64,000 nt of DNA from Hellea sp. (lineage in GTDB: Bacteria; Pseudomonadota; Alphaproteobacteria; Caulobacterales; Maricaulaceae): assembly GCA_020629875.1 (NCBI GenBank), contig JAHDCL010000002.1:15976-79975 (forward strand), written 5' to 3'. This document shows, piece after piece, positions 1 to 64,000 of the stretch (the first letter of the stretch is position 1; every line of letters begins with the position of its first letter). The notes beneath the pieces are model-generated. The model had not been told where the DNA came from. It searched no databases and was given only the letters and a program-made list of their open reading frames with translations. Position numbers and translations under genes: made by a program.

Positions 1-2808
1 CGGCGCTTCGTCTATCGGAAGTTCGGCCGCAGCTCCCTGCTCAGAACCTTCCTCAATATCGTCGAGCAAGTCTTTAACTCTTTCTGTCAACTTTTCTTTC
101 TCACCATTAGCTTCCTCATCTCCGTCGCCTGCGTCTTCGCCTTCCGCATTGAGCTCGTTTTCAGCCTCATTATCATCGCCAAAATCAAAGTCATAATTCC
201 CGAAACTGTCAGAACCGCTACCGACGCGAATCGTTGATTTTAGCGCCCCTACAGTGGGCTCTGAACCCGGCCGGAAAGCCTCGAGGATGAAGTCCGGCGC
301 GCCGATATAAGATGGCTCACCTGTATTGCGATTGACGGGCGATAGCGTGACCCCCTCAGGGATTCTGAATGGTACTTTGGGTTGATCCTTTAGCGCGACT
401 TCCATGAAGTCCGTGAATATTGGAGACGCCGCAGAACTGCCAGTTTCTATTCCCATCTGCTCTGGAGTATCCATGCCAACATAGACCCCTGCCACCAGGT
501 CAGGTGAATAGCCCATAAACCAAGTATCATAGGAGTCATTGGTCGTGCCTGTCTTACCAGCCATAGGACGTCCTAGCCTGCGGACCCTAAATCCCGTTCC
601 ATTATCCACAACACCTTTTAGCATGAAAGTCACTTGATAGGCCGTGACAGGGTCAATAACGACTGGCCGCTCATCTGGCATTTCCGGCGGCGGGCCACCA
701 CGAAACTCGTCTTGCTGACACGCCTCGCAGATTTTGTCGCCATTCACAAAAATTGTCTTTCCCTGGCCATCTTGAACGCGGTCGAGAATTGTCGGCGTCA
801 CGGCTTTGCCGCCATTCGCCAAAGTGGAATAGGCACTCGCTAACCTCAATAGCGAGGTTTCCCCTGCTCCAAGAGCCCAAGCTAATTCAGGTTTAGTTTC
901 ATCATATATACCAAAGCGGCGAGCATATTCATTGACTGGAGTCATTCCAATATCATTCGCAAGGCGAACCGTCATCGCGTTTCGGGATTTTTCAAGCCCC
1001 AAACGCAATGTGCTCAAACCATAAAACTTCCCGGTGTTGTAATTTGAGGGTTTATAAAAGCGCTCACACTCATCCTCCTCAACAGCGGATACATCACCGT
1101 CTTGCTCAAGCTGTGCCTGCCCATCCTCATCGACTTTCCGCAGTTCCAGAGACCCCAGTTCATTTTCTTCGCATTCGATATCTTGACGCTCAATCACGAA
1201 TGGCGCGTCCAAAACCTGGCTGGCGGGTGTGAACCCGTTATCTAATGCTGCGGCATAGACAAAAGGCTTGAAGGCTGAACCTGGCTGACGTTTGGCTTGC
1301 GTCGCGCGGTTAAACTGGCTTTGCTCGAAGCTATATCCGCCAACCAAAGCCAAAACACGGCCTGTATGTGGGTCCATTGCGATAAGGCCACCATTTACCT
1401 TGGGTATTTGGCGAAGGTTATAGGCCGTAATGCGGTCGTCAGTTTTATCTTTTTTTGCGCGCGGTTTCCGCTGAACCAGAATTATATCCCCGGTTTTAAC
1501 GGCGTCCGTGATTTTTTTCGGTTCTTTACCGACGGCGCCTTTGGCAAGCGCTGGCTTGGCCCATTTAATATCAGAAACATTAAGCGTCCCGCTCGCGTCG
1601 GGTTCGGGCGCCTCTTCGCCCTCCTTTGCTTCGGGATTGGCAAGTTCGTCAGCAAAGCCGAGCTTAGCTTCAGTCCCTTTCGCTTCCAAAACCAAAGCCA
1701 CGCGCCAGTCGCCAATATCTTTTGGAGCTTCATAGGCAGCGAGCTTCGTTTTCCAATCATCAAAATTATCCCATGTCGCCAACGGACCGCGATAACCATG
1801 ACGACGGTCAAAGGCCTCGAGACCATCCCGCAAGGCTTTACGACCCGCAAGTTGTAGGCGTGTATCGAGCGTTGTCCGAATAGATAAGCCGCCCTCATAA
1901 AGTTCATCGTCACCATACATGGATTTGATTTGCTTACGCGCCTCCTCCACGAAGTATTCTGCGGCGAGATATTCATCACCTTCAAAACGGTCGACAACCA
2001 CAATGTCTGTTGTCTTGGCTTCTTCCGCTAGCTTCGCATCCGCATACCCGTCTTCTGCCATGCGCGTGAGAACGTAGCTTCGGCGTCTCAAAGCGCGCTC
2101 TTTTTTGACAGGGTCATCAACGCGGTAATTGTTAGGCGCTTTGGGCAGGACGGCCAAATAAGCGATTTGGTCAAGAGACAAATCTTTCATTGGCTTACCA
2201 AAGTAGTTCAATGAGGCAGCCGCAACGCCATACGCACCTCGGCCAAAATAGATATCATTCAGGTAAAGCTCTAGGATCGTATCCTTGTCCATCGCTTTTT
2301 CTATGCGTCCTGCGATTACGACCTCACGCACCTTGCGGGTGATGTTGCGCTCATCACCAACAAGGAAATTTTTAGCGACCTGTTGTGTTAAGGTTGACCC
2401 CCCTTCTAGACGGCGGCCATTTATAACATGCCCCACATTGGCAATCATCGCGCGGATAAAGCCCTTTTCATCAAAGCCATTATGAGAGTAAAAACGCTGA
2501 TCTTCCGCCGCAACGAAAGCATGTTGCAATTGCTTTGGCACAGATTCGATTGGCACGAATACGCGGGCCTCAGTACGAAATTCCGAAATCAGCTTACCGT
2601 CCCCCGCGTGGACGCGCGACATCACTGGCGGTTGGTATTCAGCTAAGGTCTCAATGCTAGGCAAATCTTTCGTCGCGCGGACCACGAAAACGAACAACGC
2701 GACGGCTGCAATAAGCCCGAAAACAGCACCGAGTCCAAAAAGCCATTTGAAGACCTTAATGAGCCTCCGCTTGAGGCTTTTCTTGGGTTTTTGAGGTTCG
2801 TTTTCCAT
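1..2808 (-). CDS. mrcA: Penicillin-binding protein 1A (transglycosylase/transpeptidase), C-terminus truncated by window edge
   Basis: Minus-strand reading from ATG at 2808 is open to the window edge. It contains MENEPQKPKKSLKRRLIK + TM, FVAAEDQRFYSHNGFD, EGGSTLTQQVAKNF (GT51) and GSAFKPFVYAAAL / AGKTGTTNDSYDTWFMGY (transpeptidase). Confidence 0.95.
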   Translation of the reverse strand, partial: MENEPQKPKKSLKRRLIKVFKWLFGLGAVFGLIAAVALFVFVVRATKDLPSIETLAEYQPPVMSRVHAGDGKLISEFRTEARVFVPIESVPKQLQHAFVAAEDQRFYSHNGFDEKGFIRAMIANVGHVINGRRLEGGSTLTQQVAKNFLVGDERNITRKVREVVIAGRIEKAMDKDTILELYLNDIYFGRGAYGVAAASLNYFGKPMKDLSLDQIAYLAVLPKAPNNYRVDDPVKKERALRRRSYVLTRMAEDGYADAKLAEEAKTTDIVVVDRFEGDEYLAAEYFVEEARKQIKSMYGDDELYEGGLSIRTTLDTRLQLAGRKALRDGLEAFDRRHGYRGPLATWDNFDDWKTKLAAYEAPKDIGDWRVALVLEAKGTEAKLGFADELANPEAKEGEEAPEPDASGTLNVSDIKWAKPALAKGAVGKEPKKITDAVKTGDIILVQRKPRAKKDKTDDRITAYNLRQIPKVNGGLIAMDPHTGRVLALVGGYSFEQSQFNRATQAKRQPGSAFKPFVYAAALDNGFTPASQVLDAPFVIERQDIECEENELGSLELRKVDEDGQAQLEQDGDVSAVEEDECERFYKPSNYNTGKFYGLSTLRLGLEKSRNAMTVRLANDIGMTPVNEYARRFGIYDETKPELAWALGAGETSLLRLASAYSTLANGGKAVTPTILDRVQDGQGKTIFVNGDKICEACQQDEFRGGPPPEMPDERPVVIDPVTAYQVTFMLKGVVDNGTGFRVRRLGRPMAGKTGTTNDSYDTWFMGYSPDLVAGVYVGMDTPEQMGIETGSSAASPIFTDFMEVALKDQPKVPFRIPEGVTLSPVNRNTGEPSYIGAPDFILEAFRPGSEPTVGALKSTIRVGSGSDSFGNYDFDFGDDNEAENELNAEGEDAGDGDEEANGEKEKLTERVKDLLDDIEEGSEQGAAAELPIDEAP

Positions 2809-2887
2809 GAATCGGCTTTGGCTTAAAATTACGGCGTATTTAGGACTGCTCTTGACATGATTCTGCCACGCTTAAACAGTGCTGTTA

Positions 2888-4042
2888 TCAGCCCTGGCTA
2901 TCGAAATACTTATTGATGGAGCGGGTCACAGACTTCAAGACTTTCTTGCGGTGAGCCGTCGAATTTAGCAGTTTCTCATCCTGCAAGTTTGATAAAAAAC
3001 CCATTTCCAGTAACACCGCAGGGACGTCAGGGGCCAGTAGGACAAAGTAGCCCGCCCGGCGGTGTGAGTTCCCAATCAGCTGCGTCGTCCCGCCAAGCTC
3101 GGTCAGGAGCAGGTCTGCAAATTTTTCGGACTGTGTCGCAGTGCTTCGCTGCGCCAAATCAACCAATATATCTCCAACGGGGTCGCTCTGTGCGGTCAAG
3201 TCCACATCCATAATCCAGTTTTGGGAATTGACGATCCTCTTTGAACGATTTTTTGCCCGATCTGCTAACGTGTAAACCGATGCCCCGCGCGCGGTTTTAT
3301 TACCCGCGGAGTCGGCATGGATTGAAATGAAGAGATCAGCTCCGCCAGCGCGGGCAATGCGTATCCGCTCAGCGTGATCAACGTAAACATCTTTGGAACG
3401 TGTCATCATCACGGTGTACCGTCCGGTCGCCAAAAGTTGTTTTTGGAGCTCTTGGGCAGAAGCCCAGGTAATTTTTTTCTCATGGGTGCCTTTACGGCCC
3501 ACAGCGCCAGGGTCCCGCCCGCCATGTCCGGGATCAATGACAATCACCGGCTTTCGGACAGGCTTAATCGCCATGTTTGGCGCCAAGCGGGGATAAGGAA
3601 TAGTGTTTTCAAAGTATCGAGGGCCGGTGACCTCGGGAATAGCGGAGCGAGGCACGGAGCTAACGACTTTGCCATTGAGCTGGATAAGAAGAGCGCTCCC
3701 AACGACCTTATAATCTACCATCTTAGCACCATCTGCGAGATCCAGCACAGCACGAACACCGCCATCTCGAGCCGCCAGGCGAACACGTTTCACGGATCCC
3801 TGCCCGTCAATGGTCTGAGGACCTTTTACTAGTGTCTTACCGTTAAGATTAACATCCGAATTGGGAAGATCGACGACAACGCGCGGCTTGCCATTCCCCA
3901 TTGTGAAGACGTTTGGCGTCACTTCGCCGGACAGCTGAAGCAGGACGGTCTGATTTTCATAGGAAATCGCCGTCAGAGTTTCCCCCCTTGCGCTGAGCGC
4001 AAGCCCTCCCCAAATCAACAATGTCACGAGAAATCGTAGCAT
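2888..4042 (-). CDS. amiC: N-acetylmuramoyl-L-alanine amidase with AMIN domain
   Basis: Amidase_3 motifs VIDPGHGGRDPGAVG, SIHADSA and VLLEMGFLSN; N-terminal AMIN-like region and signal peptide starting at internal Met (MLRFLVTLLIWGGLALSARG). The ORF track extends further upstream. Confidence 0.92.
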   Translation of the reverse strand: MLRFLVTLLIWGGLALSARGETLTAISYENQTVLLQLSGEVTPNVFTMGNGKPRVVVDLPNSDVNLNGKTLVKGPQTIDGQGSVKRVRLAARDGGVRAVLDLADGAKMVDYKVVGSALLIQLNGKVVSSVPRSAIPEVTGPRYFENTIPYPRLAPNMAIKPVRKPVIVIDPGHGGRDPGAVGRKGTHEKKITWASAQELQKQLLATGRYTVMMTRSKDVYVDHAERIRIARAGGADLFISIHADSAGNKTARGASVYTLADRAKNRSKRIVNSQNWIMDVDLTAQSDPVGDILVDLAQRSTATQSEKFADLLLTELGGTTQLIGNSHRRAGYFVLLAPDVPAVLLEMGFLSNLQDEKLLNSTAHRKKVLKSVTRSINKYFDSQG

Positions 4043-4405
4043 AGCGCTATATGCCCTCTTTATAGTGAACAGAGCGTTACTTTTATGGGCGAGAAAGAAA
4101 GGTGACAAATGCTTTGCGCAGTGACCCGAAATAGGGCACAACGCAATCACGAGATGGAATCTAAGCGCAGGATGCGCCCGCAATCGCGGCTTTTCGTACT
4201 CGACGCACCGCCAAGCCCGCTTGGCTTTGCATAATGAAAGTTACTATGCACGCTGCAAACGCATATTATCAGTCCCAAACGGCCAAGGCCGGGACCGTTG
4301 CGCGTGCCGTAAACCCAAATACAAACATACATATATCAGAGCCCCTTACCTCCACGCCTCTTTTAAGGCGAAGTGACGGTCGAGCGCGGCTCTTTGGAGA
4401 ATACC

Positions 4406-7234
4406 ATGACAAAGAAAATGCTTATCGACGCCTCCCACCCGGAAGAAACACGCGTCGTAATCGTAGACGGCAACCGCGTTGAAGAACTAGATTTTGAGAG
4501 CCGTGCTAAGCGGCAAATCAGAGGTAACGTCTATCTGGCCCGCGTTACGCGCGTCGAACCCTCCCTACAAGCGGCCTTTATCGAATATGGCGGCAATCGC
4601 CATGGCTTTCTTGCCTTTAGTGAAATCCATCCGGATTATTATCAAATCCCGCATGAAGATAAGCTCGCCCTACTCGAAGCTGAAGAAGCCGAACAAAAAG
4701 CGGCTGACGCCGAAGATGATGAAGACATTGAGGAAGATGGCGAAGCTGAAGACTTAGACGCTGATGAAAATGTCGACCCTGACGCCGATGATGTTGCCGA
4801 TGCAGATGACGAGGAGGTCGCCGAGGAACAAGTCAAAGTCGCTTCCTCACGCCGCAAACGCCAATCACGCCGCCGCTATAAAATCCAAGAGGTAATAAAG
4901 CGCGGCCAAATTTTGCTTGTCCAAGCTGTGAAAGAAGAGCGCGGCAATAAAGGCGCGGCGATGACAACTTATTTGTCATTAGCCGGTCGTTATTGCGTGT
5001 TGATGCCAAACACAGCGCGCGGCGGCGGCATTTCCCGTAAGATCGCTAATGGGTCTGACCGCAAACGCCTTAAATCCGTCATGAGCGAGCTTGAAGTCCC
5101 GCAAGGCATGGGCGTTATCGTTCGTACAGCGGGCGCAAAACGCACCAAAGCCGAAATCAAACGCGATTACGAATATCTCTCCCGCCTCTGGGATGAAATC
5201 CGCGATACGACTTTAAAATCCATCGCCCCTGCCCTCATCCATGAAGAAGGCAACCTAGTTAAGCGCTCTATTCGCGATCTCTATAATAAGGAAATTGAAG
5301 AGGTCCTGATTGAAGGAGAAGACGCTTATAAAACGGCCAAAGCTTTCATGAAGATGCTCATGCCGAGCCATGCCAAAAATGTTAAAGCCTATAAAGACGA
5401 TATTCCGCTCTTTTTACGATATAATGTAGAACGCCAGATTGAAGACAGCCTGAAATCCGTTGTTCAGCTAAAATCAGGTGGTTATTTGGTTATCCACCCG
5501 ACGGAAGCTCTGGTCTCTGTGGATGTGAACTCAGGCCGCTCTACCAAGGAACGCAATGTTGAGCGCACGGCGCTTAAGACCAATACCGAAGCCGCTGAGG
5601 AACTCGCGCGTCAAATGCGTCTTCGCGACCTGGCAGGCCTTATCGTCATCGACTTCATTGATATGGATGAGCATAAAAACAATCGTGCGGTCGAACGCAC
5701 GATGAAAAATGCGCTTAGCCGAGATCGCGCTCGCGTTCAAACCTCTCGCATTTCACAATTTGGCCTGATGGAAATTTCCCGTCAGCGCCGTCGCCGGAGC
5801 CTTCTTGAAGGTTCAACTGCGCATTGTGAGCACTGTGAAGGTGTTGGCCGCAAACGTACCATCGAGTCTTCTGCTCTCGCCGCTATTCGCGCTGTCGAAG
5901 AAGTGGGCATTCGGGGGAAAGCTAAGCGGGTTCGCCTGAAGGTTAGCTCGGATGTCGCCCTCTATATATTCAACGAGAAACGCGACCTACTCCAGCACGT
6001 TGATGACACATCCGGCTTGTTCACTGAACTTGTTGGAGATGAAGACCTTATTCGCCCTTCCTATGAGATTGAAGTGCTTGAAAAGGCCAAAGGCGACGGA
6101 CCAGATCCGCTGGAGGAAATTGAAAAAGAGTTCCGTAAACAGCGTAATGAACAGAAAAAGAAACCCAAAAAGCGTGATCGCGATGATTCTGACGAGGATG
6201 ACGCCGTTGAAAACGAAGTTCGTGACGGAGATGACGATGGCGACGGTGAAGTCCGTAAGAAGCGTCGCCGCCGAAGAGGCCGCCGTGGAGGCCGCGGTAA
6301 GCGTCGGGACGAGACTGGCTCAGAGGAAACAAAAGAGGAAACAGCATCTGAGCTCGCCGAAAAGCCTGAGAGTGCAACTGATGAAACTGAGGACAAGCCG
6401 AAATCTCGCCGTGGTCGCCGCAAAGCGCCCGGTAAGAAAAAGGATGATACCGGAGAAGATCTAGCGGCTGAAACGTCTGATGAGGATGAAAAACCAAAGC
6501 GTGGCCGACGGAAAGCATCAGCCAAAAAAGCTAAAGCTGGCGACATCGCTGAAACCGAGGAAAAGCCAAAACGCGGACGCCGCAAAGCCCCAGCAAAGAA
6601 AGTAAAGGTAGAAGACACCAACGCTGAGGACACACCCAAGGTCGAAGAGGACGCTGAAGATAGCGCGAAAACGCGCTCAACGGCACGCCGTAAGGCTCCT
6701 GCTAAGAAGGTCGCCGAGGAAGAGGCGCCAAAGAAGAAGCCGGCACGTAAACGCGCCGCCAAATCACCTGAAGTCAAAGAGACTGTCACAAAGATGAAGT
6801 CCAAAGCGCCTGCTCGCCGTAAGGCCCCGGGTAAAGAGACCGCGGCGGAAACGGCCGAGGAGGCCCCGAAGCCAAAGCGTAAAGCGCCCGCAAAAAAGAA
6901 GGCACCCCCAAAAAAGGCCGAAGCAGCGGAGACAAAAGCCCCTGCAAAACGCAAAGCGCCAGCACGCAAAAAGGCACCGGCTAAAAAAACGGAGGCTGAA
7001 GAGGCCAAAGCGCCGGTAAAGAAAAAGGCGCCGGCACGCAAAAAGGCCCCTATGAAAGCCAAAGAAGAGGCTCCTGCGGGAGACGAAACAACCAAGCCTA
7101 GCGCACGCCGCAAAGCTCCTACGCGTAAGGCTGCTGCTGCCCCTGAAGCGTCTATCAGTACAGAACCGGAGGATGTGAAAGAGGCGAAACCTAAAAAGGC
7201 AAAACGCAATTGGTTTGGGCTGAAGAAGAAATAG
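4406..7234 (+). CDS. rne: Ribonuclease E/G family endoribonuclease (RNase E)
   Basis: MTKKMLIDASHPEETRVVIVDGNRVEELDFE start, S1 domain with acidic insertion, VDVNSGRSTKERNVERTALKTNTEAAEELARQMRLRDLAGLIVIDFIDM, and a long basic/acidic C-terminal tail. The 4373 start in the track is less likely. Confidence 0.96.
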   Translation: MTKKMLIDASHPEETRVVIVDGNRVEELDFESRAKRQIRGNVYLARVTRVEPSLQAAFIEYGGNRHGFLAFSEIHPDYYQIPHEDKLALLEAEEAEQKAADAEDDEDIEEDGEAEDLDADENVDPDADDVADADDEEVAEEQVKVASSRRKRQSRRRYKIQEVIKRGQILLVQAVKEERGNKGAAMTTYLSLAGRYCVLMPNTARGGGISRKIANGSDRKRLKSVMSELEVPQGMGVIVRTAGAKRTKAEIKRDYEYLSRLWDEIRDTTLKSIAPALIHEEGNLVKRSIRDLYNKEIEEVLIEGEDAYKTAKAFMKMLMPSHAKNVKAYKDDIPLFLRYNVERQIEDSLKSVVQLKSGGYLVIHPTEALVSVDVNSGRSTKERNVERTALKTNTEAAEELARQMRLRDLAGLIVIDFIDMDEHKNNRAVERTMKNALSRDRARVQTSRISQFGLMEISRQRRRRSLLEGSTAHCEHCEGVGRKRTIESSALAAIRAVEEVGIRGKAKRVRLKVSSDVALYIFNEKRDLLQHVDDTSGLFTELVGDEDLIRPSYEIEVLEKAKGDGPDPLEEIEKEFRKQRNEQKKKPKKRDRDDSDEDDAVENEVRDGDDDGDGEVRKKRRRRRGRRGGRGKRRDETGSEETKEETASELAEKPESATDETEDKPKSRRGRRKAPGKKKDDTGEDLAAETSDEDEKPKRGRRKASAKKAKAGDIAETEEKPKRGRRKAPAKKVKVEDTNAEDTPKVEEDAEDSAKTRSTARRKAPAKKVAEEEAPKKKPARKRAAKSPEVKETVTKMKSKAPARRKAPGKETAAETAEEAPKPKRKAPAKKKAPPKKAEAAETKAPAKRKAPARKKAPAKKTEAEEAKAPVKKKAPARKKAPMKAKEEAPAGDETTKPSARRKAPTRKAAAAPEASISTEPEDVKEAKPKKAKRNWFGLKKK

Positions 7235-7256
7235 CTCACGCTCAGCTAACAAAATT

Positions 7257-7287
7257 AAAAGCCCGCTTTAAAGCGGGCTTTTTTATT
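7257..7287. terminator. Intrinsic terminator (probably bidirectional) after rne
   Basis: AGCCCGCTTTAAAGCGGGCT perfect palindrome followed by T-run and preceded by A-rich stretch, between convergent genes. Confidence 0.85.
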
Positions 7288-7297
7288 TTGAAGATGT

Positions 7298-9319
7298 CTA
7301 TTCAAGAACGGAGAGTTGGTAGCTCAGGCTTCGTCTTTGACCAGGTTTAAGCTCTAATACCCATGTATTCTGATTGGTTTTATCCATCTCAATTGAGCTC
7401 TCTAAAACGCGTAGCGTTTCATTATCTTCGGGCAAGACGAACGCCATTTTTACAGTTTTATCGGTCGAATTTTTGACAATATGTTTGAGCTTGGCGGTAA
7501 TTTTATCCTCCCCCTCCGCAGTCTCGACTTCTGTGTAGGAGAGCAAAACCGTCTCGACCTTTAGTGATAGTCCTGTAACCTGCGTAAAATACTGAGTGGC
7601 CCAACCGCCTGAACCAAAACTCGAAGACAGACCATATCGCCCCGCCGCATAGGATGTTTGTGTCTTCCCAATATAGTCTTCATCGTCAATGTCCAAGTCA
7701 TCGTAATCGAAATAATAGATTTCTTGCATTGGGACGACGAGATGGAAGCGCTCTGCACTCTCAGGCTTAAGCGTGATCGGATAGGTCGGAACAATTTCTT
7801 CAGGGTCGTGGGCATGAGACGCTTTACTAATATCGTCTTGCCTCAGGAATATGTCACGGATTTCGATCTCTGTCTGAACGGTTTCAGGTGTCGCATTATA
7901 TAAATCCGCAGAGAGATGTATCTCATGGACGGCATCATCGCCCTTGCCTCGACTTATGCCCTCAATGCGGCTTTGCATTTGTACGGCAACACTCTCTGAG
8001 ACTTTTATCTCTGCCGGAAGGTCTACAGCTAGGTTGTCCACACGGTCTTCGCCTAGATAAGCTGGAATACCATTTTTGCGGTGGGTGAATACTCTAAAGT
8101 TCCCCTTGGGTAGCGGCTGAGCAAGATTGCCATCTTTGCTATTATCAACACGATATTCCACAGTGGCGCCAAAGGGACCAGTTTCATGACTTTCAGGGAA
8201 TCGAAAGGCAAAGACACGGTCAGCTCCAACATCGTTTATGTTTAAAAATGCGATTTGTTTGGTCTGCATTGGCGCAACGGTCACAGGTTCGGGTGTACGG
8301 TAAAGTTTATAATCGCCAAGGTCTTCGCGAACCGCCTGGCGTCTGGAGGCCGTTACGATAACTTCGTCCGCCGCAAAACTTTCCATTTTTTGTACATTTG
8401 GGGGCGGCGGAGCAAACGCAGGTATTGCGCCTTGAAGACTTAAGGAGCGACTAGCTGTAGACCCGAAACCCGCAACCCTAATGCCTGTCTTAGTCGACCC
8501 CTTCGCCCAACAATTTGGTGTGAATATCCTAGGCAGTGCCGGCCGATAATCATCATCAGCGCGATTAAGTGTTCCGGCAACAATCGCTGTTGGGACGTCC
8601 TCAAATGATTTTGATGTGTCATTGGTGAGTGTGAGCCACCCCAGTAATGAGCCTTCTGACATATTTGGCGGCATATCCAGTCGGTAATCCGCCTCCCAAC
8701 CTAGGCCGCGAGTCATGTAGCTAATCGTGAGCTCCCTCTCGCCTGCGATATCGCTCTCGACAATGAGCGATAAGACGGGGCTGGGATTTAAACCTTTGGG
8801 GAGTTGATTATACAGCACCGCTTCGGCGAGGCCCGAGCATTCCAAGGCCTCAACCTTTCCGCCAATCTCAAAAACAGCCCCTTCTATCATTTGCTGACGG
8901 GCCCAACGCAGTCGATTAGCTGGTATATTTTGCTGCGGCGCGGCAAGTAATGTCGCGCTAACGTCAGTCACAGCCCCTGTTGCGGGATTTACTCGGCGAA
9001 TCGTGATTGGCTCGCCAACCGCCTTCTCCATCAAACTGCCGCGCGTAATAACATCTGTATCGAAATTGCGTTCTAAATTCAGGCCTTCAAACTCCTGCAA
9101 GATTGCACTTTGCGGAATGATTTGATCCGACACGCCTAAAAAGCGAATAGTTGCAGGGCCTTTAGGCAATGTGACCTTGCGTATTTCTGTCACCATAGCG
9201 AGGTTATCAGGGTAAATCGTCAACGACGTCTGCTCTGCGCCCTCCGAATCCACGACTGTTTGCGCCGCCGCCGAAAAAGCCAAGGCCCAAAGACAAATGC
9301 TTATTAAGATTAGCCGCAT
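7298..9319 (-). CDS. DUF4139 domain-containing secreted protein
   Basis: 673-aa ORF with signal peptide; LTISYMTRGLGWEADYRL and EDLGDYKLYRTPEPVTVAPMQTKQIAFL are DUF4139-like. Confidence 0.8.
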   Translation of the reverse strand: MRLILISICLWALAFSAAAQTVVDSEGAEQTSLTIYPDNLAMVTEIRKVTLPKGPATIRFLGVSDQIIPQSAILQEFEGLNLERNFDTDVITRGSLMEKAVGEPITIRRVNPATGAVTDVSATLLAAPQQNIPANRLRWARQQMIEGAVFEIGGKVEALECSGLAEAVLYNQLPKGLNPSPVLSLIVESDIAGERELTISYMTRGLGWEADYRLDMPPNMSEGSLLGWLTLTNDTSKSFEDVPTAIVAGTLNRADDDYRPALPRIFTPNCWAKGSTKTGIRVAGFGSTASRSLSLQGAIPAFAPPPPNVQKMESFAADEVIVTASRRQAVREDLGDYKLYRTPEPVTVAPMQTKQIAFLNINDVGADRVFAFRFPESHETGPFGATVEYRVDNSKDGNLAQPLPKGNFRVFTHRKNGIPAYLGEDRVDNLAVDLPAEIKVSESVAVQMQSRIEGISRGKGDDAVHEIHLSADLYNATPETVQTEIEIRDIFLRQDDISKASHAHDPEEIVPTYPITLKPESAERFHLVVPMQEIYYFDYDDLDIDDEDYIGKTQTSYAAGRYGLSSSFGSGGWATQYFTQVTGLSLKVETVLLSYTEVETAEGEDKITAKLKHIVKNSTDKTVKMAFVLPEDNETLRVLESSIEMDKTNQNTWVLELKPGQRRSLSYQLSVLE

Positions 9320-9328
9320 TAAACGCGC

Positions 9329-10723
9329 CTAACGCCAATCCCGCCGAATTTTAAAAGTCAAATCAGCCGAACCATTGGCGGGGACCTTTACCGCCCAGAC
9401 TTTGGAATATGCGTCACGGTCTTTACTTTTTATATTCTCTTCCAAAATCGTCCATTTGGTGAACCAACCCGGGAAGTTATGATGAATATAGACCGTCGCT
9501 GCCTCAGACTTAGCATTACGGACCTCATATTTCATCTCAGTATCCAAAACATAGCGGCTAACTTTGGTTTCTTTGACCTTTGTCGACTTGACCGTAATGT
9601 CAAAGGCCTCGCCAATCTTCATGGAAATATCAGAACCCGCGGCCATGTGATCAATCTGGTTTTCCCCCACAAATTGAGACTTACCGCGCTGATCCTTTGA
9701 ATACACCCGTACCGTTCCCTTGGGTAAGGCCTCTCCCAAGCCGCCTGCTTTGGAATTTGAGAAGGCGATGCGAGAATCCACACTTTGCGGGTTCTCAACA
9801 GTTTGAAACCCGTTGGGATAAAACTCATAGACTTTGCGAGCTTTCACCGCATCAGCGTCAATAAAAGAGACTTGCTTTGTTTGTTTTGTTGACAGCGTCG
9901 TACGGCCCGGAAGCGGATAAATGTAATTATCCCCTATTCGCTCAGCCGTTCCCGCTTCAAAACCGCCATTTCGCAGGCCATTATTGCGATTGTTATAACG
10001 ATTTCTGTTGTAATTATTGTGGTTGTTTTGATTACCAATTTTTCCAGCAATCACAGAGAGCTCAGCATCTTCGAAACTCGTATTGGTTTGATTGTTGATG
10101 GTCGCCCACCCCTGAAGGCTCATCGTTTCGTCTTTTTCATCAAAGACAGCCACATAATCCCCGCGCCAACTAATACCATTTGTCAGATATGTCAGTTCCG
10201 CGTCACGAAGACCGGGCGCGGCGGAGTCAACGGCAACCGAGAGTGTGGGTTTCGCCCTTAGATTATCAGGAACTCTAGGAAAGACGACTCGCGTGGGGAT
10301 ATTATCATCCCGCAACACCTCAATACTATTGCCTGTTTGTATCACCACGCCATTATTGACGGAGAGGACTTTGACGCGCTGTGATGTTTCAGCGCCCGTA
10401 GCAGGGTTGGTGCGAATGATTTCGACATATTGACCAACGGCTTTTTCCATTAGCTTACTGGGTGAAAGCAGGTCGAAGTCAAAATTTTGTTCAATAATCT
10501 CTATGCCGTCTGCTTTTAATGTCACACTAGGCGATATAATCTGAGAGGACACACCGGGCATTTCGACGACCTGTTCCCCACTTTTTAGGTCCAATATGCG
10601 ATTATCAACCACAAGCGCGCGATTGTCGCCATAGATTGTCAGGGCCACATCATCAGCGAAAGCGGGCGAAACTGCCATGAATGGAAGGGTAAGAAGAGGA
10701 AGGTAAAGGTGTTTTTTCAACAT
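9329..10723 (-). CDS. DUF4139-like secreted protein, tandem paralogue of the downstream gene
   Basis: 464 aa, signal peptide; LTYLTNGISWRGDYVAVFD and YPLPGRTTLSTKQTKQVSFID align by eye to the neighbouring DUF4139 ORF. Confidence 0.75.
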   Translation of the reverse strand: MLKKHLYLPLLTLPFMAVSPAFADDVALTIYGDNRALVVDNRILDLKSGEQVVEMPGVSSQIISPSVTLKADGIEIIEQNFDFDLLSPSKLMEKAVGQYVEIIRTNPATGAETSQRVKVLSVNNGVVIQTGNSIEVLRDDNIPTRVVFPRVPDNLRAKPTLSVAVDSAAPGLRDAELTYLTNGISWRGDYVAVFDEKDETMSLQGWATINNQTNTSFEDAELSVIAGKIGNQNNHNNYNRNRYNNRNNGLRNGGFEAGTAERIGDNYIYPLPGRTTLSTKQTKQVSFIDADAVKARKVYEFYPNGFQTVENPQSVDSRIAFSNSKAGGLGEALPKGTVRVYSKDQRGKSQFVGENQIDHMAAGSDISMKIGEAFDITVKSTKVKETKVSRYVLDTEMKYEVRNAKSEAATVYIHHNFPGWFTKWTILEENIKSKDRDAYSKVWAVKVPANGSADLTFKIRRDWR

Positions 10724-10962
10724 AAAATTGTCCTTTCAGTACCGCGACAATAGGTCGAACTTAACACCAAAGCAATTGAGCTCTCTTTTTTGGTTAAATT
10801 ATGTCCAACAACATCTCGAATTTCTCGCGTTTTAACCCCTTGCATCGCGGCGCGTTTTCACATAAGTAGCGCGGCGATATAGGAATCTCTTGGCTCTATA
10901 TTCGTTTCGCCGCCTTTACGGGCGGTTCATTATTTTTAGAGCCCCTAAAAGGTAGAAGAAAA

Positions 10963-11616
10963 ATGAGTGTTGTTCTTGATGTAAGTGTACGTGAAAACAC
11001 AGGCACAGGCGGTGCGCGCGAAGCTCGCCGTAATAATCTTGTCCCCGGCGTTATTTATGGTGGCGACGAAGCGTCTGTTGCAGTCGCTGTGAAATATAAT
11101 GAAGTTCTGAAAGCTATCAATTCAGGACAGTTTATCGGTAGCATGATTGAGCTTAAGCACGATGGTAAAGCACAGAAAGTCTTCACAAAGGACATTCAGT
11201 TTCACCCTGTGACAGATGCACCGATGCATCTCGACTTTTACCGCGTAACCAACAAAACACTTATCGAAGTTGAAGTCTCTGTAAACTTTGTTGGCGAAGA
11301 AGAATCTCCTGGCCTGAAAGAAGGCGGAACACTAAATGTCGTTCGCTATTCTATCGAAGTTAAGTGCCCAGCGGGTGACATTCCTGACAACATCGAAGTT
11401 GATGTATCCAAAATGGAAATTGGCGATTCAATTCACATTTCTGACGTATCATTGCCAAAAGGTGCCAAGCCAACAATTGACGATCGTGACTTCACAATTG
11501 CGACTGTCGTTGCTTCTCGCGCAGCTGTTGAAGCTAATACTGAGGAAGATGGCGAAGCTGTTGCAGCCGGTGATGTTCCTGCAGACGCACAAGGCGATGC
11601 TGAGGGCGAAGGCTAA
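10963..11616 (+). CDS. rplY: 50S ribosomal protein L25/general stress protein Ctc
   Basis: 217 aa; TGTGGAREARRNNLVPGVIYGG, HLDFYRV, VVRYSIEVKCPAGDIPDNIEVDVS motifs. Confidence 0.95.
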   Translation: MSVVLDVSVRENTGTGGAREARRNNLVPGVIYGGDEASVAVAVKYNEVLKAINSGQFIGSMIELKHDGKAQKVFTKDIQFHPVTDAPMHLDFYRVTNKTLIEVEVSVNFVGEEESPGLKEGGTLNVVRYSIEVKCPAGDIPDNIEVDVSKMEIGDSIHISDVSLPKGAKPTIDDRDFTIATVVASRAAVEANTEEDGEAVAAGDVPADAQGDAEGEG

Positions 11617-11621
11617 GCCAC

Positions 11622-12230
11622 TTGTTTGGCTGGTTTCGCCGCAAACGAGCGGAGCCTGATATGCTTTTATGGGTTGGCTTAGGTAATCCCGGCGCAAAAT
11701 ATGCCGGGAACCGTCACAATATCGGCTTTATGGTCATAGACGCCATTGGCGATGACCATCACTTCCCTGCTGAGAAATCTCAATTCAAAGGGATGGCACG
11801 CCAAGGTCTTATTGGCGGCAAAAAAGTTTTGCTGCTTAAGCCTATGACATTCATGAATGAGTCGGGACAATCCGTTCAAGCAGCTATGTCATTTTATAAG
11901 ATCCCTCTGGAGAACGTAACCGTCTTCCATGATGAACTTGATTTGGCGCCCGGAAAATTTCGAATGAAAACTGGCGGCGGAATTGCGGGACACAACGGCC
12001 TACGATCAATTCGCCAGCATTGCGGAGAGAACTTCCACCGCGCACGCTTAGGCATTGGTCATCCTGGTCATAAGGATCGGGTGCATAGTTATGTGCTCAG
12101 CGACTTTGCAAAAGCGGAACACAACACACGAGATGATATTTGTAATGGGTCCGCCCGCTATGCGGAGCTGCTCGCAGACGGAAATCGCGAGTTATTTCAA
12201 ACGCGCGTCACTGAATATATAAAGGGTTAG
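11622..12230 (+). CDS. pth: Aminoacyl-tRNA (peptidyl-tRNA) hydrolase
   Basis: LLWVGLGNPGAKYAGNRHNIGFMVID, KPMTFMNESGQSV, HDELDLAPGKFRMKTGGGIAGHNGLRSI. Alternative start at 11661. Confidence 0.95.
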   Translation: MFGWFRRKRAEPDMLLWVGLGNPGAKYAGNRHNIGFMVIDAIGDDHHFPAEKSQFKGMARQGLIGGKKVLLLKPMTFMNESGQSVQAAMSFYKIPLENVTVFHDELDLAPGKFRMKTGGGIAGHNGLRSIRQHCGENFHRARLGIGHPGHKDRVHSYVLSDFAKAEHNTRDDICNGSARYAELLADGNRELFQTRVTEYIKG

Positions 12231-12234
12231 ATTC

Positions 12235-13332
12235 ATGGGTTTTAAATGCGGTATTGTAGGTTTACCTAATGTTGGAAAATCCACACTTTTCAATGCCTTA
12301 ACTAAGACGGCTAATGCGCAAGCGGCAAACTATCCTTTCTGTACAATCGAACCTAACGTTGGTGACGTAGCCGTGCCTGAACCTCGCCTTGATACGATTG
12401 CGGAGATAGGTAAATCTGCCCAGCGCATCCCTGCTCGCATGAACTTTGTGGATATTGCAGGCCTCGTTAAGGGCGCCTCAAAAGGTGAAGGCATGGGCAA
12501 TCAATTCCTCGCCAATATCCGCGAAACAGACGCCGTTATTTATGTTCTGCGCTGCTTTGAGGATGACGACATTACCCATGTTGATGGCCGCATCGACCCC
12601 ATGTCAGACTTCGAGACCATTGAAACAGAATTGATGCTAGCTGACCTGGAAAGCCTCGAAAAACGCAAGCCCGGCCTCGAGAAAAAACTCAAACAAAAAG
12701 ACGCGGATGCGATTCAGACCATGCGCTTGATTGAAACGGCTATTGCAATTCTTGAAGATGGCAAACCGGCCCGAACCGCCGAAATTGATGAAGATGATAA
12801 AAAAGCATGGCGCATGCTACAGCTCCTAACATCCAAGCCGGTTCTTTACGTCGCCAATGTTGACGAGGAGAGCGCTGCCGAGGGTAATGCTTTCTCGGCA
12901 AAAGTTCTCGCCCACGCTGAATCTGAAGGTGCTCAAGCAGTTATTATATCAGCGCAGATAGAGTCAGAAATGGCCCTGCTAGACGATGAAGAACAAAAAG
13001 AGTATTTAGGTGCCATTGGACTCGAAGAGCCCGGCCTGAACCGTCTCATCAGATCTGGTTATGCGTTGTTAGGTCTTCAAACATATTTCACCGTGGGCCC
13101 CAAAGAAGCCCGTGCTTGGACCTTCCAAAAGGGCTGGTCTGCCCCAAAATGCGCAGGCGTCATCCATGGCGACTTTGAAAAAGGGTTCATTCGCGCAGAG
13201 ACAACGGCCTATGAGGACTATGTTGCAAATAATGGGGAGCAAGGCGCAAAAGAGGCTGGGAAGGTCCGCCAAGAAGGGAAAGACTATATCGTCAAAGACG
13301 GCGACATTATGCTCTTTAAGTTTAACGTATAA
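12235..13332 (+). CDS. ychF: Redox-regulated ATPase YchF
   Basis: [41 protein letters not shown]-terminal TGS-like region ending [11 protein letters not shown]. Confidence 0.96.
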
Positions 13333-13439
13333 TACGCGGGGCTTACCACAGCTCCAAGGGGGTTAACGAGCATTAGCAGTTCATTTGCGAAGTTTTAAGA
13401 CTGTTAGGCCACGATACGCTCCAAATTTGGAGTATTCGG

Positions 13440-14027
13440 ATGCCTCTTACAAATACGATGAAAGCTATAGGCCTGCTGGCCGTTAGTTTCTGCGCTGCAG
13501 TGCCAGCCTATGCGAACACCTCTACCTCTCCAATTACTTTAGCTCTATCTGAACTGGGAGTAACTCTTGACGAGTTACCCCAATTCGCTGCGAATACACC
13601 CAAAACCTTCAAATCCAACGACCCTTCAATTCGCCAAACACAGTTTGAAGTTAGCGGAGTTGTTGTGACGCTGACTGGGAAGAGTTTTAATAGCAGCTCT
13701 CAAATTTCAAAGGTTACATTTAACCTCGGTAAGGACCACGAGAAAGCTACAAGCCTCGAAAATTTATTCAATTCTAACTTCGCACCAAGCCGACGCGCTC
13801 GCGATCGCAAGTTATGGAAGTTTCCGACGACAGAACCCCTAGGCTGGAGTTCTAAGCAAACGAGGGTGTCTCTCTTCAAAAATAGCAACCAAGATATCAT
13901 TTTCACGATAGACCGACGGGGTGTTGGCCCTGGTAATACGTCGATGAGATCGCAAAAAGCAATGAAATCTAGTGCAAAAAAAGCGTCGCAGCCTCGTCAG
14001 AGAGTCAAAAAGCGGAATGATTTTTAA
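13440..14027 (+). CDS. Hypothetical secreted protein
   Basis: 195-aa ORF with signal peptide (GLLAVSFCAAVPAYA); stop abuts the ATG of the next ORF (TAA/ATG). Confidence 0.6.
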   Translation: MPLTNTMKAIGLLAVSFCAAVPAYANTSTSPITLALSELGVTLDELPQFAANTPKTFKSNDPSIRQTQFEVSGVVVTLTGKSFNSSSQISKVTFNLGKDHEKATSLENLFNSNFAPSRRARDRKLWKFPTTEPLGWSSKQTRVSLFKNSNQDIIFTIDRRGVGPGNTSMRSQKAMKSSAKKASQPRQRVKKRNDF

Positions 14028-15953
14028 ATGCGACACATGAAGTCCCCGTCCACAAAACTTACAGGCGCACTCAAGCTCGCCGCTTGCTTCTTCTTGGGGC
14101 AGTTCGTTTACACAAATGCAGCAGCCCAAACCTTCGAAAACACAACGGCTGGAGCCCTGGGTGCCGGAACAGCTTGCGGCACAAATAATCTAACACGGAC
14201 AATTTCCGTTTCGGGGGGGCCAACCTCAATCACCGACTTAGATTTGGGATTATTGCTCCCTCACGAATATCGCGGTGACTTACGCGTGAGACTAGTTTCG
14301 CCCTCAAACACTGATGTTCAGGTCATAAACCATGATTTCGGTATCAGCGTTACTAACTACAACATTAAGCTAGATGATACAGCCCCAGACTTGATCAACA
14401 ATGGTGGCCATACGACCGCTGACGGCACCCTCGCCCCGCCCTATGAAAATGACGTTAGGCCGAACAATCCCCTTTCGGCTTTCAACGGAGAAAACGCGAA
14501 TGGTGATTGGGACGTCATAATTTGTGACAATTGGGGCCAAGCTGATGACGGATCGTTTCAGCGCGCTACCTTATTTTTCCTCAACCCCAATGACGCGGAT
14601 CTGTCTCTTTCTGTCAATGCAGGGACTAACTCACCGGCGCAAAATTCATCGGTCAATTTGACGTTCGACCTCTTAAACGCTGGGCCAGCTTCGGCGACAA
14701 ATGTATCTGCTCAGATTAATCTTCCGAGCGGCCTAACTTATAATTCTCATAGCGGCCCAGGCACTTTCGATGATGCCACAGGGCTCTGGACATTGCCCGC
14801 AAGTTTAACGGGCGGAACAACTAATTCTCTCACCATCAATGCCACCGTGGGATATTTTGGTCCCTATGATATCACCGCTGAAGTCACAGCCTCCGATCAA
14901 AACGATCCGGACTCAACGCCGAACAATGGTATCACATCAGAAGACGACCACGACATTTTAACGCTCACCCCCGCCCCGGCGCCAACCCCCCCTAGCCTAA
15001 CCTGCGCTGCGGCAGATCAATTCACCCATAGTTGGGACGCGCCAGGCACCACGAATGGCTGGACATCCGGAGCTCTGACCGACAGCTATACAGTCAACGG
15101 CGTCGATTTGGACTTTACCCTTAGCGGCAGTACAGGCAGCTTCCTTGCATATAACGGGACTAATACACCTGTAACCGATACGGTTCTCACGGGCGGCCAA
15201 CCGGCAGCTTATGGATTATTTTACCTCATCGATTTTCCGTCAAACACGAGTTCTCTTGTCACTACAATTGATGTCGGAGTTCCCGGAATTGGCGTCGGAG
15301 ATGCGCAGTTTTCTTTATATGACGTGGACTTTGACAACGGAGCATTTACGGACAGAATTACCGTAACGGGTTTCCATAATGGCACGGCTGTAACGCCGGT
15401 TCTGACGCCTAGCTCGGCGAATACCGTTTCAGGGCCGAGCATTGTGGGAACTGGGGCATCCGGTTTGACTGAGTCTGCCGGCAATATGACGGCAACTTTT
15501 CTTGCGCCTATCGATCAAATTGTCATCACCTATGACAACCCACCCAACGCGCCCGCCGATCCTTTGCAGCAGGGCATAACAATCGCGCCGATAACCATGT
15601 GTCCCTTCTTGGCTGCGGATCTCACCGCCGTAAAATCTGTGGAGGTTTATGACCCCGCTAATGAGGGACTGTATATGACCCCTGGCAATGAGGTGCTCTA
15701 CAGAATTACTGTCACAAATAGCGATACAGCAACAGCCGACGCGGACGCGATTGACCTTTCGGATACTCTCCCGGATAATGTGCGTTTTGTATCTGCAACG
15801 ACAACAGGTTTTACCGGGGGCAGTTTTGGCTCCCCTGCTCTTCCCGCAGCCAATACCGACTGCGTGGGCGGAGCATGTGTTATCCGTTACTCAGGCGCGT
15901 CACTGCCCATAGATACGACGGGTGAAATACAGATTAGAGCTATTATCAAATAA
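14028..15953 (+). CDS. Secreted protein with proprotein-convertase P-domain-like region and DUF11-type repeats
   Basis: LLPHEYRGDLRVRLVSPSNTDVQVINHDFG...FNGENANGDWDVIICDNWGQADDGSFQRATLFF (P-domain); VTNSDTATADADAIDLSDTLPDNVRFVSAT (DUF11-like). Confidence 0.75.
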   Translation: MRHMKSPSTKLTGALKLAACFFLGQFVYTNAAAQTFENTTAGALGAGTACGTNNLTRTISVSGGPTSITDLDLGLLLPHEYRGDLRVRLVSPSNTDVQVINHDFGISVTNYNIKLDDTAPDLINNGGHTTADGTLAPPYENDVRPNNPLSAFNGENANGDWDVIICDNWGQADDGSFQRATLFFLNPNDADLSLSVNAGTNSPAQNSSVNLTFDLLNAGPASATNVSAQINLPSGLTYNSHSGPGTFDDATGLWTLPASLTGGTTNSLTINATVGYFGPYDITAEVTASDQNDPDSTPNNGITSEDDHDILTLTPAPAPTPPSLTCAAADQFTHSWDAPGTTNGWTSGALTDSYTVNGVDLDFTLSGSTGSFLAYNGTNTPVTDTVLTGGQPAAYGLFYLIDFPSNTSSLVTTIDVGVPGIGVGDAQFSLYDVDFDNGAFTDRITVTGFHNGTAVTPVLTPSSANTVSGPSIVGTGASGLTESAGNMTATFLAPIDQIVITYDNPPNAPADPLQQGITIAPITMCPFLAADLTAVKSVEVYDPANEGLYMTPGNEVLYRITVTNSDTATADADAIDLSDTLPDNVRFVSATTTGFTGGSFGSPALPAANTDCVGGACVIRYSGASLPIDTTGEIQIRAIIK

Positions 15954-15967
15954 GAGTGGTCGAAGGG

Positions 15968-16495
15968 CTAATGGCCATCAAACTTTACAAGTGTTGTTAC
16001 AGGGATTCCCATACGCACTAAGCGTTCAACACCGCCTAACTCTGGCAAATCCACAACAAAAGCCGCGCCAATAATATTCGCGCCTGTCTTTCGCAATAAA
16101 TGAACAGCCGCTTCTGCGGTTCCGCCCGTGGCAATCAGGTCATCAATAATTAGAACGTTCTCGCCCTTACGAATACTGTCAGCATGGATTTCAACGGTAT
16201 CAGTTCCGTATTCCAGCTCATAGTCTTGTTCAAAGGTGTCAAAGGGAAGCTTGCCCTTCTTTCGTATAGGTACAAAGCCTGCGCCGAGCTCATAGGCGAC
16301 CGCCGTCCCAAAGGTGAAGCCCCGCGCTTCTATTCCCGCAACATTGTCGACATCTTTATACTTATAAGGCGCTGAAAGCTGAATCACCGCCTCCGCTAAG
16401 GCTCTTCGGTTGGTCAAGAGAGTCGTGATATCACGGTACATGATACCGGGTTTCGGAAAGTCTGGTATGGTTCGGATAGCGTCTCTTAAGTTCAT
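15968..16495 (-). CDS. apt: Adenine phosphoribosyltransferase
   Basis: [48 protein letters not shown]. Confidence 0.96.
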
Positions 16496-17136
16496 TGATT
16501 GACCTTATCAGTATCTGGCAGAATATGTGTCTCGATAAATGCGTTTGCTTCCCAATCCTGAAAGTCAGCATCTGACATCAGTTCGGAAATATAAGTATCT
16601 GAACGTGCGGTACGCGGGAGATCATAACTCGCAAACCGTGTGGCTGCTGGGGTATAAAAAGCATCCGCTATTGACCAGTCATTAAAGAGAAACGGACCGT
16701 CGTGACGAGACAAAAGCTCATCCCATAAAGCTACCATTTCAGCCGCATCATCTAAGCACTCTTGCGGAACGGGCTTGGACGTGCGGCGACGAAGGTTCAT
16801 GGGCGCCTCGCGCCGAATAGCTTCAAACCCTTCATGCATAAGTTTCGTAACGCGAATGGCCTCAGCTTTATCGGCCGCATCTTTGGGCCAAAGATTGGGA
16901 ACTGCCTTGGCACAGAACTCGGAGATTGCGAGGCTATCGGGGAGCATATCTCCATTAATTTCCAAGACCGGAACAGTGCCCGCATCAGATAAAGCCAATA
17001 GCTTATCCTTAAACCCCGGAACGTCTAAATCAATCACCTCTTCTTCAAAAGGCAGCTCAGCTTTGCGCAACACCAACCATGGGCGCAATGACCAAGAAGA
17101 GTAGTTATAGTTTCCAATGTAGAGTTTCAAAGACAT
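16492..17136 (-). CDS. Glutathione S-transferase family protein
   Basis: [54 protein letters not shown]; 4-bp overlap with apt. Confidence 0.88.
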
Positions 17137-17144
17137 AGGTTTTC

Positions 17145-18377
17145 TTATCGATTTATCAGCTTCAGAGCCATTAATAGTTTTTCGCGATCCGCTGTAAAGT
17201 TACTCCGAACCCAGAGCGCTTTAAGGGCGTCCAGCACTTTCCCCATTTTTGGTCCAGGCTCGACGCCCGCCATTTTAAGATCTTTACCAGACAGGGGGAA
17301 TTCTGGTGGTGTCCAACCCATCGCCAGATCAGCGAGGCTCATCCACCGCGAGCTCAGTAGAGCATCTTCCTCGCCCGCAGCTCTCACGCGCGCGCGATCA
17401 ACAACAACTTGTTTCCCCGCATGATAAATAGCTTTCAATTTCTCACTATTTTCGGCGTGCGGGTCTAGGGCGACCGAACTATCAGACCAAGCGCGCAGCC
17501 GCGCCGTTTCCTTTGTGCTCATTTTCAGCCTTTTACAGAGCAGCGCCATTTGCAAGGGCTCCCTCGCGCTCATCGCCATCAAGCGGAGTTGCGGGTCTGG
17601 CAATATCCCTTCTCGTGCCTCAAGAGCCACCATTTTGGATAGCCCTTCCGCATTGCTAGCCTCAGGTAAAAGAGTGTCCAGAATCTCATTGGTCAGCATT
17701 ATCCTAACCGCGCGTGATGGATCGCTTGCAAAGAGGAGTTTCTTTAGCTCCGACCAAACCCGTTCGGCGGAGAGTTTCTTGAGCCCTTGCCTGTTTTCAC
17801 GGCACGCCTTTAACGCGGCCGCATCAATCTTTGCCTCGCCACCATAGCATGCAAGAAATCGAAAAAAGCGCAAAATTCGTAGGTAGTCTTCCTGTACTCT
17901 TGCCTCAGCATCGCCAACAAAACGGAATTTTTTGACGTTTAAATCATCTATTCCCTGATCTGTGGGGTCAAATACCTTTCCGTCATAGTCCGCATATAAT
18001 GCATTTATCGTTAGATCGCGCCGCTGGGCATCTTCGGCCCAATCAGTGGTGAAAGCCACCACAGCACGCCGCCCATCCGTTTCCACATCCTTACGCAGGC
18101 TTGTAATTTCAATGGCTTCTTTATCTAAAACAGCGGTAATTGTTCCGTGGTCGATTCCCGTGGGGATATATCTAATACTAGCGGCATCCATAGCTTTGGC
18201 CACGTCGGTAGGCTCAAGCTGGGTAGCCAAATCTATATCCCCAACTTCTACCCCCATAAGCGCATTCCGTACACACCCGCCAACGAAACGCACGCTGCCT
18301 TTTGGCAGCGCTTGGAATATCGCGGAAATGGCCTGACTTCGCATCCAAGGAAATTTTTGGGGATCTAACGCATTCAT
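17145..18377 (-). CDS. cca: CCA tRNA nucleotidyltransferase
   Basis: VRFVGGCVRNALMGVEVGDIDLATQLEP; RRDLTINALYADYDGKVFDPTDQGIDDL. Confidence 0.93.
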   Translation of the reverse strand: MNALDPQKFPWMRSQAISAIFQALPKGSVRFVGGCVRNALMGVEVGDIDLATQLEPTDVAKAMDAASIRYIPTGIDHGTITAVLDKEAIEITSLRKDVETDGRRAVVAFTTDWAEDAQRRDLTINALYADYDGKVFDPTDQGIDDLNVKKFRFVGDAEARVQEDYLRILRFFRFLACYGGEAKIDAAALKACRENRQGLKKLSAERVWSELKKLLFASDPSRAVRIMLTNEILDTLLPEASNAEGLSKMVALEAREGILPDPQLRLMAMSAREPLQMALLCKRLKMSTKETARLRAWSDSSVALDPHAENSEKLKAIYHAGKQVVVDRARVRAAGEEDALLSSRWMSLADLAMGWTPPEFPLSGKDLKMAGVEPGPKMGKVLDALKALWVRSNFTADREKLLMALKLINR

Positions 18378-18391
18378 GTGACCTCTCTAAA

Positions 18392-19306
18392 CTAGAGACC
18401 CAAAGCGTCCATCGTTTTTTTGCCAAAGCCTCGATAAGCGGAAGGAAACTTAGTGTCCGTGATCCCTTGTTCCTGAGCTAAGACAGATAATAGGCTGCGC
18501 CCACGTGTCGGCGTCTCAGGTTTAAGACTATAAAATGGATCGGCAAAAGCCTCTTTCGCATCCACCAGAGACCATCCCTGTTCTCTTAAAGCCACTAATA
18601 CATCATCCATAAATAACGCGTTCAAGATGTTGTGATGCATAAGCATTGCGTGAGGGATACCAGTATACCCCAGCTGCTCAGCGAGATTATGAAAATGCTC
18701 AGCCAAAATCACAACCGCGTTCACATAATATGTGCGATAAGCCTCTAAGTCTGTGGTACCATCTACTTTTAAGGCCTTCTCCATCCGGTCAGTTGTGAAC
18801 CAGTCAATAGAGTCCACTGTGACTGCTGCATTCTGAAACCTATGCTCCGCCAAAAAATTTCGGTATTCGCCCACTTTTTCTGGGGTTCCACCCTCTGCCA
18901 AAAATGGAAAACGAAAGATTTTCTCATAGCTAGCGTATTTCGAGAGCAACACATCGTTTTTGAGAATATCTGCTTTAATAATCCCCACCTCTTCCTGCGA
19001 GGAATTCATATGAGAATATGTATGATTCCCGATCATGTGACCTGCATCCGACCAGCTTTGAACGATTTCATTTCCGAAAACGCTATCGACAAAGCGCCCC
19101 GTCACAAAGCCAGCGGCCTTGTGCTTATGTTTTTCGAAGGTCTCTAATATCCGCTCATTGCGTTCGCGGGGATTCAGGCGCAGATCGAAACCCAAGCTAA
19201 AATCGTCCATCGTTACGGCAATTTTTTTAATGGGTTTGCTGACAATAGCAGGCGCGCATCCACCCATTGCCAATGCCCCTACAATGAACCCGCGCCGACT
19301 TATCAT
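18392..19306 (-). CDS. Polysaccharide deacetylase family lipoprotein (probable Tat substrate)
   Basis: MISRRGFIVGALAMGGCAP (RR + lipobox); VTMDDF...IGNHTYSHMNSS, NodB-like motifs. Confidence 0.82.
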   Translation of the reverse strand: MISRRGFIVGALAMGGCAPAIVSKPIKKIAVTMDDFSLGFDLRLNPRERNERILETFEKHKHKAAGFVTGRFVDSVFGNEIVQSWSDAGHMIGNHTYSHMNSSQEEVGIIKADILKNDVLLSKYASYEKIFRFPFLAEGGTPEKVGEYRNFLAEHRFQNAAVTVDSIDWFTTDRMEKALKVDGTTDLEAYRTYYVNAVVILAEHFHNLAEQLGYTGIPHAMLMHHNILNALFMDDVLVALREQGWSLVDAKEAFADPFYSLKPETPTRGRSLLSVLAQEQGITDTKFPSAYRGFGKKTMDALGL

Positions 19307-19924
19307 TTAATATTCCGTTTCATAAACGCCCAAATAGCTACGTTGATAAAGCCGATACATCATCATGGCTGTCATCCCCCAAATATTCCGGTGGATTCCA
19401 TCCTTACTCTCATAGGGCATATCGTAGAGGCGGTGATTTTTACCTTCGAAGAAAACATCCCGCGCAATATGATTTTTTGCATTCATAACAAATGACAGCG
19501 GCGTTTCAAAGACGTCGTCTACTTCCCGCGCATCCGGAACAATCGCGGCGTCGGGACTCACGATGCCGACAAAAGGTGTCACCCTGTACTCACTCACCGC
19601 GTTGAATGAAGGCAAGCGGCCAATAACGGATATGTCAGAGGGTTCTAAGCCCACTTCCTCATTGGTCTCTCTCAAAGCAGCTTGCAGCGCACTTTCGCCC
19701 TCTTCACGTTTTCCGCCTGGAAACGCAATTTGTCCCGCATGAGAAGGCATGGTCTCAGGCCGTTGCGTAAGGATAACCTGCCACTCATCTCGCTTGACCA
19801 AAGGCATTAACACGGATGCCCCTCGCTGCCCCTTGCGTTTTATAGCATCCGCACCATCGGAAATATCAACGGGTAACAATCCCTCACGAAGTTTGTCTAT
19901 CACAATATCAGAATCAAAACTCAT
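19307..19924 (-). CDS. NUDIX hydrolase, CoA pyrophosphatase-like
   Basis: GQIAFPGGKREEGESALQAALRETNEEVGL (Nudix box with preceding LLTQR/GQIAFPGG signature). Confidence 0.9.
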   Translation of the reverse strand: MSFDSDIVIDKLREGLLPVDISDGADAIKRKGQRGASVLMPLVKRDEWQVILTQRPETMPSHAGQIAFPGGKREEGESALQAALRETNEEVGLEPSDISVIGRLPSFNAVSEYRVTPFVGIVSPDAAIVPDAREVDDVFETPLSFVMNAKNHIARDVFFEGKNHRLYDMPYESKDGIHRNIWGMTAMMMYRLYQRSYLGVYETEY

Positions 19925-19930
19925 ACGTGA

Positions 19931-20536
19931 CTATATTTCATGTGCCCCTACAGGGCCTAGCGGAAAGAACATACCACCTGCCCAAATTCCCAGCTGCTTA
20001 CCTTTTGGAGTTTCGCGCTCAACGGCGCTTTCCACTAACTCATAAAACACCGGACGGTTTAACGATGCCTCGAGGCGTCCTCGCACATTGACAAATGGCG
20101 TGGGCTCAAGCGTCTCCGTATCAGTTTCCACGCGTATGGGATGTTCGGCGCCTGCCTCAACCACATCATCTAAATTAGTTGTAAAGAACACCCGTTGCTT
20201 GTCACCTTCGCCCTCAATATCGACACGGACCGCGGTGAAATGCGCACGTTCAATCGAGATTCTGATTTTCTCCACTGGCGTAACCAAATAAGTCTCGCCG
20301 TCCTTATCTTTCCGCAAAATAGACGCAAAGAGGTCAATCAATCCTCGGCGCGTAATCCGTGTGCCTTCATGCCACCACGACCCGTCGGCCTTGATTACCA
20401 TATCCATTTCGCCGCAATAATCGGGGCTCCACTTCTCAACGGGGCGCTGCCCGTCTTCGGTGTCCTCAAGGGCCTTCATCAAATCTTGGAGAGAGAACTG
20501 CGACTTACCGCCATTTAACGTGTTTTCCATGGACAT
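19931..20536 (-). CDS. DUF1285 domain-containing protein
   Basis: DGSWWHEGTRITRRGLIDLFASILRKDKDGETYLVTPVEKIRI typical of DUF1285. Confidence 0.85.
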   Translation of the reverse strand: MSMENTLNGGKSQFSLQDLMKALEDTEDGQRPVEKWSPDYCGEMDMVIKADGSWWHEGTRITRRGLIDLFASILRKDKDGETYLVTPVEKIRISIERAHFTAVRVDIEGEGDKQRVFFTTNLDDVVEAGAEHPIRVETDTETLEPTPFVNVRGRLEASLNRPVFYELVESAVERETPKGKQLGIWAGGMFFPLGPVGAHEI

Positions 20537-20592
20537 TACTCTAAGCTTAATCCATCATTTTTCAATATTACTCTGATAGAGAGATTCCTTTT

Positions 20593-21597
20593 ATGAGCTT
20601 GCAAACCGACATAAATCTTCCTGCGAATATAGAAAAAGCAGCGGAGAAAGCCTCTGACAAGTTGTCTCAAGCCAAAACAGAGATTGGCAATGTCATTTTG
20701 GGTCAGGATAACGTCGTGGAATTATCTATTGGCGCGATGCTCTCTGGCGGTCATGCGCTCCTTGTCGGCGTGCCAGGCCTTGCAAAAACCTTATTGGTTG
20801 AAACGCTAGGGACGGTACTAGGATTGAATGAAAAACGCGTACAATTCACACCAGACCTGATGCCCGCCGATATCATTGGTTCGGAAGTGTTAGAGGAAAC
20901 AGCCAAAGGCAAACGATCATTTCGTTTCATTCCTGGCCCGGTATTTTGCCAACTCCTTATGGCGGACGAAATCAACCGCGCCTCACCACGTACGCAGTCT
21001 GCACTTCTTCAAGCGATGCAAGAGCGTTTTGTCACAGTTGCGGGGCAGCGCCATGATCTACCCGCTCCTTTCCATGTTCTCGCAACACAAAACCCGATTG
21101 AACAAGAGGGCACTTATCCCCTCCCAGAAGCGCAGCTCGACCGTTTCCTCTTCCAAATAGATGTAGGCTTCCCTGACCTTGGCACGGAGCGTGATATTCT
21201 TATCGCCACGACTGGAGCCAAGGATGCTGTTGCCAAAAAAGTTCTCACGGCAAAACAGCTCATGGATATGCAAAAATTAGTGCGTCAGCTTCCTGTCGGG
21301 GAAAAAGTCGTTGAAGCTATCCTATCATTAGTGCGAAATGCGAGGCCCGATCAATCTGCCCTGTCCGATGTCAAGGAAACCGTGGCGTGGGGCCCCGGCC
21401 CGCGGGCTGGACAGGCGCTTATGTTAGCGACACGCGCTAAGGCTTTGATGGATGGTCGCTTATCGCCATCAATTGATGACGTGCTTGAGCTAGCGGCACC
21501 TGTTTTACAACATCGCATGGCACTGACCTTCGCAGCCCGAGCAGATGGAAGAACAATTTCGCAAACCATCGCTAAACTGAAAGAAAGCATCGCTTAA
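20593..21597 (+). CDS. MoxR family AAA+ ATPase
   Basis: GGHALLVGVPGLAKTLLVETL; LLMADEINRASPRTQSALLQAMQE; ATQNPIEQEGTYPLPEAQLDRF. Confidence 0.95.
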   Translation: MSLQTDINLPANIEKAAEKASDKLSQAKTEIGNVILGQDNVVELSIGAMLSGGHALLVGVPGLAKTLLVETLGTVLGLNEKRVQFTPDLMPADIIGSEVLEETAKGKRSFRFIPGPVFCQLLMADEINRASPRTQSALLQAMQERFVTVAGQRHDLPAPFHVLATQNPIEQEGTYPLPEAQLDRFLFQIDVGFPDLGTERDILIATTGAKDAVAKKVLTAKQLMDMQKLVRQLPVGEKVVEAILSLVRNARPDQSALSDVKETVAWGPGPRAGQALMLATRAKALMDGRLSPSIDDVLELAAPVLQHRMALTFAARADGRTISQTIAKLKESIA

Positions 21598-21603
21598 ACG
21601 CTA

Positions 21604-22491
21604 ATGGCTGTCGCTGCTCCCTCACCCATTGAGCTACGCCGCCGCGCGGAACAGCTGGCCGCTGGTTATCCTGCCCTGCAAGCAGAGGCAGAACGGGTAG
21701 CCGCCATCGTCGCCCAAGGGGTGCATGGCCGCCGCCGCCCAGGACAAGGCGAAACTTTTTGGCAATATCGGAATTATCAACCTTCTGACGCAGCCACACA
21801 GATCGACTGGCGGCGTTCGGCTCGGGGCGACCAAGTCTATATCCGTGAAAATGAGTGGGAAGCCGCCAATACAGTCTATTTCTGGCGCGATGGCTCAGAC
21901 GGCATGAATTGGTCTTCCTCGAAGAAATACCCAACCAAGCAAAACCGCGCGACTGTTCTATGTATGGCTATGACGTCACTGCTGATGCGCGCAGGTGAGC
22001 GCTGCGCTGTTATGGGTGAAAGCGAGCGCCCTCGGTCAGGACGTATCGGTCAAGAACGTATTTCGCGCACGCTTGCCTTAACAGAAGGCCCGACACGCAA
22101 TCTTGATGCGGATATTCCAGCGTATGCAAGATTAGTGATAGCCTCTGACTTTTTAGAGCCACCAGAAGTATGGCGCGAGCGCCTCGCCCGGCTCTCAGGC
22201 CGCCCTGCAAAAGGTGTCTTACTTCACATCATCGACCCGGCGGAGCGCGAATTTCCTTTTAAAGGGCGCGTTCAGCTTCGTATTCCCGGCTTATCAAAAT
22301 TGGAACCTATTCTTGTGGGACGCGCTGAGCGCGCGCGCGAGGACTATCAGGCTAAGTTTATTGCACATTGCGAGATGCTGGACCGCACGGCCTCCCGCCT
22401 AGGCTGGCCCATTATTCGTCATTATACGGACAAACCTGCTAATGCGGCGCTTACCGCACTCTATACAGCCATGGCGGGCTCGCAGCTATGA
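21604..22491 (+). CDS. DUF58 domain-containing protein
   Basis: VHGRRRPGQGETFWQYRNYQPSDAATQIDWRRSARGDQVYIRENEWE. Confidence 0.92.
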   Translation: MAVAAPSPIELRRRAEQLAAGYPALQAEAERVAAIVAQGVHGRRRPGQGETFWQYRNYQPSDAATQIDWRRSARGDQVYIRENEWEAANTVYFWRDGSDGMNWSSSKKYPTKQNRATVLCMAMTSLLMRAGERCAVMGESERPRSGRIGQERISRTLALTEGPTRNLDADIPAYARLVIASDFLEPPEVWRERLARLSGRPAKGVLLHIIDPAEREFPFKGRVQLRIPGLSKLEPILVGRAERAREDYQAKFIAHCEMLDRTASRLGWPIIRHYTDKPANAALTALYTAMAGSQL

Positions 22492-25220
22492 CGCTGGGCG
22501 GCCTCACATTTTTAGCGCCTCTGACCCTGTTGGGCCTATTGGCATTACCCTTGATTTGGTGGCTGCTAAGGGTCACGCCTCCTAGCCCCAAAAAGGAGAG
22601 CTTTCCACCGCTACGCATCTTGCAGGATGTCGTCACCGAAGAAGAAACTCCTGACAGTACACCCTGGTGGCTTTTACTCTTTCGAATTTTACTTGGCGCC
22701 GTGATTGCGGTCGCTTTAGCTCGCCCCATTTTGCAACAAACAGAAGGCATTACAACACGGCCGCTAGCGCTGGTTATCGATGACGGTTGGGATGCCGCGC
22801 CGAATTGGAGTAATGTGATGCGAGAGGCCGAAGCCAAGATTTCCGATGCCCGCCGCAAAAACATGGATGTCCTACTTCTAACCACGGTAGACCCTTCAGG
22901 CGCCCCACAATTCCTACCTGCTGAAGATGCCATGCGCGCGGTGAAAGGGCTGCGTCCAAAAGCGCTTCCACCTCAGCGAGAGAAGACAGCCCAAGCTCTG
23001 CAAGCTGTAAACTTGTCAGGCAGTGATGCTGTTTGGCTCTCTTCTGGTGTAGACTTTGGAAAGGCTGAAAACTTAAATCTCGCCCTCAAACCCGCAAGCC
23101 AGACGACCCGTCTGGACCCTTTATCCGATCTCTCAATCTTGATGCCCGGGGAAACCCGCGAAACGCCGGATGGGTTCAAGTCCGTCTGGCATAGAACAAA
23201 TGCCTCAGGCCTACGTAGCGGAGAAATCGTGGCTAGAGGAAATGATGGCAGAGTGATTGGAAGAGCCGCCATCAATTTTCCGCCCGGAACCACGCGCGCT
23301 GAAGCTGAATTCAAACTCCCCAGCGAGCTTCGATCACGCGTCAGTCAAATCCGTGCTAATGGCGTCCCCTCGGCAGGTGCGGTTAAGTTGCTTGATGACA
23401 GTTGGGGTCGTCCTTTAATCGGGGTGGTTACGCCTGCGAAAGATAGTGCCTCACCACTGCTATCCGAACCGTTTTACGCAAAAACTGCGCTAGCTCCCTA
23501 TGCCGACATCTTTGAGGGCACGATAGAGGACCTACTTCCCCTCTCGCCCAGCGTCATCATAATGCCTGATATTGCTCGTACGGTGAATGATGAGGTCAAA
23601 GAATATGTCGAAACAGGTGGGCTACTTGTGCGTTTCGCAGGCGAAAAACTAGCGGAACGTCCAGATAGTCTCTTGCCTGTTTTACTACGCGGCGGAGGCC
23701 GTGCATTAGGCGGCGCGCTGACCTGGGAAGACCCTCAGCGTCTTGCGGCGTTTACATCCGAAAGCCCTTTTTTCGGCTTATCCATCCCTGAGGATATTAC
23801 CGTGCGCCGCCAAGTTATGGCTGAACCGGGTACAGAGACCGATACACGCACCTGGGCGCGCCTTGAGGATGGCTCCCCGGTCGTGACGTCTTCAACACAA
23901 GGCTTGGGCCGCTTGGTGCTTTTTCATGTAACGGCTGGGCCCGAATGGTCAAATTTACCTGTCGGCGGCCTCTATGTGGAAATGTTGCGCCGTATCTTAC
24001 CTTTGGCCCGCGCCACGCCTAGCCGCGCTCAAGAAACTTCTGGAGATTGGGTGGCTGAAAGGGTTCTAAATGGATATGGCCGATTGGAAACACCGCCCAT
24101 TGAGTCAGCCAGCATTGCCGATGAGCTTTTCGCCGAGACACAAATCAGTGCCCAAACCCTTCCGGGTCTCTACCGACAGGGCGCGAGGCGGCAGGCGCTA
24201 AATACGATCAAAAATCCTGAAGCCCTTACTGCAATTGAAAATGTTTCAGGCGTAACCATTGGAACCTATGGAAAAACGAAAGATCGTACGATTGGGGGGT
24301 GGTTACTTGGCGCGGCTTTACTGATGTTGGCCTTAGATGCATTTTTTGCGCTTTCTGCCTCAGGACGACTGAACTATTTCAAACCCAATCTGAACAAAAG
24401 CGTAGCGGCATTCCTCGTTGCAGCGATACTTTGCATTCCTTCTGAAAGCATTGCTCAAGATAAAAATCTAGATGCGGCGACTGCGCTGCATCTCGCCTAT
24501 GTTAAAACTGGCAATGGGCGTGTCGACCGTATGAGTGATTTAGCAATGGACAGCCTCGCTCGCCAACTCACGGCCCGCACAACGATCGAGCCAGCAGGAG
24601 CAAAAAGTGTCAATCCCGAGACAGATGACCTTGTCTTTTATCCATTCCTTTATTGGCCTGTTACGCGCGATGCGCAGCCACTATCCGACAAAGCCTCTGC
24701 TAATCTAAACGCTTATATGGCGAGCGGAGGAACAATTGTCTTTGATACACAAGATGAAGGCGAACGCGCGCTCCGCGGCGGGGAAACTCATCCCGGTATC
24801 GCAGCCATTACTGCTAAGCTCGACATTCCTGCGCTTACCCAAGCCCCAGAAAATCATGTTCTCACCAAGTCCTTCTACCTACTTCAAACCTTTCCCGGGC
24901 GTTGGGCCAATGGGCCAATCTGGGTGGATCGCGACACAAATGGCGCCGCACGCGACGGTGTCAGTTCTGTCATCCTCGGAAGTAATGATTGGGCCGCAGG
25001 CTGGGCCATTGATGAAGATGGAAATGACATGGCCGAACTAGAAAAAGACATTCCTCGCCAAAGAGAGATGTCCATTCGTTTTGGCGTCAATGTCGCCATG
25101 TACGCGCTTTCAGGGAATTACAAAGCAGACCAAGTCCATGCCGCGGCGCTGGTTGAGCGGTTGGGGCGCCAAAAACGCACGCCGCGTGATCTTGGCAAAG
25201 ATGGGGAGGAAGCCCCATAA
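22488..25220 (+). CDS. DUF4159 domain-containing membrane protein (BatA-like N-terminus)
   Basis: FLAPLTLLGLLALPLIWWLLRVTPPSPK N-terminus; C-terminal VKTGNGRVDRMSDLAM...FYPFLYWPV (DUF4159). Confidence 0.88.
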   Translation: MTLGGLTFLAPLTLLGLLALPLIWWLLRVTPPSPKKESFPPLRILQDVVTEEETPDSTPWWLLLFRILLGAVIAVALARPILQQTEGITTRPLALVIDDGWDAAPNWSNVMREAEAKISDARRKNMDVLLLTTVDPSGAPQFLPAEDAMRAVKGLRPKALPPQREKTAQALQAVNLSGSDAVWLSSGVDFGKAENLNLALKPASQTTRLDPLSDLSILMPGETRETPDGFKSVWHRTNASGLRSGEIVARGNDGRVIGRAAINFPPGTTRAEAEFKLPSELRSRVSQIRANGVPSAGAVKLLDDSWGRPLIGVVTPAKDSASPLLSEPFYAKTALAPYADIFEGTIEDLLPLSPSVIIMPDIARTVNDEVKEYVETGGLLVRFAGEKLAERPDSLLPVLLRGGGRALGGALTWEDPQRLAAFTSESPFFGLSIPEDITVRRQVMAEPGTETDTRTWARLEDGSPVVTSSTQGLGRLVLFHVTAGPEWSNLPVGGLYVEMLRRILPLARATPSRAQETSGDWVAERVLNGYGRLETPPIESASIADELFAETQISAQTLPGLYRQGARRQALNTIKNPEALTAIENVSGVTIGTYGKTKDRTIGGWLLGAALLMLALDAFFALSASGRLNYFKPNLNKSVAAFLVAAILCIPSESIAQDKNLDAATALHLAYVKTGNGRVDRMSDLAMDSLARQLTARTTIEPAGAKSVNPETDDLVFYPFLYWPVTRDAQPLSDKASANLNAYMASGGTIVFDTQDEGERALRGGETHPGIAAITAKLDIPALTQAPENHVLTKSFYLLQTFPGRWANGPIWVDRDTNGAARDGVSSVILGSNDWAAGWAIDEDGNDMAELEKDIPRQREMSIRFGVNVAMYALSGNYKADQVHAAALVERLGRQKRTPRDLGKDGEEAP

Positions 25221-27310
25221 TGTTTGATTTTCTCCCAAATATGGCTTTTGATCCCCTTCTCCCAGTAGGATGGATAATTGGGCTTGGTTGCCTCATGTTC
25301 CTCGCGGCATTAGCCACGGGTATCGGCAGGCTGAGGAGCTATTTCTTGAGACTTCTCGCGGGTCTGTTCATAGTTCTTGCGCTCTTGAATCCTCAAACCG
25401 TCATCGAGGAACGCGACCCTCTAAAAGACGCTGTGCTCGTAATTAAAGACGAGTCGGAATCCATGAAACTTGGTGAACGCGCAGAGGCTGCCGATAAAAC
25501 CTATCAAGCCTTGATTGAACAGCTAGAAGCAGACCCGTCTCTGGATGTTTCCACCACCGTCATACGTCCTGACAGCGACGGAACACGGCTTACGACTTCA
25601 CTCATAGATGGCCTTGGAAATCTACCCGCGTCTCGCCTTGCGGGGGTTATCGCGATAACAGATGGCCAAGTTCATGACCTGCCTCAAAATCCGGAAACAC
25701 TTCTACCCGAAGGCGTTCCATTTCATTCCATCATCATAGGTGAGGAAAAAACACGAGACCGCCGCATCAGCGCACTGGTCGCTCCAAAATTTGGTCTCGT
25801 CGGTGAGCAAGCCGAGTTTGAACTGCGCGTTGATGACCCAGGATTTGAAGGTGAACGCGCCAATATCGAAATCAAACTAAACGGCGAAACAAAAGCCCGC
25901 TTTCCAGCAACGATTGGTAACCGCATTTCTATACCTATTGAAATTGAACGCCGCGGACCAAACACAATTGAACTGACAGTCCGCGCTGCAGAGGGCGAAT
26001 TAACACTTAATAATAATGTTTTTGTCGCCGAAATTTCTGGCATTCGCGATCGTATGCGTGTGCTTCTTGTTACCGGCGAACCTCATAATGGCGGACGTTC
26101 CTGGAGGAATTTGCTGAAGAGTGACCCCGCAGTTGAGTTGGTACAATTCACCATTTTGACCAACCCACGAGTCAAAAACACCAATGCGCGACAGGGCGAG
26201 CTTTCCCTTATCGCATTCCCCACGCGGCAACTCTTTGAGGAGAAACTCGACGAATTTGACCTTATCATTTTTGATCATTTCCGCCGACGTTTCGCGCCAA
26301 GTCGCAGTGGCCGTTCGACTCCTATACTCTCGCCCGTCTATCTCCAAAACGTTGCGAGATATGTAGATGATGGCGGCGCCCTTCTTATCGCGACGGGTCC
26401 CGCATTTGCAGAGCAAGAAAGTATCTACCGATCCCCCCTCGCCGCTGTTCTCCCAACACGTCCAACGGGCGAAACAACCAAAGAAGCTTTCAAGCCAGAA
26501 CTTAACGAAAAAGGCCGCCGGCACCCTATCACCTCCAGCTTCTCAGGGAAGGAAGATCAAACTTGGGGTAAGTGGTTTCGTATCATCGATAACAAACCCA
26601 TTAGTGGTGATGTTCTCATGGAAGGTCCGGACGCAGCTCCGCTTCTGGTTATCGATAAAATCGGTGAAGGGCGCGTTGCGATGCTAATGTCTGACCAAGC
26701 CTGGCTTTGGTCAAAAGGGTTTGATGGCGGCGGACCTTATTCTGAAATGTTCCGCCGAACAGCACATTGGTTGATGGGGGAGCCGGATCTGGATGCCGAA
26801 AAGTTAACAGCAACAGCGGAAAATGGATTACTCGCAATAGAGCGCCGCACGCTTAAAGACGGTGCACAAACTGTTGTCGTTGAGAAACCTGATGGCACGA
26901 AAGAAAACGTGCGACTTTCGAAAACTGCGAATGGTATTTACCGAGGGAGCGTCAAGTCGACCGGACAAGGTGCCTACCGTTTGGCCAGTGGCGACGTTTC
27001 GACGGTTGCGGCCATAGGTTCACTCAACCCCAGAGAATATGCCAAGTTGCAACCAACTAAAGAGATTTTAGAGCCATTCGCAACTGGAACAAAGGGCGGC
27101 CTATTCTCTACCGAGTTGAGCGGGGCAGTCCCAACCATTCGCAGGGTAAAACCCGGAAAAACAACGGCAAATGATGACTGGATCAATTTAGTCGCGCATG
27201 AAGATTACGCCGTACGCTCTTCCAAGAGGTCGCCCCTAGCGCCTGGATGGCTGTTCTTTGCACTTGCCTTGCTTTCAATGGGCGGCGCCTGGTTGCGCGA
27301 AGGCAAATAG
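25220..27310 (+). CDS. Membrane protein with VWA/glutamine-amidotransferase-like fold, companion of the MoxR/DUF58/DUF4159 operon
   Basis: 696 aa; start overlaps the previous stop (TAATG); VLVIKDESESMKLG...GVIAITDGQVHD; terminal TM helices. Confidence 0.8.
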   Translation: MFDFLPNMAFDPLLPVGWIIGLGCLMFLAALATGIGRLRSYFLRLLAGLFIVLALLNPQTVIEERDPLKDAVLVIKDESESMKLGERAEAADKTYQALIEQLEADPSLDVSTTVIRPDSDGTRLTTSLIDGLGNLPASRLAGVIAITDGQVHDLPQNPETLLPEGVPFHSIIIGEEKTRDRRISALVAPKFGLVGEQAEFELRVDDPGFEGERANIEIKLNGETKARFPATIGNRISIPIEIERRGPNTIELTVRAAEGELTLNNNVFVAEISGIRDRMRVLLVTGEPHNGGRSWRNLLKSDPAVELVQFTILTNPRVKNTNARQGELSLIAFPTRQLFEEKLDEFDLIIFDHFRRRFAPSRSGRSTPILSPVYLQNVARYVDDGGALLIATGPAFAEQESIYRSPLAAVLPTRPTGETTKEAFKPELNEKGRRHPITSSFSGKEDQTWGKWFRIIDNKPISGDVLMEGPDAAPLLVIDKIGEGRVAMLMSDQAWLWSKGFDGGGPYSEMFRRTAHWLMGEPDLDAEKLTATAENGLLAIERRTLKDGAQTVVVEKPDGTKENVRLSKTANGIYRGSVKSTGQGAYRLASGDVSTVAAIGSLNPREYAKLQPTKEILEPFATGTKGGLFSTELSGAVPTIRRVKPGKTTANDDWINLVAHEDYAVRSSKRSPLAPGWLFFALALLSMGGAWLREGK

Positions 27311-27404
27311 CGGCGAAACGAAACTGTCTTTCTGACTGGATTTTAACGAGCTTTCAGAGATAAATAGCTCTACCTCAATCAGGGGCGGCATATTGGGACC
27401 TAAG

Positions 27405-27992
27405 ATGACTCTTGTTAAAATACTTCTCGCCAGTTCACTTTTCTGCGCTGTTTCACTGCCCTGTTTTGCGGCCGACCCGATATTGGACGAAGAGGACGGC
27501 ATCAAAGAACTGCCCAATAAGAAATTGGAACGAAGAGGTGAGCGGATGCAAGGGCCCATTACTTCGGTTGGAGCCGGAGCTATGCTATTCGCCAGCTTTG
27601 ACACAAATTCGGATTACCAGGTCAATGCACTAGAATTCGCAGCTGGTCGCACACAAGCGTTCAACGCGGCGGATAAAGATAGCTCGAAAACGCTTAGCTT
27701 GTTTGAGCTAGAGGACTGGCGCCAAGCCGCATTGGGGTCTCTAGATGCAGCACCGGGAAATCTGGCCTTCGACAAAGATTATGACCAGCGCGTCACCCGA
27801 GCAGAATTCGACCACGCTTTAGGCTTCGTTTTCAACGCCGGAGATAAAGATAATAACGGAGTTTTAGCCTTTTCTGAGGTTGTAAATGTTTTTGAAATGC
27901 CCCGCCGACGCGCGATTGAAAAAGAGGAAGATCCGATCGAACGGATAAATCGACAGGGTCGCCGTGATCAACAGCGCCGCACGGGTTATTAG
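27405..27992 (+). CDS. EF-hand domain-containing secreted protein
   Basis: DTNSDYQVNALEF, DKDSSKTLSLFEL, DKDYDQRVTRAEF, DKDNNGVLAFSEV: four EF-hand-like loops; signal peptide MTLVKILLASSLFCAVSLPCFA. Confidence 0.82.
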   Translation: MTLVKILLASSLFCAVSLPCFAADPILDEEDGIKELPNKKLERRGERMQGPITSVGAGAMLFASFDTNSDYQVNALEFAAGRTQAFNAADKDSSKTLSLFELEDWRQAALGSLDAAPGNLAFDKDYDQRVTRAEFDHALGFVFNAGDKDNNGVLAFSEVVNVFEMPRRRAIEKEEDPIERINRQGRRDQQRRTGY

Positions 27993-28074
27993 AAAGCTGT
28001 ATTTCTCTGCCCAAATTAAGTGTTTTTTACCCTTATTCCGATAATCAGAGCATTGGAATAATGAAGAGGCTGTC

Positions 28075-28536
28075 ATGCGTTTAATAAAGTTGTCACTACT
28101 GGCTGGTTGTTCAGCTGTCATCCTATCCGGGTGCCAAGTTGCAAAAACCACTGGCAAGGTCGCAGCGCTCCCATTTAAGGCCGTCTACAAGACTGGCGAA
28201 TTCGCTGGCAAGACTGTTTATAAGACGGGCGAGCTTGCCGGAAAGTCCGTCTACTATACGGGCAAGGGCGTCTATAAAACTGGCGAATTCGCTGGAAAAA
28301 CTGCTGTAGCTGCGGGGAAAGGCGTATACTACGTTGGCACTGTGCCCGTAAAAATCACCGATAAAGCACTAGATACAACAGCGAAAGTTCTGACCGTCAC
28401 CACACAAGCGGTTGATGTAAGCGGTAAGGTAATCACCACTGCGCGAACAATTCAGGCTACTGAACTCGAAGCCGAGTTAGCTGCCCTAAAGGGAGCGAAT
28501 AATATATTGAAGGTTATTGTTGACGCGATAGCGTAA
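28075..28536 (+). CDS. Repeat-containing putative lipoprotein
   Basis: Signal peptide and lipobox LSGC; internal VYKTGEFAGKT-type repeats. Confidence 0.75.
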   Translation: MRLIKLSLLAGCSAVILSGCQVAKTTGKVAALPFKAVYKTGEFAGKTVYKTGELAGKSVYYTGKGVYKTGEFAGKTAVAAGKGVYYVGTVPVKITDKALDTTAKVLTVTTQAVDVSGKVITTARTIQATELEAELAALKGANNILKVIVDAIA

Positions 28537-28558
28537 AAACTCACACACATGTGACTGA

Positions 28559-28588
28559 GAGGCCGCATTGAGATGCGGCCTTTTTTGT
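28559..28588 (+). terminator. Intrinsic terminator
   Basis: GGCCGCATTGAGATGCGGCCTTTTTT hairpin plus T-run after the lipoprotein gene. Confidence 0.85.
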
Positions 28589-28620
28589 GCTATAGTGTTG
28601 GAACCATCTGGAGAATTTTT

Positions 28621-29229
28621 ATGCGCTCTATATTCGCCTCTTCGCTACTCGCCTTCTCATTTGCCTTGGCTGCACCAACATTTGCCAAAAGCTACGGATT
28701 TGATACCACGGTCTCAGCACCGGTGACATCGCCAGTTAAATTAGAAATAATTCTGAGTGAAGACATGGCGCACCGGGCCAATAATCTGCCGGAAAAACTG
28801 AGCGACCGCAGCGGTGCGCGAGGTTTAAGGTCAGGATTTTCAGGAAACGGATTTTACGGAGAACGTGACTTGGAGCGCCTCATACAGCGCCTTGAGACAA
28901 AGGTTGAGAAAAAGTTTTCCAAAAAAGGCATCCAGATCTCAGACACAGCTTCGACTGTGTTACGCATTACGATCGAAGACGCCAAACCAAATCGACCAAC
29001 CTTTAAACAGCTAGGTGTCGAACCCGGGCTATCTTATGAGAGCTTTGGAAATGGCGGCGCTGAATTGCAAGCGGAACTAATCGCTGCGGGAGGGCAATCT
29101 CTCGGTACTATGTCTTACAGATATTACGAGACCGATATTCGTGATGCTAAATATGGCGGAACATGGGGTGACGCCCATCGTGCCTTTGGCCGCTTTGCAA
29201 GCAAAGCTGCCAAAACCTTAGCAAACTAA
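28621..29229 (+). CDS. Hypothetical secreted protein
   Basis: ATG at 28621 starts MRSIFASSLLAFSFALAAPTFAKS signal peptide; the track start at 28573 lies inside the terminator hairpin. Confidence 0.7.
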   Translation: MRSIFASSLLAFSFALAAPTFAKSYGFDTTVSAPVTSPVKLEIILSEDMAHRANNLPEKLSDRSGARGLRSGFSGNGFYGERDLERLIQRLETKVEKKFSKKGIQISDTASTVLRITIEDAKPNRPTFKQLGVEPGLSYESFGNGGAELQAELIAAGGQSLGTMSYRYYETDIRDAKYGGTWGDAHRAFGRFASKAAKTLAN

Positions 29230-29867
29230 GGCACACCTATATATTTATGTGTTTGGACGCTAAGCCGCCACTGTGGGTGAGCGAGGCAATACTCGAAAGC
29301 GGCTTGTTCATGTGTACCTTTAACCGAGCCCATGTAACTATCATCACGCGGCTGTAAGCAAAAGTTTTCAAACTCAAGGTGAGCGAAATCCTCAGGTTTA
29401 TTCTCAGCTTGAGGATAGACGAGCTTCAGTTCATGTCCTGATGTCTGAACCAATGGCGCATCGGCTTTGGGAGAGACGCAGATCCAGTCCAGTCCTTCTG
29501 GCGCTTTAAGAGTCCCATTTGTTTCAACAGCAACCTTAAATCCGGCCTGATGAAAAGCATTTATAAGAGGCTTATCCAGTTGTAGTAATGGCTCTCCTCC
29601 AGTGCAAATGACCCATGGCTGACCACCTTCTGGCCAGAGAGCAGCAACATCTTTTACGAGTCCTTCTGCGGTTTTGTACTTTCCGCCATTCGGGCCATTC
29701 GTACCGATGAAATCGGTGTCACAAAATTTACAAACCGCAGAGGCCCTATCCTTCTCGAGCCCGCTCCAAAGGTTACACCCCGCGAAGCGCAAGAATACGG
29801 CAGGGATCCCTGTCTGCGCCCCCTCGCCTTGGACCGTTAGATAAATCTCTTTAACACTATAGGTCAT
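29226..29867 (-). CDS. queE: 7-carboxy-7-deazaguanine synthase (radical SAM)
   Basis: [55 protein letters not shown]. Confidence 0.95.
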
Positions 29868-30562
29868 GCAACAAATTCAGCCCAACCCTTGGATCGAAGT
29901 TCGCAAGCTGGGCATGCGCCGCAACCGTAACCCCAGTCAAATCTTTTTCCACGAGCGCCCCTGTAGCAGGTGTGGCTATCCTCAACGATAATATCAATCA
30001 ACTTTTGTCCGCCGAGTTTTTCGGCCAATTTCCAAGCGCCCGCTTTTGAGAGATGCATTAATGGTGTTTCAAGTCTGTATGACTTGTCCATCCCCAGAGA
30101 AATAGCCCGCATCTGCGCGTCCAATGTCTCTTTACGGCAATCTGGATAACCAGAGAAATCAGCCTCGCACATACCGCCGATAAGTGTTGTAATGCCCCGG
30201 CGGTAAGCAACGGCTGCTGCGAAATTCAGGAAGATTAAGTTTCGGCCGGGGACGAAAGTACTGGGCAAGCCCTCTTCATCCATGATGATTTCAACGTCAC
30301 GTGTCAAAGATGTCTCACTAATCGCGCCCAACGCCGACAGATCAACGATATGGTCTTGTCCCAATTTCGCCCCCCAGTGAGGGAATACTTGACTAACACT
30401 TTCCAAAACTACCTTTCGGCAATCCATTTCCACCGCATGGCGCTGCTCATAGTTAAATCCAACTGTTTCGACATAGCTATACTTGTCGAGCGCCCAAGCC
30501 AAACAAGTGGCTGAGTCTTGGCCACCCGAAAAAAGTATCAGAGCTTTGCTTCCATCTGTCAT
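29864..30562 (-). CDS. queC: 7-cyano-7-deazaguanine synthase
   Basis: [42 protein letters not shown]...[14 protein letters not shown]. Confidence 0.96.
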
Positions 30563-30674
30563 GGCGGCGCATATATCCCCTAAAACCGCTACTGACCAGT
30601 GGGTTTGGCATCATTCTTGTAGCGTCTGAAAGAATATTAAGCAGACGTTCCCTATCGGGACAGACAAGTTCGAG

Positions 30675-31187
30675 ATGAATTTTAAGGCGATAACTTCTAA
30701 AGCTCGATTCTTTGTAATCGGCCTCATAGCCCTAGAGATTGCTTCCATACCAGTTTCTGCAAAAATCATTGAGAACGTGGCCTTCTCTAAGCCTCAAAGA
30801 GTTGTTTCTGTCCCCTTTCCAACTCAACCGGGCGTGACTCGGTTCATGGTTTCATCAAATTCACCTTTTGCTATAACCTCTGAGGAAGCCATTGGTGATT
30901 TTGAAATCAACATAGAAGTTAGAGGCAACCTGAACGGCAAACCCTTTGGTCGGAACGCTCAAGCACCTGGGCTCATCCAATCTTGCGCGAGACAAACATC
31001 GTCAAAAACGACTAAAATATATGAGGCCGAACGCGGAACAGAGTTACGCGAGGGAGACATTCTAAGCAAAACGGTCATGGTTGAAGTCCGCTATGATGCT
31101 ACGATAAACCCAAATCTTCAGATCGTTTCCAAAAACAAAGCCAAAAAATTTCTATCGGCGAAGAGCTGCGCGACTAAGCAGTCTTAA
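30675..31187 (+). CDS. Hypothetical secreted protein
   Basis: 170-aa ORF with hydrophobic N-terminus ending VSAK; no recognised family. Confidence 0.5.
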   Translation: MNFKAITSKARFFVIGLIALEIASIPVSAKIIENVAFSKPQRVVSVPFPTQPGVTRFMVSSNSPFAITSEEAIGDFEINIEVRGNLNGKPFGRNAQAPGLIQSCARQTSSKTTKIYEAERGTELREGDILSKTVMVEVRYDATINPNLQIVSKNKAKKFLSAKSCATKQS

Positions 31188-32973
31188 TTACCTCCAGAAA
31201 TGCTTCCCCATAGCGATCAAATTTAGTTTCACCAACACCTGATACGTCCAGCATTTCCTCGCGGTTTGACGGGATTTTTGCCACCATATCCATTAAGGTC
31301 GCATCAGAAAAAACAACGAAGGCCGGTTTGCCAATCTCGCGAGAAAACTCCATTCGTAGTGATTTGAGCTTAACCAACAAAGATTGTTCGTCTGCGCTCA
31401 GAGCAGTTTCTTCAATAGCTTTTCGGGCTCTGCGGGCTGAGGACTCCGTACGACCTCTGGCAAGCTCCTTACATTTGAACTTCGCTTGATCGGCCAAAAT
31501 ATCCAGAGCTCCAGCTTCTAAGGTTAGCGCGCCATAACGACCAATATCCATTGATATAGTTCCAGATGCTACCGCTTGCCGTATGAGTGCCTGCATATAA
31601 GGTTTGGGAAATGTCTCGCCCCTGCCAAATGCATCCAGCTTATCGTGAGAAAACTGCACCACTCTATCGGTAGACTCCCCTCTCGCCACAGCAATGACAT
31701 GATTGGTTCCAAAGCGCTGCCCAGTTTGAGAAATTGCGGAAAATATCGCTTTTGCGGGCTGCGTGGCGTCAATCATTTCCGGTGGAGAAATACAATTATC
31801 GCAATTTCCACACGGCTCCTGCTCTTCACCGAAGTAACTGAGCAATACTTGTCGCCGGCATCCCGACGCCTCGGCATATCCGAGCAAAGCATCAAGGCGC
31901 TTATGCTCGCGCATTTGGTGCTCACTATCGGCCCCATCTTCACTGATAAATTGCCTGCGCATCCGGATATCATCAAGCCCATAGCAAAGTGCTGTCACCG
32001 CGGGTTGACCATCTCGCCCTGCCCGACCAATTTCTTGATAGAAAGCTTCAAGACTGCCGGGAATATTCATGTGGTAAACGAAACGAATATCTGGCTTATC
32101 GATACCCATCCCAAAAGCAATAGTTGCCACCATGACAACGCCGTCCTCGGCCATAAAACGTTCTTGGTTTTCAAAACGTGTCTCGGTCGATAAGCCTGCG
32201 TGATATGGCAAAGCCTTATAACCCGCTGCGGTTAAGACGCCTGCAAATTTTTCGGTATTTTTGCGAGAAAGACAATAAACGATGCCTGATTGGCCATCCG
32301 TCTCTTTCATGAATTCCAAGAGCTGCTGAGAGCGATTTCGGAGCGGCGATACCGCAAGCGATAAATTGGGGCGATCAAATCCCTGAACCAATATTCGCCC
32401 CTGACCTCCAAAGAGCTTATCAGCAATATCCTGCCGAGTTAGCTCATCCGCAGTTGCGGTGAAAGCTGCAACACGCGCCTGAGGGAATAGATCCTTTAAT
32501 CTCTGAAGGTCCGCATATTCGGGACGGAAAGCCGGCCCCCATTTAGAAACGCAGTGAGCCTCATCAATGACAAACATAGAAGGATTAAGAGATTTCATAG
32601 CGGAGAGCATTCGGCCGGTCATTAATCTCTCCGGTGACATGTAAAGCAGCTTAGCACCTCCATGCGTAACCGATTGCCATTCGGCGATATTCTCCTCTCG
32701 CGATTGTCCTGAGTGCAAGCAGCCAACCTTTATCCCATTCATTCGCAATCCAGCGACTTGGTTGTCCATCAAGGCCACGAGCGGCGATATGACAATAGTC
32801 GGGCGTTCAAAGAGGAGTGCAGGAATTTGATAGCAAAGCGACTTGCCGGCTCCAGTGGGCATAACCGCTAGTATGGATTCGCCGCTAACGAGCGTATCAA
32901 TGACCTCCTTCTGTCCGGGGCGAAAGCCAGGAAAACCGAAGGTATTTTGGATTATCGACTCAGGCGTGGACAT
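31174..32973 (-). CDS. recQ: ATP-dependent DNA helicase RecQ
   Basis: TFGFPGFRPGQKEVIDTLVSGESILAVMPTGAGKSLCYQIPAL; VIDEAHCVSKWG; QEIGRAGRDG; C-terminal HRDC region. Internal Met chosen over the track start at 33009. Confidence 0.95.
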   Translation of the reverse strand: MSTPESIIQNTFGFPGFRPGQKEVIDTLVSGESILAVMPTGAGKSLCYQIPALLFERPTIVISPLVALMDNQVAGLRMNGIKVGCLHSGQSREENIAEWQSVTHGGAKLLYMSPERLMTGRMLSAMKSLNPSMFVIDEAHCVSKWGPAFRPEYADLQRLKDLFPQARVAAFTATADELTRQDIADKLFGGQGRILVQGFDRPNLSLAVSPLRNRSQQLLEFMKETDGQSGIVYCLSRKNTEKFAGVLTAAGYKALPYHAGLSTETRFENQERFMAEDGVVMVATIAFGMGIDKPDIRFVYHMNIPGSLEAFYQEIGRAGRDGQPAVTALCYGLDDIRMRRQFISEDGADSEHQMREHKRLDALLGYAEASGCRRQVLLSYFGEEQEPCGNCDNCISPPEMIDATQPAKAIFSAISQTGQRFGTNHVIAVARGESTDRVVQFSHDKLDAFGRGETFPKPYMQALIRQAVASGTISMDIGRYGALTLEAGALDILADQAKFKCKELARGRTESSARRARKAIEETALSADEQSLLVKLKSLRMEFSREIGKPAFVVFSDATLMDMVAKIPSNREEMLDVSGVGETKFDRYGEAFLEVIKTA

Positions 32974-33026
32974 GTCACATGTGGTGGCCTTGCACGAAGC
33001 AAATTGCAACGGTAAGAGCCGACCTT

Positions 33027-34916
33027 ATGGTTGATAATATTGATGAGAGCCGCTCCTCGGGCGCTGCCTTAGCGGCCTCGATAGAGCTAGACAAAGATAA
33101 GCGTGGTAAAGCCCGCAGCGTTAAGCCGCTGCGGCAGCTGTTACCATTTATTGGGCGCTATAAGGGTATCGTTTTTGCCTTTATCATTTTCCTCATTCTT
33201 GCCGCTGCAATGCAGCTCTCTATTGGATTGGCCGTCAAAGTTATTACCGATTGCGGTTTTGTGGATGATACAAAATCCATCGCGGATTATTGTACAAAAT
33301 TTGCTGTTGGCGAACAAAATCAGATGGGGTCCTATTTCAAATTTGCTATCCTGATTGGCATTGGCGCCGCCGTTTTCGGAGCCCTGCGATTTTACTTCAT
33401 TAGTATCCTAGGGCAGCGGGTGATCGCAGATATTCGCAAAGCTGTTTATGATAAACTAACGCGGCTATCACCTGAATTTTTTGAACGCGTCCATACGGGT
33501 GAAGTTCTCTCGCGCCTGACAACGGACACAACGCTTATTGAGAGTGTTATCGGCTCATCCGTTTCTTTTGCAATCCGCTCTATTGCAACGGGGATAGGTT
33601 CGCTCGTCATCATGTTTTTCATCAGTTGGAAACTGACGTTGCTTGTTATGTGTATTGGCCCCGCCATAATTTTGCCAACCGTAATTATCGGCAAACGTAT
33701 TCGAACGCTCTCCCGCCGCAGCCAAGATAACTTGGCTAACGCCTCATCCCGCGCGGGAGAGAGCCTTAGCGCTATCCAAACTGTGCAAGCCTTCACCCGC
33801 GAAGATAAAGAACGCCGCGACTTTTCACAGGCCGTAGAAAACACTTACATCGCGCATCGCAAGCGCATCGCTGTACGCAGTCTGATGACGCTCATCATTT
33901 TTGGTCTCGGCATGACGGGAATGGTCGGCGTCTTTTGGTATGGTGCGCAAGAGGTCCAAAATTTCCAAGCGTCTGGCGGGGACGCAGGCATGACCAGCGG
34001 GGATATTTTCGCCTTTGGTATCTATGCCTTCAGCGTCGTGTCAGGTGTCGGCTTTCTCACAGGCACATGGACAGAACTCTTACGCGCATCAGGCGCGACG
34101 GAACGCGTGATGGAATTACTCTCAGAAGAGCCAAATATCGCCGCACCAACGGATCCAAAAACACTCTCAAACACTAAAGGCGCGATTGCATTTAGTAACG
34201 TCAATTTCATCTACCCATCCCGACCAACTGAGCAAACATTGGAAAATGTCAGCTTTGTGATTAAGCCCGGTGAAACCGTGGCCCTTGTTGGACCATCTGG
34301 TGCTGGCAAATCTACCATTTTCCAAGTACTTCTTCGCTTCTACGATATCGAGTCGGGGCGCGTAACGATTGACGGCGTTGAAATTGATGCTCTCTCTCCG
34401 CAAAATTTGCGTCAGCAATTTGCGATTGTTCAGCAAAACACGCCGCTCTTCTCTGGGTCTGCCATGGAAAACATACGCTATGGCCGCGAGGGTGCGAGTG
34501 ATGAGGATGTGATTATCGCTGCCAAGGCCGCCTTTGCTCACGAGTTCATTGAAAAGCTGCCGGAAGGTTACCAAACTGATCTTGGCGAATCCGCTGTGAC
34601 GCTATCTGGCGGCCAGCGCCAGCGCCTTGCGATTGCCCGCGCCATTTTGCGGGATGCTCCTGTGCTTTTACTTGATGAGGCTACCAGTGCTCTGGATGCA
34701 GAAAGTGAGCGAGCAGTTCAGAAAGCATTTGAAGAAATGTCTAAGACCAAAACGACTCTTGTTATTGCCCATCGCCTCGCCACGATTTTGAGCGCGGATC
34801 GAATTATTGTAATGGATCAGGGCCGCATTGTTGAAACCGGTACTCACACCGAGCTGTTAGCAAATAAAGGGCTCTATGCCCGCTTGGCAGATCTTCAGTT
34901 TGACTTAAAAACCTAG
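33027..34916 (+). CDS. ABC transporter, fused transmembrane and ATP-binding domains (MsbA-like exporter)
   Basis: VALVGPSGAGKSTIFQVLLRFYD; VTLSGGQRQRLAIARAILRDAPVLLLDEATSALD; six-TM N-terminal half. ATG at 33027 preferred over 32979. Confidence 0.94.
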   Translation: MVDNIDESRSSGAALAASIELDKDKRGKARSVKPLRQLLPFIGRYKGIVFAFIIFLILAAAMQLSIGLAVKVITDCGFVDDTKSIADYCTKFAVGEQNQMGSYFKFAILIGIGAAVFGALRFYFISILGQRVIADIRKAVYDKLTRLSPEFFERVHTGEVLSRLTTDTTLIESVIGSSVSFAIRSIATGIGSLVIMFFISWKLTLLVMCIGPAIILPTVIIGKRIRTLSRRSQDNLANASSRAGESLSAIQTVQAFTREDKERRDFSQAVENTYIAHRKRIAVRSLMTLIIFGLGMTGMVGVFWYGAQEVQNFQASGGDAGMTSGDIFAFGIYAFSVVSGVGFLTGTWTELLRASGATERVMELLSEEPNIAAPTDPKTLSNTKGAIAFSNVNFIYPSRPTEQTLENVSFVIKPGETVALVGPSGAGKSTIFQVLLRFYDIESGRVTIDGVEIDALSPQNLRQQFAIVQQNTPLFSGSAMENIRYGREGASDEDVIIAAKAAFAHEFIEKLPEGYQTDLGESAVTLSGGQRQRLAIARAILRDAPVLLLDEATSALDAESERAVQKAFEEMSKTKTTLVIAHRLATILSADRIIVMDQGRIVETGTHTELLANKGLYARLADLQFDLKT

Positions 34917-35945
34917 GCCCTTAGCCTTAGTTTTGACGCGCGCTAAAAATCTATGCGAAGTCATATATAGCGTATGGCCATCGTCGCCGAAGGTACAATT
35001 CGCAATCGCTGATCCCGTACGGATAAGACCTAATCGTTCACCCTCAGCCGAGAGAATGAGAACGCCGCCCGGGCCTGTGGCGTATAAATTTCCGTTTGTG
35101 TCTATGGCCATCCCATCAGGCAAACCAGGCTCTCCAGCTTTGACATCTGCGGTTACGTTTAAAATCTCTCGCTTGTCGTCTGGCATGCCGTTCTCATCCA
35201 AAGAGTAAGCCATCCACTTAGCATCGTTTGGGTCTGAATTCGCAACGTAAAGAGTGGCTTCATCGGGGGACAGAATGATGCCATTTGGGCGAGTCAATTT
35301 GTCATCCAATAGCGCAATTGCACCATCAGGATACAAGGCATAAACGCCGTTATAAGGCAGTTCTTTAGCAGAAGATTTATCTTGTTTTTCAAGACCATAA
35401 GGCGGATCGGTAAAGTATATTACTCCCGACTTTGACACGACAGCATCATTAGGGGAATTAAATCTCTTACCCTCAAAGCGATCGGCAAGAATTGCCTTTT
35501 CTTTTGACTTCACGTTTAGCTTATAAAGCGTGCGATTACCATGATCGGGCACAATGATATGTTCGCTATCGAGTAAGTATAGCCCATTTGCGCCCTGCGA
35601 ACTTGTATAGTTAGGTTTTGGGTCTGGGTGCCCCGACGGCGTCATCCATACTGATATCCCTTCGGCCTCTTTGAATCTGTAAATCGTGTTTCCAGGCACA
35701 TCGGTGTAGAGAAGATATCCCCCTTCATGTACCCAAACCGGTCCTTCTGACCAAGCATAATTTCCGCCAATTTTTTGAATGGGAGCATCGGGAGAAATCA
35801 GGTCAGCCGTCTTGGTCTCTATCGAACCTATTGTTTCGTATGAAAGGGTCTGAGTTTGGGAAACATTGCTGTCTGGCGCTTCTTGCTTTGGCGAGCATGC
35901 CAAGCACAAAGAAATAGCGGCCATACTTACACCAAAATGTTTCAT
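34905..35945 (-). CDS. SMP-30/gluconolactonase family lipoprotein
   Basis: EGPVWVHEGGYLLYTDVPGNTIYRF; RFNSPNDAVVSKSGVIYFTDPPYGLE; LTRPNGIILSPDEATLYVANSD; LPDGMAIDTNGNLYATGPGGV; lipobox LCLAC. Confidence 0.92.
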   Translation of the reverse strand: MKHFGVSMAAISLCLACSPKQEAPDSNVSQTQTLSYETIGSIETKTADLISPDAPIQKIGGNYAWSEGPVWVHEGGYLLYTDVPGNTIYRFKEAEGISVWMTPSGHPDPKPNYTSSQGANGLYLLDSEHIIVPDHGNRTLYKLNVKSKEKAILADRFEGKRFNSPNDAVVSKSGVIYFTDPPYGLEKQDKSSAKELPYNGVYALYPDGAIALLDDKLTRPNGIILSPDEATLYVANSDPNDAKWMAYSLDENGMPDDKREILNVTADVKAGEPGLPDGMAIDTNGNLYATGPGGVLILSAEGERLGLIRTGSAIANCTFGDDGHTLYMTSHRFLARVKTKAKGLGF

Positions 35946-36905
35946 CTAATTCTCCAACACCATTGCCGCCGCGCCGTAAAGGGCTACAAAGTGAGCTCTC
36001 ATCAATCGGACGGGTATATCCTGAATAAACCAACTTCCATGGGAGCGTTGACGGAATCGCTCTTTGAAATTCGACTCTGCAATAAATGGCGATACGTGTC
36101 GTGTCACGCCGCCAGCTAGAACAACACCACCGACAGCCCCCATCGTAAAGGCTGTATTTCCCGCAAAGGTCGAAAGAATGTCACAAAACATCACAACCGT
36201 TTTTCGAGCAACAGATTTAGGATTGGCTTCAGCGGCGGCAACGACTTCGTCTTCGCGGATACAAATCGCTGGCTCATCCAAAATCTCGCAAAGCGCGGTA
36301 TATAGCCTGAATAGGCCTGGACCTGAAATCAAGGTTTCTGCCGAGACATATCCCAGCTTTTTAAGCCAATATGCCAAAACTTGCATCTCAATTTCGTTCT
36401 GCGGTGAAAAGGCCGTATGCCCGCCCTCAGTGGGAATAATCCGAGGAGGTTTCCCCGGTAAAATACATGAGACACCCAAACCCGTCCCGGGCCCCAAAAC
36501 AGCGACAGGTTTATTGTAATTCACTTTCCCTGGAATTAGCGTATCAAACCCATCATCTGGGATAACCGTTGCCCCATTGGCCATAGCGACGAAATCATTT
36601 AGTACAATCGCTTCTTTGAACCCGAATGTCTCAACTAAGTTTTCTTCCGAAACGATCCAATCCACATTTGTCATGCGTATTTCATCATCAAATTTTGGCC
36701 CTGCGAAGGCAAAAGCCGCCCGACTTGGCTTTAGTTTCTGATGACTTAAATACTCCGTCACTACATCGTTAAAATGATCGTAGTCTTTGACGGCAAAGCG
36801 CTCCGAGTGATGCAGCTCTATCGTCCCGAGAGAGTTACGCTCCGCTAGCGCTAACCGGCAGTTCGTGCCTCCAACATCTCCGACTAGTGTGGTGGGTCCC
36901 ATCAT
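35946..36905 (-). CDS. glk: Glucokinase (ROK-unrelated, bacterial Glk family)
   Basis: TTLVGDVGGTNCRLALAERN; FAFAGPKFDDEIRMTNVDW; VLGPGTGLGVSCI; TEGGHTAFSPQNEIE. ATG at 36905 overlaps edd stop (ATGA). Confidence 0.93.
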   Translation of the reverse strand: MMGPTTLVGDVGGTNCRLALAERNSLGTIELHHSERFAVKDYDHFNDVVTEYLSHQKLKPSRAAFAFAGPKFDDEIRMTNVDWIVSEENLVETFGFKEAIVLNDFVAMANGATVIPDDGFDTLIPGKVNYNKPVAVLGPGTGLGVSCILPGKPPRIIPTEGGHTAFSPQNEIEMQVLAYWLKKLGYVSAETLISGPGLFRLYTALCEILDEPAICIREDEVVAAAEANPKSVARKTVVMFCDILSTFAGNTAFTMGAVGGVVLAGGVTRHVSPFIAESNFKERFRQRSHGSWFIQDIPVRLMRAHFVALYGAAAMVLEN

Positions 36906-38746
36906 TGCATCCACTTCGGCTTTCCGAGGACTGAAGCGCCTGCTTCAGAATTATCAGCTATGTCGCGCAAGGGAGCAAACATATTCATCCCCAACGCATC
37001 AAGGTTTTGGAACTGTGGCGCTGCCGCTAAGGGACGCTCAAGCCAGTTCGGGTCGGAAACAACATTTACGGTTTCCGATGCGGGATCGACGCGAACAATG
37101 TCGCCATCTTTGATTTTGGCGATATTACCTCCTGCCAAAGCCTCGGGATGCATATGAATAGCTGCAGGGACCTTCCCAGATGCGCCAGACATACGGCCAT
37201 CGGTAACCATTGCAATTTTAAACCCTTTATCCTGTAAGGACCCCATAATTGGCGTAAGTTTGTGTAGCTCAGGCATGCCATTTGCGCGTGGTCCCTGAAA
37301 CCGCAGCACAACAACAAAGTCTTTCTCGAGCTCACCAGCCTTATGCATCTCAATGAGTTTGTTTTGGTCATCAATCACGATTGCCGGTGCTTCGACGAGC
37401 CAGTTGTCACGTTTGACAGCAGAAACTTTCATCACGGAGCGTCCAATATTCCCCGTCAATAATCGAAGCCCCCCATCTGGGCGGAATGGCTTATCAATGG
37501 ACGTCAAAACTTCCGAGTCCAAACTTTCCTTCGGCCCATCCCGGAAAAGTACTGTGTCGGCCTCAGCATGGGCATTCTTTATTGGCTCTCGGGTATATTC
37601 GATGAGTCCCTCTCCGCCTGCGACAGTTTTCACATCTGTATGAACAAGACCTGCGTCAATCAACTGGCTCACGAGATATGCCATGCCTCCGGCTGCATGG
37701 AAATGGTTCACATCAGCAACACCATTGGGATAAATTCGGCAAATTAACGGCGTCGCATGAGAGATATCTGAAAAATCATCCCAATTAATAATTATGCCTG
37801 CCGCCGCAGCTATCGCAGCCATATGAATTGTAAGGTTTGTAGAGCCGCCAGTCGCCATCAGGCCAACCAGTCCGTTCACGATAGCCTTTTCATCGATGAC
37901 ATGAGCGGCGGGTGTGAAATCCCCACCGATATCTGTCATCTGGACGGCGCGGCGCGTGGTTTGCGCAGTGATCGCATCGCGTAGCGGCGTGTTGGGGTGT
38001 ACAAATGATGCCCCCGGTAGCTGCATGCCCATAATTTCCATCAGCATCTGATTTGAGTTTGCAGTTCCATAAAACGTACACGTACCCGGAGCGTGATAGG
38101 AGGCCGCTTCTGCCTTTAATAATTCATCTCGTCCGACCTTACCCTCTGCGAAGAGTTGTCGAACTTTGGCCTTCTCAGGGTTTGGAATCCCGGAAGGCAT
38201 CGGCCCCGCTGGCGCAAAAATTTGTGGGATGTAACCATAACGCAAAGCTGCAATCATCAACCCTGGTACAATCTTATCGCAAACCCCTAAATGGATAGCT
38301 GCGTCGAACATGTCGTGAGACAATGCGACAGCCGTAGAATAGGCAATTATATCCCGAGAAAAGAGCGAAAGCTCCATCCCGTCTTGCCCTTGTGTTACGC
38401 CATCGCACATAGCCGGAACGCCTCCGGCCACCTGGGCTGTCGCCCCATTTCTGCGAGCCGCGTGTTTGATAAGGTCGGGATAGTTTGCGAAGGGTTGGTG
38501 GGCAGAGAGCATGTCATTATACGCCGTAACGATGCCAATATTGGCCCATTTCGCACCAAGAAGCTCAGTTTTCTCCAAAACAGGGCAAGCCGCTGTTGCA
38601 TGCGCCACGTTCCCTTCTGAAAGTCGTTTTCGACGAGGGCCCGGACGAATGTTTGCGTCAACGGCGGCAAGGTAACCCTTCCGCGATTTTGCAGAGCGTT
38701 TTTGAATACGCTCAGTTACCATTTGGATCGTTGAATTCATGGACAT
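36902..38746 (-). CDS. edd: Phosphogluconate dehydratase
   Basis: [59 protein letters not shown]. Confidence 0.96.
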
Positions 38747-38749
38747 ATT

Positions 38750-39466
38750 TTACGTCTCATCCGTTATAATTGTAAGGCGCTCACCGGCTGCGCGAAGAGC
38801 TTTCACTGGTGCCTCAAAGACTGACTTTTCAGCGCTTTGTTCAAATACCTCGGCTTTATTAGCTCCGGGGATCATCAGGATTATTTGCCTGGACGCCATA
38901 ACCGCGGATAACGTCAACGAAATTCGATCAGGATGATCGCCTGCAACAGGACAGCCGCGGGCATCAATAGCTACAACGCTGTTAGGATTATTCGGGTCTA
39001 GCGCCTCTTCCAGCCCGGAAGAGTTAGGGAACCAAGAAGCGGTATGGCCGTCCAGCCCCATTCCCATAATGCAAACATCAAAAGGTTGTGGAATTTGAGA
39101 AATTTTCGCAGCGCTTGCTCTCAGCCCCGCCCTTGGATCCGCGTCACTGGTCTTCAATCCAATAAATTTTGCATTCTTCGCTAAGCTTTTGAATAATGTC
39201 CTATCCAAAAATGTCTCATTAGAACCCGCCTCGCCCCGCGCAATCCAGCGATCGTCAACAAGTCCGATTATGACTTTGTCCCACGGCAAATCCATCTCGG
39301 CAAGCGCCTCATAGACCGGCTGTGGACTGGATCCGCCAGAAAGCATCAGGCTTGCTGTACCCCTCATCGCTACAGCGGAGAGGATAGCATCAGCGATTAG
39401 CTGCTTTGCTTGTTCAACCATTGCCTCACGTGAGGTAAAGCTGAGATATTTTAATTCTTCTGACAA
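38750..39466 (-). CDS. pgl: 6-phosphogluconolactonase
   Basis: LMLSGGSSPQPVYEAL; VIIGLVDDRWIARGEAGSNE; CIMGMGLDGHTASWFPNS. Confidence 0.95.
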   Translation of the reverse strand: MSEELKYLSFTSREAMVEQAKQLIADAILSAVAMRGTASLMLSGGSSPQPVYEALAEMDLPWDKVIIGLVDDRWIARGEAGSNETFLDRTLFKSLAKNAKFIGLKTSDADPRAGLRASAAKISQIPQPFDVCIMGMGLDGHTASWFPNSSGLEEALDPNNPNSVVAIDARGCPVAGDHPDRISLTLSAVMASRQIILMIPGANKAEVFEQSAEKSVFEAPVKALRAAGERLTIITDET

Positions 39467-39468
39467 TT

Positions 39469-40977
39469 CTAACCTTTAGACCAACGATGACCATAGGCCG
39501 CTAACATATCATCTGCTTCTGCGGGGCCTTCGCTACCTGCAGCATACAGTTCAGTACGCTGCCCCGCCTGCTCCCACGCCTCCAAAATTCCATCAACCCA
39601 TTCCCACGCAGACTCAACCTCATCACGGCGCATGAATAGGCTCAAGTTCCCTCGGACGACATCCATCAACAGTCGTTCATAGGCGTCAGGGTAACGTACG
39701 GTGAAATTATCAGCATAGCTGAGGTTCAAAGGAAGTGTTTTTAAGCGCATACCGCCAGCCCCAGGTTCCTTGACCTCGAACCAGAGTTTTACTGCCTCAT
39801 CCGGCTGTAATCGGATGACCAACTTGTTTGGATTAACCGGGGTATCTCCAAAAATCGAGTGAGGAACAGATTTGAACTGAATGACAATTTCAGAACGGCG
39901 TGACGACATGCGCTTTCCTGTACGCAGATAAATTGGCACGCCTGCCCAACGCCAATTATCGACCTCAGCCTTTATCGCAACATAAGTTTCGGTTGAGCTT
40001 TCCGTAACGTCAACATCGCTCATGTAGTCAGTCACTGCCTCACCGTCGACTTTACCGCGGGCATATTGGCCACGCACTGTCTTACGGCCAACACTCTCTG
40101 CGGTGATTGGGCGTAAGGCGCGCAGAACCTTGATTTTCTCGGTTCTGACATCATTCGCATCAAGAGAACTCGGCGCTTCCATCGCGGTTAAACAAAGAAG
40201 TTGGAGCAAATGATTTTGCACCATATCGCGCAGGGCTCCAGCACCATCATAGTAGGAGCCGCGGCCACCTACTCCGATAGATTCCGCTGCAGTAATTTCA
40301 ATATGATCAATCGCCTGATTAGACCAAAGCGGCTCAAGAAGAATGTTCCCAAAACGGAGTACCAACAGATTTTGAACCGTTTCTTTGCCCAAATAGTGAT
40401 CGATACGGTAAATATTGTTCTCTTTAAATACTTTACCAACACCTTCATTGATGAGCCTCGCAGACTCATAGTCAGTCCCCAAGGGCTTTTCGAGAACCAC
40501 GCGGGCATTATCATGAACGAGACCCGCCTTATCTAAACCAACACAAATATCCGCGAACATGCGAGGTGGCATAGCTAAATAGAAAACCCGAATTAGCTTC
40601 TTCTTTGAAGACAGCGCTTTTTTCAAGCTTGACCAATCCTTGTCAGCCACGACATCAATGGCGACGTAATCCACCAACTTGATGAACTTAGCCCACAACT
40701 TGGGGTCAAATCCCTCACCTTTCGCATATTCATGGTAAGAGCTTTCGATCAGCGCCTGATATTCTTCTCGGCTGTGCTTTGAGCGAGAGACGCCAACAAT
40801 TCGGCTATCATCCGAAATTTGGCCATCTCGGTAGCGGTGATACAAGGACGGTAAGAGCTTGCGCCGTGCCAGGTCACCTGTTCCGCCAAACACAACTATC
40901 TCAAAAGGCTCGACAGGAACAAATGTAGAGCCCGAGCCTGTTTCATTTTCAAGATTTTTATTTTTAATTACTGTCAC
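39469..40977 (-). CDS. zwf: Glucose-6-phosphate 1-dehydrogenase
   Basis: IVVFGGTGDLARRKLLPSLYH; VVLEKPLGTDYESAR; YRIDHYLGKETVQNLLVLRFGN. GTG start. Confidence 0.96.
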   Translation of the reverse strand: MTVIKNKNLENETGSGSTFVPVEPFEIVVFGGTGDLARRKLLPSLYHRYRDGQISDDSRIVGVSRSKHSREEYQALIESSYHEYAKGEGFDPKLWAKFIKLVDYVAIDVVADKDWSSLKKALSSKKKLIRVFYLAMPPRMFADICVGLDKAGLVHDNARVVLEKPLGTDYESARLINEGVGKVFKENNIYRIDHYLGKETVQNLLVLRFGNILLEPLWSNQAIDHIEITAAESIGVGGRGSYYDGAGALRDMVQNHLLQLLCLTAMEAPSSLDANDVRTEKIKVLRALRPITAESVGRKTVRGQYARGKVDGEAVTDYMSDVDVTESSTETYVAIKAEVDNWRWAGVPIYLRTGKRMSSRRSEIVIQFKSVPHSIFGDTPVNPNKLVIRLQPDEAVKLWFEVKEPGAGGMRLKTLPLNLSYADNFTVRYPDAYERLLMDVVRGNLSLFMRRDEVESAWEWVDGILEAWEQAGQRTELYAAGSEGPAEADDMLAAYGHRWSKG

Positions 40978-41014
40978 AATACCATCCCTTATTGCGCATG
41001 CTTAGAGACCAAAA

Positions 41015-41028
41015 TGACAGCGCTGTCA
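41015..41028. promoter_or_regulatory. LacI-family-type operator upstream of zwf
   Basis: Perfect palindrome TGACAGCGCTGTCA, 38 bp upstream of the zwf start codon; recurs at three other promoters in the window. Confidence 0.8.
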
Positions 41029-41039
41029 ATTTATCTCTA

Positions 41040-42047
41040 TCAGTTTTTTTCCGAAGTGGAATCGCGTACAATAAGTTTGTGGTCAAGACAATAGCTATGG
41101 AGCCTATCATCTTCATTAGGCGGCCTAATTAACAGCTCCGCAGCCCGATGTCCCATTTCATAAATGGGTTGCTTGATAGTTGTCAGCTGTGGGTACAAAA
41201 TTTGTGCTAGAGGGGTGTCATCAAAACCGCCCACGGAGAGCTCTTGCGGAACAGAGATGCCTAAGCGGCTTGCCACAGATACAACGCCTGCAGCCATATC
41301 ATCATTACTTGCAAATATGGCGGTCGGACGACTGGCTGAGCTCAATAATTTTTCAGCGGCAGCAACACCCGACCTGAAAGAAAAGTCGCCTGCAACCACC
41401 CACTCCTGATTTATTTCCAGCCCAACAGCATTCATCGCCTGCACAAACCCTTGATAACGCAGCTCGCTAGCATTGTGTTCGGGATGGCCTTTAATGAATC
41501 CTAACTTTCGGTGCCCTTGCCGAATTAAAAACTCTGTCATTTCATACGCTGCTTGCACATCGTCCATTTTGACTGAGCTCACTTCACGACCCTCGACGGC
41601 TGGAGCCACCGGGACGTAGGGTATTTTGAGCCTCCCCAAAATTGCTAAAATGTCTTCATCATCACATAGAGGCGGCGTCAGAATAATACCGTCAACAGGC
41701 AGACGTTCGAGCAAAAGATCAACCGCTTCAACTGCACTTTTCTCTCCCATACTCACGGGTTCGATTACGAGATGATATCTGTTATTCCGACAAGCATCTA
41801 TCGCGCCTTTTTGGATGTTTGCGATGTAGTTGGGACTGGGGTTATCGTATAGTAACGCCAGCAAGTAAGACTTTGAGCTTGCCAACCCTCTCGCTGCTAA
41901 ATTTGGAGAGTAACGAAGTTGTTTGGCCACCTCCAACACACGCTCACGCGTTTTCTTGGCAACATTAGGCTCATTATTGAGGACGCGCGACACGGTCTTC
42001 ATGGAGACCCCTGCTTGCTTCGCCACATCTGTTATTGTTGACTTCAT
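41040..42047 (-). CDS. LacI family transcriptional regulator
   Basis: MKSTITDVAKQAGVSMKTVSRVLNNEPNVAKKTRERVLEVAKQLRYSPNLAARGLAS HTH plus periplasmic-binding-like core. Confidence 0.96.
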   Translation of the reverse strand: MKSTITDVAKQAGVSMKTVSRVLNNEPNVAKKTRERVLEVAKQLRYSPNLAARGLASSKSYLLALLYDNPSPNYIANIQKGAIDACRNNRYHLVIEPVSMGEKSAVEAVDLLLERLPVDGIILTPPLCDDEDILAILGRLKIPYVPVAPAVEGREVSSVKMDDVQAAYEMTEFLIRQGHRKLGFIKGHPEHNASELRYQGFVQAMNAVGLEINQEWVVAGDFSFRSGVAAAEKLLSSASRPTAIFASNDDMAAGVVSVASRLGISVPQELSVGGFDDTPLAQILYPQLTTIKQPIYEMGHRAAELLIRPPNEDDRLHSYCLDHKLIVRDSTSEKN

Positions 42048-42171
42048 TGTAAATCTTAAGTTTGTGTGAGTCCCTGCCGCAGAGAAGAATGGAACAGAGC
42101 CAGGTAAAGGTCAATAAATCAATCTTATTGCGCACACCACAATCAAACAACTTCATATAAACAAGCCTTAT

Positions 42172-42185
42172 TGACAGCGCTGTCA
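42172..42185. promoter_or_regulatory. LacI-family-type operator in lacI/glk2 divergent region
   Basis: Perfect palindrome TGACAGCGCTGTCA between divergent 42047(-) and 42251(+) genes. Confidence 0.8.
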
Positions 42186-42250
42186 CATCGCCCTAACTAA
42201 ACACTACTAAATACTCACAGAAGCCAAAAAAATTGGCAGGGGGAAAGAAC

Positions 42251-43252
42251 GTGGCTCAACCCATATTGGTTGGAGATATTGGCGGTACAAATATCCGCTT
42301 TGCGGTCGCGCGATCAAGCGAAAAAGGCTTCCCAAAACTAACCCACATATGGCGGGCTCCTGCAAATGATTTTGCAGAATTTAGCGATGCCTTGGCATAT
42401 TTCTTAGAGCGAACACCTGCCTCCGAGCGCCCTGCACAAGCGGTCTTCGCGCTCGCGGGTCCAATTGATGACCACTCAGTTCGACTTACTAACAAAGCCT
42501 GGACTGTAAGGCGTGACGACCTCATCTCTCGCTTTGGCTTCGAACGACTAACATTCATGAATGACTTTGCTGCCATGGCTAGATCGATACCAGAGCTGCC
42601 TGAAACCGCATTTTTCTCAATACAAGAAGGCATGCCAACGCCAATTATTACACCCCAATCAACCCTTGCAGTGGCAGGGGCGGGCACAGGACTCGGACAG
42701 GCCTTACTTGTAGGCAGCGCCCAAGGCGGGTGGACTGTTCTACCCACCGAGGGCGGACATCAACCCTTTGCCCCCATGAACAGCTTTGAAAGCGAGATCC
42801 ATGAGTTGATGCGCAAAGGTCAGGGTTACGTTTCTTTTGAACAAATTTGCTCAGGGCGTGGACTTGAGGACGTTTACAAAACGATTGCTAAACTCCAAGG
42901 GAAACCCATCGTAGAACTTACGGCGAAAGAAATTACTGAACGTGCTAAAACTGGAGACAGTTTAGCCATAGATACATGTGAATTTGCTGCCAATGCACTC
43001 ATGAACTTTATTGGCAATGCAGTTCTAGCCAGTGGGTCATGGCGGGGTGCGGTAATAGCTGGCGGGGTTTCTCAGCATCTACAACCCTATTTCGACACCC
43101 CCAAAGCGAGAGAGCGTTTCAACAATAAAGGCAAAATGCAGAGCCGTATGGAACGAGTCCCATTACGACTACTAATAGACTCTACTGCTCCGCTTATCGG
43201 GGCCGCTGCCGCGCCTCAGACAAACAGACCGAGCCAATACTCGGCCTGGTAA
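42251..43252 (+). CDS. Second glucokinase
   Basis: PILVGDIGGTNIRFAVARS; VFALAGPIDDHSVRLTNKAW; VAGAGTGLGQALL; PTEGGHQPFAP. GTG at 42251 has upstream GGGGGAAAG; track starts at TTG 42233. Confidence 0.9.
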   Translation: MAQPILVGDIGGTNIRFAVARSSEKGFPKLTHIWRAPANDFAEFSDALAYFLERTPASERPAQAVFALAGPIDDHSVRLTNKAWTVRRDDLISRFGFERLTFMNDFAAMARSIPELPETAFFSIQEGMPTPIITPQSTLAVAGAGTGLGQALLVGSAQGGWTVLPTEGGHQPFAPMNSFESEIHELMRKGQGYVSFEQICSGRGLEDVYKTIAKLQGKPIVELTAKEITERAKTGDSLAIDTCEFAANALMNFIGNAVLASGSWRGAVIAGGVSQHLQPYFDTPKARERFNNKGKMQSRMERVPLRLLIDSTAPLIGAAAAPQTNRPSQYSAW

Positions 43253-43272
43253 CACGCGCCCGCGCTATTCGA

Positions 43273-45837
43273 CTATTTTAAACAGACGGCTTGGCCCTCA
43301 TTTGCAACAAGCTTGACATCAGAAAGCGTGAGACTGACGGCGTCGCTGGTTTCAATCACGAATGGTGAACGCACAAATTTGAGCGCAGAACCCTCTGCAA
43401 AACAGGAAAGCTTTACGGAAACATCCGTCCACTCTCCGACTTTTGTTTTCGACAATACCGCATCCAAAGGCTGAGACTGCCCACAGTTTTTTCCGCAATC
43501 AAGAGAGATGTTCACCTTTGCCGCGTCATTGCCACCTTCAGGGCGCAGGCGTATATAGACAGCCATGTCCCCGGTCGTCTGACGCGAAAGATCAACAGGC
43601 GTACCGCGAACTTCGAAACGGCCCAACCCCTTCCCATTAAAACTGAGCGTTCGAATATTCTCTTGTACGCCATCATCAGCCGAGACGATTGTTGTCACAC
43701 CGCCCGGAGACACCGCCCTACTCGTCTTGACGGTTTTCTTTCCCGCAGGACCTCCAATAATCATCTCCCAAGGGAAGACGGCCTTACCAGCTTTAAAGAA
43801 GTCACTATCGTTCTTCGCCGACAACTCGACGCCAGCATCCTCGGGAAGGTTCCCAACTTTTCCAGGTTTCGCGTATGATAACCCATATCCATAAGCAAAG
43901 AGTGGGTCGTAATTCTCATCATCATAATTTAACGGCGTTTGAATTGCTGTCCGAGGCCAAGAATAGGGCAACGTTCCCTTAAAGTCATAAGCAACATTAC
44001 CCTCCGCATCCGTAAATAAGAGATCGGCAGCATATCCACCCTCTGACCCAGGAAGCCAAGCTGCTACAAAGGCATCGGATGCATTAATTTCTCTATTCAT
44101 CCAAAGCGGACGACCTGACAGGAAAATTGCAACAGTAGGGATTCCTGCGGCCCTATATTTCTTTAGTAGGTTCAAATCACTATCGTCGCCTGGTTTGTAG
44201 GCTAGATTATCTATATCACCCTTGAACTCAGCATATGGTTCTTCCCCAAAAACGACAATCGCGACTGTTGGAGAGCCGCTATACTCTCCGTCAGCGTCTG
44301 CAAGAAGGACTTCTCCATCCGCAGCTTCAACATGCCGTTTTATTCCATCAAGGAAAGAAGACCCCCCAGGGAAATCCGAATTTTTATTCCCTGTTCCTTG
44401 CCATGAAAGCGTCCAGCCTCCAGATTGCTTCCCGATATTATCAGCGCCATCTCCAGCAACCAATACTTTCGCTTTGGGGTTTATTGGCAATACGCCATTA
44501 TTTTTAATCAAGACCTGACTTTCACGCACAGCTTGCCGAGCTACTGCTTTTGAAGCTGGGTCTTGAAGGAGATCATAATCCGCAGCACCGGGACGTGATG
44601 ATGGTTTGCCTGCATCTAAAAGCCCCGACCGAATTTTGACACGCAAAATTCGCCGGACCGCATCATCAAGTCGATCTAAATCAAGCTGTCCGCTTTCTGC
44701 TTGGGCCAATGTGTTATCAAACAAACCTCGCCAACTATCAGGCGCCATATACATATCCAGACCAGCATGAAGCGCGTCGGGGCAGTTCTCATTTGAACAA
44801 CTGTCGAGCTGCCCATGAGCGTTCCAGTCGCCAACGACAAAACCATCAAAACCCATTTGACCTTTCAGGACATCAGTCAACAGTCCCTTATGCCCATGCA
44901 ACTTTGTCCCCTGCCAACTGGAAAATGAAGCCATCACAGATTGGGCACCTGCATTAATGGCTACTGGATATCCTGACCCGTGAATATCACGGAGCTGCTC
45001 TTCTGTGTCCAGATTATCACCTTGGTCTCGACCTTGATTAGTTCCGCCATCGCCAAGAAAATGCTTAGCTGTCGCAATAACTTTCTTCCCTTTAAGCCAA
45101 GTTTCCGACCCCGGCTCACCCTGAATCCCGCGAATAAGCTCGCCAGCATAAGAGGCGGTAACATCTGGGTTTTCAGAATAACCTTCATAGGTTCTACCCC
45201 ATCTATCATCACGCACCACCGCAATCGTAGGCGCGAAAGTCCACTCTTGGGCACCAACACGAATTTCTTGCGCGGTAATCGCACCGATTTTTCCCAAAAG
45301 CTTCGGATTTCGGGTCGCGCCCAGTCCAATGTTATGTGGAAAGACTGTGGCACCAGGGATGTTATTATGACCATGCACCGCATCGGTCCCCCAAATCATT
45401 GGAATGAAAGGCACACCATCCCCATAAGCCTCCTTAGAGGCTTCGTAAAACTCATCGGCAAGCTCGACCCAAGCTGATGCAGGTGACCGGTTGTCTCCAT
45501 TAGGTGCGGAGTTCCCTCCATTGAGGATAGACCCAAGCGGATAACTCTTTATATCTTCGGGGGTTATAGATCCGATATCAGCTTGGATAACCTGCCCGAC
45601 TTTGTGGCGTAGCTCCATATTGGACATCAAATCAGTGATGCGCGACTCGATAGCTGGGTCGAGACCCACAGGACTCTTCGCTACAGGCCAAATTGAAGGA
45701 TCAACAGAACCAGGTGTTCGAACGACGTTCATTGCAGTTTTCTTGTCGCCCTCTTTCCCATCATCCGCTGAACAGGATACTAACGCGGCTGTTAAACCGC
45801 ACATAGCCACAGTTATAAGCAAATTCGATTTTGTCAT
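43273..45837 (-). CDS. Glycoside hydrolase family 3 (exo-beta-glucosidase/glucohydrolase type) lipoprotein
   Basis: IWGTDAVHGHNNIPGATVFPHNIGLGATRNP; ATAKHFLGDGGTNQGRDQGDN; GFVVGDWNAHGQ (nucleophile Asp); lipobox VSCS; C-terminal carbohydrate-binding-like region. Confidence 0.93.
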   Translation of the reverse strand: MTKSNLLITVAMCGLTAALVSCSADDGKEGDKKTAMNVVRTPGSVDPSIWPVAKSPVGLDPAIESRITDLMSNMELRHKVGQVIQADIGSITPEDIKSYPLGSILNGGNSAPNGDNRSPASAWVELADEFYEASKEAYGDGVPFIPMIWGTDAVHGHNNIPGATVFPHNIGLGATRNPKLLGKIGAITAQEIRVGAQEWTFAPTIAVVRDDRWGRTYEGYSENPDVTASYAGELIRGIQGEPGSETWLKGKKVIATAKHFLGDGGTNQGRDQGDNLDTEEQLRDIHGSGYPVAINAGAQSVMASFSSWQGTKLHGHKGLLTDVLKGQMGFDGFVVGDWNAHGQLDSCSNENCPDALHAGLDMYMAPDSWRGLFDNTLAQAESGQLDLDRLDDAVRRILRVKIRSGLLDAGKPSSRPGAADYDLLQDPASKAVARQAVRESQVLIKNNGVLPINPKAKVLVAGDGADNIGKQSGGWTLSWQGTGNKNSDFPGGSSFLDGIKRHVEAADGEVLLADADGEYSGSPTVAIVVFGEEPYAEFKGDIDNLAYKPGDDSDLNLLKKYRAAGIPTVAIFLSGRPLWMNREINASDAFVAAWLPGSEGGYAADLLFTDAEGNVAYDFKGTLPYSWPRTAIQTPLNYDDENYDPLFAYGYGLSYAKPGKVGNLPEDAGVELSAKNDSDFFKAGKAVFPWEMIIGGPAGKKTVKTSRAVSPGGVTTIVSADDGVQENIRTLSFNGKGLGRFEVRGTPVDLSRQTTGDMAVYIRLRPEGGNDAAKVNISLDCGKNCGQSQPLDAVLSKTKVGEWTDVSVKLSCFAEGSALKFVRSPFVIETSDAVSLTLSDVKLVANEGQAVCLK

Positions 45838-45921
45838 TGGTCTCTCCCGAATACTCTATTTTTATACGGCCATTCCGAATAAGGGGCCACTTATGTAAGG
45901 TTCGCCTAAAAATGACGAAAA

Positions 45922-45935
45922 TGACAGCGCTGTCA
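45922..45935. promoter_or_regulatory. LacI-family-type operator upstream of GH3 gene
   Basis: Perfect palindrome TGACAGCGCTGTCA 84 bp upstream of the GH3 start. Confidence 0.8.
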
Positions 45936-46044
45936 AATGCTATTTAAAAATTTCGAGTTTACTCGTTACAATTACATGGGTTGAGGCAGGCGGAGTCCAT
46001 TTATGACCACCCCGCAGAAACGCAACTAGACGCAAACGTCTGAG

Positions 46045-46122
46045 TTAGAGACCTAAAAAAAGCGCAACAAGGAATATAACGAGAATAATCAGCGCTTCCT
46101 TGATTTTAATAAGTGTATTCAT
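46045..46122 (-). CDS. Candidate 25-aa single-TM microprotein
   Basis: Minus-strand ATG..TAA translates MNTLIKIKEALIILVIFLVALFLGL; purine-rich AAAGAGAGATGAT precedes the ATG. Too short for the ORF track. Confidence 0.5.
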   Translation of the reverse strand: MNTLIKIKEALIILVIFLVALFLGL

Positions 46123-46289
46123 ATCATCTCTCTTTGATAGAACTCGCTTACTGCAAAACGATAAAAAAGTAAATCAGAATCGAACGCGGAAATTGCAAAA
46201 CATATTGGCAGCGTCAAATAGACCGCAGCAAAATGCGCTACGGCCCCATTAACTCCAATAGACTCTCGTCGAACTTTCCTCTCACTTCC

Positions 46290-47885
46290 CTACCAAAAAG
46301 CTGCATATAACGCGACGAGTACAAGTCCAATGACCAGTGACCATAGATTAAAACTTGCGGAAGTTTTAAAACTGATATCACCCAACATCACCGACTGCCC
46401 CTCGCGCGGAGAAGATGTGAATTTAGACACGATGATTCCCAAAGCAACACATCCCAAGAAGATTACCCAAATGCGGTTCACAAACTGAAAGTCCGGGAAC
46501 ACGGTCGCAATTAGGGGAGACAAAATAACAGATGCGAGGAGCATCGCAAACGCTCCCGCGGAATTAGTGGGCTTGTAAAACATGCCCAGTAGGAAGACCG
46601 CGACGACACCAGGAGCAATATAGCCGGTGAGCTCTTGCACCGTTTGAAACGCACTTTCCATATTCTGGAATATTGGCTGAGCAATTATTACCGCAAATAC
46701 CATCGCAGCAACAGCCGTAATCCGGCCAACGGTTACATAATGCTGCTCGCTTTTATCAGACTTAGCCATCTTATAAAGATCCATCGTGAAGATGGTCGAA
46801 ATCGAATTCATCATAGATGCAAGCGAAGAGACAATTGCAGCGACCAGAGCCGCAAAGATTAGTCCGCGCAATCCACTCGGCATAATCCGCATCACTTCGG
46901 GATAAGCGCGGTCGGTTTTATCGGCTAGTACATCCGCATTCACGGCGCCAAATTCCGGCGTGGCCAACATAACCGCTGCGATGCCTGGCAACACGATAAT
47001 TAGCGGCATAAGGAGCTTCAATGCCGCTGCAAAGACAAGACCCTTTTGAGCTTCTTTGATATCCTTGGCGCCCAAAGCCCTCTGGATGATATACTGATTA
47101 AAGCCCCAATAATTCAGATGAAGAATCCAAAGGCCGCCAAGTAAAGTCCAGATACCCGGAAGCGTGTCATATCCTTTTTGGCCCTTTTCAAAAATCATAT
47201 CAAATTTATCAGGAAGTTCCGTGTAGATGCGCTTTAAACCGCCGCCAACTCCAGCATCACCACCAATCATTCCCATTGTCAGCCAGGCAATCACAAGTCC
47301 CCCAAGAACCAAAATAACGACTTGAATGATGTCGGTTAGAGCAACGGCTTTAAGGCCGCCCCAGAATGAGTAAAGTATCGCGAATGCGCCGAGCCCCGCC
47401 ATTCCCATAAAGATTGAAACCCCGGTCAGCGTATTAATTGCAAGCGCTCCGAGCCACAACACAGTTGTAAGGTTGACCGCTGTGTAAAGAAAAATCCAAT
47501 ATCCCGACATGAGGGTTTTCACACCTGTACCATATCGCGTTTCAAGGAATTGCGGCATTGTAAATATTTCGCGTTTCAGGAAAATCGGCAAGAAATATTT
47601 AGCAACAACAATCAGAACAATGGCCGCTTGCCATTCATACGCGGCAATAGCGAGACCTATTCGAAAGCCCTCACCCGACATGCCAATAATCTGCTCAGCC
47701 GATATATTGGCGGCAATCAAAGAAGCACCAATTGCCCACCACGGCAGAGACTTTCCTGCTAAAAAGTAATCTTCGGTGTTCTTCGCATGCCCGTCTTTTT
47801 CGCGCGAAACGTATAACGCAACGGCCAATAACATGACGGCATACGCCACCAAAACAATTAAGTCTAACGTTGATAATGCTGACAT
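46290..47885 (-). CDS. Sodium:solute symporter (SSS family) sugar cotransporter
   Basis: MSALSTLDLIVLVAYAVMLLAVALYVSREKDG...EDYFLAGKSLPWWAIGASLIAANISAEQIIGMSGEGF (vSGLT-like). ATG at 47885 after AGGGGA; track start is a TTG. Confidence 0.93.
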   Translation of the reverse strand: MSALSTLDLIVLVAYAVMLLAVALYVSREKDGHAKNTEDYFLAGKSLPWWAIGASLIAANISAEQIIGMSGEGFRIGLAIAAYEWQAAIVLIVVAKYFLPIFLKREIFTMPQFLETRYGTGVKTLMSGYWIFLYTAVNLTTVLWLGALAINTLTGVSIFMGMAGLGAFAILYSFWGGLKAVALTDIIQVVILVLGGLVIAWLTMGMIGGDAGVGGGLKRIYTELPDKFDMIFEKGQKGYDTLPGIWTLLGGLWILHLNYWGFNQYIIQRALGAKDIKEAQKGLVFAAALKLLMPLIIVLPGIAAVMLATPEFGAVNADVLADKTDRAYPEVMRIMPSGLRGLIFAALVAAIVSSLASMMNSISTIFTMDLYKMAKSDKSEQHYVTVGRITAVAAMVFAVIIAQPIFQNMESAFQTVQELTGYIAPGVVAVFLLGMFYKPTNSAGAFAMLLASVILSPLIATVFPDFQFVNRIWVIFLGCVALGIIVSKFTSSPREGQSVMLGDISFKTSASFNLWSLVIGLVLVALYAAFW

Positions 47886-47947
47886 TTTCTGTCCCCTCAA
47901 TATTTTTGCACATGTGTCTGCGCTTTATTGCCATCATTCCCCTATAA

Positions 47948-47961
47948 TGACAGCGTTGTCA
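47948..47961. promoter_or_regulatory. LacI-family-type operator between transporter and xylB
   Basis: TGACAGCGTTGTCA, one mismatch from the perfect palindrome, in the divergent promoter region. Confidence 0.75.
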
Positions 47962-48021
47962 ATTTAAAGATGACACGTGGATGTTTTTGGTTTTATATGC
48001 GAGCCGGAGGAAATCACAAAC

Positions 48022-49470
48022 ATGTATCTAGGAATTGATATAGGCACATCAGGCGTCAAAGCCGTTCTGGTTGACGAAGCTCAGAACATTGTAGATCAAG
48101 CGACGGCGCCGCTAGTAGTCAATCGACCTCAGCCTTTATGGTCAGAACAAAACCCTGAAGGTTGGTGGGAGGCCACATGTGCCGCAGTTAAGCAACTGGA
48201 CCCGTTTAAGCGCTCTGGCGTTAAAGCTATTGGCCTATCGGGCCAAATGCACGGCGCCACCTGTTTGGACAATAACGATAAAGTATTGCGCCCAGCTATT
48301 TTGTGGAATGACGGACGCAGCCACTTGGAATGCCTGGGCATGATGGCCGAGATGCCGGAACTGACTCAAATAACAGGCAATCTCGCCATGCCAGGCTTCA
48401 CCGCGCCGAAACTCGAATGGATGCGTACTTATGAGGCCGAAAATTTTGTTAGGGTCGCGAAGGTTCTACTACCCAAAGACTATGTCCGTCTGCTCATGAC
48501 GGGGGATTACGCCTCCGATATGTCTGATAGCGCAGGCACACTCTGGATGGATGTCGCCAAGCGCGATTGGTCGGATGATGTTTTGGCGCTCACAGCCCTC
48601 ACCCGAGAACATATGCCCAAACTTTTTGAAGGCTCAGAAGCCACGGGCAAATTACGCAAGGATATCGCCATCGACTGGGGTGTTCCCCAAGTTCCCGTAG
48701 CTGCCGGCGGCGGTGACAATGCAGCAGGTGCCGTTGGCTCCGGCACGACATCGCCAGGTGAAGGATTTATCTCGCTAGGCACATCGGGCGTGACCTTCCT
48801 CGCCGATGACAGTTATCGCCCAAACCCCGAAGGCGCCGTGCATACCTTCTGCCACGCATTACCCGGCCTTTGGCATCAAATGAGCGTTATGTTATCTGCG
48901 GCAAGTGCTGTGGATTTTGTAGCGAAGATGGTAGGGTTCCCCCAGCCTTCCGACCTATATGCAGCCGCCGAGAACGCCAACCAACCCGGCCAGGGTGTAT
49001 TCTTCCTGCCCTATCTATCAGGTGAGCGCACCCCCCATAACAACCCAAATGCCAAAGGGGCATTTTTTGGCCTGACTCATGAAGACAATCAAACTTCACT
49101 CGCCCAAGCAGCACTCGAGGGTGTGGCATTTGCCTTAGCCGACGGAATTGACGCCCTACGCGAGACCGGAGCAGAGATTAAAGCACTTTCGGTGATTGGT
49201 GGAGGCGCGCGGTCTCACTATTGGGGCAAAATACTCTCAGCCGCATTTGATCTACCACTGCATTATCGCGGCGGAGCCGCGGTTGGTCCAGCTTTCGGCG
49301 CAGCAAGGCTCGCGAGACTGTCTGTTAGTGATGAGGCGGTGGAAGAAATTTGCCACCCTCCCGCCATCGAACACACCATTACCCCGAACACTATACTTCG
49401 TGACCACTACGCGACGCGACGTCAAACATTCCAAAAATTATACATACAAACTAAGGAGTTCACCTCATGA
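48022..49470 (+). CDS. xylB: Xylulokinase
   Basis: MYLGIDIGTSGVKAVLVDEAQNIV; GLSGQMHGATCLD; GGGDNAAGAVGSGTTSPGEGFISLGTSG. ATG at 48022 preceded by GGAGG. Confidence 0.95.
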   Translation: MYLGIDIGTSGVKAVLVDEAQNIVDQATAPLVVNRPQPLWSEQNPEGWWEATCAAVKQLDPFKRSGVKAIGLSGQMHGATCLDNNDKVLRPAILWNDGRSHLECLGMMAEMPELTQITGNLAMPGFTAPKLEWMRTYEAENFVRVAKVLLPKDYVRLLMTGDYASDMSDSAGTLWMDVAKRDWSDDVLALTALTREHMPKLFEGSEATGKLRKDIAIDWGVPQVPVAAGGGDNAAGAVGSGTTSPGEGFISLGTSGVTFLADDSYRPNPEGAVHTFCHALPGLWHQMSVMLSAASAVDFVAKMVGFPQPSDLYAAAENANQPGQGVFFLPYLSGERTPHNNPNAKGAFFGLTHEDNQTSLAQAALEGVAFALADGIDALRETGAEIKALSVIGGGARSHYWGKILSAAFDLPLHYRGGAAVGPAFGAARLARLSVSDEAVEEICHPPAIEHTITPNTILRDHYATRRQTFQKLYIQTKEFTS

Positions 49471-50783
49471 GCGGATATTTCGACCACATCGACCCCATAA
49501 AATTTGAAGGCCCAGAGAGCACCAACCCGCTCGCCTTCAGATATTATGACGCTAAGAAAAAAGTGCTGGGCAAGACCATCGAAGAGCATCTTCGCGTCGC
49601 AGTGTGCTACTGGCATAATTTTTGTTGGGATGGGCATGACATCTTTGGCGCTGGCACATTTGCTCGTCCTTGGTTACAGGGCGCAAATGATCAAGCCGCC
49701 GCGGAAGCTAAGCTCGATGCGGCGTTCAGTTTTTTTGAAAAACTTGGACAGCCTTTCTTCTGCTTCCACGATGTAGATATTATGGCAGAAGCGTCCACCC
49801 CCAAGGAGCATGTCGAAAACCTCGCGGCGATCGTTGATAAGATTGAAGCTAAGATGGATGCAGGCACAACCAAGCTCCTTTGGGGTACAGCCAATATGTT
49901 CTCCCATCCGCGCTTCATGGCAGGAGCTTCAACCAACCCGAACCCCGATGTCGCCGCTTTCGCAGCCTTGCAAGTTAAGCATGCGATGGAAGCCACACAT
50001 CGTCTAGGCGGCGCAGGCTATGTGTTTTGGGGCGGTCGCGAAGGCTATGACACCATCCTGAATACGAATGTTGGCCACGAGATGGAACAACTTGGACGCT
50101 TCTTGAACATGGCGGTTGAGCATAAGTATAAAATTGGCTTTCAGGGAGACCTCTGGATTGAACCAAAACCACATGAGCCAACCAAACATCAATATGACCG
50201 CGATGTAGGCACAGTTTATGGCTTCTTGAAAGAACATGGTCTGGAGAATGAAATTGGCGTCAATATCGAGCCAAACCATGCAACGCTTGCAGGGAACGCG
50301 TTTGAGCACGAAATCGAAATGGCAAATGCCTTTGGCATTTTCGGCTCCATCGACTTTAACCGCGGTGACCCGCAAAATGGTTGGGATACTGATCAGTTCC
50401 CTAACGATCTGCGCGAGACAACACTCGCTATGTATTACATTCTCAAAGGTGGCGGCTTTAAAAATGGTGGATCAAATTTCGACGCCAAGGTACGACGTCA
50501 ATCCTGTGATGCTGAAGACCTATTCCATGGCCACATTGGAGGCATGGACTTACTCGCTCGAGCGCTCATGAATGCAGCAGCGATGATAGAAAATGACCAA
50601 CTCCAGGCCTTTAAGGATAGCCGCTATTCAGGCTGGAGCACAGGCATTGGCAAACAGATGATGGACGGCAAGGCTTCGCTTGATGACATGGCAAACCACT
50701 GCCTCAAGGAAAATGCCTCGCCGAAGCCTGTGTCTGGACGCCAAGAGTACCTCGAAAACATTGTCACGCAGCGCGTGAGATAA
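49467..50783 (+). CDS. xylA: Xylose isomerase
   Basis: RVAVCYWHNFCWDGHDIFGAGTF; FCFHDVDIMAEA; YVFWGGREGYDTILNTN; GSIDFNRGDPQNGWDTDQFP. Confidence 0.97.
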   Translation: MSGYFDHIDPIKFEGPESTNPLAFRYYDAKKKVLGKTIEEHLRVAVCYWHNFCWDGHDIFGAGTFARPWLQGANDQAAAEAKLDAAFSFFEKLGQPFFCFHDVDIMAEASTPKEHVENLAAIVDKIEAKMDAGTTKLLWGTANMFSHPRFMAGASTNPNPDVAAFAALQVKHAMEATHRLGGAGYVFWGGREGYDTILNTNVGHEMEQLGRFLNMAVEHKYKIGFQGDLWIEPKPHEPTKHQYDRDVGTVYGFLKEHGLENEIGVNIEPNHATLAGNAFEHEIEMANAFGIFGSIDFNRGDPQNGWDTDQFPNDLRETTLAMYYILKGGGFKNGGSNFDAKVRRQSCDAEDLFHGHIGGMDLLARALMNAAAMIENDQLQAFKDSRYSGWSTGIGKQMMDGKASLDDMANHCLKENASPKPVSGRQEYLENIVTQRVR

Positions 50784-50789
50784 TTAGAA

Positions 50790-50817
50790 CTGAGATGTGA
50801 CCATTATCACATCTCAG
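50790..50817. promoter_or_regulatory. Perfect 11-bp inverted repeat containing TGTGA-N6-TCACA
   Basis: CTGAGATGTGA-CCATTA-TCACATCTCAG directly downstream of xylA; no T-run follows. Confidence 0.5.
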
Positions 50818-51015
50818 GGTCATGCAACACCTTAGAGAAGTAATTGTGGCGGCACTCCGCTCTTACGATGCCTGCCCATATTGAGCCAATTTTCAGCATT
50901 GGTTTGAGACGCTTTAAGGCATAACCCTATTATTGTCCTAAGGCTTCCCGAACCTAGCCGCGTCTGCTAACGCAGTCGCGGCATTTTCTTACCGCCGGAC
51001 ACCAAGACTAGCAGC

Positions 51016-51504
51016 TTGCGAAACAGCTCTCGCACCGTTAAAGCCGCGCACATGTCAATGATAACCTTAGATGGACTACGGGCAACGAAAGGCGCCTTAC
51101 TCGGCCTTGACCCAGGAACAAAAACGCTTGGATTAGCTGTTAGCGACCGAACGCGCCTCATCGCGACACCGCTTGAGACTATACGCCGAGAAAAATTTTC
51201 ACTGGATGCTGCGCATCTTATGAAAATCTACGCAGAAAACGAGATTTCGGCGCTAATCGTGGGCCTACCTGTAAACATGAACGGCACACACGGGCCGCGA
51301 ACGCAATCGGTAAAAGACTTTTGTACAAATTTACTAAAGCTGAACGACATACCCATTTTCTTGTGGGACGAACGACTCTCGACGATGGCCGTAACGCGCG
51401 GCATGCTAGAAGCTGACATGAGCCGCAAAAAGCGCAAAGAAAATGTCGATAAACTTGCAGCAAGCTATATTCTTCAGGGCGTCTTGGACCGGTTACGCGC
51501 CTAA
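51016..51504 (+). CDS. ruvX: Holliday junction resolvase RuvX/YqgF
   Basis: LLGLDPGTKTLGLAVSDRTRLIATPLETI; IVGLPVNMNGTHGPRTQSVKDF; LWDERLSTMAVTR. Alternative start 51052. Confidence 0.94.
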   Translation: MRNSSRTVKAAHMSMITLDGLRATKGALLGLDPGTKTLGLAVSDRTRLIATPLETIRREKFSLDAAHLMKIYAENEISALIVGLPVNMNGTHGPRTQSVKDFCTNLLKLNDIPIFLWDERLSTMAVTRGMLEADMSRKKRKENVDKLAASYILQGVLDRLRA

Positions 51505-51824
51505 ACCACACATCTGAGTCGCAGACAGCAGAAAGCCCGCGACTTATCCTGTTCCACGATCTTGTTTCCAATTTCGCGCTCACAGATTAACTCGGCGGGC
51601 TCTGTCGCTAAAGGATCATCACCTTACCTGATTTGTGTGTCCCCTCATCCATCAGCTTAGATGGTTTCGGTTTTACCGCCTCAGTGCAGCTCCTCTTCGC
51701 GTCTTATTCTGGATAGCACATCCAACAAAAATTTCAATCGTATGCGCCGCAACTTATCCACATTATGAGAAATTTCTTGTGAGTAATTGGCATTGACAGA
51801 GAGAAAAACTCTACAGCCCTTGAC

Positions 51825-51847
51825 TCTGTACGATTTTTTCGTACAGA
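51825..51847. promoter_or_regulatory. Inverted repeat immediately upstream of pyrB, candidate operator
   Basis: TCTGTACGA-TTTTT-TCGTACAGA, perfect 9-bp arms, ending 6 bp before the ATG at 51854. Confidence 0.6.
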
Positions 51848-51853
51848 CCGCCT

Positions 51854-53014
51854 ATGCCATATTCGAGATCCATCATTGACGATATATTTGGCGGCATCCG
51901 CCCTGCCGCACGAGCGCTGGACAAAGCAGCGACTACAATACAGGGCTGGTACGACTCCGGGACAATTCCTCAAAAACACTGGAACGACGTCATTGAAACG
52001 GCGAGAGAATATGATCATCACCTCACGCCAGATGACTTCTTTCCTTCTAAAACGCCCTCAGCATCCTCTTTTGGATACGCTTTCGAAAAACTTCATTGCC
52101 TATCCATCGACGATTTTCACCGCCCCGACATCGAAACACTTTTGTCTCTTGGAGAACATTATCTCGATTTAAACGTTCAAAAAAACCCAGATCGCTCTGT
52201 TCTCAAGGGCAAAACGCTCATTAACGTCTTTTTTGAAAACTCAACCCGTACCGAAAAGAGCTTTGAACTTGCCGGCAAGCGCCTTGGCGCGGATGTTATC
52301 TCAATGCAAATTGCGAGTAGTTCGGTCAAAAAGGGCGAAACCTTGTTGGACACAGCCGCAACACTCAATGCGATGAACCCCGATATACTTGTTGTTCGCC
52401 ATGGCTCTTCCGGTGCCCCCGCCCTACTCTCCCAGAAAGTGTCATGCTCAGTCGTTAACGCAGGAGACGGCATGCATGAACACCCTACGCAAGCCTTGCT
52501 GGATGCCCTTACGCTACGCCAAGCCTTTGATGGTCAAATCGATGGATTACGCATCGCGATTTGCGGAGACATCCTGCATTCACGCGTCGCGCGATCAAAT
52601 GTTAAACTCTTAAACATGCTGGGCGCAGAGGTACGGCTCGTTGGTCCCCCCACGCTCTTGCCGACAGATTCCGATAAATGGGGCGTTGATATTTTCCACG
52701 ACATGGAATCTGGGCTTAAAGGCTGTGACGTTGTCATGATGCTGCGGCTGCAACTGGAAAGAATGAGCGGCGCCTTTGTCCCCTCGAAACGAGAGTACTT
52801 CCACTTCCATGGCCTAGATCGCTCGAAGCTCGCCTATGCAAAAGAAGGCGCGCTAGTGATGCACCCCGGTCCAATGAACCGCGGAGTAGAAATCAGTTCA
52901 GATGTTGCCGATGACCCCGACATAAGCCTGATTACCCAACAGGTTGAAACGGGCGTGGCTATGCGAATGGGCATACTTCACGCTCTCTCAGAAGCTCAGG
53001 ACCTAACACGATGA
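51854..53014 (+). CDS. pyrB: Aspartate carbamoyltransferase catalytic chain with N-terminal HTH-like domain fusion
   Basis: [79 protein letters not shown]. The preceding ~60 aa ([37 protein letters not shown]) resemble small alphaproteobacterial HTH proteins. Confidence 0.93.
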
Positions 53015-54285
53015 GCACTCTCTCCATTAAAAACGCTCGCATTATGGACCCAGCGACTGGGTATGACGAACACGGAACAATCCTCGTAACCGGCGGAGAG
53101 ATTACAGATTTCGGGCCAGACATCGCTCCGTCAGGGGACATCATTGATGCTGATGGACATATATGCGCCCCTGGCCTCATCGACATGCGCGTGTCCACTG
53201 GTGAACCAGGCCGCGAAAATCGCGAGACCATCGCGACGGCGGCTAAGGCCGCGGCAGCAGGCGGAATAACTTCTATCGTCATCATGCCGGAAACGGACCC
53301 TGTTATTGACGACATGTCTCTCGTCGACTTCATTACCCGCCGCGCTGAAACCGCCCCCGTGAGTGTTTATGCGGCCGGCGCTTTGACAAAAGGATTGGAC
53401 GGGAAGAGCCTCACCGAAATTGGGCTCATGTCAGAAGCGGGCGCAGTCATGTTTTCCAACGGAAAAGCGCCAATCGCTGACGCTCAAACTATGCGGCGCC
53501 TACTGTCGTATTCAGCCAGTTTCAATGCACTTATTGCAAATCGCGCTATAGAGCCATCTCTGTCAAAAAATGCAGTTGCTCATGAAAGTGACCTGTCTGC
53601 ACGCTTGGGACTAACGGGTGCGCCCGCCGCCGCTGAACGCATCATGGCAGAACGCGACGTCGCTCTGGCGGAACTGACAGGCGGGAGACTGCTCATTGAT
53701 ATGATTTCTTCTTCCGAAGCATTGGATGTTGTTCGTCGCGCCAAGTCTCGTGATCTGGAAATTGCATGCTCAGTGAGCATTAATCATCTCGCGCTCAATG
53801 AGGTGGATATCGGAGACTATCGGAGCTTTGCCAAACTTGACCCGCCCTTGCGCGAGGAAAGTGACCGGCTCGCCTTACTAGAGGGCATAAATGACGGCAC
53901 GATTGATGTCATTGTATCAGACCACGACCCTCGCCCAGCAGGCGAAAAACGCCTCCCCTATGCAGAGGCCTCCACAGGAGCCGTTGGGCTCGAGCTTTTA
54001 CTCGCTGCGGGATTATCTCAAGTCGCCGATGGGCGCCTCGATCTAATGGCATTCCTGGCCGCGGTAACGGTTAATCCAGCAAACTTACTGGGATTAAAGA
54101 GCGGCCGCATAGCGCGCGGCGCTCCTGCAGATCTGGTAATCTTTAGCCCCAACGCCCCCTGGGTGTGCGATAGCGACGCCCTCTTGTCGCGTTCTAAGAA
54201 CACGCCTCTTGATGGGCGCCGCATGACAGGGCGAAACTTAAAAACAATCAGCAAGGGTCAGGTTGTATTTGACTCCTCCCTCTAA
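53011..54285 (+). CDS. Dihydroorotase-like protein (PyrC', probably non-catalytic)
   Basis: Amidohydrolase/DHOase architecture ([79 protein letters not shown]); ATGA overlap with pyrB. Confidence 0.9.
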
Positions 54286-54303
54286 CAGAGATATGTTCAC
54301 ATT

Positions 54304-54897
54304 ATGTTCTCAATGCCGATAATTTACGCACTCATTGGTGGTTATCTTTTGGGGTCTATCCCTTTTGGATTATTAATCGCGCGCGCGAGCGGGCAAGGCG
54401 ACATTCGGAAGATCGGCTCAGGAAATATTGGGGCAACAAATGTATTGCGAACAGGCCGAAAAGATATCGCCTTCATCACACTTCTTCTTGATGCAGGTAA
54501 GGCTGGTGTTGCCGCACTGCTTTTCAATCATTTTTTCGGAAGCCCTATCGGGTTGTTTGCGGGTGCAGCAGCCCTCATTGGACACTGCTTCCCTGTCTGG
54601 CTAAAATTTAAGGGTGGAAAAGGTGTGGCCACTTTTTTTGGCGGCCTTCTCGCTACAGCTTGGCCTATTGGATTGATTGCCGGCGCGATATGGCTCGCTT
54701 GTGCCTTCATCACCCGTATCTCTTCTTTATCAGCGCTCGCTGCCGCAGGTTCAGCCCCTCTAATCGCCCTCATGATGGGCTATGTAAATATCGCGATGAT
54801 GGCGGCAGTCATGGCCGTGATTATATATATCCGACACGCTGAAAATATTGGACGAATTCTGCAAGGTACAGAATCTCGTATTGGCAAGAAAGACTAA
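54304..54897 (+). CDS. plsY: Glycerol-3-phosphate acyltransferase PlsY
   Basis: GGYLLGSIPFGLLIARASGQGDIRKIGSGNIGATNVLRTGRK; GHCFPVWLKFKGGKGVATFFG. Confidence 0.96.
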   Translation: MFSMPIIYALIGGYLLGSIPFGLLIARASGQGDIRKIGSGNIGATNVLRTGRKDIAFITLLLDAGKAGVAALLFNHFFGSPIGLFAGAAALIGHCFPVWLKFKGGKGVATFFGGLLATAWPIGLIAGAIWLACAFITRISSLSALAAAGSAPLIALMMGYVNIAMMAAVMAVIIYIRHAENIGRILQGTESRIGKKD

Positions 54898-54902
54898 CAA
54901 TT

Positions 54903-56009
54903 TTGCGAGAGCTGAGCTTCAACGAAAAACGTGAGTGGTTAAGACTTTCTCGCACCCCTCGCGTAGGGCCTGTTGCTTTTAGCAACTTATTAGAACGATA
55001 CAAAACCGCCGCCGCCGCAATTGAGGCGTTGCCCACAATCATCCGGCGCAAAGATGCGGTTGTGCCCAGTGCCGAAGCTGTTGAAGCAGAGATGGATCTA
55101 GCTGAGCGGCTTGGAGTCAAAATACTTGCAAGCTGTGAGCCAAGTTACCCAAAATATCTAGCCGCCATTGATCCTCCTCCGCCAATCATTTTCCTGAAAG
55201 GGCAAACAGAGATACTGGATAAACCCTGCGTCGCCATTGTTGGCTCGAGAAATGCCTCGGCAATTGGGCAACGTTTCGCGCGTCAAATTGCTTGTGAGCT
55301 TGGCGCCGCGGGTTACACAATTATATCTGGACTTGCCCGCGGCATCGATGCCAGCGCCCATGCGGGCTCAATTGATACAGGCACTGCGGCCGTATTGGGC
55401 GGCGGCGTGGACCACATCTACCCTCGCCAAAATACAGAGCTATATGAGGCGATGGCCGATCGCGGCGCCATCATATCCGAAAGCCCCATCGGGTATCGCG
55501 CGACCGCAAGAGATTTTCCTCGTAGAAACCGTATCATCTCTGGTCTTTCAATGGGGGTCGTCGTTATAGAGGCTGCCGAACGGTCAGGAACTCTTATTAC
55601 AGCCCGCTATGCGACGGAGCAAAACCGAGAAGTCATGGCTGCACCTGGCTCTCCACTCGACCCAAGAACAAAGGGCTGCAACAGACTCATCCAGCAGGGC
55701 GCCGCCCTGATTGAGAATACCGAAGACATCATAAATTGCCTCCAAGATATTGGACAAAGACATATGATGGAAACGAGAGAGAACTATGAAGCCCCTCGCT
55801 TTGACTGGAAAAATGCAAAAGCTGAGATAGATAAAGCGCGCGTGACCCTAACAAACCTTCTCTCGCCAACTCCCGCGCCTCGTGATGAAGTTATTAGGCA
55901 AAGCGGGCTTAGCATAGCCGTTGCAACCGCAGCACTTTTGGAAATGGAATTGAACGGCGACGCTATTGTGGAGCCCGATGGCCGCGTCGCCATAGCATTA
56001 AATTTATAA
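54903..56009 (+). CDS. dprA: DNA-processing protein DprA
   Basis: IVGSRNASAIGQRFARQIACELGAAGYTIISGLARGIDASAHAGSI; GVDHIYPRQN; FPRRNRIISGLS. TTG start in track. Confidence 0.94.
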   Translation: MRELSFNEKREWLRLSRTPRVGPVAFSNLLERYKTAAAAIEALPTIIRRKDAVVPSAEAVEAEMDLAERLGVKILASCEPSYPKYLAAIDPPPPIIFLKGQTEILDKPCVAIVGSRNASAIGQRFARQIACELGAAGYTIISGLARGIDASAHAGSIDTGTAAVLGGGVDHIYPRQNTELYEAMADRGAIISESPIGYRATARDFPRRNRIISGLSMGVVVIEAAERSGTLITARYATEQNREVMAAPGSPLDPRTKGCNRLIQQGAALIENTEDIINCLQDIGQRHMMETRENYEAPRFDWKNAKAEIDKARVTLTNLLSPTPAPRDEVIRQSGLSIAVATAALLEMELNGDAIVEPDGRVAIALNL

Positions 56010-56180
56010 GGGCCGTTCGAGCTTTGACGCAGCTGATGTTGCTTTAAGAAGAGATGCCATTTCGTTTAATCCAAATGTTTTTGCCATGAGAGACAATTCG
56101 TCCAGCATTTGTATGATATAAAGTTGTGCGGTTTCCGGAGGGATCGCAATCACATCTTTTGGTACTTTCACTGCTGTCAT
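56004..56180 (-). CDS. Small hypothetical protein (58 aa), convergent with dprA
   Basis: MTAVKVPKDVIAIPPETAQLYIIQMLDELSLMAKTFGLNEMASLLKATSAASKLERPL; coherent helical composition, otherwise empty intergenic gap. Confidence 0.55.
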   Translation of the reverse strand: MTAVKVPKDVIAIPPETAQLYIIQMLDELSLMAKTFGLNEMASLLKATSAASKLERPL

Positions 56181-56370
56181 CGCCAACCCTTTAATTGCTA
56201 CCTATAAGTGCATATATATAATTTTTAGTTTTTAAATTGCAAGTCATTTTTGTCCCATATGCCGTGCTGAGGTTGACAATCTGAAGCCCTTCGCCCAAAT
56301 GAGCGCTGTTTTTAAGTCACGCCGGATGGTTCAAAGCCTTCCGGCGCTGCTACATTTGGAAGTCTCAGGC

Positions 56371-58980
56371 ATGAATCTTGTCATCGTCGAATCACCGGCT
56401 AAAGCAAAAACGATCGAAAAATATCTCGGTAAGGACTATAAAGTCCTAGCGAGCTTTGGTCATATTCGCGACTTGCCCAGTAAAAATGGTTCTGTTGATC
56501 CTGAAAACGACTTCGAAATGACATGGGCCGTCGACACGCAGTCCAAGAAACGTGTCAAAGATATAGAGGCCGCGCTTCAAAAGTCAGACAAACTCATTCT
56601 GGCAACTGACCCGGATAGAGAGGGAGAAGCGATTTCGTGGCACTTACTGGATGTTCTGTCGAAAAAGAAAAAGAACAACCTTAAGGACAAAGAAGTCGAA
56701 CGCGTCGTCTTTAACGCTATTACAAAAAAGTCCGTTACCGATGCCATAGCGAATCCTCGTCAAATTGATATGGAGTTGGTTGAGGCGTATCTTGCTCGCC
56801 GTGCACTCGACTATCTTGTAGGATTCACTCTCTCCCCCGTACTCTGGCGCAAGCTTCCAGGGGCGCGCTCTGCTGGACGCGTTCAATCTGTTGCCCTTCG
56901 CCTCATCTGTGAGCGAGAAACCGAAATTGAGAAATTTGATGCTCGTGAGTATTGGTCACTCAATGCCGTGATGAAGAACAGCAAAGGTGGGGACTTCCCT
57001 GCTAGATTAGTTTCACTGGACGGCAAAAAGCTCGACAAGTTTTCACTCGCCAACGCCGATGATGCTGCCAAAGCAAAAGCTGCCGTCGATGCAGCCGACC
57101 TCTCGGTCGTCTCCGTCGAAGCCAAGCCACTGACCAGAAACCCGCAGGCCCCCTTTATGACATCAACGCTTCAACAAGAAGCCTCTCGCAAACTTGGGTT
57201 TTCGGCCACCCAAACCATGCGGACAGCACAAATGTTATATGAAGGGGTAGATATCGGCGGAGAAACCACCGGCCTCATAACCTATATGCGAACTGATGGT
57301 ATTTCGATGATCGGAGAAGCCATTAGCGACTGCCGCGCGACAATCGATAAGGAATTTGGTGAGAATTACTTGCCGGGACAACACCGCGTTTACAAATCCA
57401 AAGCCAAAAATGCACAGGAAGCTCACGAAGCTATCCGCCCGACCAGCTTTAGCCGCACGCCTGATAGCCTGAAACTCTCTGGTGATATGAAAAAGCTCTA
57501 TGAGCTGATTTGGAAACGCGCCATGGCCTCTCAAATGTCGTCTGCCAAATTGGAACGCACAACCATTGAAATGGCCGATAATGACAACACAGTTGGCCTT
57601 CGCGCGACGGGTCAGGTGGTTCGTTTTGATGGATTCCTCAAACTATATGAAGAAACAAAGCCGAAAAGCGACGACGACGCCGAGGATGATAACGCGACGC
57701 TTGCGCCTGTGGTAAAGGGCGATACGGTTAATGCAAAAGACGTCAAAACAGAACAGCACTTTACGCAACCGCCGCCGCGCTACTCCGAAGCCAGCCTTGT
57801 TAAGCGCATGGAAGAACTTGGTATTGGCCGTCCATCGACCTACGCCTCAATCCTGAAAGTTCTGCAAGATCGCGGTTATGTGACCTTGGATAAACGTCGT
57901 TTCACACCTGTAGATAAAGGCAGGATGTTAATCGCTTTTCTCGAAAACTTCTTCGGGAAATATGTCCAATATAATTACACAGCTGACCTCGAAGAACGTC
58001 TTGATAAAGTCTCTTCTGGTGATTTGGAGTGGAAAAAGCTTCTCAATGATTTTTGGAATGAGTTTTCCGCCTCTGTCGACGAAACCAAGGAGCTGCGAGT
58101 TACTCATGTGCTCGACGCCCTGAATGACGCCCTACGCCCCCTTGTCTTCCCAGACAAAGAAGACGGATCTGACCCACGCAAGTGCACAAGTTGTGACGAT
58201 GGCAAACTAAGCCTGAAGCTAGGTAAATTTGGCGCCTTTGTGGGCTGTTCAAACTACCCTGAATGTAAGTTCACCCGCCCCTTTGGCGGCGATGAAGCTG
58301 ATGCTCCCGCGGAAGATAAAATTCTTGGACAACATCCCGAAACAGGTAAGGATATTGTCCTCAAAACAGGTCGTTTCGGCCCCTATGTTGAAATGGAAAC
58401 CGAGAAAAAACCTAAACGCACAAGCCTTCCAAAGACGTGGCCTTACGATCTCATGGACTTAGAAAAAGGCTTGCGTCTTATCAACTTACCCCGGAAAATT
58501 GGCTCTCACCCAGATGACGGGAACCAAATCATTACTGCGCTTGGACGTTTTGGCCCTTACCTTAAGCACAACACGACCTATGTGAGCATTAAGGACCCAG
58601 AAGAGATGTTCACAATTGGCATGAACGACGCTGTCGCCCGAATTGCTGATAAAATCGCCAACCCTGGACGTGGAAGAAGCGGGGGAACGGTTGTTAAAGA
58701 CCTTGGAAAGCACCCAGAAGATAAGAAGCCCGTTCAAATTATGTCAGGGCGCTATGGTCCTTATGTTAAATATGAAAAAATCAACGCTACCCTGCCCAAA
58801 GGAACGGAGCCTGCGGACGTAACCATGGAAATGGCGTTAGAATATATTGCTGCAAAGGTCGCCAAAAGCCCAGCCAAGAAAAAGCGAAAAGCGCCCGCGA
58901 AGAAGAAGAAACCAGCCACGAAGAAAAAGACGGCGACAAAAAAGAAAGCTGCCCCAAAGAAGACGGCAGCTGAAAAATAG
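56371..58980 (+). CDS. topA: DNA topoisomerase I
   Basis: MNLVIVESPAKAKTIEKYLGKDYKVLASFGHIRDLP; ITYMRTDG; zinc-ribbon CTSCDDGKLSLKLGKFGAFVGCSNYPEC; lysine-rich tail. Internal Met preferred over 56299. Confidence 0.96.
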   Translation: MNLVIVESPAKAKTIEKYLGKDYKVLASFGHIRDLPSKNGSVDPENDFEMTWAVDTQSKKRVKDIEAALQKSDKLILATDPDREGEAISWHLLDVLSKKKKNNLKDKEVERVVFNAITKKSVTDAIANPRQIDMELVEAYLARRALDYLVGFTLSPVLWRKLPGARSAGRVQSVALRLICERETEIEKFDAREYWSLNAVMKNSKGGDFPARLVSLDGKKLDKFSLANADDAAKAKAAVDAADLSVVSVEAKPLTRNPQAPFMTSTLQQEASRKLGFSATQTMRTAQMLYEGVDIGGETTGLITYMRTDGISMIGEAISDCRATIDKEFGENYLPGQHRVYKSKAKNAQEAHEAIRPTSFSRTPDSLKLSGDMKKLYELIWKRAMASQMSSAKLERTTIEMADNDNTVGLRATGQVVRFDGFLKLYEETKPKSDDDAEDDNATLAPVVKGDTVNAKDVKTEQHFTQPPPRYSEASLVKRMEELGIGRPSTYASILKVLQDRGYVTLDKRRFTPVDKGRMLIAFLENFFGKYVQYNYTADLEERLDKVSSGDLEWKKLLNDFWNEFSASVDETKELRVTHVLDALNDALRPLVFPDKEDGSDPRKCTSCDDGKLSLKLGKFGAFVGCSNYPECKFTRPFGGDEADAPAEDKILGQHPETGKDIVLKTGRFGPYVEMETEKKPKRTSLPKTWPYDLMDLEKGLRLINLPRKIGSHPDDGNQIITALGRFGPYLKHNTTYVSIKDPEEMFTIGMNDAVARIADKIANPGRGRSGGTVVKDLGKHPEDKKPVQIMSGRYGPYVKYEKINATLPKGTEPADVTMEMALEYIAAKVAKSPAKKKRKAPAKKKKPATKKKTATKKKAAPKKTAAEK

Positions 58981-58995
58981 GTTTATAATAAAAAT

Positions 58996-61209
58996 ATGGA
59001 TTTGAGTCGCGACAGCATCTTGAAAGCCGTCAGCGGCCAACCGGATAGGTTTGATAATAAAGCCCTCGCGCGCCAGCTAGGCGTTAAAGGCGAAGATCGC
59101 CGCGTGCTTCGCCAACTCCTGCGCGAGATGGTTGATGAGGGCGTGCTCAAGAAATCTAAAAACAAGACTTTTCGGGAAGCGGATGACTTGCCCGGCGTAA
59201 TGGTCATTCGCGTCACCGGACTTGACGAACATGGTGACATGGTCGGCGAGCCGGAGGTTTGGAAACAAGATGGCCCTGCCCCAAAAGTTATCGTTCGCGA
59301 GGGCCCCATATCCAAAAAAGCTAAAGGACATCGCGCCGCAACAGTGGGCGTTGGCGGACGTGCACTCTGCCGCATCAAAAAGCAAAATGGGGTCATCATA
59401 GCTCAAGTTATGAAACGCTTAGGCGCGGGCCCGTCAAAGCATCTGGGCATCCTTTATCAAGGTGGTCGTGGCTGGCGTATCCAGCCCGTGGATAAAAAGT
59501 CACGCCATGACTACAAACCCGCCAAAGTCCCTGAGGGCGCCAACAACAATGACCTCATTTGGTTTCAATCTACCCGCCGGAACCAAGGTGATTTGCGAGT
59601 CGCAGAAATTGTTGAAACGATTGGGTCGGCAGATGGCGGCAAAGCGGCTTCGCTCATCTCACTCTACGAGCATGAGATCCCGATAGGGTTTCCTGAGGAC
59701 GTTATTGCGGAAGCCAAATCTCTTAAACTTCCTAAATTATCAAAGTATCGCGAAGACTTACGGCACCTTCCTCTTGTTACCATCGACCCTGTTGACGCCA
59801 AAGATTTCGACGATGCCATCACCGCGAGCCCCATAAAAAATGGCGGATGGGATGTTTGGGTCGCCATTGCGGATGTCGCGGCTTTCGTAACACCCGACAG
59901 CCCGCTTGATCGGACAGCAAGGGAAAAAGGCAACTCTGTTTACCTGCCGGATCGCGTTGAGCCTATGCTTCCACACGAACTATCCTCTGATCTGTGCTCG
60001 CTTAGACCTCACGAAGACCGTGCCTGTATGGCCGTGAATATGATTTTTGATAAGAACGGTGTTAAACGTTCGCATAAATTTCATCGTGGCATCATGAGGT
60101 CCCATGCACGCCTCACCTACGCGCAAGCCCAAGAAGCTTTCACAGGCAACCCCGGCGAAGCCGCCGCCCCAGTAGCCGATATTTTGAACGATATCTTCAG
60201 CGCCTACAAAGCCCTGCGCAAAGCCCGAAATGATCGCGCACCTCTCGCAATAGAATTGCCCGAACGTCGTGTCCATGTGAATGAGAACGGCGACGTCACA
60301 CAGATCACAATTCGCGACCGCTTTGACGCCCATAAGCTGGTAGAAGAGTTTATGGTACAAGCCAATGTCTCCGCTGCCGAAGCCCTAGGTGCAAAAGGTG
60401 TTACCACAATCGTTCGCGTCCACGAACCGCCCTCTCGAGAGAAGCTACAGGGATTATCAGACTTCCTTCCCGCCCTCGGTTTAAAGTGGGCCTTGGGAGA
60501 ACGGGCGAGTACGAAACGGCTCAATACCCTCCTCAAGCAAGCCGAAGATAAGGGATTGGGAGAGACTGTGGGAATGTCCGTTCTCCGAAGTCAAAGCCAG
60601 GCCATTTACGATCCAGACCCCAAAGGTCACTTTGGATTGAACCTCACCCATTATGCCCATTTCACCTCCCCGATTCGGCGTTACGCGGACTTAGTGGTGC
60701 ACCGAGCCTTGATAGACACGTTTGACCTTGGTGAGGATGGTACAAGCGCCTCTGAGGCTTCGCGCTTGAAAGAAATCAGCGAGCATATTTCCAATACAGA
60801 ACGCCGAGCTATGAAGGCCGAGCGTGATTCCAAGGACCGCTATATCGCTGCCTTCCTCGAAAAACGGGTTGGAGCTCATTTTGATGCTCGAATTACTGGC
60901 GTCACGAAGTTTGGACTTTTCATTACGTTGGATGAAACTGGCGCAGATGGCCTTATCCCCTCGCGAAGTTTAGGTCGCGAGTATTTTGTCTTCGATGAAA
61001 AACGGAAAGCTCTCATCGGTTCAGAGACAGGCGGCACCTATCGCTTTGGACGGCAAATAAAGGTCAAACTTGTTGAGGCCACGCCCGTGACCGGGGGCCT
61101 TATTTTTGAAATTTTGACGAAACCGGAACCCGGTAAGAAGCCAAAACGCGGGCATCATCGTGGCGGCTCATCCCGGCCAAAGCAAAATCGCGGGAGACGA
61201 CGCAGATGA
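58996..61209 (+). CDS. rnr: Ribonuclease R
   Basis: VTIDPVDAKDFDDAITA; VAIADVAAFV; LDRTAREKGNSVYLPDRVEPMLPHELS; C-terminal S1 domain and basic tail. Confidence 0.95.
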   Translation: MDLSRDSILKAVSGQPDRFDNKALARQLGVKGEDRRVLRQLLREMVDEGVLKKSKNKTFREADDLPGVMVIRVTGLDEHGDMVGEPEVWKQDGPAPKVIVREGPISKKAKGHRAATVGVGGRALCRIKKQNGVIIAQVMKRLGAGPSKHLGILYQGGRGWRIQPVDKKSRHDYKPAKVPEGANNNDLIWFQSTRRNQGDLRVAEIVETIGSADGGKAASLISLYEHEIPIGFPEDVIAEAKSLKLPKLSKYREDLRHLPLVTIDPVDAKDFDDAITASPIKNGGWDVWVAIADVAAFVTPDSPLDRTAREKGNSVYLPDRVEPMLPHELSSDLCSLRPHEDRACMAVNMIFDKNGVKRSHKFHRGIMRSHARLTYAQAQEAFTGNPGEAAAPVADILNDIFSAYKALRKARNDRAPLAIELPERRVHVNENGDVTQITIRDRFDAHKLVEEFMVQANVSAAEALGAKGVTTIVRVHEPPSREKLQGLSDFLPALGLKWALGERASTKRLNTLLKQAEDKGLGETVGMSVLRSQSQAIYDPDPKGHFGLNLTHYAHFTSPIRRYADLVVHRALIDTFDLGEDGTSASEASRLKEISEHISNTERRAMKAERDSKDRYIAAFLEKRVGAHFDARITGVTKFGLFITLDETGADGLIPSRSLGREYFVFDEKRKALIGSETGGTYRFGRQIKVKLVEATPVTGGLIFEILTKPEPGKKPKRGHHRGGSSRPKQNRGRRRR

Positions 61210-61952
61210 AGGACCTTTCCCCAAAGTCTATGGGTGAAATCCGCATGACAGATAAGGAAAGGCTAAAACGCCAGGAGCTAAAGCGAGCTGTGCGCCCCCG
61301 AATCGCCTCAACTATTGTTCTCACTCACGGCCCCAAGGATAATCCGCGAATATTGATGGGGCAACGATCGTCTCGACATGATTTCATGCCCAGCGTTTAC
61401 GTTTTTCCGGGCGGGCGCGTGGACCGTGGTGATAACTATGTCGATTATGCCGGCGAATTATCTCCTCGAACTGAAAGCATTCTAGAAGCTGCTTATTCGC
61501 CCCGCAAAGCCCGCGCTGTTGTTCTGGCTTCTGTGCGAGAAACCTATGAAGAAACATCCCTGATGCTGGGCTCCCGCGGCGCAACAAGCCGAAACATCAA
61601 CCATCCTTCTTGGGATGCTTTTCGCCAAGCAAATTTGAAACCCAGCTTGGACGGCATTGAGGTCTTTGGACGGGCTATTACGCCGCCTCATAGGCACAAG
61701 CGATTCGATGCTTGGTTCTTCCAGAAGCGCTTAGAAACGCCCGAGCTGCCTTTAATCGAAGATAGTGCAGAGCTCTTGAATGTTGGATGGTTTACTTTCG
61801 ACGAAATTTGGAACTTAGAACTCCAACGCGCAACCCAAATGATGCTGAAGGTCTTACAACAATATCTAAGCCACAACCGCCCGCCCCCCCATATTTTTTT
61901 CTCTCACGCGAGATATGGAAAGTTTCTGACGGATACATTTCCATCTCGATGA
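61206..61952 (+). CDS. NUDIX hydrolase
   Basis: YVFPGGRVDRGDNYV...RAVVLASVRETYEETSLMLG; alternative start 61245. Confidence 0.85.
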   Translation: MKDLSPKSMGEIRMTDKERLKRQELKRAVRPRIASTIVLTHGPKDNPRILMGQRSSRHDFMPSVYVFPGGRVDRGDNYVDYAGELSPRTESILEAAYSPRKARAVVLASVRETYEETSLMLGSRGATSRNINHPSWDAFRQANLKPSLDGIEVFGRAITPPHRHKRFDAWFFQKRLETPELPLIEDSAELLNVGWFTFDEIWNLELQRATQMMLKVLQQYLSHNRPPPHIFFSHARYGKFLTDTFPSR

Positions 61953-62022
61953 ATTGGCGTGTTGACACGGCAGACTATCTGCCCTAATCCGCGCGCTTAG
62001 AATTAACAAGAGGTCCTGAGCC

Positions 62023-62190
62023 ATGGCGAAGCCAACCACAATTAAAATCCGCCTGAATAGCACAGCCGGAACAGGTTACTTTTATGTGACCAAGAAAAAC
62101 TCTCGTACGATGACTGAAAAAATGGTCAAAAGAAAGTACGACCCCGTCGCGCGTAAGCACGTCGATTTCAAAGAAGGTAAGATTAAGTAA
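62023..62190 (+). CDS. rpmG: 50S ribosomal protein L33
   Basis: 55 aa [55 protein letters not shown]; too short for the ORF track. Confidence 0.96.
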
Positions 62191-62211
62191 TCTACCCGAT
62201 TAGACCTAAAA

Positions 62212-62238
62212 CGAACCGTCCTTCTGGGCGGTTTTTTT
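62212..62238 (+). terminator. Intrinsic terminator of rpmG
   Basis: AACCGTCC-TTCT-GGGCGGTT followed by T-run. Confidence 0.85.
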
Positions 62239-62249
62239 ATGCGTTAAAG

Positions 62250-62280
62250 CAAAAAAAGCCCGGAACAAATGTCCGGGCTA
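62250..62280 (-). terminator. Intrinsic terminator on minus strand (pleD side)
   Basis: AAAAAAAGCCCGGA...TCCGGGCT: on the minus strand this is a GC stem followed by a U-run. Confidence 0.75.
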
Positions 62281-62443
62281 AAGTTTGCAGCATCGGGGAA
62301 AGAAAGATGCCTTGCACTCTGAAAAACATAAAATTTTCAGGCGCGCGATAAGAAACAGCTCGTGGCCCGCTGAGATTATCCAGTTGAGTAAGTTTCGGGC
62401 GCCATAAGCCCTTATCTGCTTAAATGCTGTGCCGCGAGGCGCA

Positions 62444-63811
62444 TTAAGCCGCCTTTTTGCCAGAACTCTTGGCGGATACTACCCTATTGCGCCCGGCTTG
62501 TTTTGCTTTGTAGAGAGCAGTGTCTGCTCTCTTGAAAACACCTCTTAAGTCTTCGCCTTTGTCAACTTCAGCAACCCCAGCGCTCAATGTAATATGCAAG
62601 GCCTGCCCATCCACATATATGGGAGTTCCGGCAATGAGACTACGCACACGGTCGGCAGCGATGAGCGCCTCATCTTCGCTTGTTTTTGGCATGGCAATCA
62701 TGAATTCTTCTCCGCCATAACGGCTGACAACATCCACGGCGCGCATATGGGTCACCAGACGGGTGGCAACCTCTTTCAATATTTGGTCGCCCATATCGTG
62801 GCCCAAAATATCATTGACGCGTTTGAAGTGATCGATATCGAAAACCATGATAGAAAAGGCCTCGCCTTTATCTTCAAGTGCACCGAAAAACGGGTCAATC
62901 GCTCGGTTGAAATATCGACGATTACCCAATCCGGTCAGCGGATCGGCCACGACCATTTCAAGGTTTTCGTTAAAGTTTTCCCGCAGACTATCTGCGTAGA
63001 ACTTACGGCGCAAAAGTGTGCTCACCCTCGCCTGCATTTCCTGCAACTCTATAGGTCTCATCAGCGTGTCGTTGATCCCAATATCGTAAGCACGAATCAA
63101 GCGTTGCTCATCTTCGGGATCACCAACAACGAGGATAGGAATCTCTCGACTAGCTTCGTTGAACCTCAAACTCGCGCATACGCGCAAGCCATCAAAGCCG
63201 TCCGAGACAAGACTAACAATAATGAGGTCTACGCCTGTTTTCGCACGCCGCAGCGCTTTAACAGGGTCAGCCTCAGTAAACACTTTATGATTTTTTTCCA
63301 GCGGAGCTGCGATTTTTTCCGCGCGCAATTTGTGGTCTTCAACCAATAGAATATTACCATTCTTTTGCTGAATTCGCTCCAGCAGAGGACGCGAATTTGA
63401 GCGCGTATGCCCTGTGTGACTAAGTAATTGATCCGTCACCATCTTCAGGCGTAACAGAGAGCGTACTCGCGCCATCAAGTTAAAATCATCAATGGGCTTT
63501 GTAATGAAATCATCCGCTCCAGCCTCAAGGCCCCGAATTCTGTCTTTCGTTTCCTCGAGCGCCGTCACCATTATTACTGGAATATGCCATGTCTCGGGAT
63601 TTTGTTTCAGCTTTTCACAGGCTTCAAAGCCGTTCATGCCCGGCATCATGGCGTCCATAAGGATAAGATCCAGCTTTTCCTTACCGGCGATTTCCAATGC
63701 CTGATAACCGCTTTTTGCGGTCAATACGTCATAATATTCTGCTTGAAGCTTAACCTCTAAAAGGTGGAGGTTTGGCGCCAGATCGTCAACAACTAGAATT
63801 CGAGCGGACAT
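62444..63811 (-). CDS. pleD: PleD-type response regulator (REC-REC-GGDEF) diguanylate cyclase
   Basis: ILVVDDLAPNLHLLEVKLQAEYYDVLTAKSG; two receiver domains; DPLTGLGNRRYFNRA, RYGGEEFMIAMP (GGEEF). Confidence 0.96.
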   Translation of the reverse strand: MSARILVVDDLAPNLHLLEVKLQAEYYDVLTAKSGYQALEIAGKEKLDLILMDAMMPGMNGFEACEKLKQNPETWHIPVIMVTALEETKDRIRGLEAGADDFITKPIDDFNLMARVRSLLRLKMVTDQLLSHTGHTRSNSRPLLERIQQKNGNILLVEDHKLRAEKIAAPLEKNHKVFTEADPVKALRRAKTGVDLIIVSLVSDGFDGLRVCASLRFNEASREIPILVVGDPEDEQRLIRAYDIGINDTLMRPIELQEMQARVSTLLRRKFYADSLRENFNENLEMVVADPLTGLGNRRYFNRAIDPFFGALEDKGEAFSIMVFDIDHFKRVNDILGHDMGDQILKEVATRLVTHMRAVDVVSRYGGEEFMIAMPKTSEDEALIAADRVRSLIAGTPIYVDGQALHITLSAGVAEVDKGEDLRGVFKRADTALYKAKQAGRNRVVSAKSSGKKAA

Positions 63812-63826
63812 AGTAAGCCCTCTCGC

Positions 63827-64000
63827 CTAAGCGGCTTCGACGAACTTACGAACCGTTTCTAAAAATGAAGTCACCGTAATCGGCTTTGCAATGTAAGCCG
63901 AGCACCCTCCATCGCGAATACGTTTCTCGTCGCCCTTCATAGCAAACGCTGTCACCGCCACGACCGGAATATCGGCCAGCGCTTTATCATCTTTAATCCA
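63827..64000 (-). CDS. divK: Response regulator receiver protein (DivK), N-terminus outside window
   Basis: Minus-strand reading [57 protein letters not shown], directly upstream of pleD. Confidence 0.88.

Follow-up and report, generated by a model that had tools for sequence, protein, structure and literature searches.

Conserved palindromes as predicted operators of a GluR-like LacI-family sugar regulator in Hellea sp.

The closest described counterpart of the locus analyzed here is the GluR (CC2053) regulon, a comparative-genomic prediction of 2014 (RegPrecise) that covers Caulobacter only; glucose is its proposed effector, and GluR reportedly has no orthologues in other groups of Alphaproteobacteria (PMC4052901). 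Among the LacI-family regulators of central sugar metabolism in other Alphaproteobacteria, CceR senses 6-phosphogluconate (PMC4052901, PMC5507952). We analyzed a 64,000-nucleotide stretch of Hellea sp. DNA (contig JAHDCL010000002.1, positions 15,976 to 79,975), hereafter the window, and compared it with the draft genome to which it belongs and with related genomes. Four near-identical palindromes in the window are, with high probability, operators of the LacI-family protein encoded at 41040–42047, which we predict to be a GluR-like regulator of central sugar metabolism.

The regulator gene lies on the minus strand and encodes a LacI/GalR-family protein with an N-terminal LacI HTH and a Peripla_BP effector domain (PF00356 and PF13377, both over cut-off), which aligns over its full length with the CcpA and PurR structures. 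Regarding a possible identity with HexR, the RpiR-family regulator of the Entner–Doudoroff (ED) pathway, the protein matches LacI-family models alone in NCBIfam and Pfam. Its recognition helix is VSMKTVSRV (MK type). The identity reaches 80% in Hellea, making Hellea balneolensis the closest named relative by this protein, and is 51–52% to the Caulobacter proteins at the GluR position. On the same strand follow zwf (glucose-6-phosphate dehydrogenase, 39469–40977, TIGR00871 over cut-off), pgl (6-phosphogluconolactonase, 38750–39466), edd (phosphogluconate dehydratase, 36902–38746, TIGR01196 over cut-off), glk1 (glucokinase, 35946–36914, TIGR00749 just below cut-off) and a gluconolactonase-like SMP30/SGL protein (34905–35945, PF08450). 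On the other side of the regulator gene lies glk2 on the plus strand (42233–43252), which encodes a second glucokinase; both glucokinases match the glucokinase models strongly, yet under the curated cut-offs. Next come a GH3 exo-beta-glucanase-like enzyme with a C-terminal Exop_C domain (43273–45837, minus strand; PF00933, PF01915 and PF18559), an SSS-family sodium/solute symporter (46290–47900, minus strand; TIGR00813 over cut-off), and xylB (xylulokinase, 47977–49470, TIGR01312 over cut-off) and xylA (xylose isomerase, 49467–50783, TIGR02630 over cut-off) on the plus strand. The true starts of glk2 (GTG 42251) and xylB (ATG 48022) likely lie slightly 3′ of the longest-ORF starts. NCBIfam and Pfam uphold the gene names given in the initial annotation except for pgl, which is named from its place in the operon, where the gene order is conserved in relatives.

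Three of the palindromes are exact copies of TGACAGCGCTGTCA. The first (41015–41028) is 38 bp upstream of zwf and contains a −35-like TTGACA pointing to zwf, the second (42172–42185) lies between the divergent lacI and glk2 genes, where it is predicted to serve autoregulation as well as glk2, and the third (45922–45935) is 85 bp upstream of GH3. The fourth, TGACAGCGTTGTCA (47948–47961), lies between the divergent SSS and xylB genes and is a hybrid; since it joins one G half to one A half, its regulator is ambiguous. These are the sole matches with at most one mismatch in the window, all four are intergenic, and their positions agree with those first reported. Dinucleotide-preserving shuffles of the window gave a mean of 0.04 such matches, and four were reached in none of 100. 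A chance origin is ruled out by the shuffles and by the conservation described below; as judged from the sequences, the set of sites is genuine and has been conserved in evolution, and through it one LacI-type regulator probably controls the breakdown of glucose and plant sugars. It is extremely improbable that an unrelated factor binds them or that they belong to a repeat element: the palindrome is even with a central CG and adjoins a LacI gene, its presence tracks the regulator, and its flanks differ between copies, which does not fit a dispersed repeat.

In nine genomes, the lacI–zwf intergenic region is saturated with change and the palindrome is its sole conserved block. The zwf site is exact in 12 of the 13 cases examined, and a T precedes TGACA toward zwf in all 13. 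The position equivalent to the lacI/glk2 site is occupied in Hellea and Robiginitomaculum, and that of the GH3 site in Hellea; in some relatives the palindrome before lacI is missing. Across the relatives (Hellea, Algimonas and Robiginitomaculum), sites of this kind stand before glk2/lacI, GH3, GH5, GH10 and Gfo/Idh genes as well as pairs of TonB-receptor and tryptophan-halogenase-like genes. They are also found there before gap, pyk (L182), ppdK (L185 and L193), glgP/glgC and a PEP-carboxylase-like gene. Eda-like genes, read from the sequence, are divergent from lacI across TGACACCGCTGTCA in Algimonas and two relatives. The unlinked sites before gap, pyk, ppdK, glgP/glgC and the PEP-carboxylase-like gene bear on another explanation, in which a BglR-like regulon, whose regulator responds to beta-glucosides, controls only hydrolysis and glucose phosphorylation locally and the ED operon is a mere neighbor. 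The GH3, glucokinase and transporter targets do resemble those of BglR in Shewanella (PMC2996990) and of BglR1–3 in Caulobacterales (PMC4052901); however, the unlinked sites extend beyond such a regulon and the zwf site is the most conserved of all, so we regard this explanation as very unlikely.

The palindrome also follows the regulator across genomes. Among 150 genomes of the order, which are not phylogenetically independent, the exact site is present in 7/7 genomes of the family whose homologue reaches 52% identity or more and in 10/143 of the others (Fisher, 7e-8). Six of these ten others have the site next to a GluR-like lacI, zwf, gap or GH3; the association therefore reaches past the split at 52% identity. 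One Hellea sp. metagenome-assembled genome (L037) has the regulator with neither zwf nor a site beside it. The proposal that a single LacI regulator stands behind the palindromes is well supported by the joint occurrence of site and regulator across genomes, by the conservation of the zwf site and by the site at lacI itself; that SSS/xylBA belongs to the regulon is less certain, given the hybrid site and a paralogue discussed below. In Gilvimarinus, a gammaproteobacterium outside the order, an MK-type lacI/transporter pair and a glk/GH3 pair both carry the same palindrome (L067:9915 and 18124), which suggests that the module has spread or is old. In one Robiginitomaculum genome, a TonB receptor is preceded by two tandem TGACAACGCTGTCA sites 45 bp apart (L178:12226 and 12271), on whose far side several tryptophan-halogenase-like genes follow in a row.

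We also searched for the site by pattern throughout the draft genome (126 contigs, 2.59 Mb, 81% complete). With at most two mismatches, it occurs at 28 places, compared with 8 for a reversed control pattern. An exact site lies 33 bp upstream of a GH10 xylanase (C91), hybrid sites lie 38 bp upstream of a GntP permease (C1) and before a run of Gfo/Idh, TIM-barrel, MFS and GMC-oxidoreductase genes (C86), and a one-mismatch site lies 159 bp upstream of gap-pgk (C75). The last extends into the beginning of a small divergent gene, and for this reason gap-pgk is graded as only a probable member of the regulon here, although the corresponding place in Robiginitomaculum holds an exact palindrome. The scan yields further intergenic copies outside the window, before sugar genes. 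Of the extra targets that the initial annotation predicted, another glycosidase (GH10) is found in this genome, whereas TonB receptors and eda have the site only in relatives; the three PF01081 genes of this genome showed no convincing eda site. Its description of the regulon as local is too narrow, as gap, pyk, ppdK, glycogen genes, GntP and GH10 are reached in this genome or in relatives. A second gap gene (C57) has no site in this genome and its Hellea counterpart has an exact one, and no site with at most two mismatches was found upstream of pyk or ppdK in the 81% draft, in which these genes themselves were not located. Several other matches were set aside as targets. The one-mismatch matches at C47 and C109 are within genes, as are nearly all two-mismatch matches, and TGACACCGGTGTCA at C49:580 is assigned to the KK-type LacI nearby. 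On that contig (L120), TGACACCGGTGTCA precedes a TonB receptor and GGACACCGGTGTCA lies at about position 4540; with C at position 6, these two would represent an operator type of their own. The genome has four recognizable LacI genes.

These observations lead to a model of how the regulator may act. A dimer would sit on TGACAGCGCTGTCA and, at zwf and several peripheral targets, would cover the −35 hexamer TTGACA within the site. This would repress the ED operon, lacI itself and the genes for the second glucokinase, the beta-glucan hydrolase, further glycosidases and transporters until the regulator was released by a signal derived from glucose, which may be glucose itself, a beta-glucoside or a phosphorylated intermediate. 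The regulon would also take in GH10, GntP, Gfo/Idh and probably gap-pgk in this genome. What the sequences show is a conserved set of sites that co-occurs with the regulator, and from it we infer binding, the sign of control and the effector. Promoter occlusion is the likely mode of repression, since TTGACA faces zwf in 13/13 zwf sites and since the site at 47948 overlaps the best promoter-like match in the scanned SSS/xylB region, facing SSS. The promoter overlap is firm at zwf but not for every target, as the general −10 signal is weak: averaged over all sites, the matches at fixed spacing number 3.15, slightly above the 2.83 of the shuffles. At gap, where the site is close to the start codon, and at ppdK, where it is 161–201 bp upstream, control may be of either sign. 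As for the effector, glucose or beta-glucosides are suggested by the ED operon, the pair of glucokinases and the GH3 enzyme with its Exop_C domain.

The fourth site calls for a comparison of two LacI paralogues. MK-type proteins, including the distant ones of Gilvimarinus, adjoin the same palindrome as in the window. An FK-type paralogue in relatives adjoins GH3b-xylBA, has TGACAACGTTGTCA in its own promoter, and has TGACAGCGCTGTCA, TGACAACGCTGTCA or TGACACCGCTGTCA before the adjoining MFS transporter. The present genome has its own FK locus (C114, L121:3865–7818), in which an FK-type LacI gene carrying TGACAACCTTGTCA in its promoter and a second xylBA copy are divergently arranged, with an MFS transporter and a second GH10 alongside. 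In the tree, the FK protein of this locus groups with the FK clade of the relatives. In Hellea the gene order is zwf, lacI, glk2, GH3, MFS transporter, FK lacI, GH3b, xylBA, whereas the window has zwf, lacI, glk2, GH3, SSS, xylBA and hence lacks the FK gene at this position. Some of the sites, or even all, could be controlled mainly by the C114 protein, leaving the MK regulator only part of them. The operators beside the FK proteins of relatives are very similar to the palindrome of the window, and position 6 deviates more often at xylose/xylan sites (11/16) than at central-metabolism sites (5/33; Fisher 3e-4, for sites that are not independent). Nevertheless, the zwf, glk2 and GH3 sites are of the G/C type and co-occur with the MK gene, several relatives show no FK gene near these sites, and in this genome the FK gene is unlinked to all three. 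We consider this alternative unlikely overall, and most likely to apply at the SSS/xylBA hybrid. Recognition of the palindrome by another LacI paralogue is thus a live possibility at 47948 and less so at the three exact sites. The MK-type regulator, which we retain as the main one, would probably bind the hybrid site too, possibly in competition with the FK-type paralogue. As a tentative extension that we find somewhat doubtful, glucose-type MK and xylose-type FK repressors may share an operator code in which the base at position 6 sets the preference; hybrid sites would then integrate hexose and pentose supply, with xylBA of the window left at such a site after its FK gene had gone. The protein at the GluR position in Caulobacter is of IK type, with TGACAACGTTGTCA at zwf and also before glucose/galactose-permease-like genes. 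Two other Caulobacter loci (L169 and L170) hold a PM-type LacI with TGTTAGCGCTACCA beside the gene, which presumably resembles the Caulobacter XylR operator.

The sequence comparisons, solid as comparative genomics, place the window regulon among three groups of known systems. Like BglR of Shewanella and BglR1–3 of Caulobacterales, it would put beta-glucosidases, glucose transport and glucokinase under LacI-family control; those regulons are local, whereas the present one includes targets in the ED pathway and in lower glycolysis. CceR/GapR and PckR are likewise LacI-family proteins that govern glycolysis and the ED pathway globally (PMC4052901, PMC5507952). Published descriptions set them apart: they are reportedly not orthologues of GluR, have different DNA motifs and occur in Rhodobacteraceae/Rhizobiales. 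A literature search with the 14-mer led to a single paper, which concerns mannitol switches. The agreement with GluR is the closest: a LacI-family gene adjoins zwf-pgl-edd-glk in the window and most close relatives, a palindrome precedes zwf, an autoregulatory site precedes the regulator gene, and the GluR targets pyk and ppdK (PMC4052901) carry the site here in relatives. Four differences stand beside it. First, the regulator gene is upstream of the operon in the window and downstream in the case of GluR. Second, the zwf operator is TGACAGCGCTGTCA here and TGACAACGTTGTCA in Caulobacter, one base per half-site. Third, the GluR targets gnl-gfo and sucABCD had no site match nearby in our genome scan, in a draft where the genes themselves were not located. 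Lastly, the predicted targets here go beyond those of GluR in taking in gap, GH3/GH5/GH10, TonB receptors, GntP and possibly xylBA. In the free tree, the window clade and Caulobacter GluR stand apart in an unresolved backbone, and a joint clade is not rejected (AU p 0.194). Given the matching function, location and several targets, the one-base operator difference and a tree that neither proves nor rejects orthology, we call the regulon GluR-type and do not claim that the regulator is GluR. The MK, IK, FK and KK recognition helices, set against the base at position 6, offer a natural series for the study of operator specificity and paralogue overlap in the LacI family. In summary, the window regulon is probably a larger relative of the one already predicted in Caulobacter, which would extend the GluR-type regulon to Robiginitomaculaceae and to polysaccharide hydrolases and uptake.
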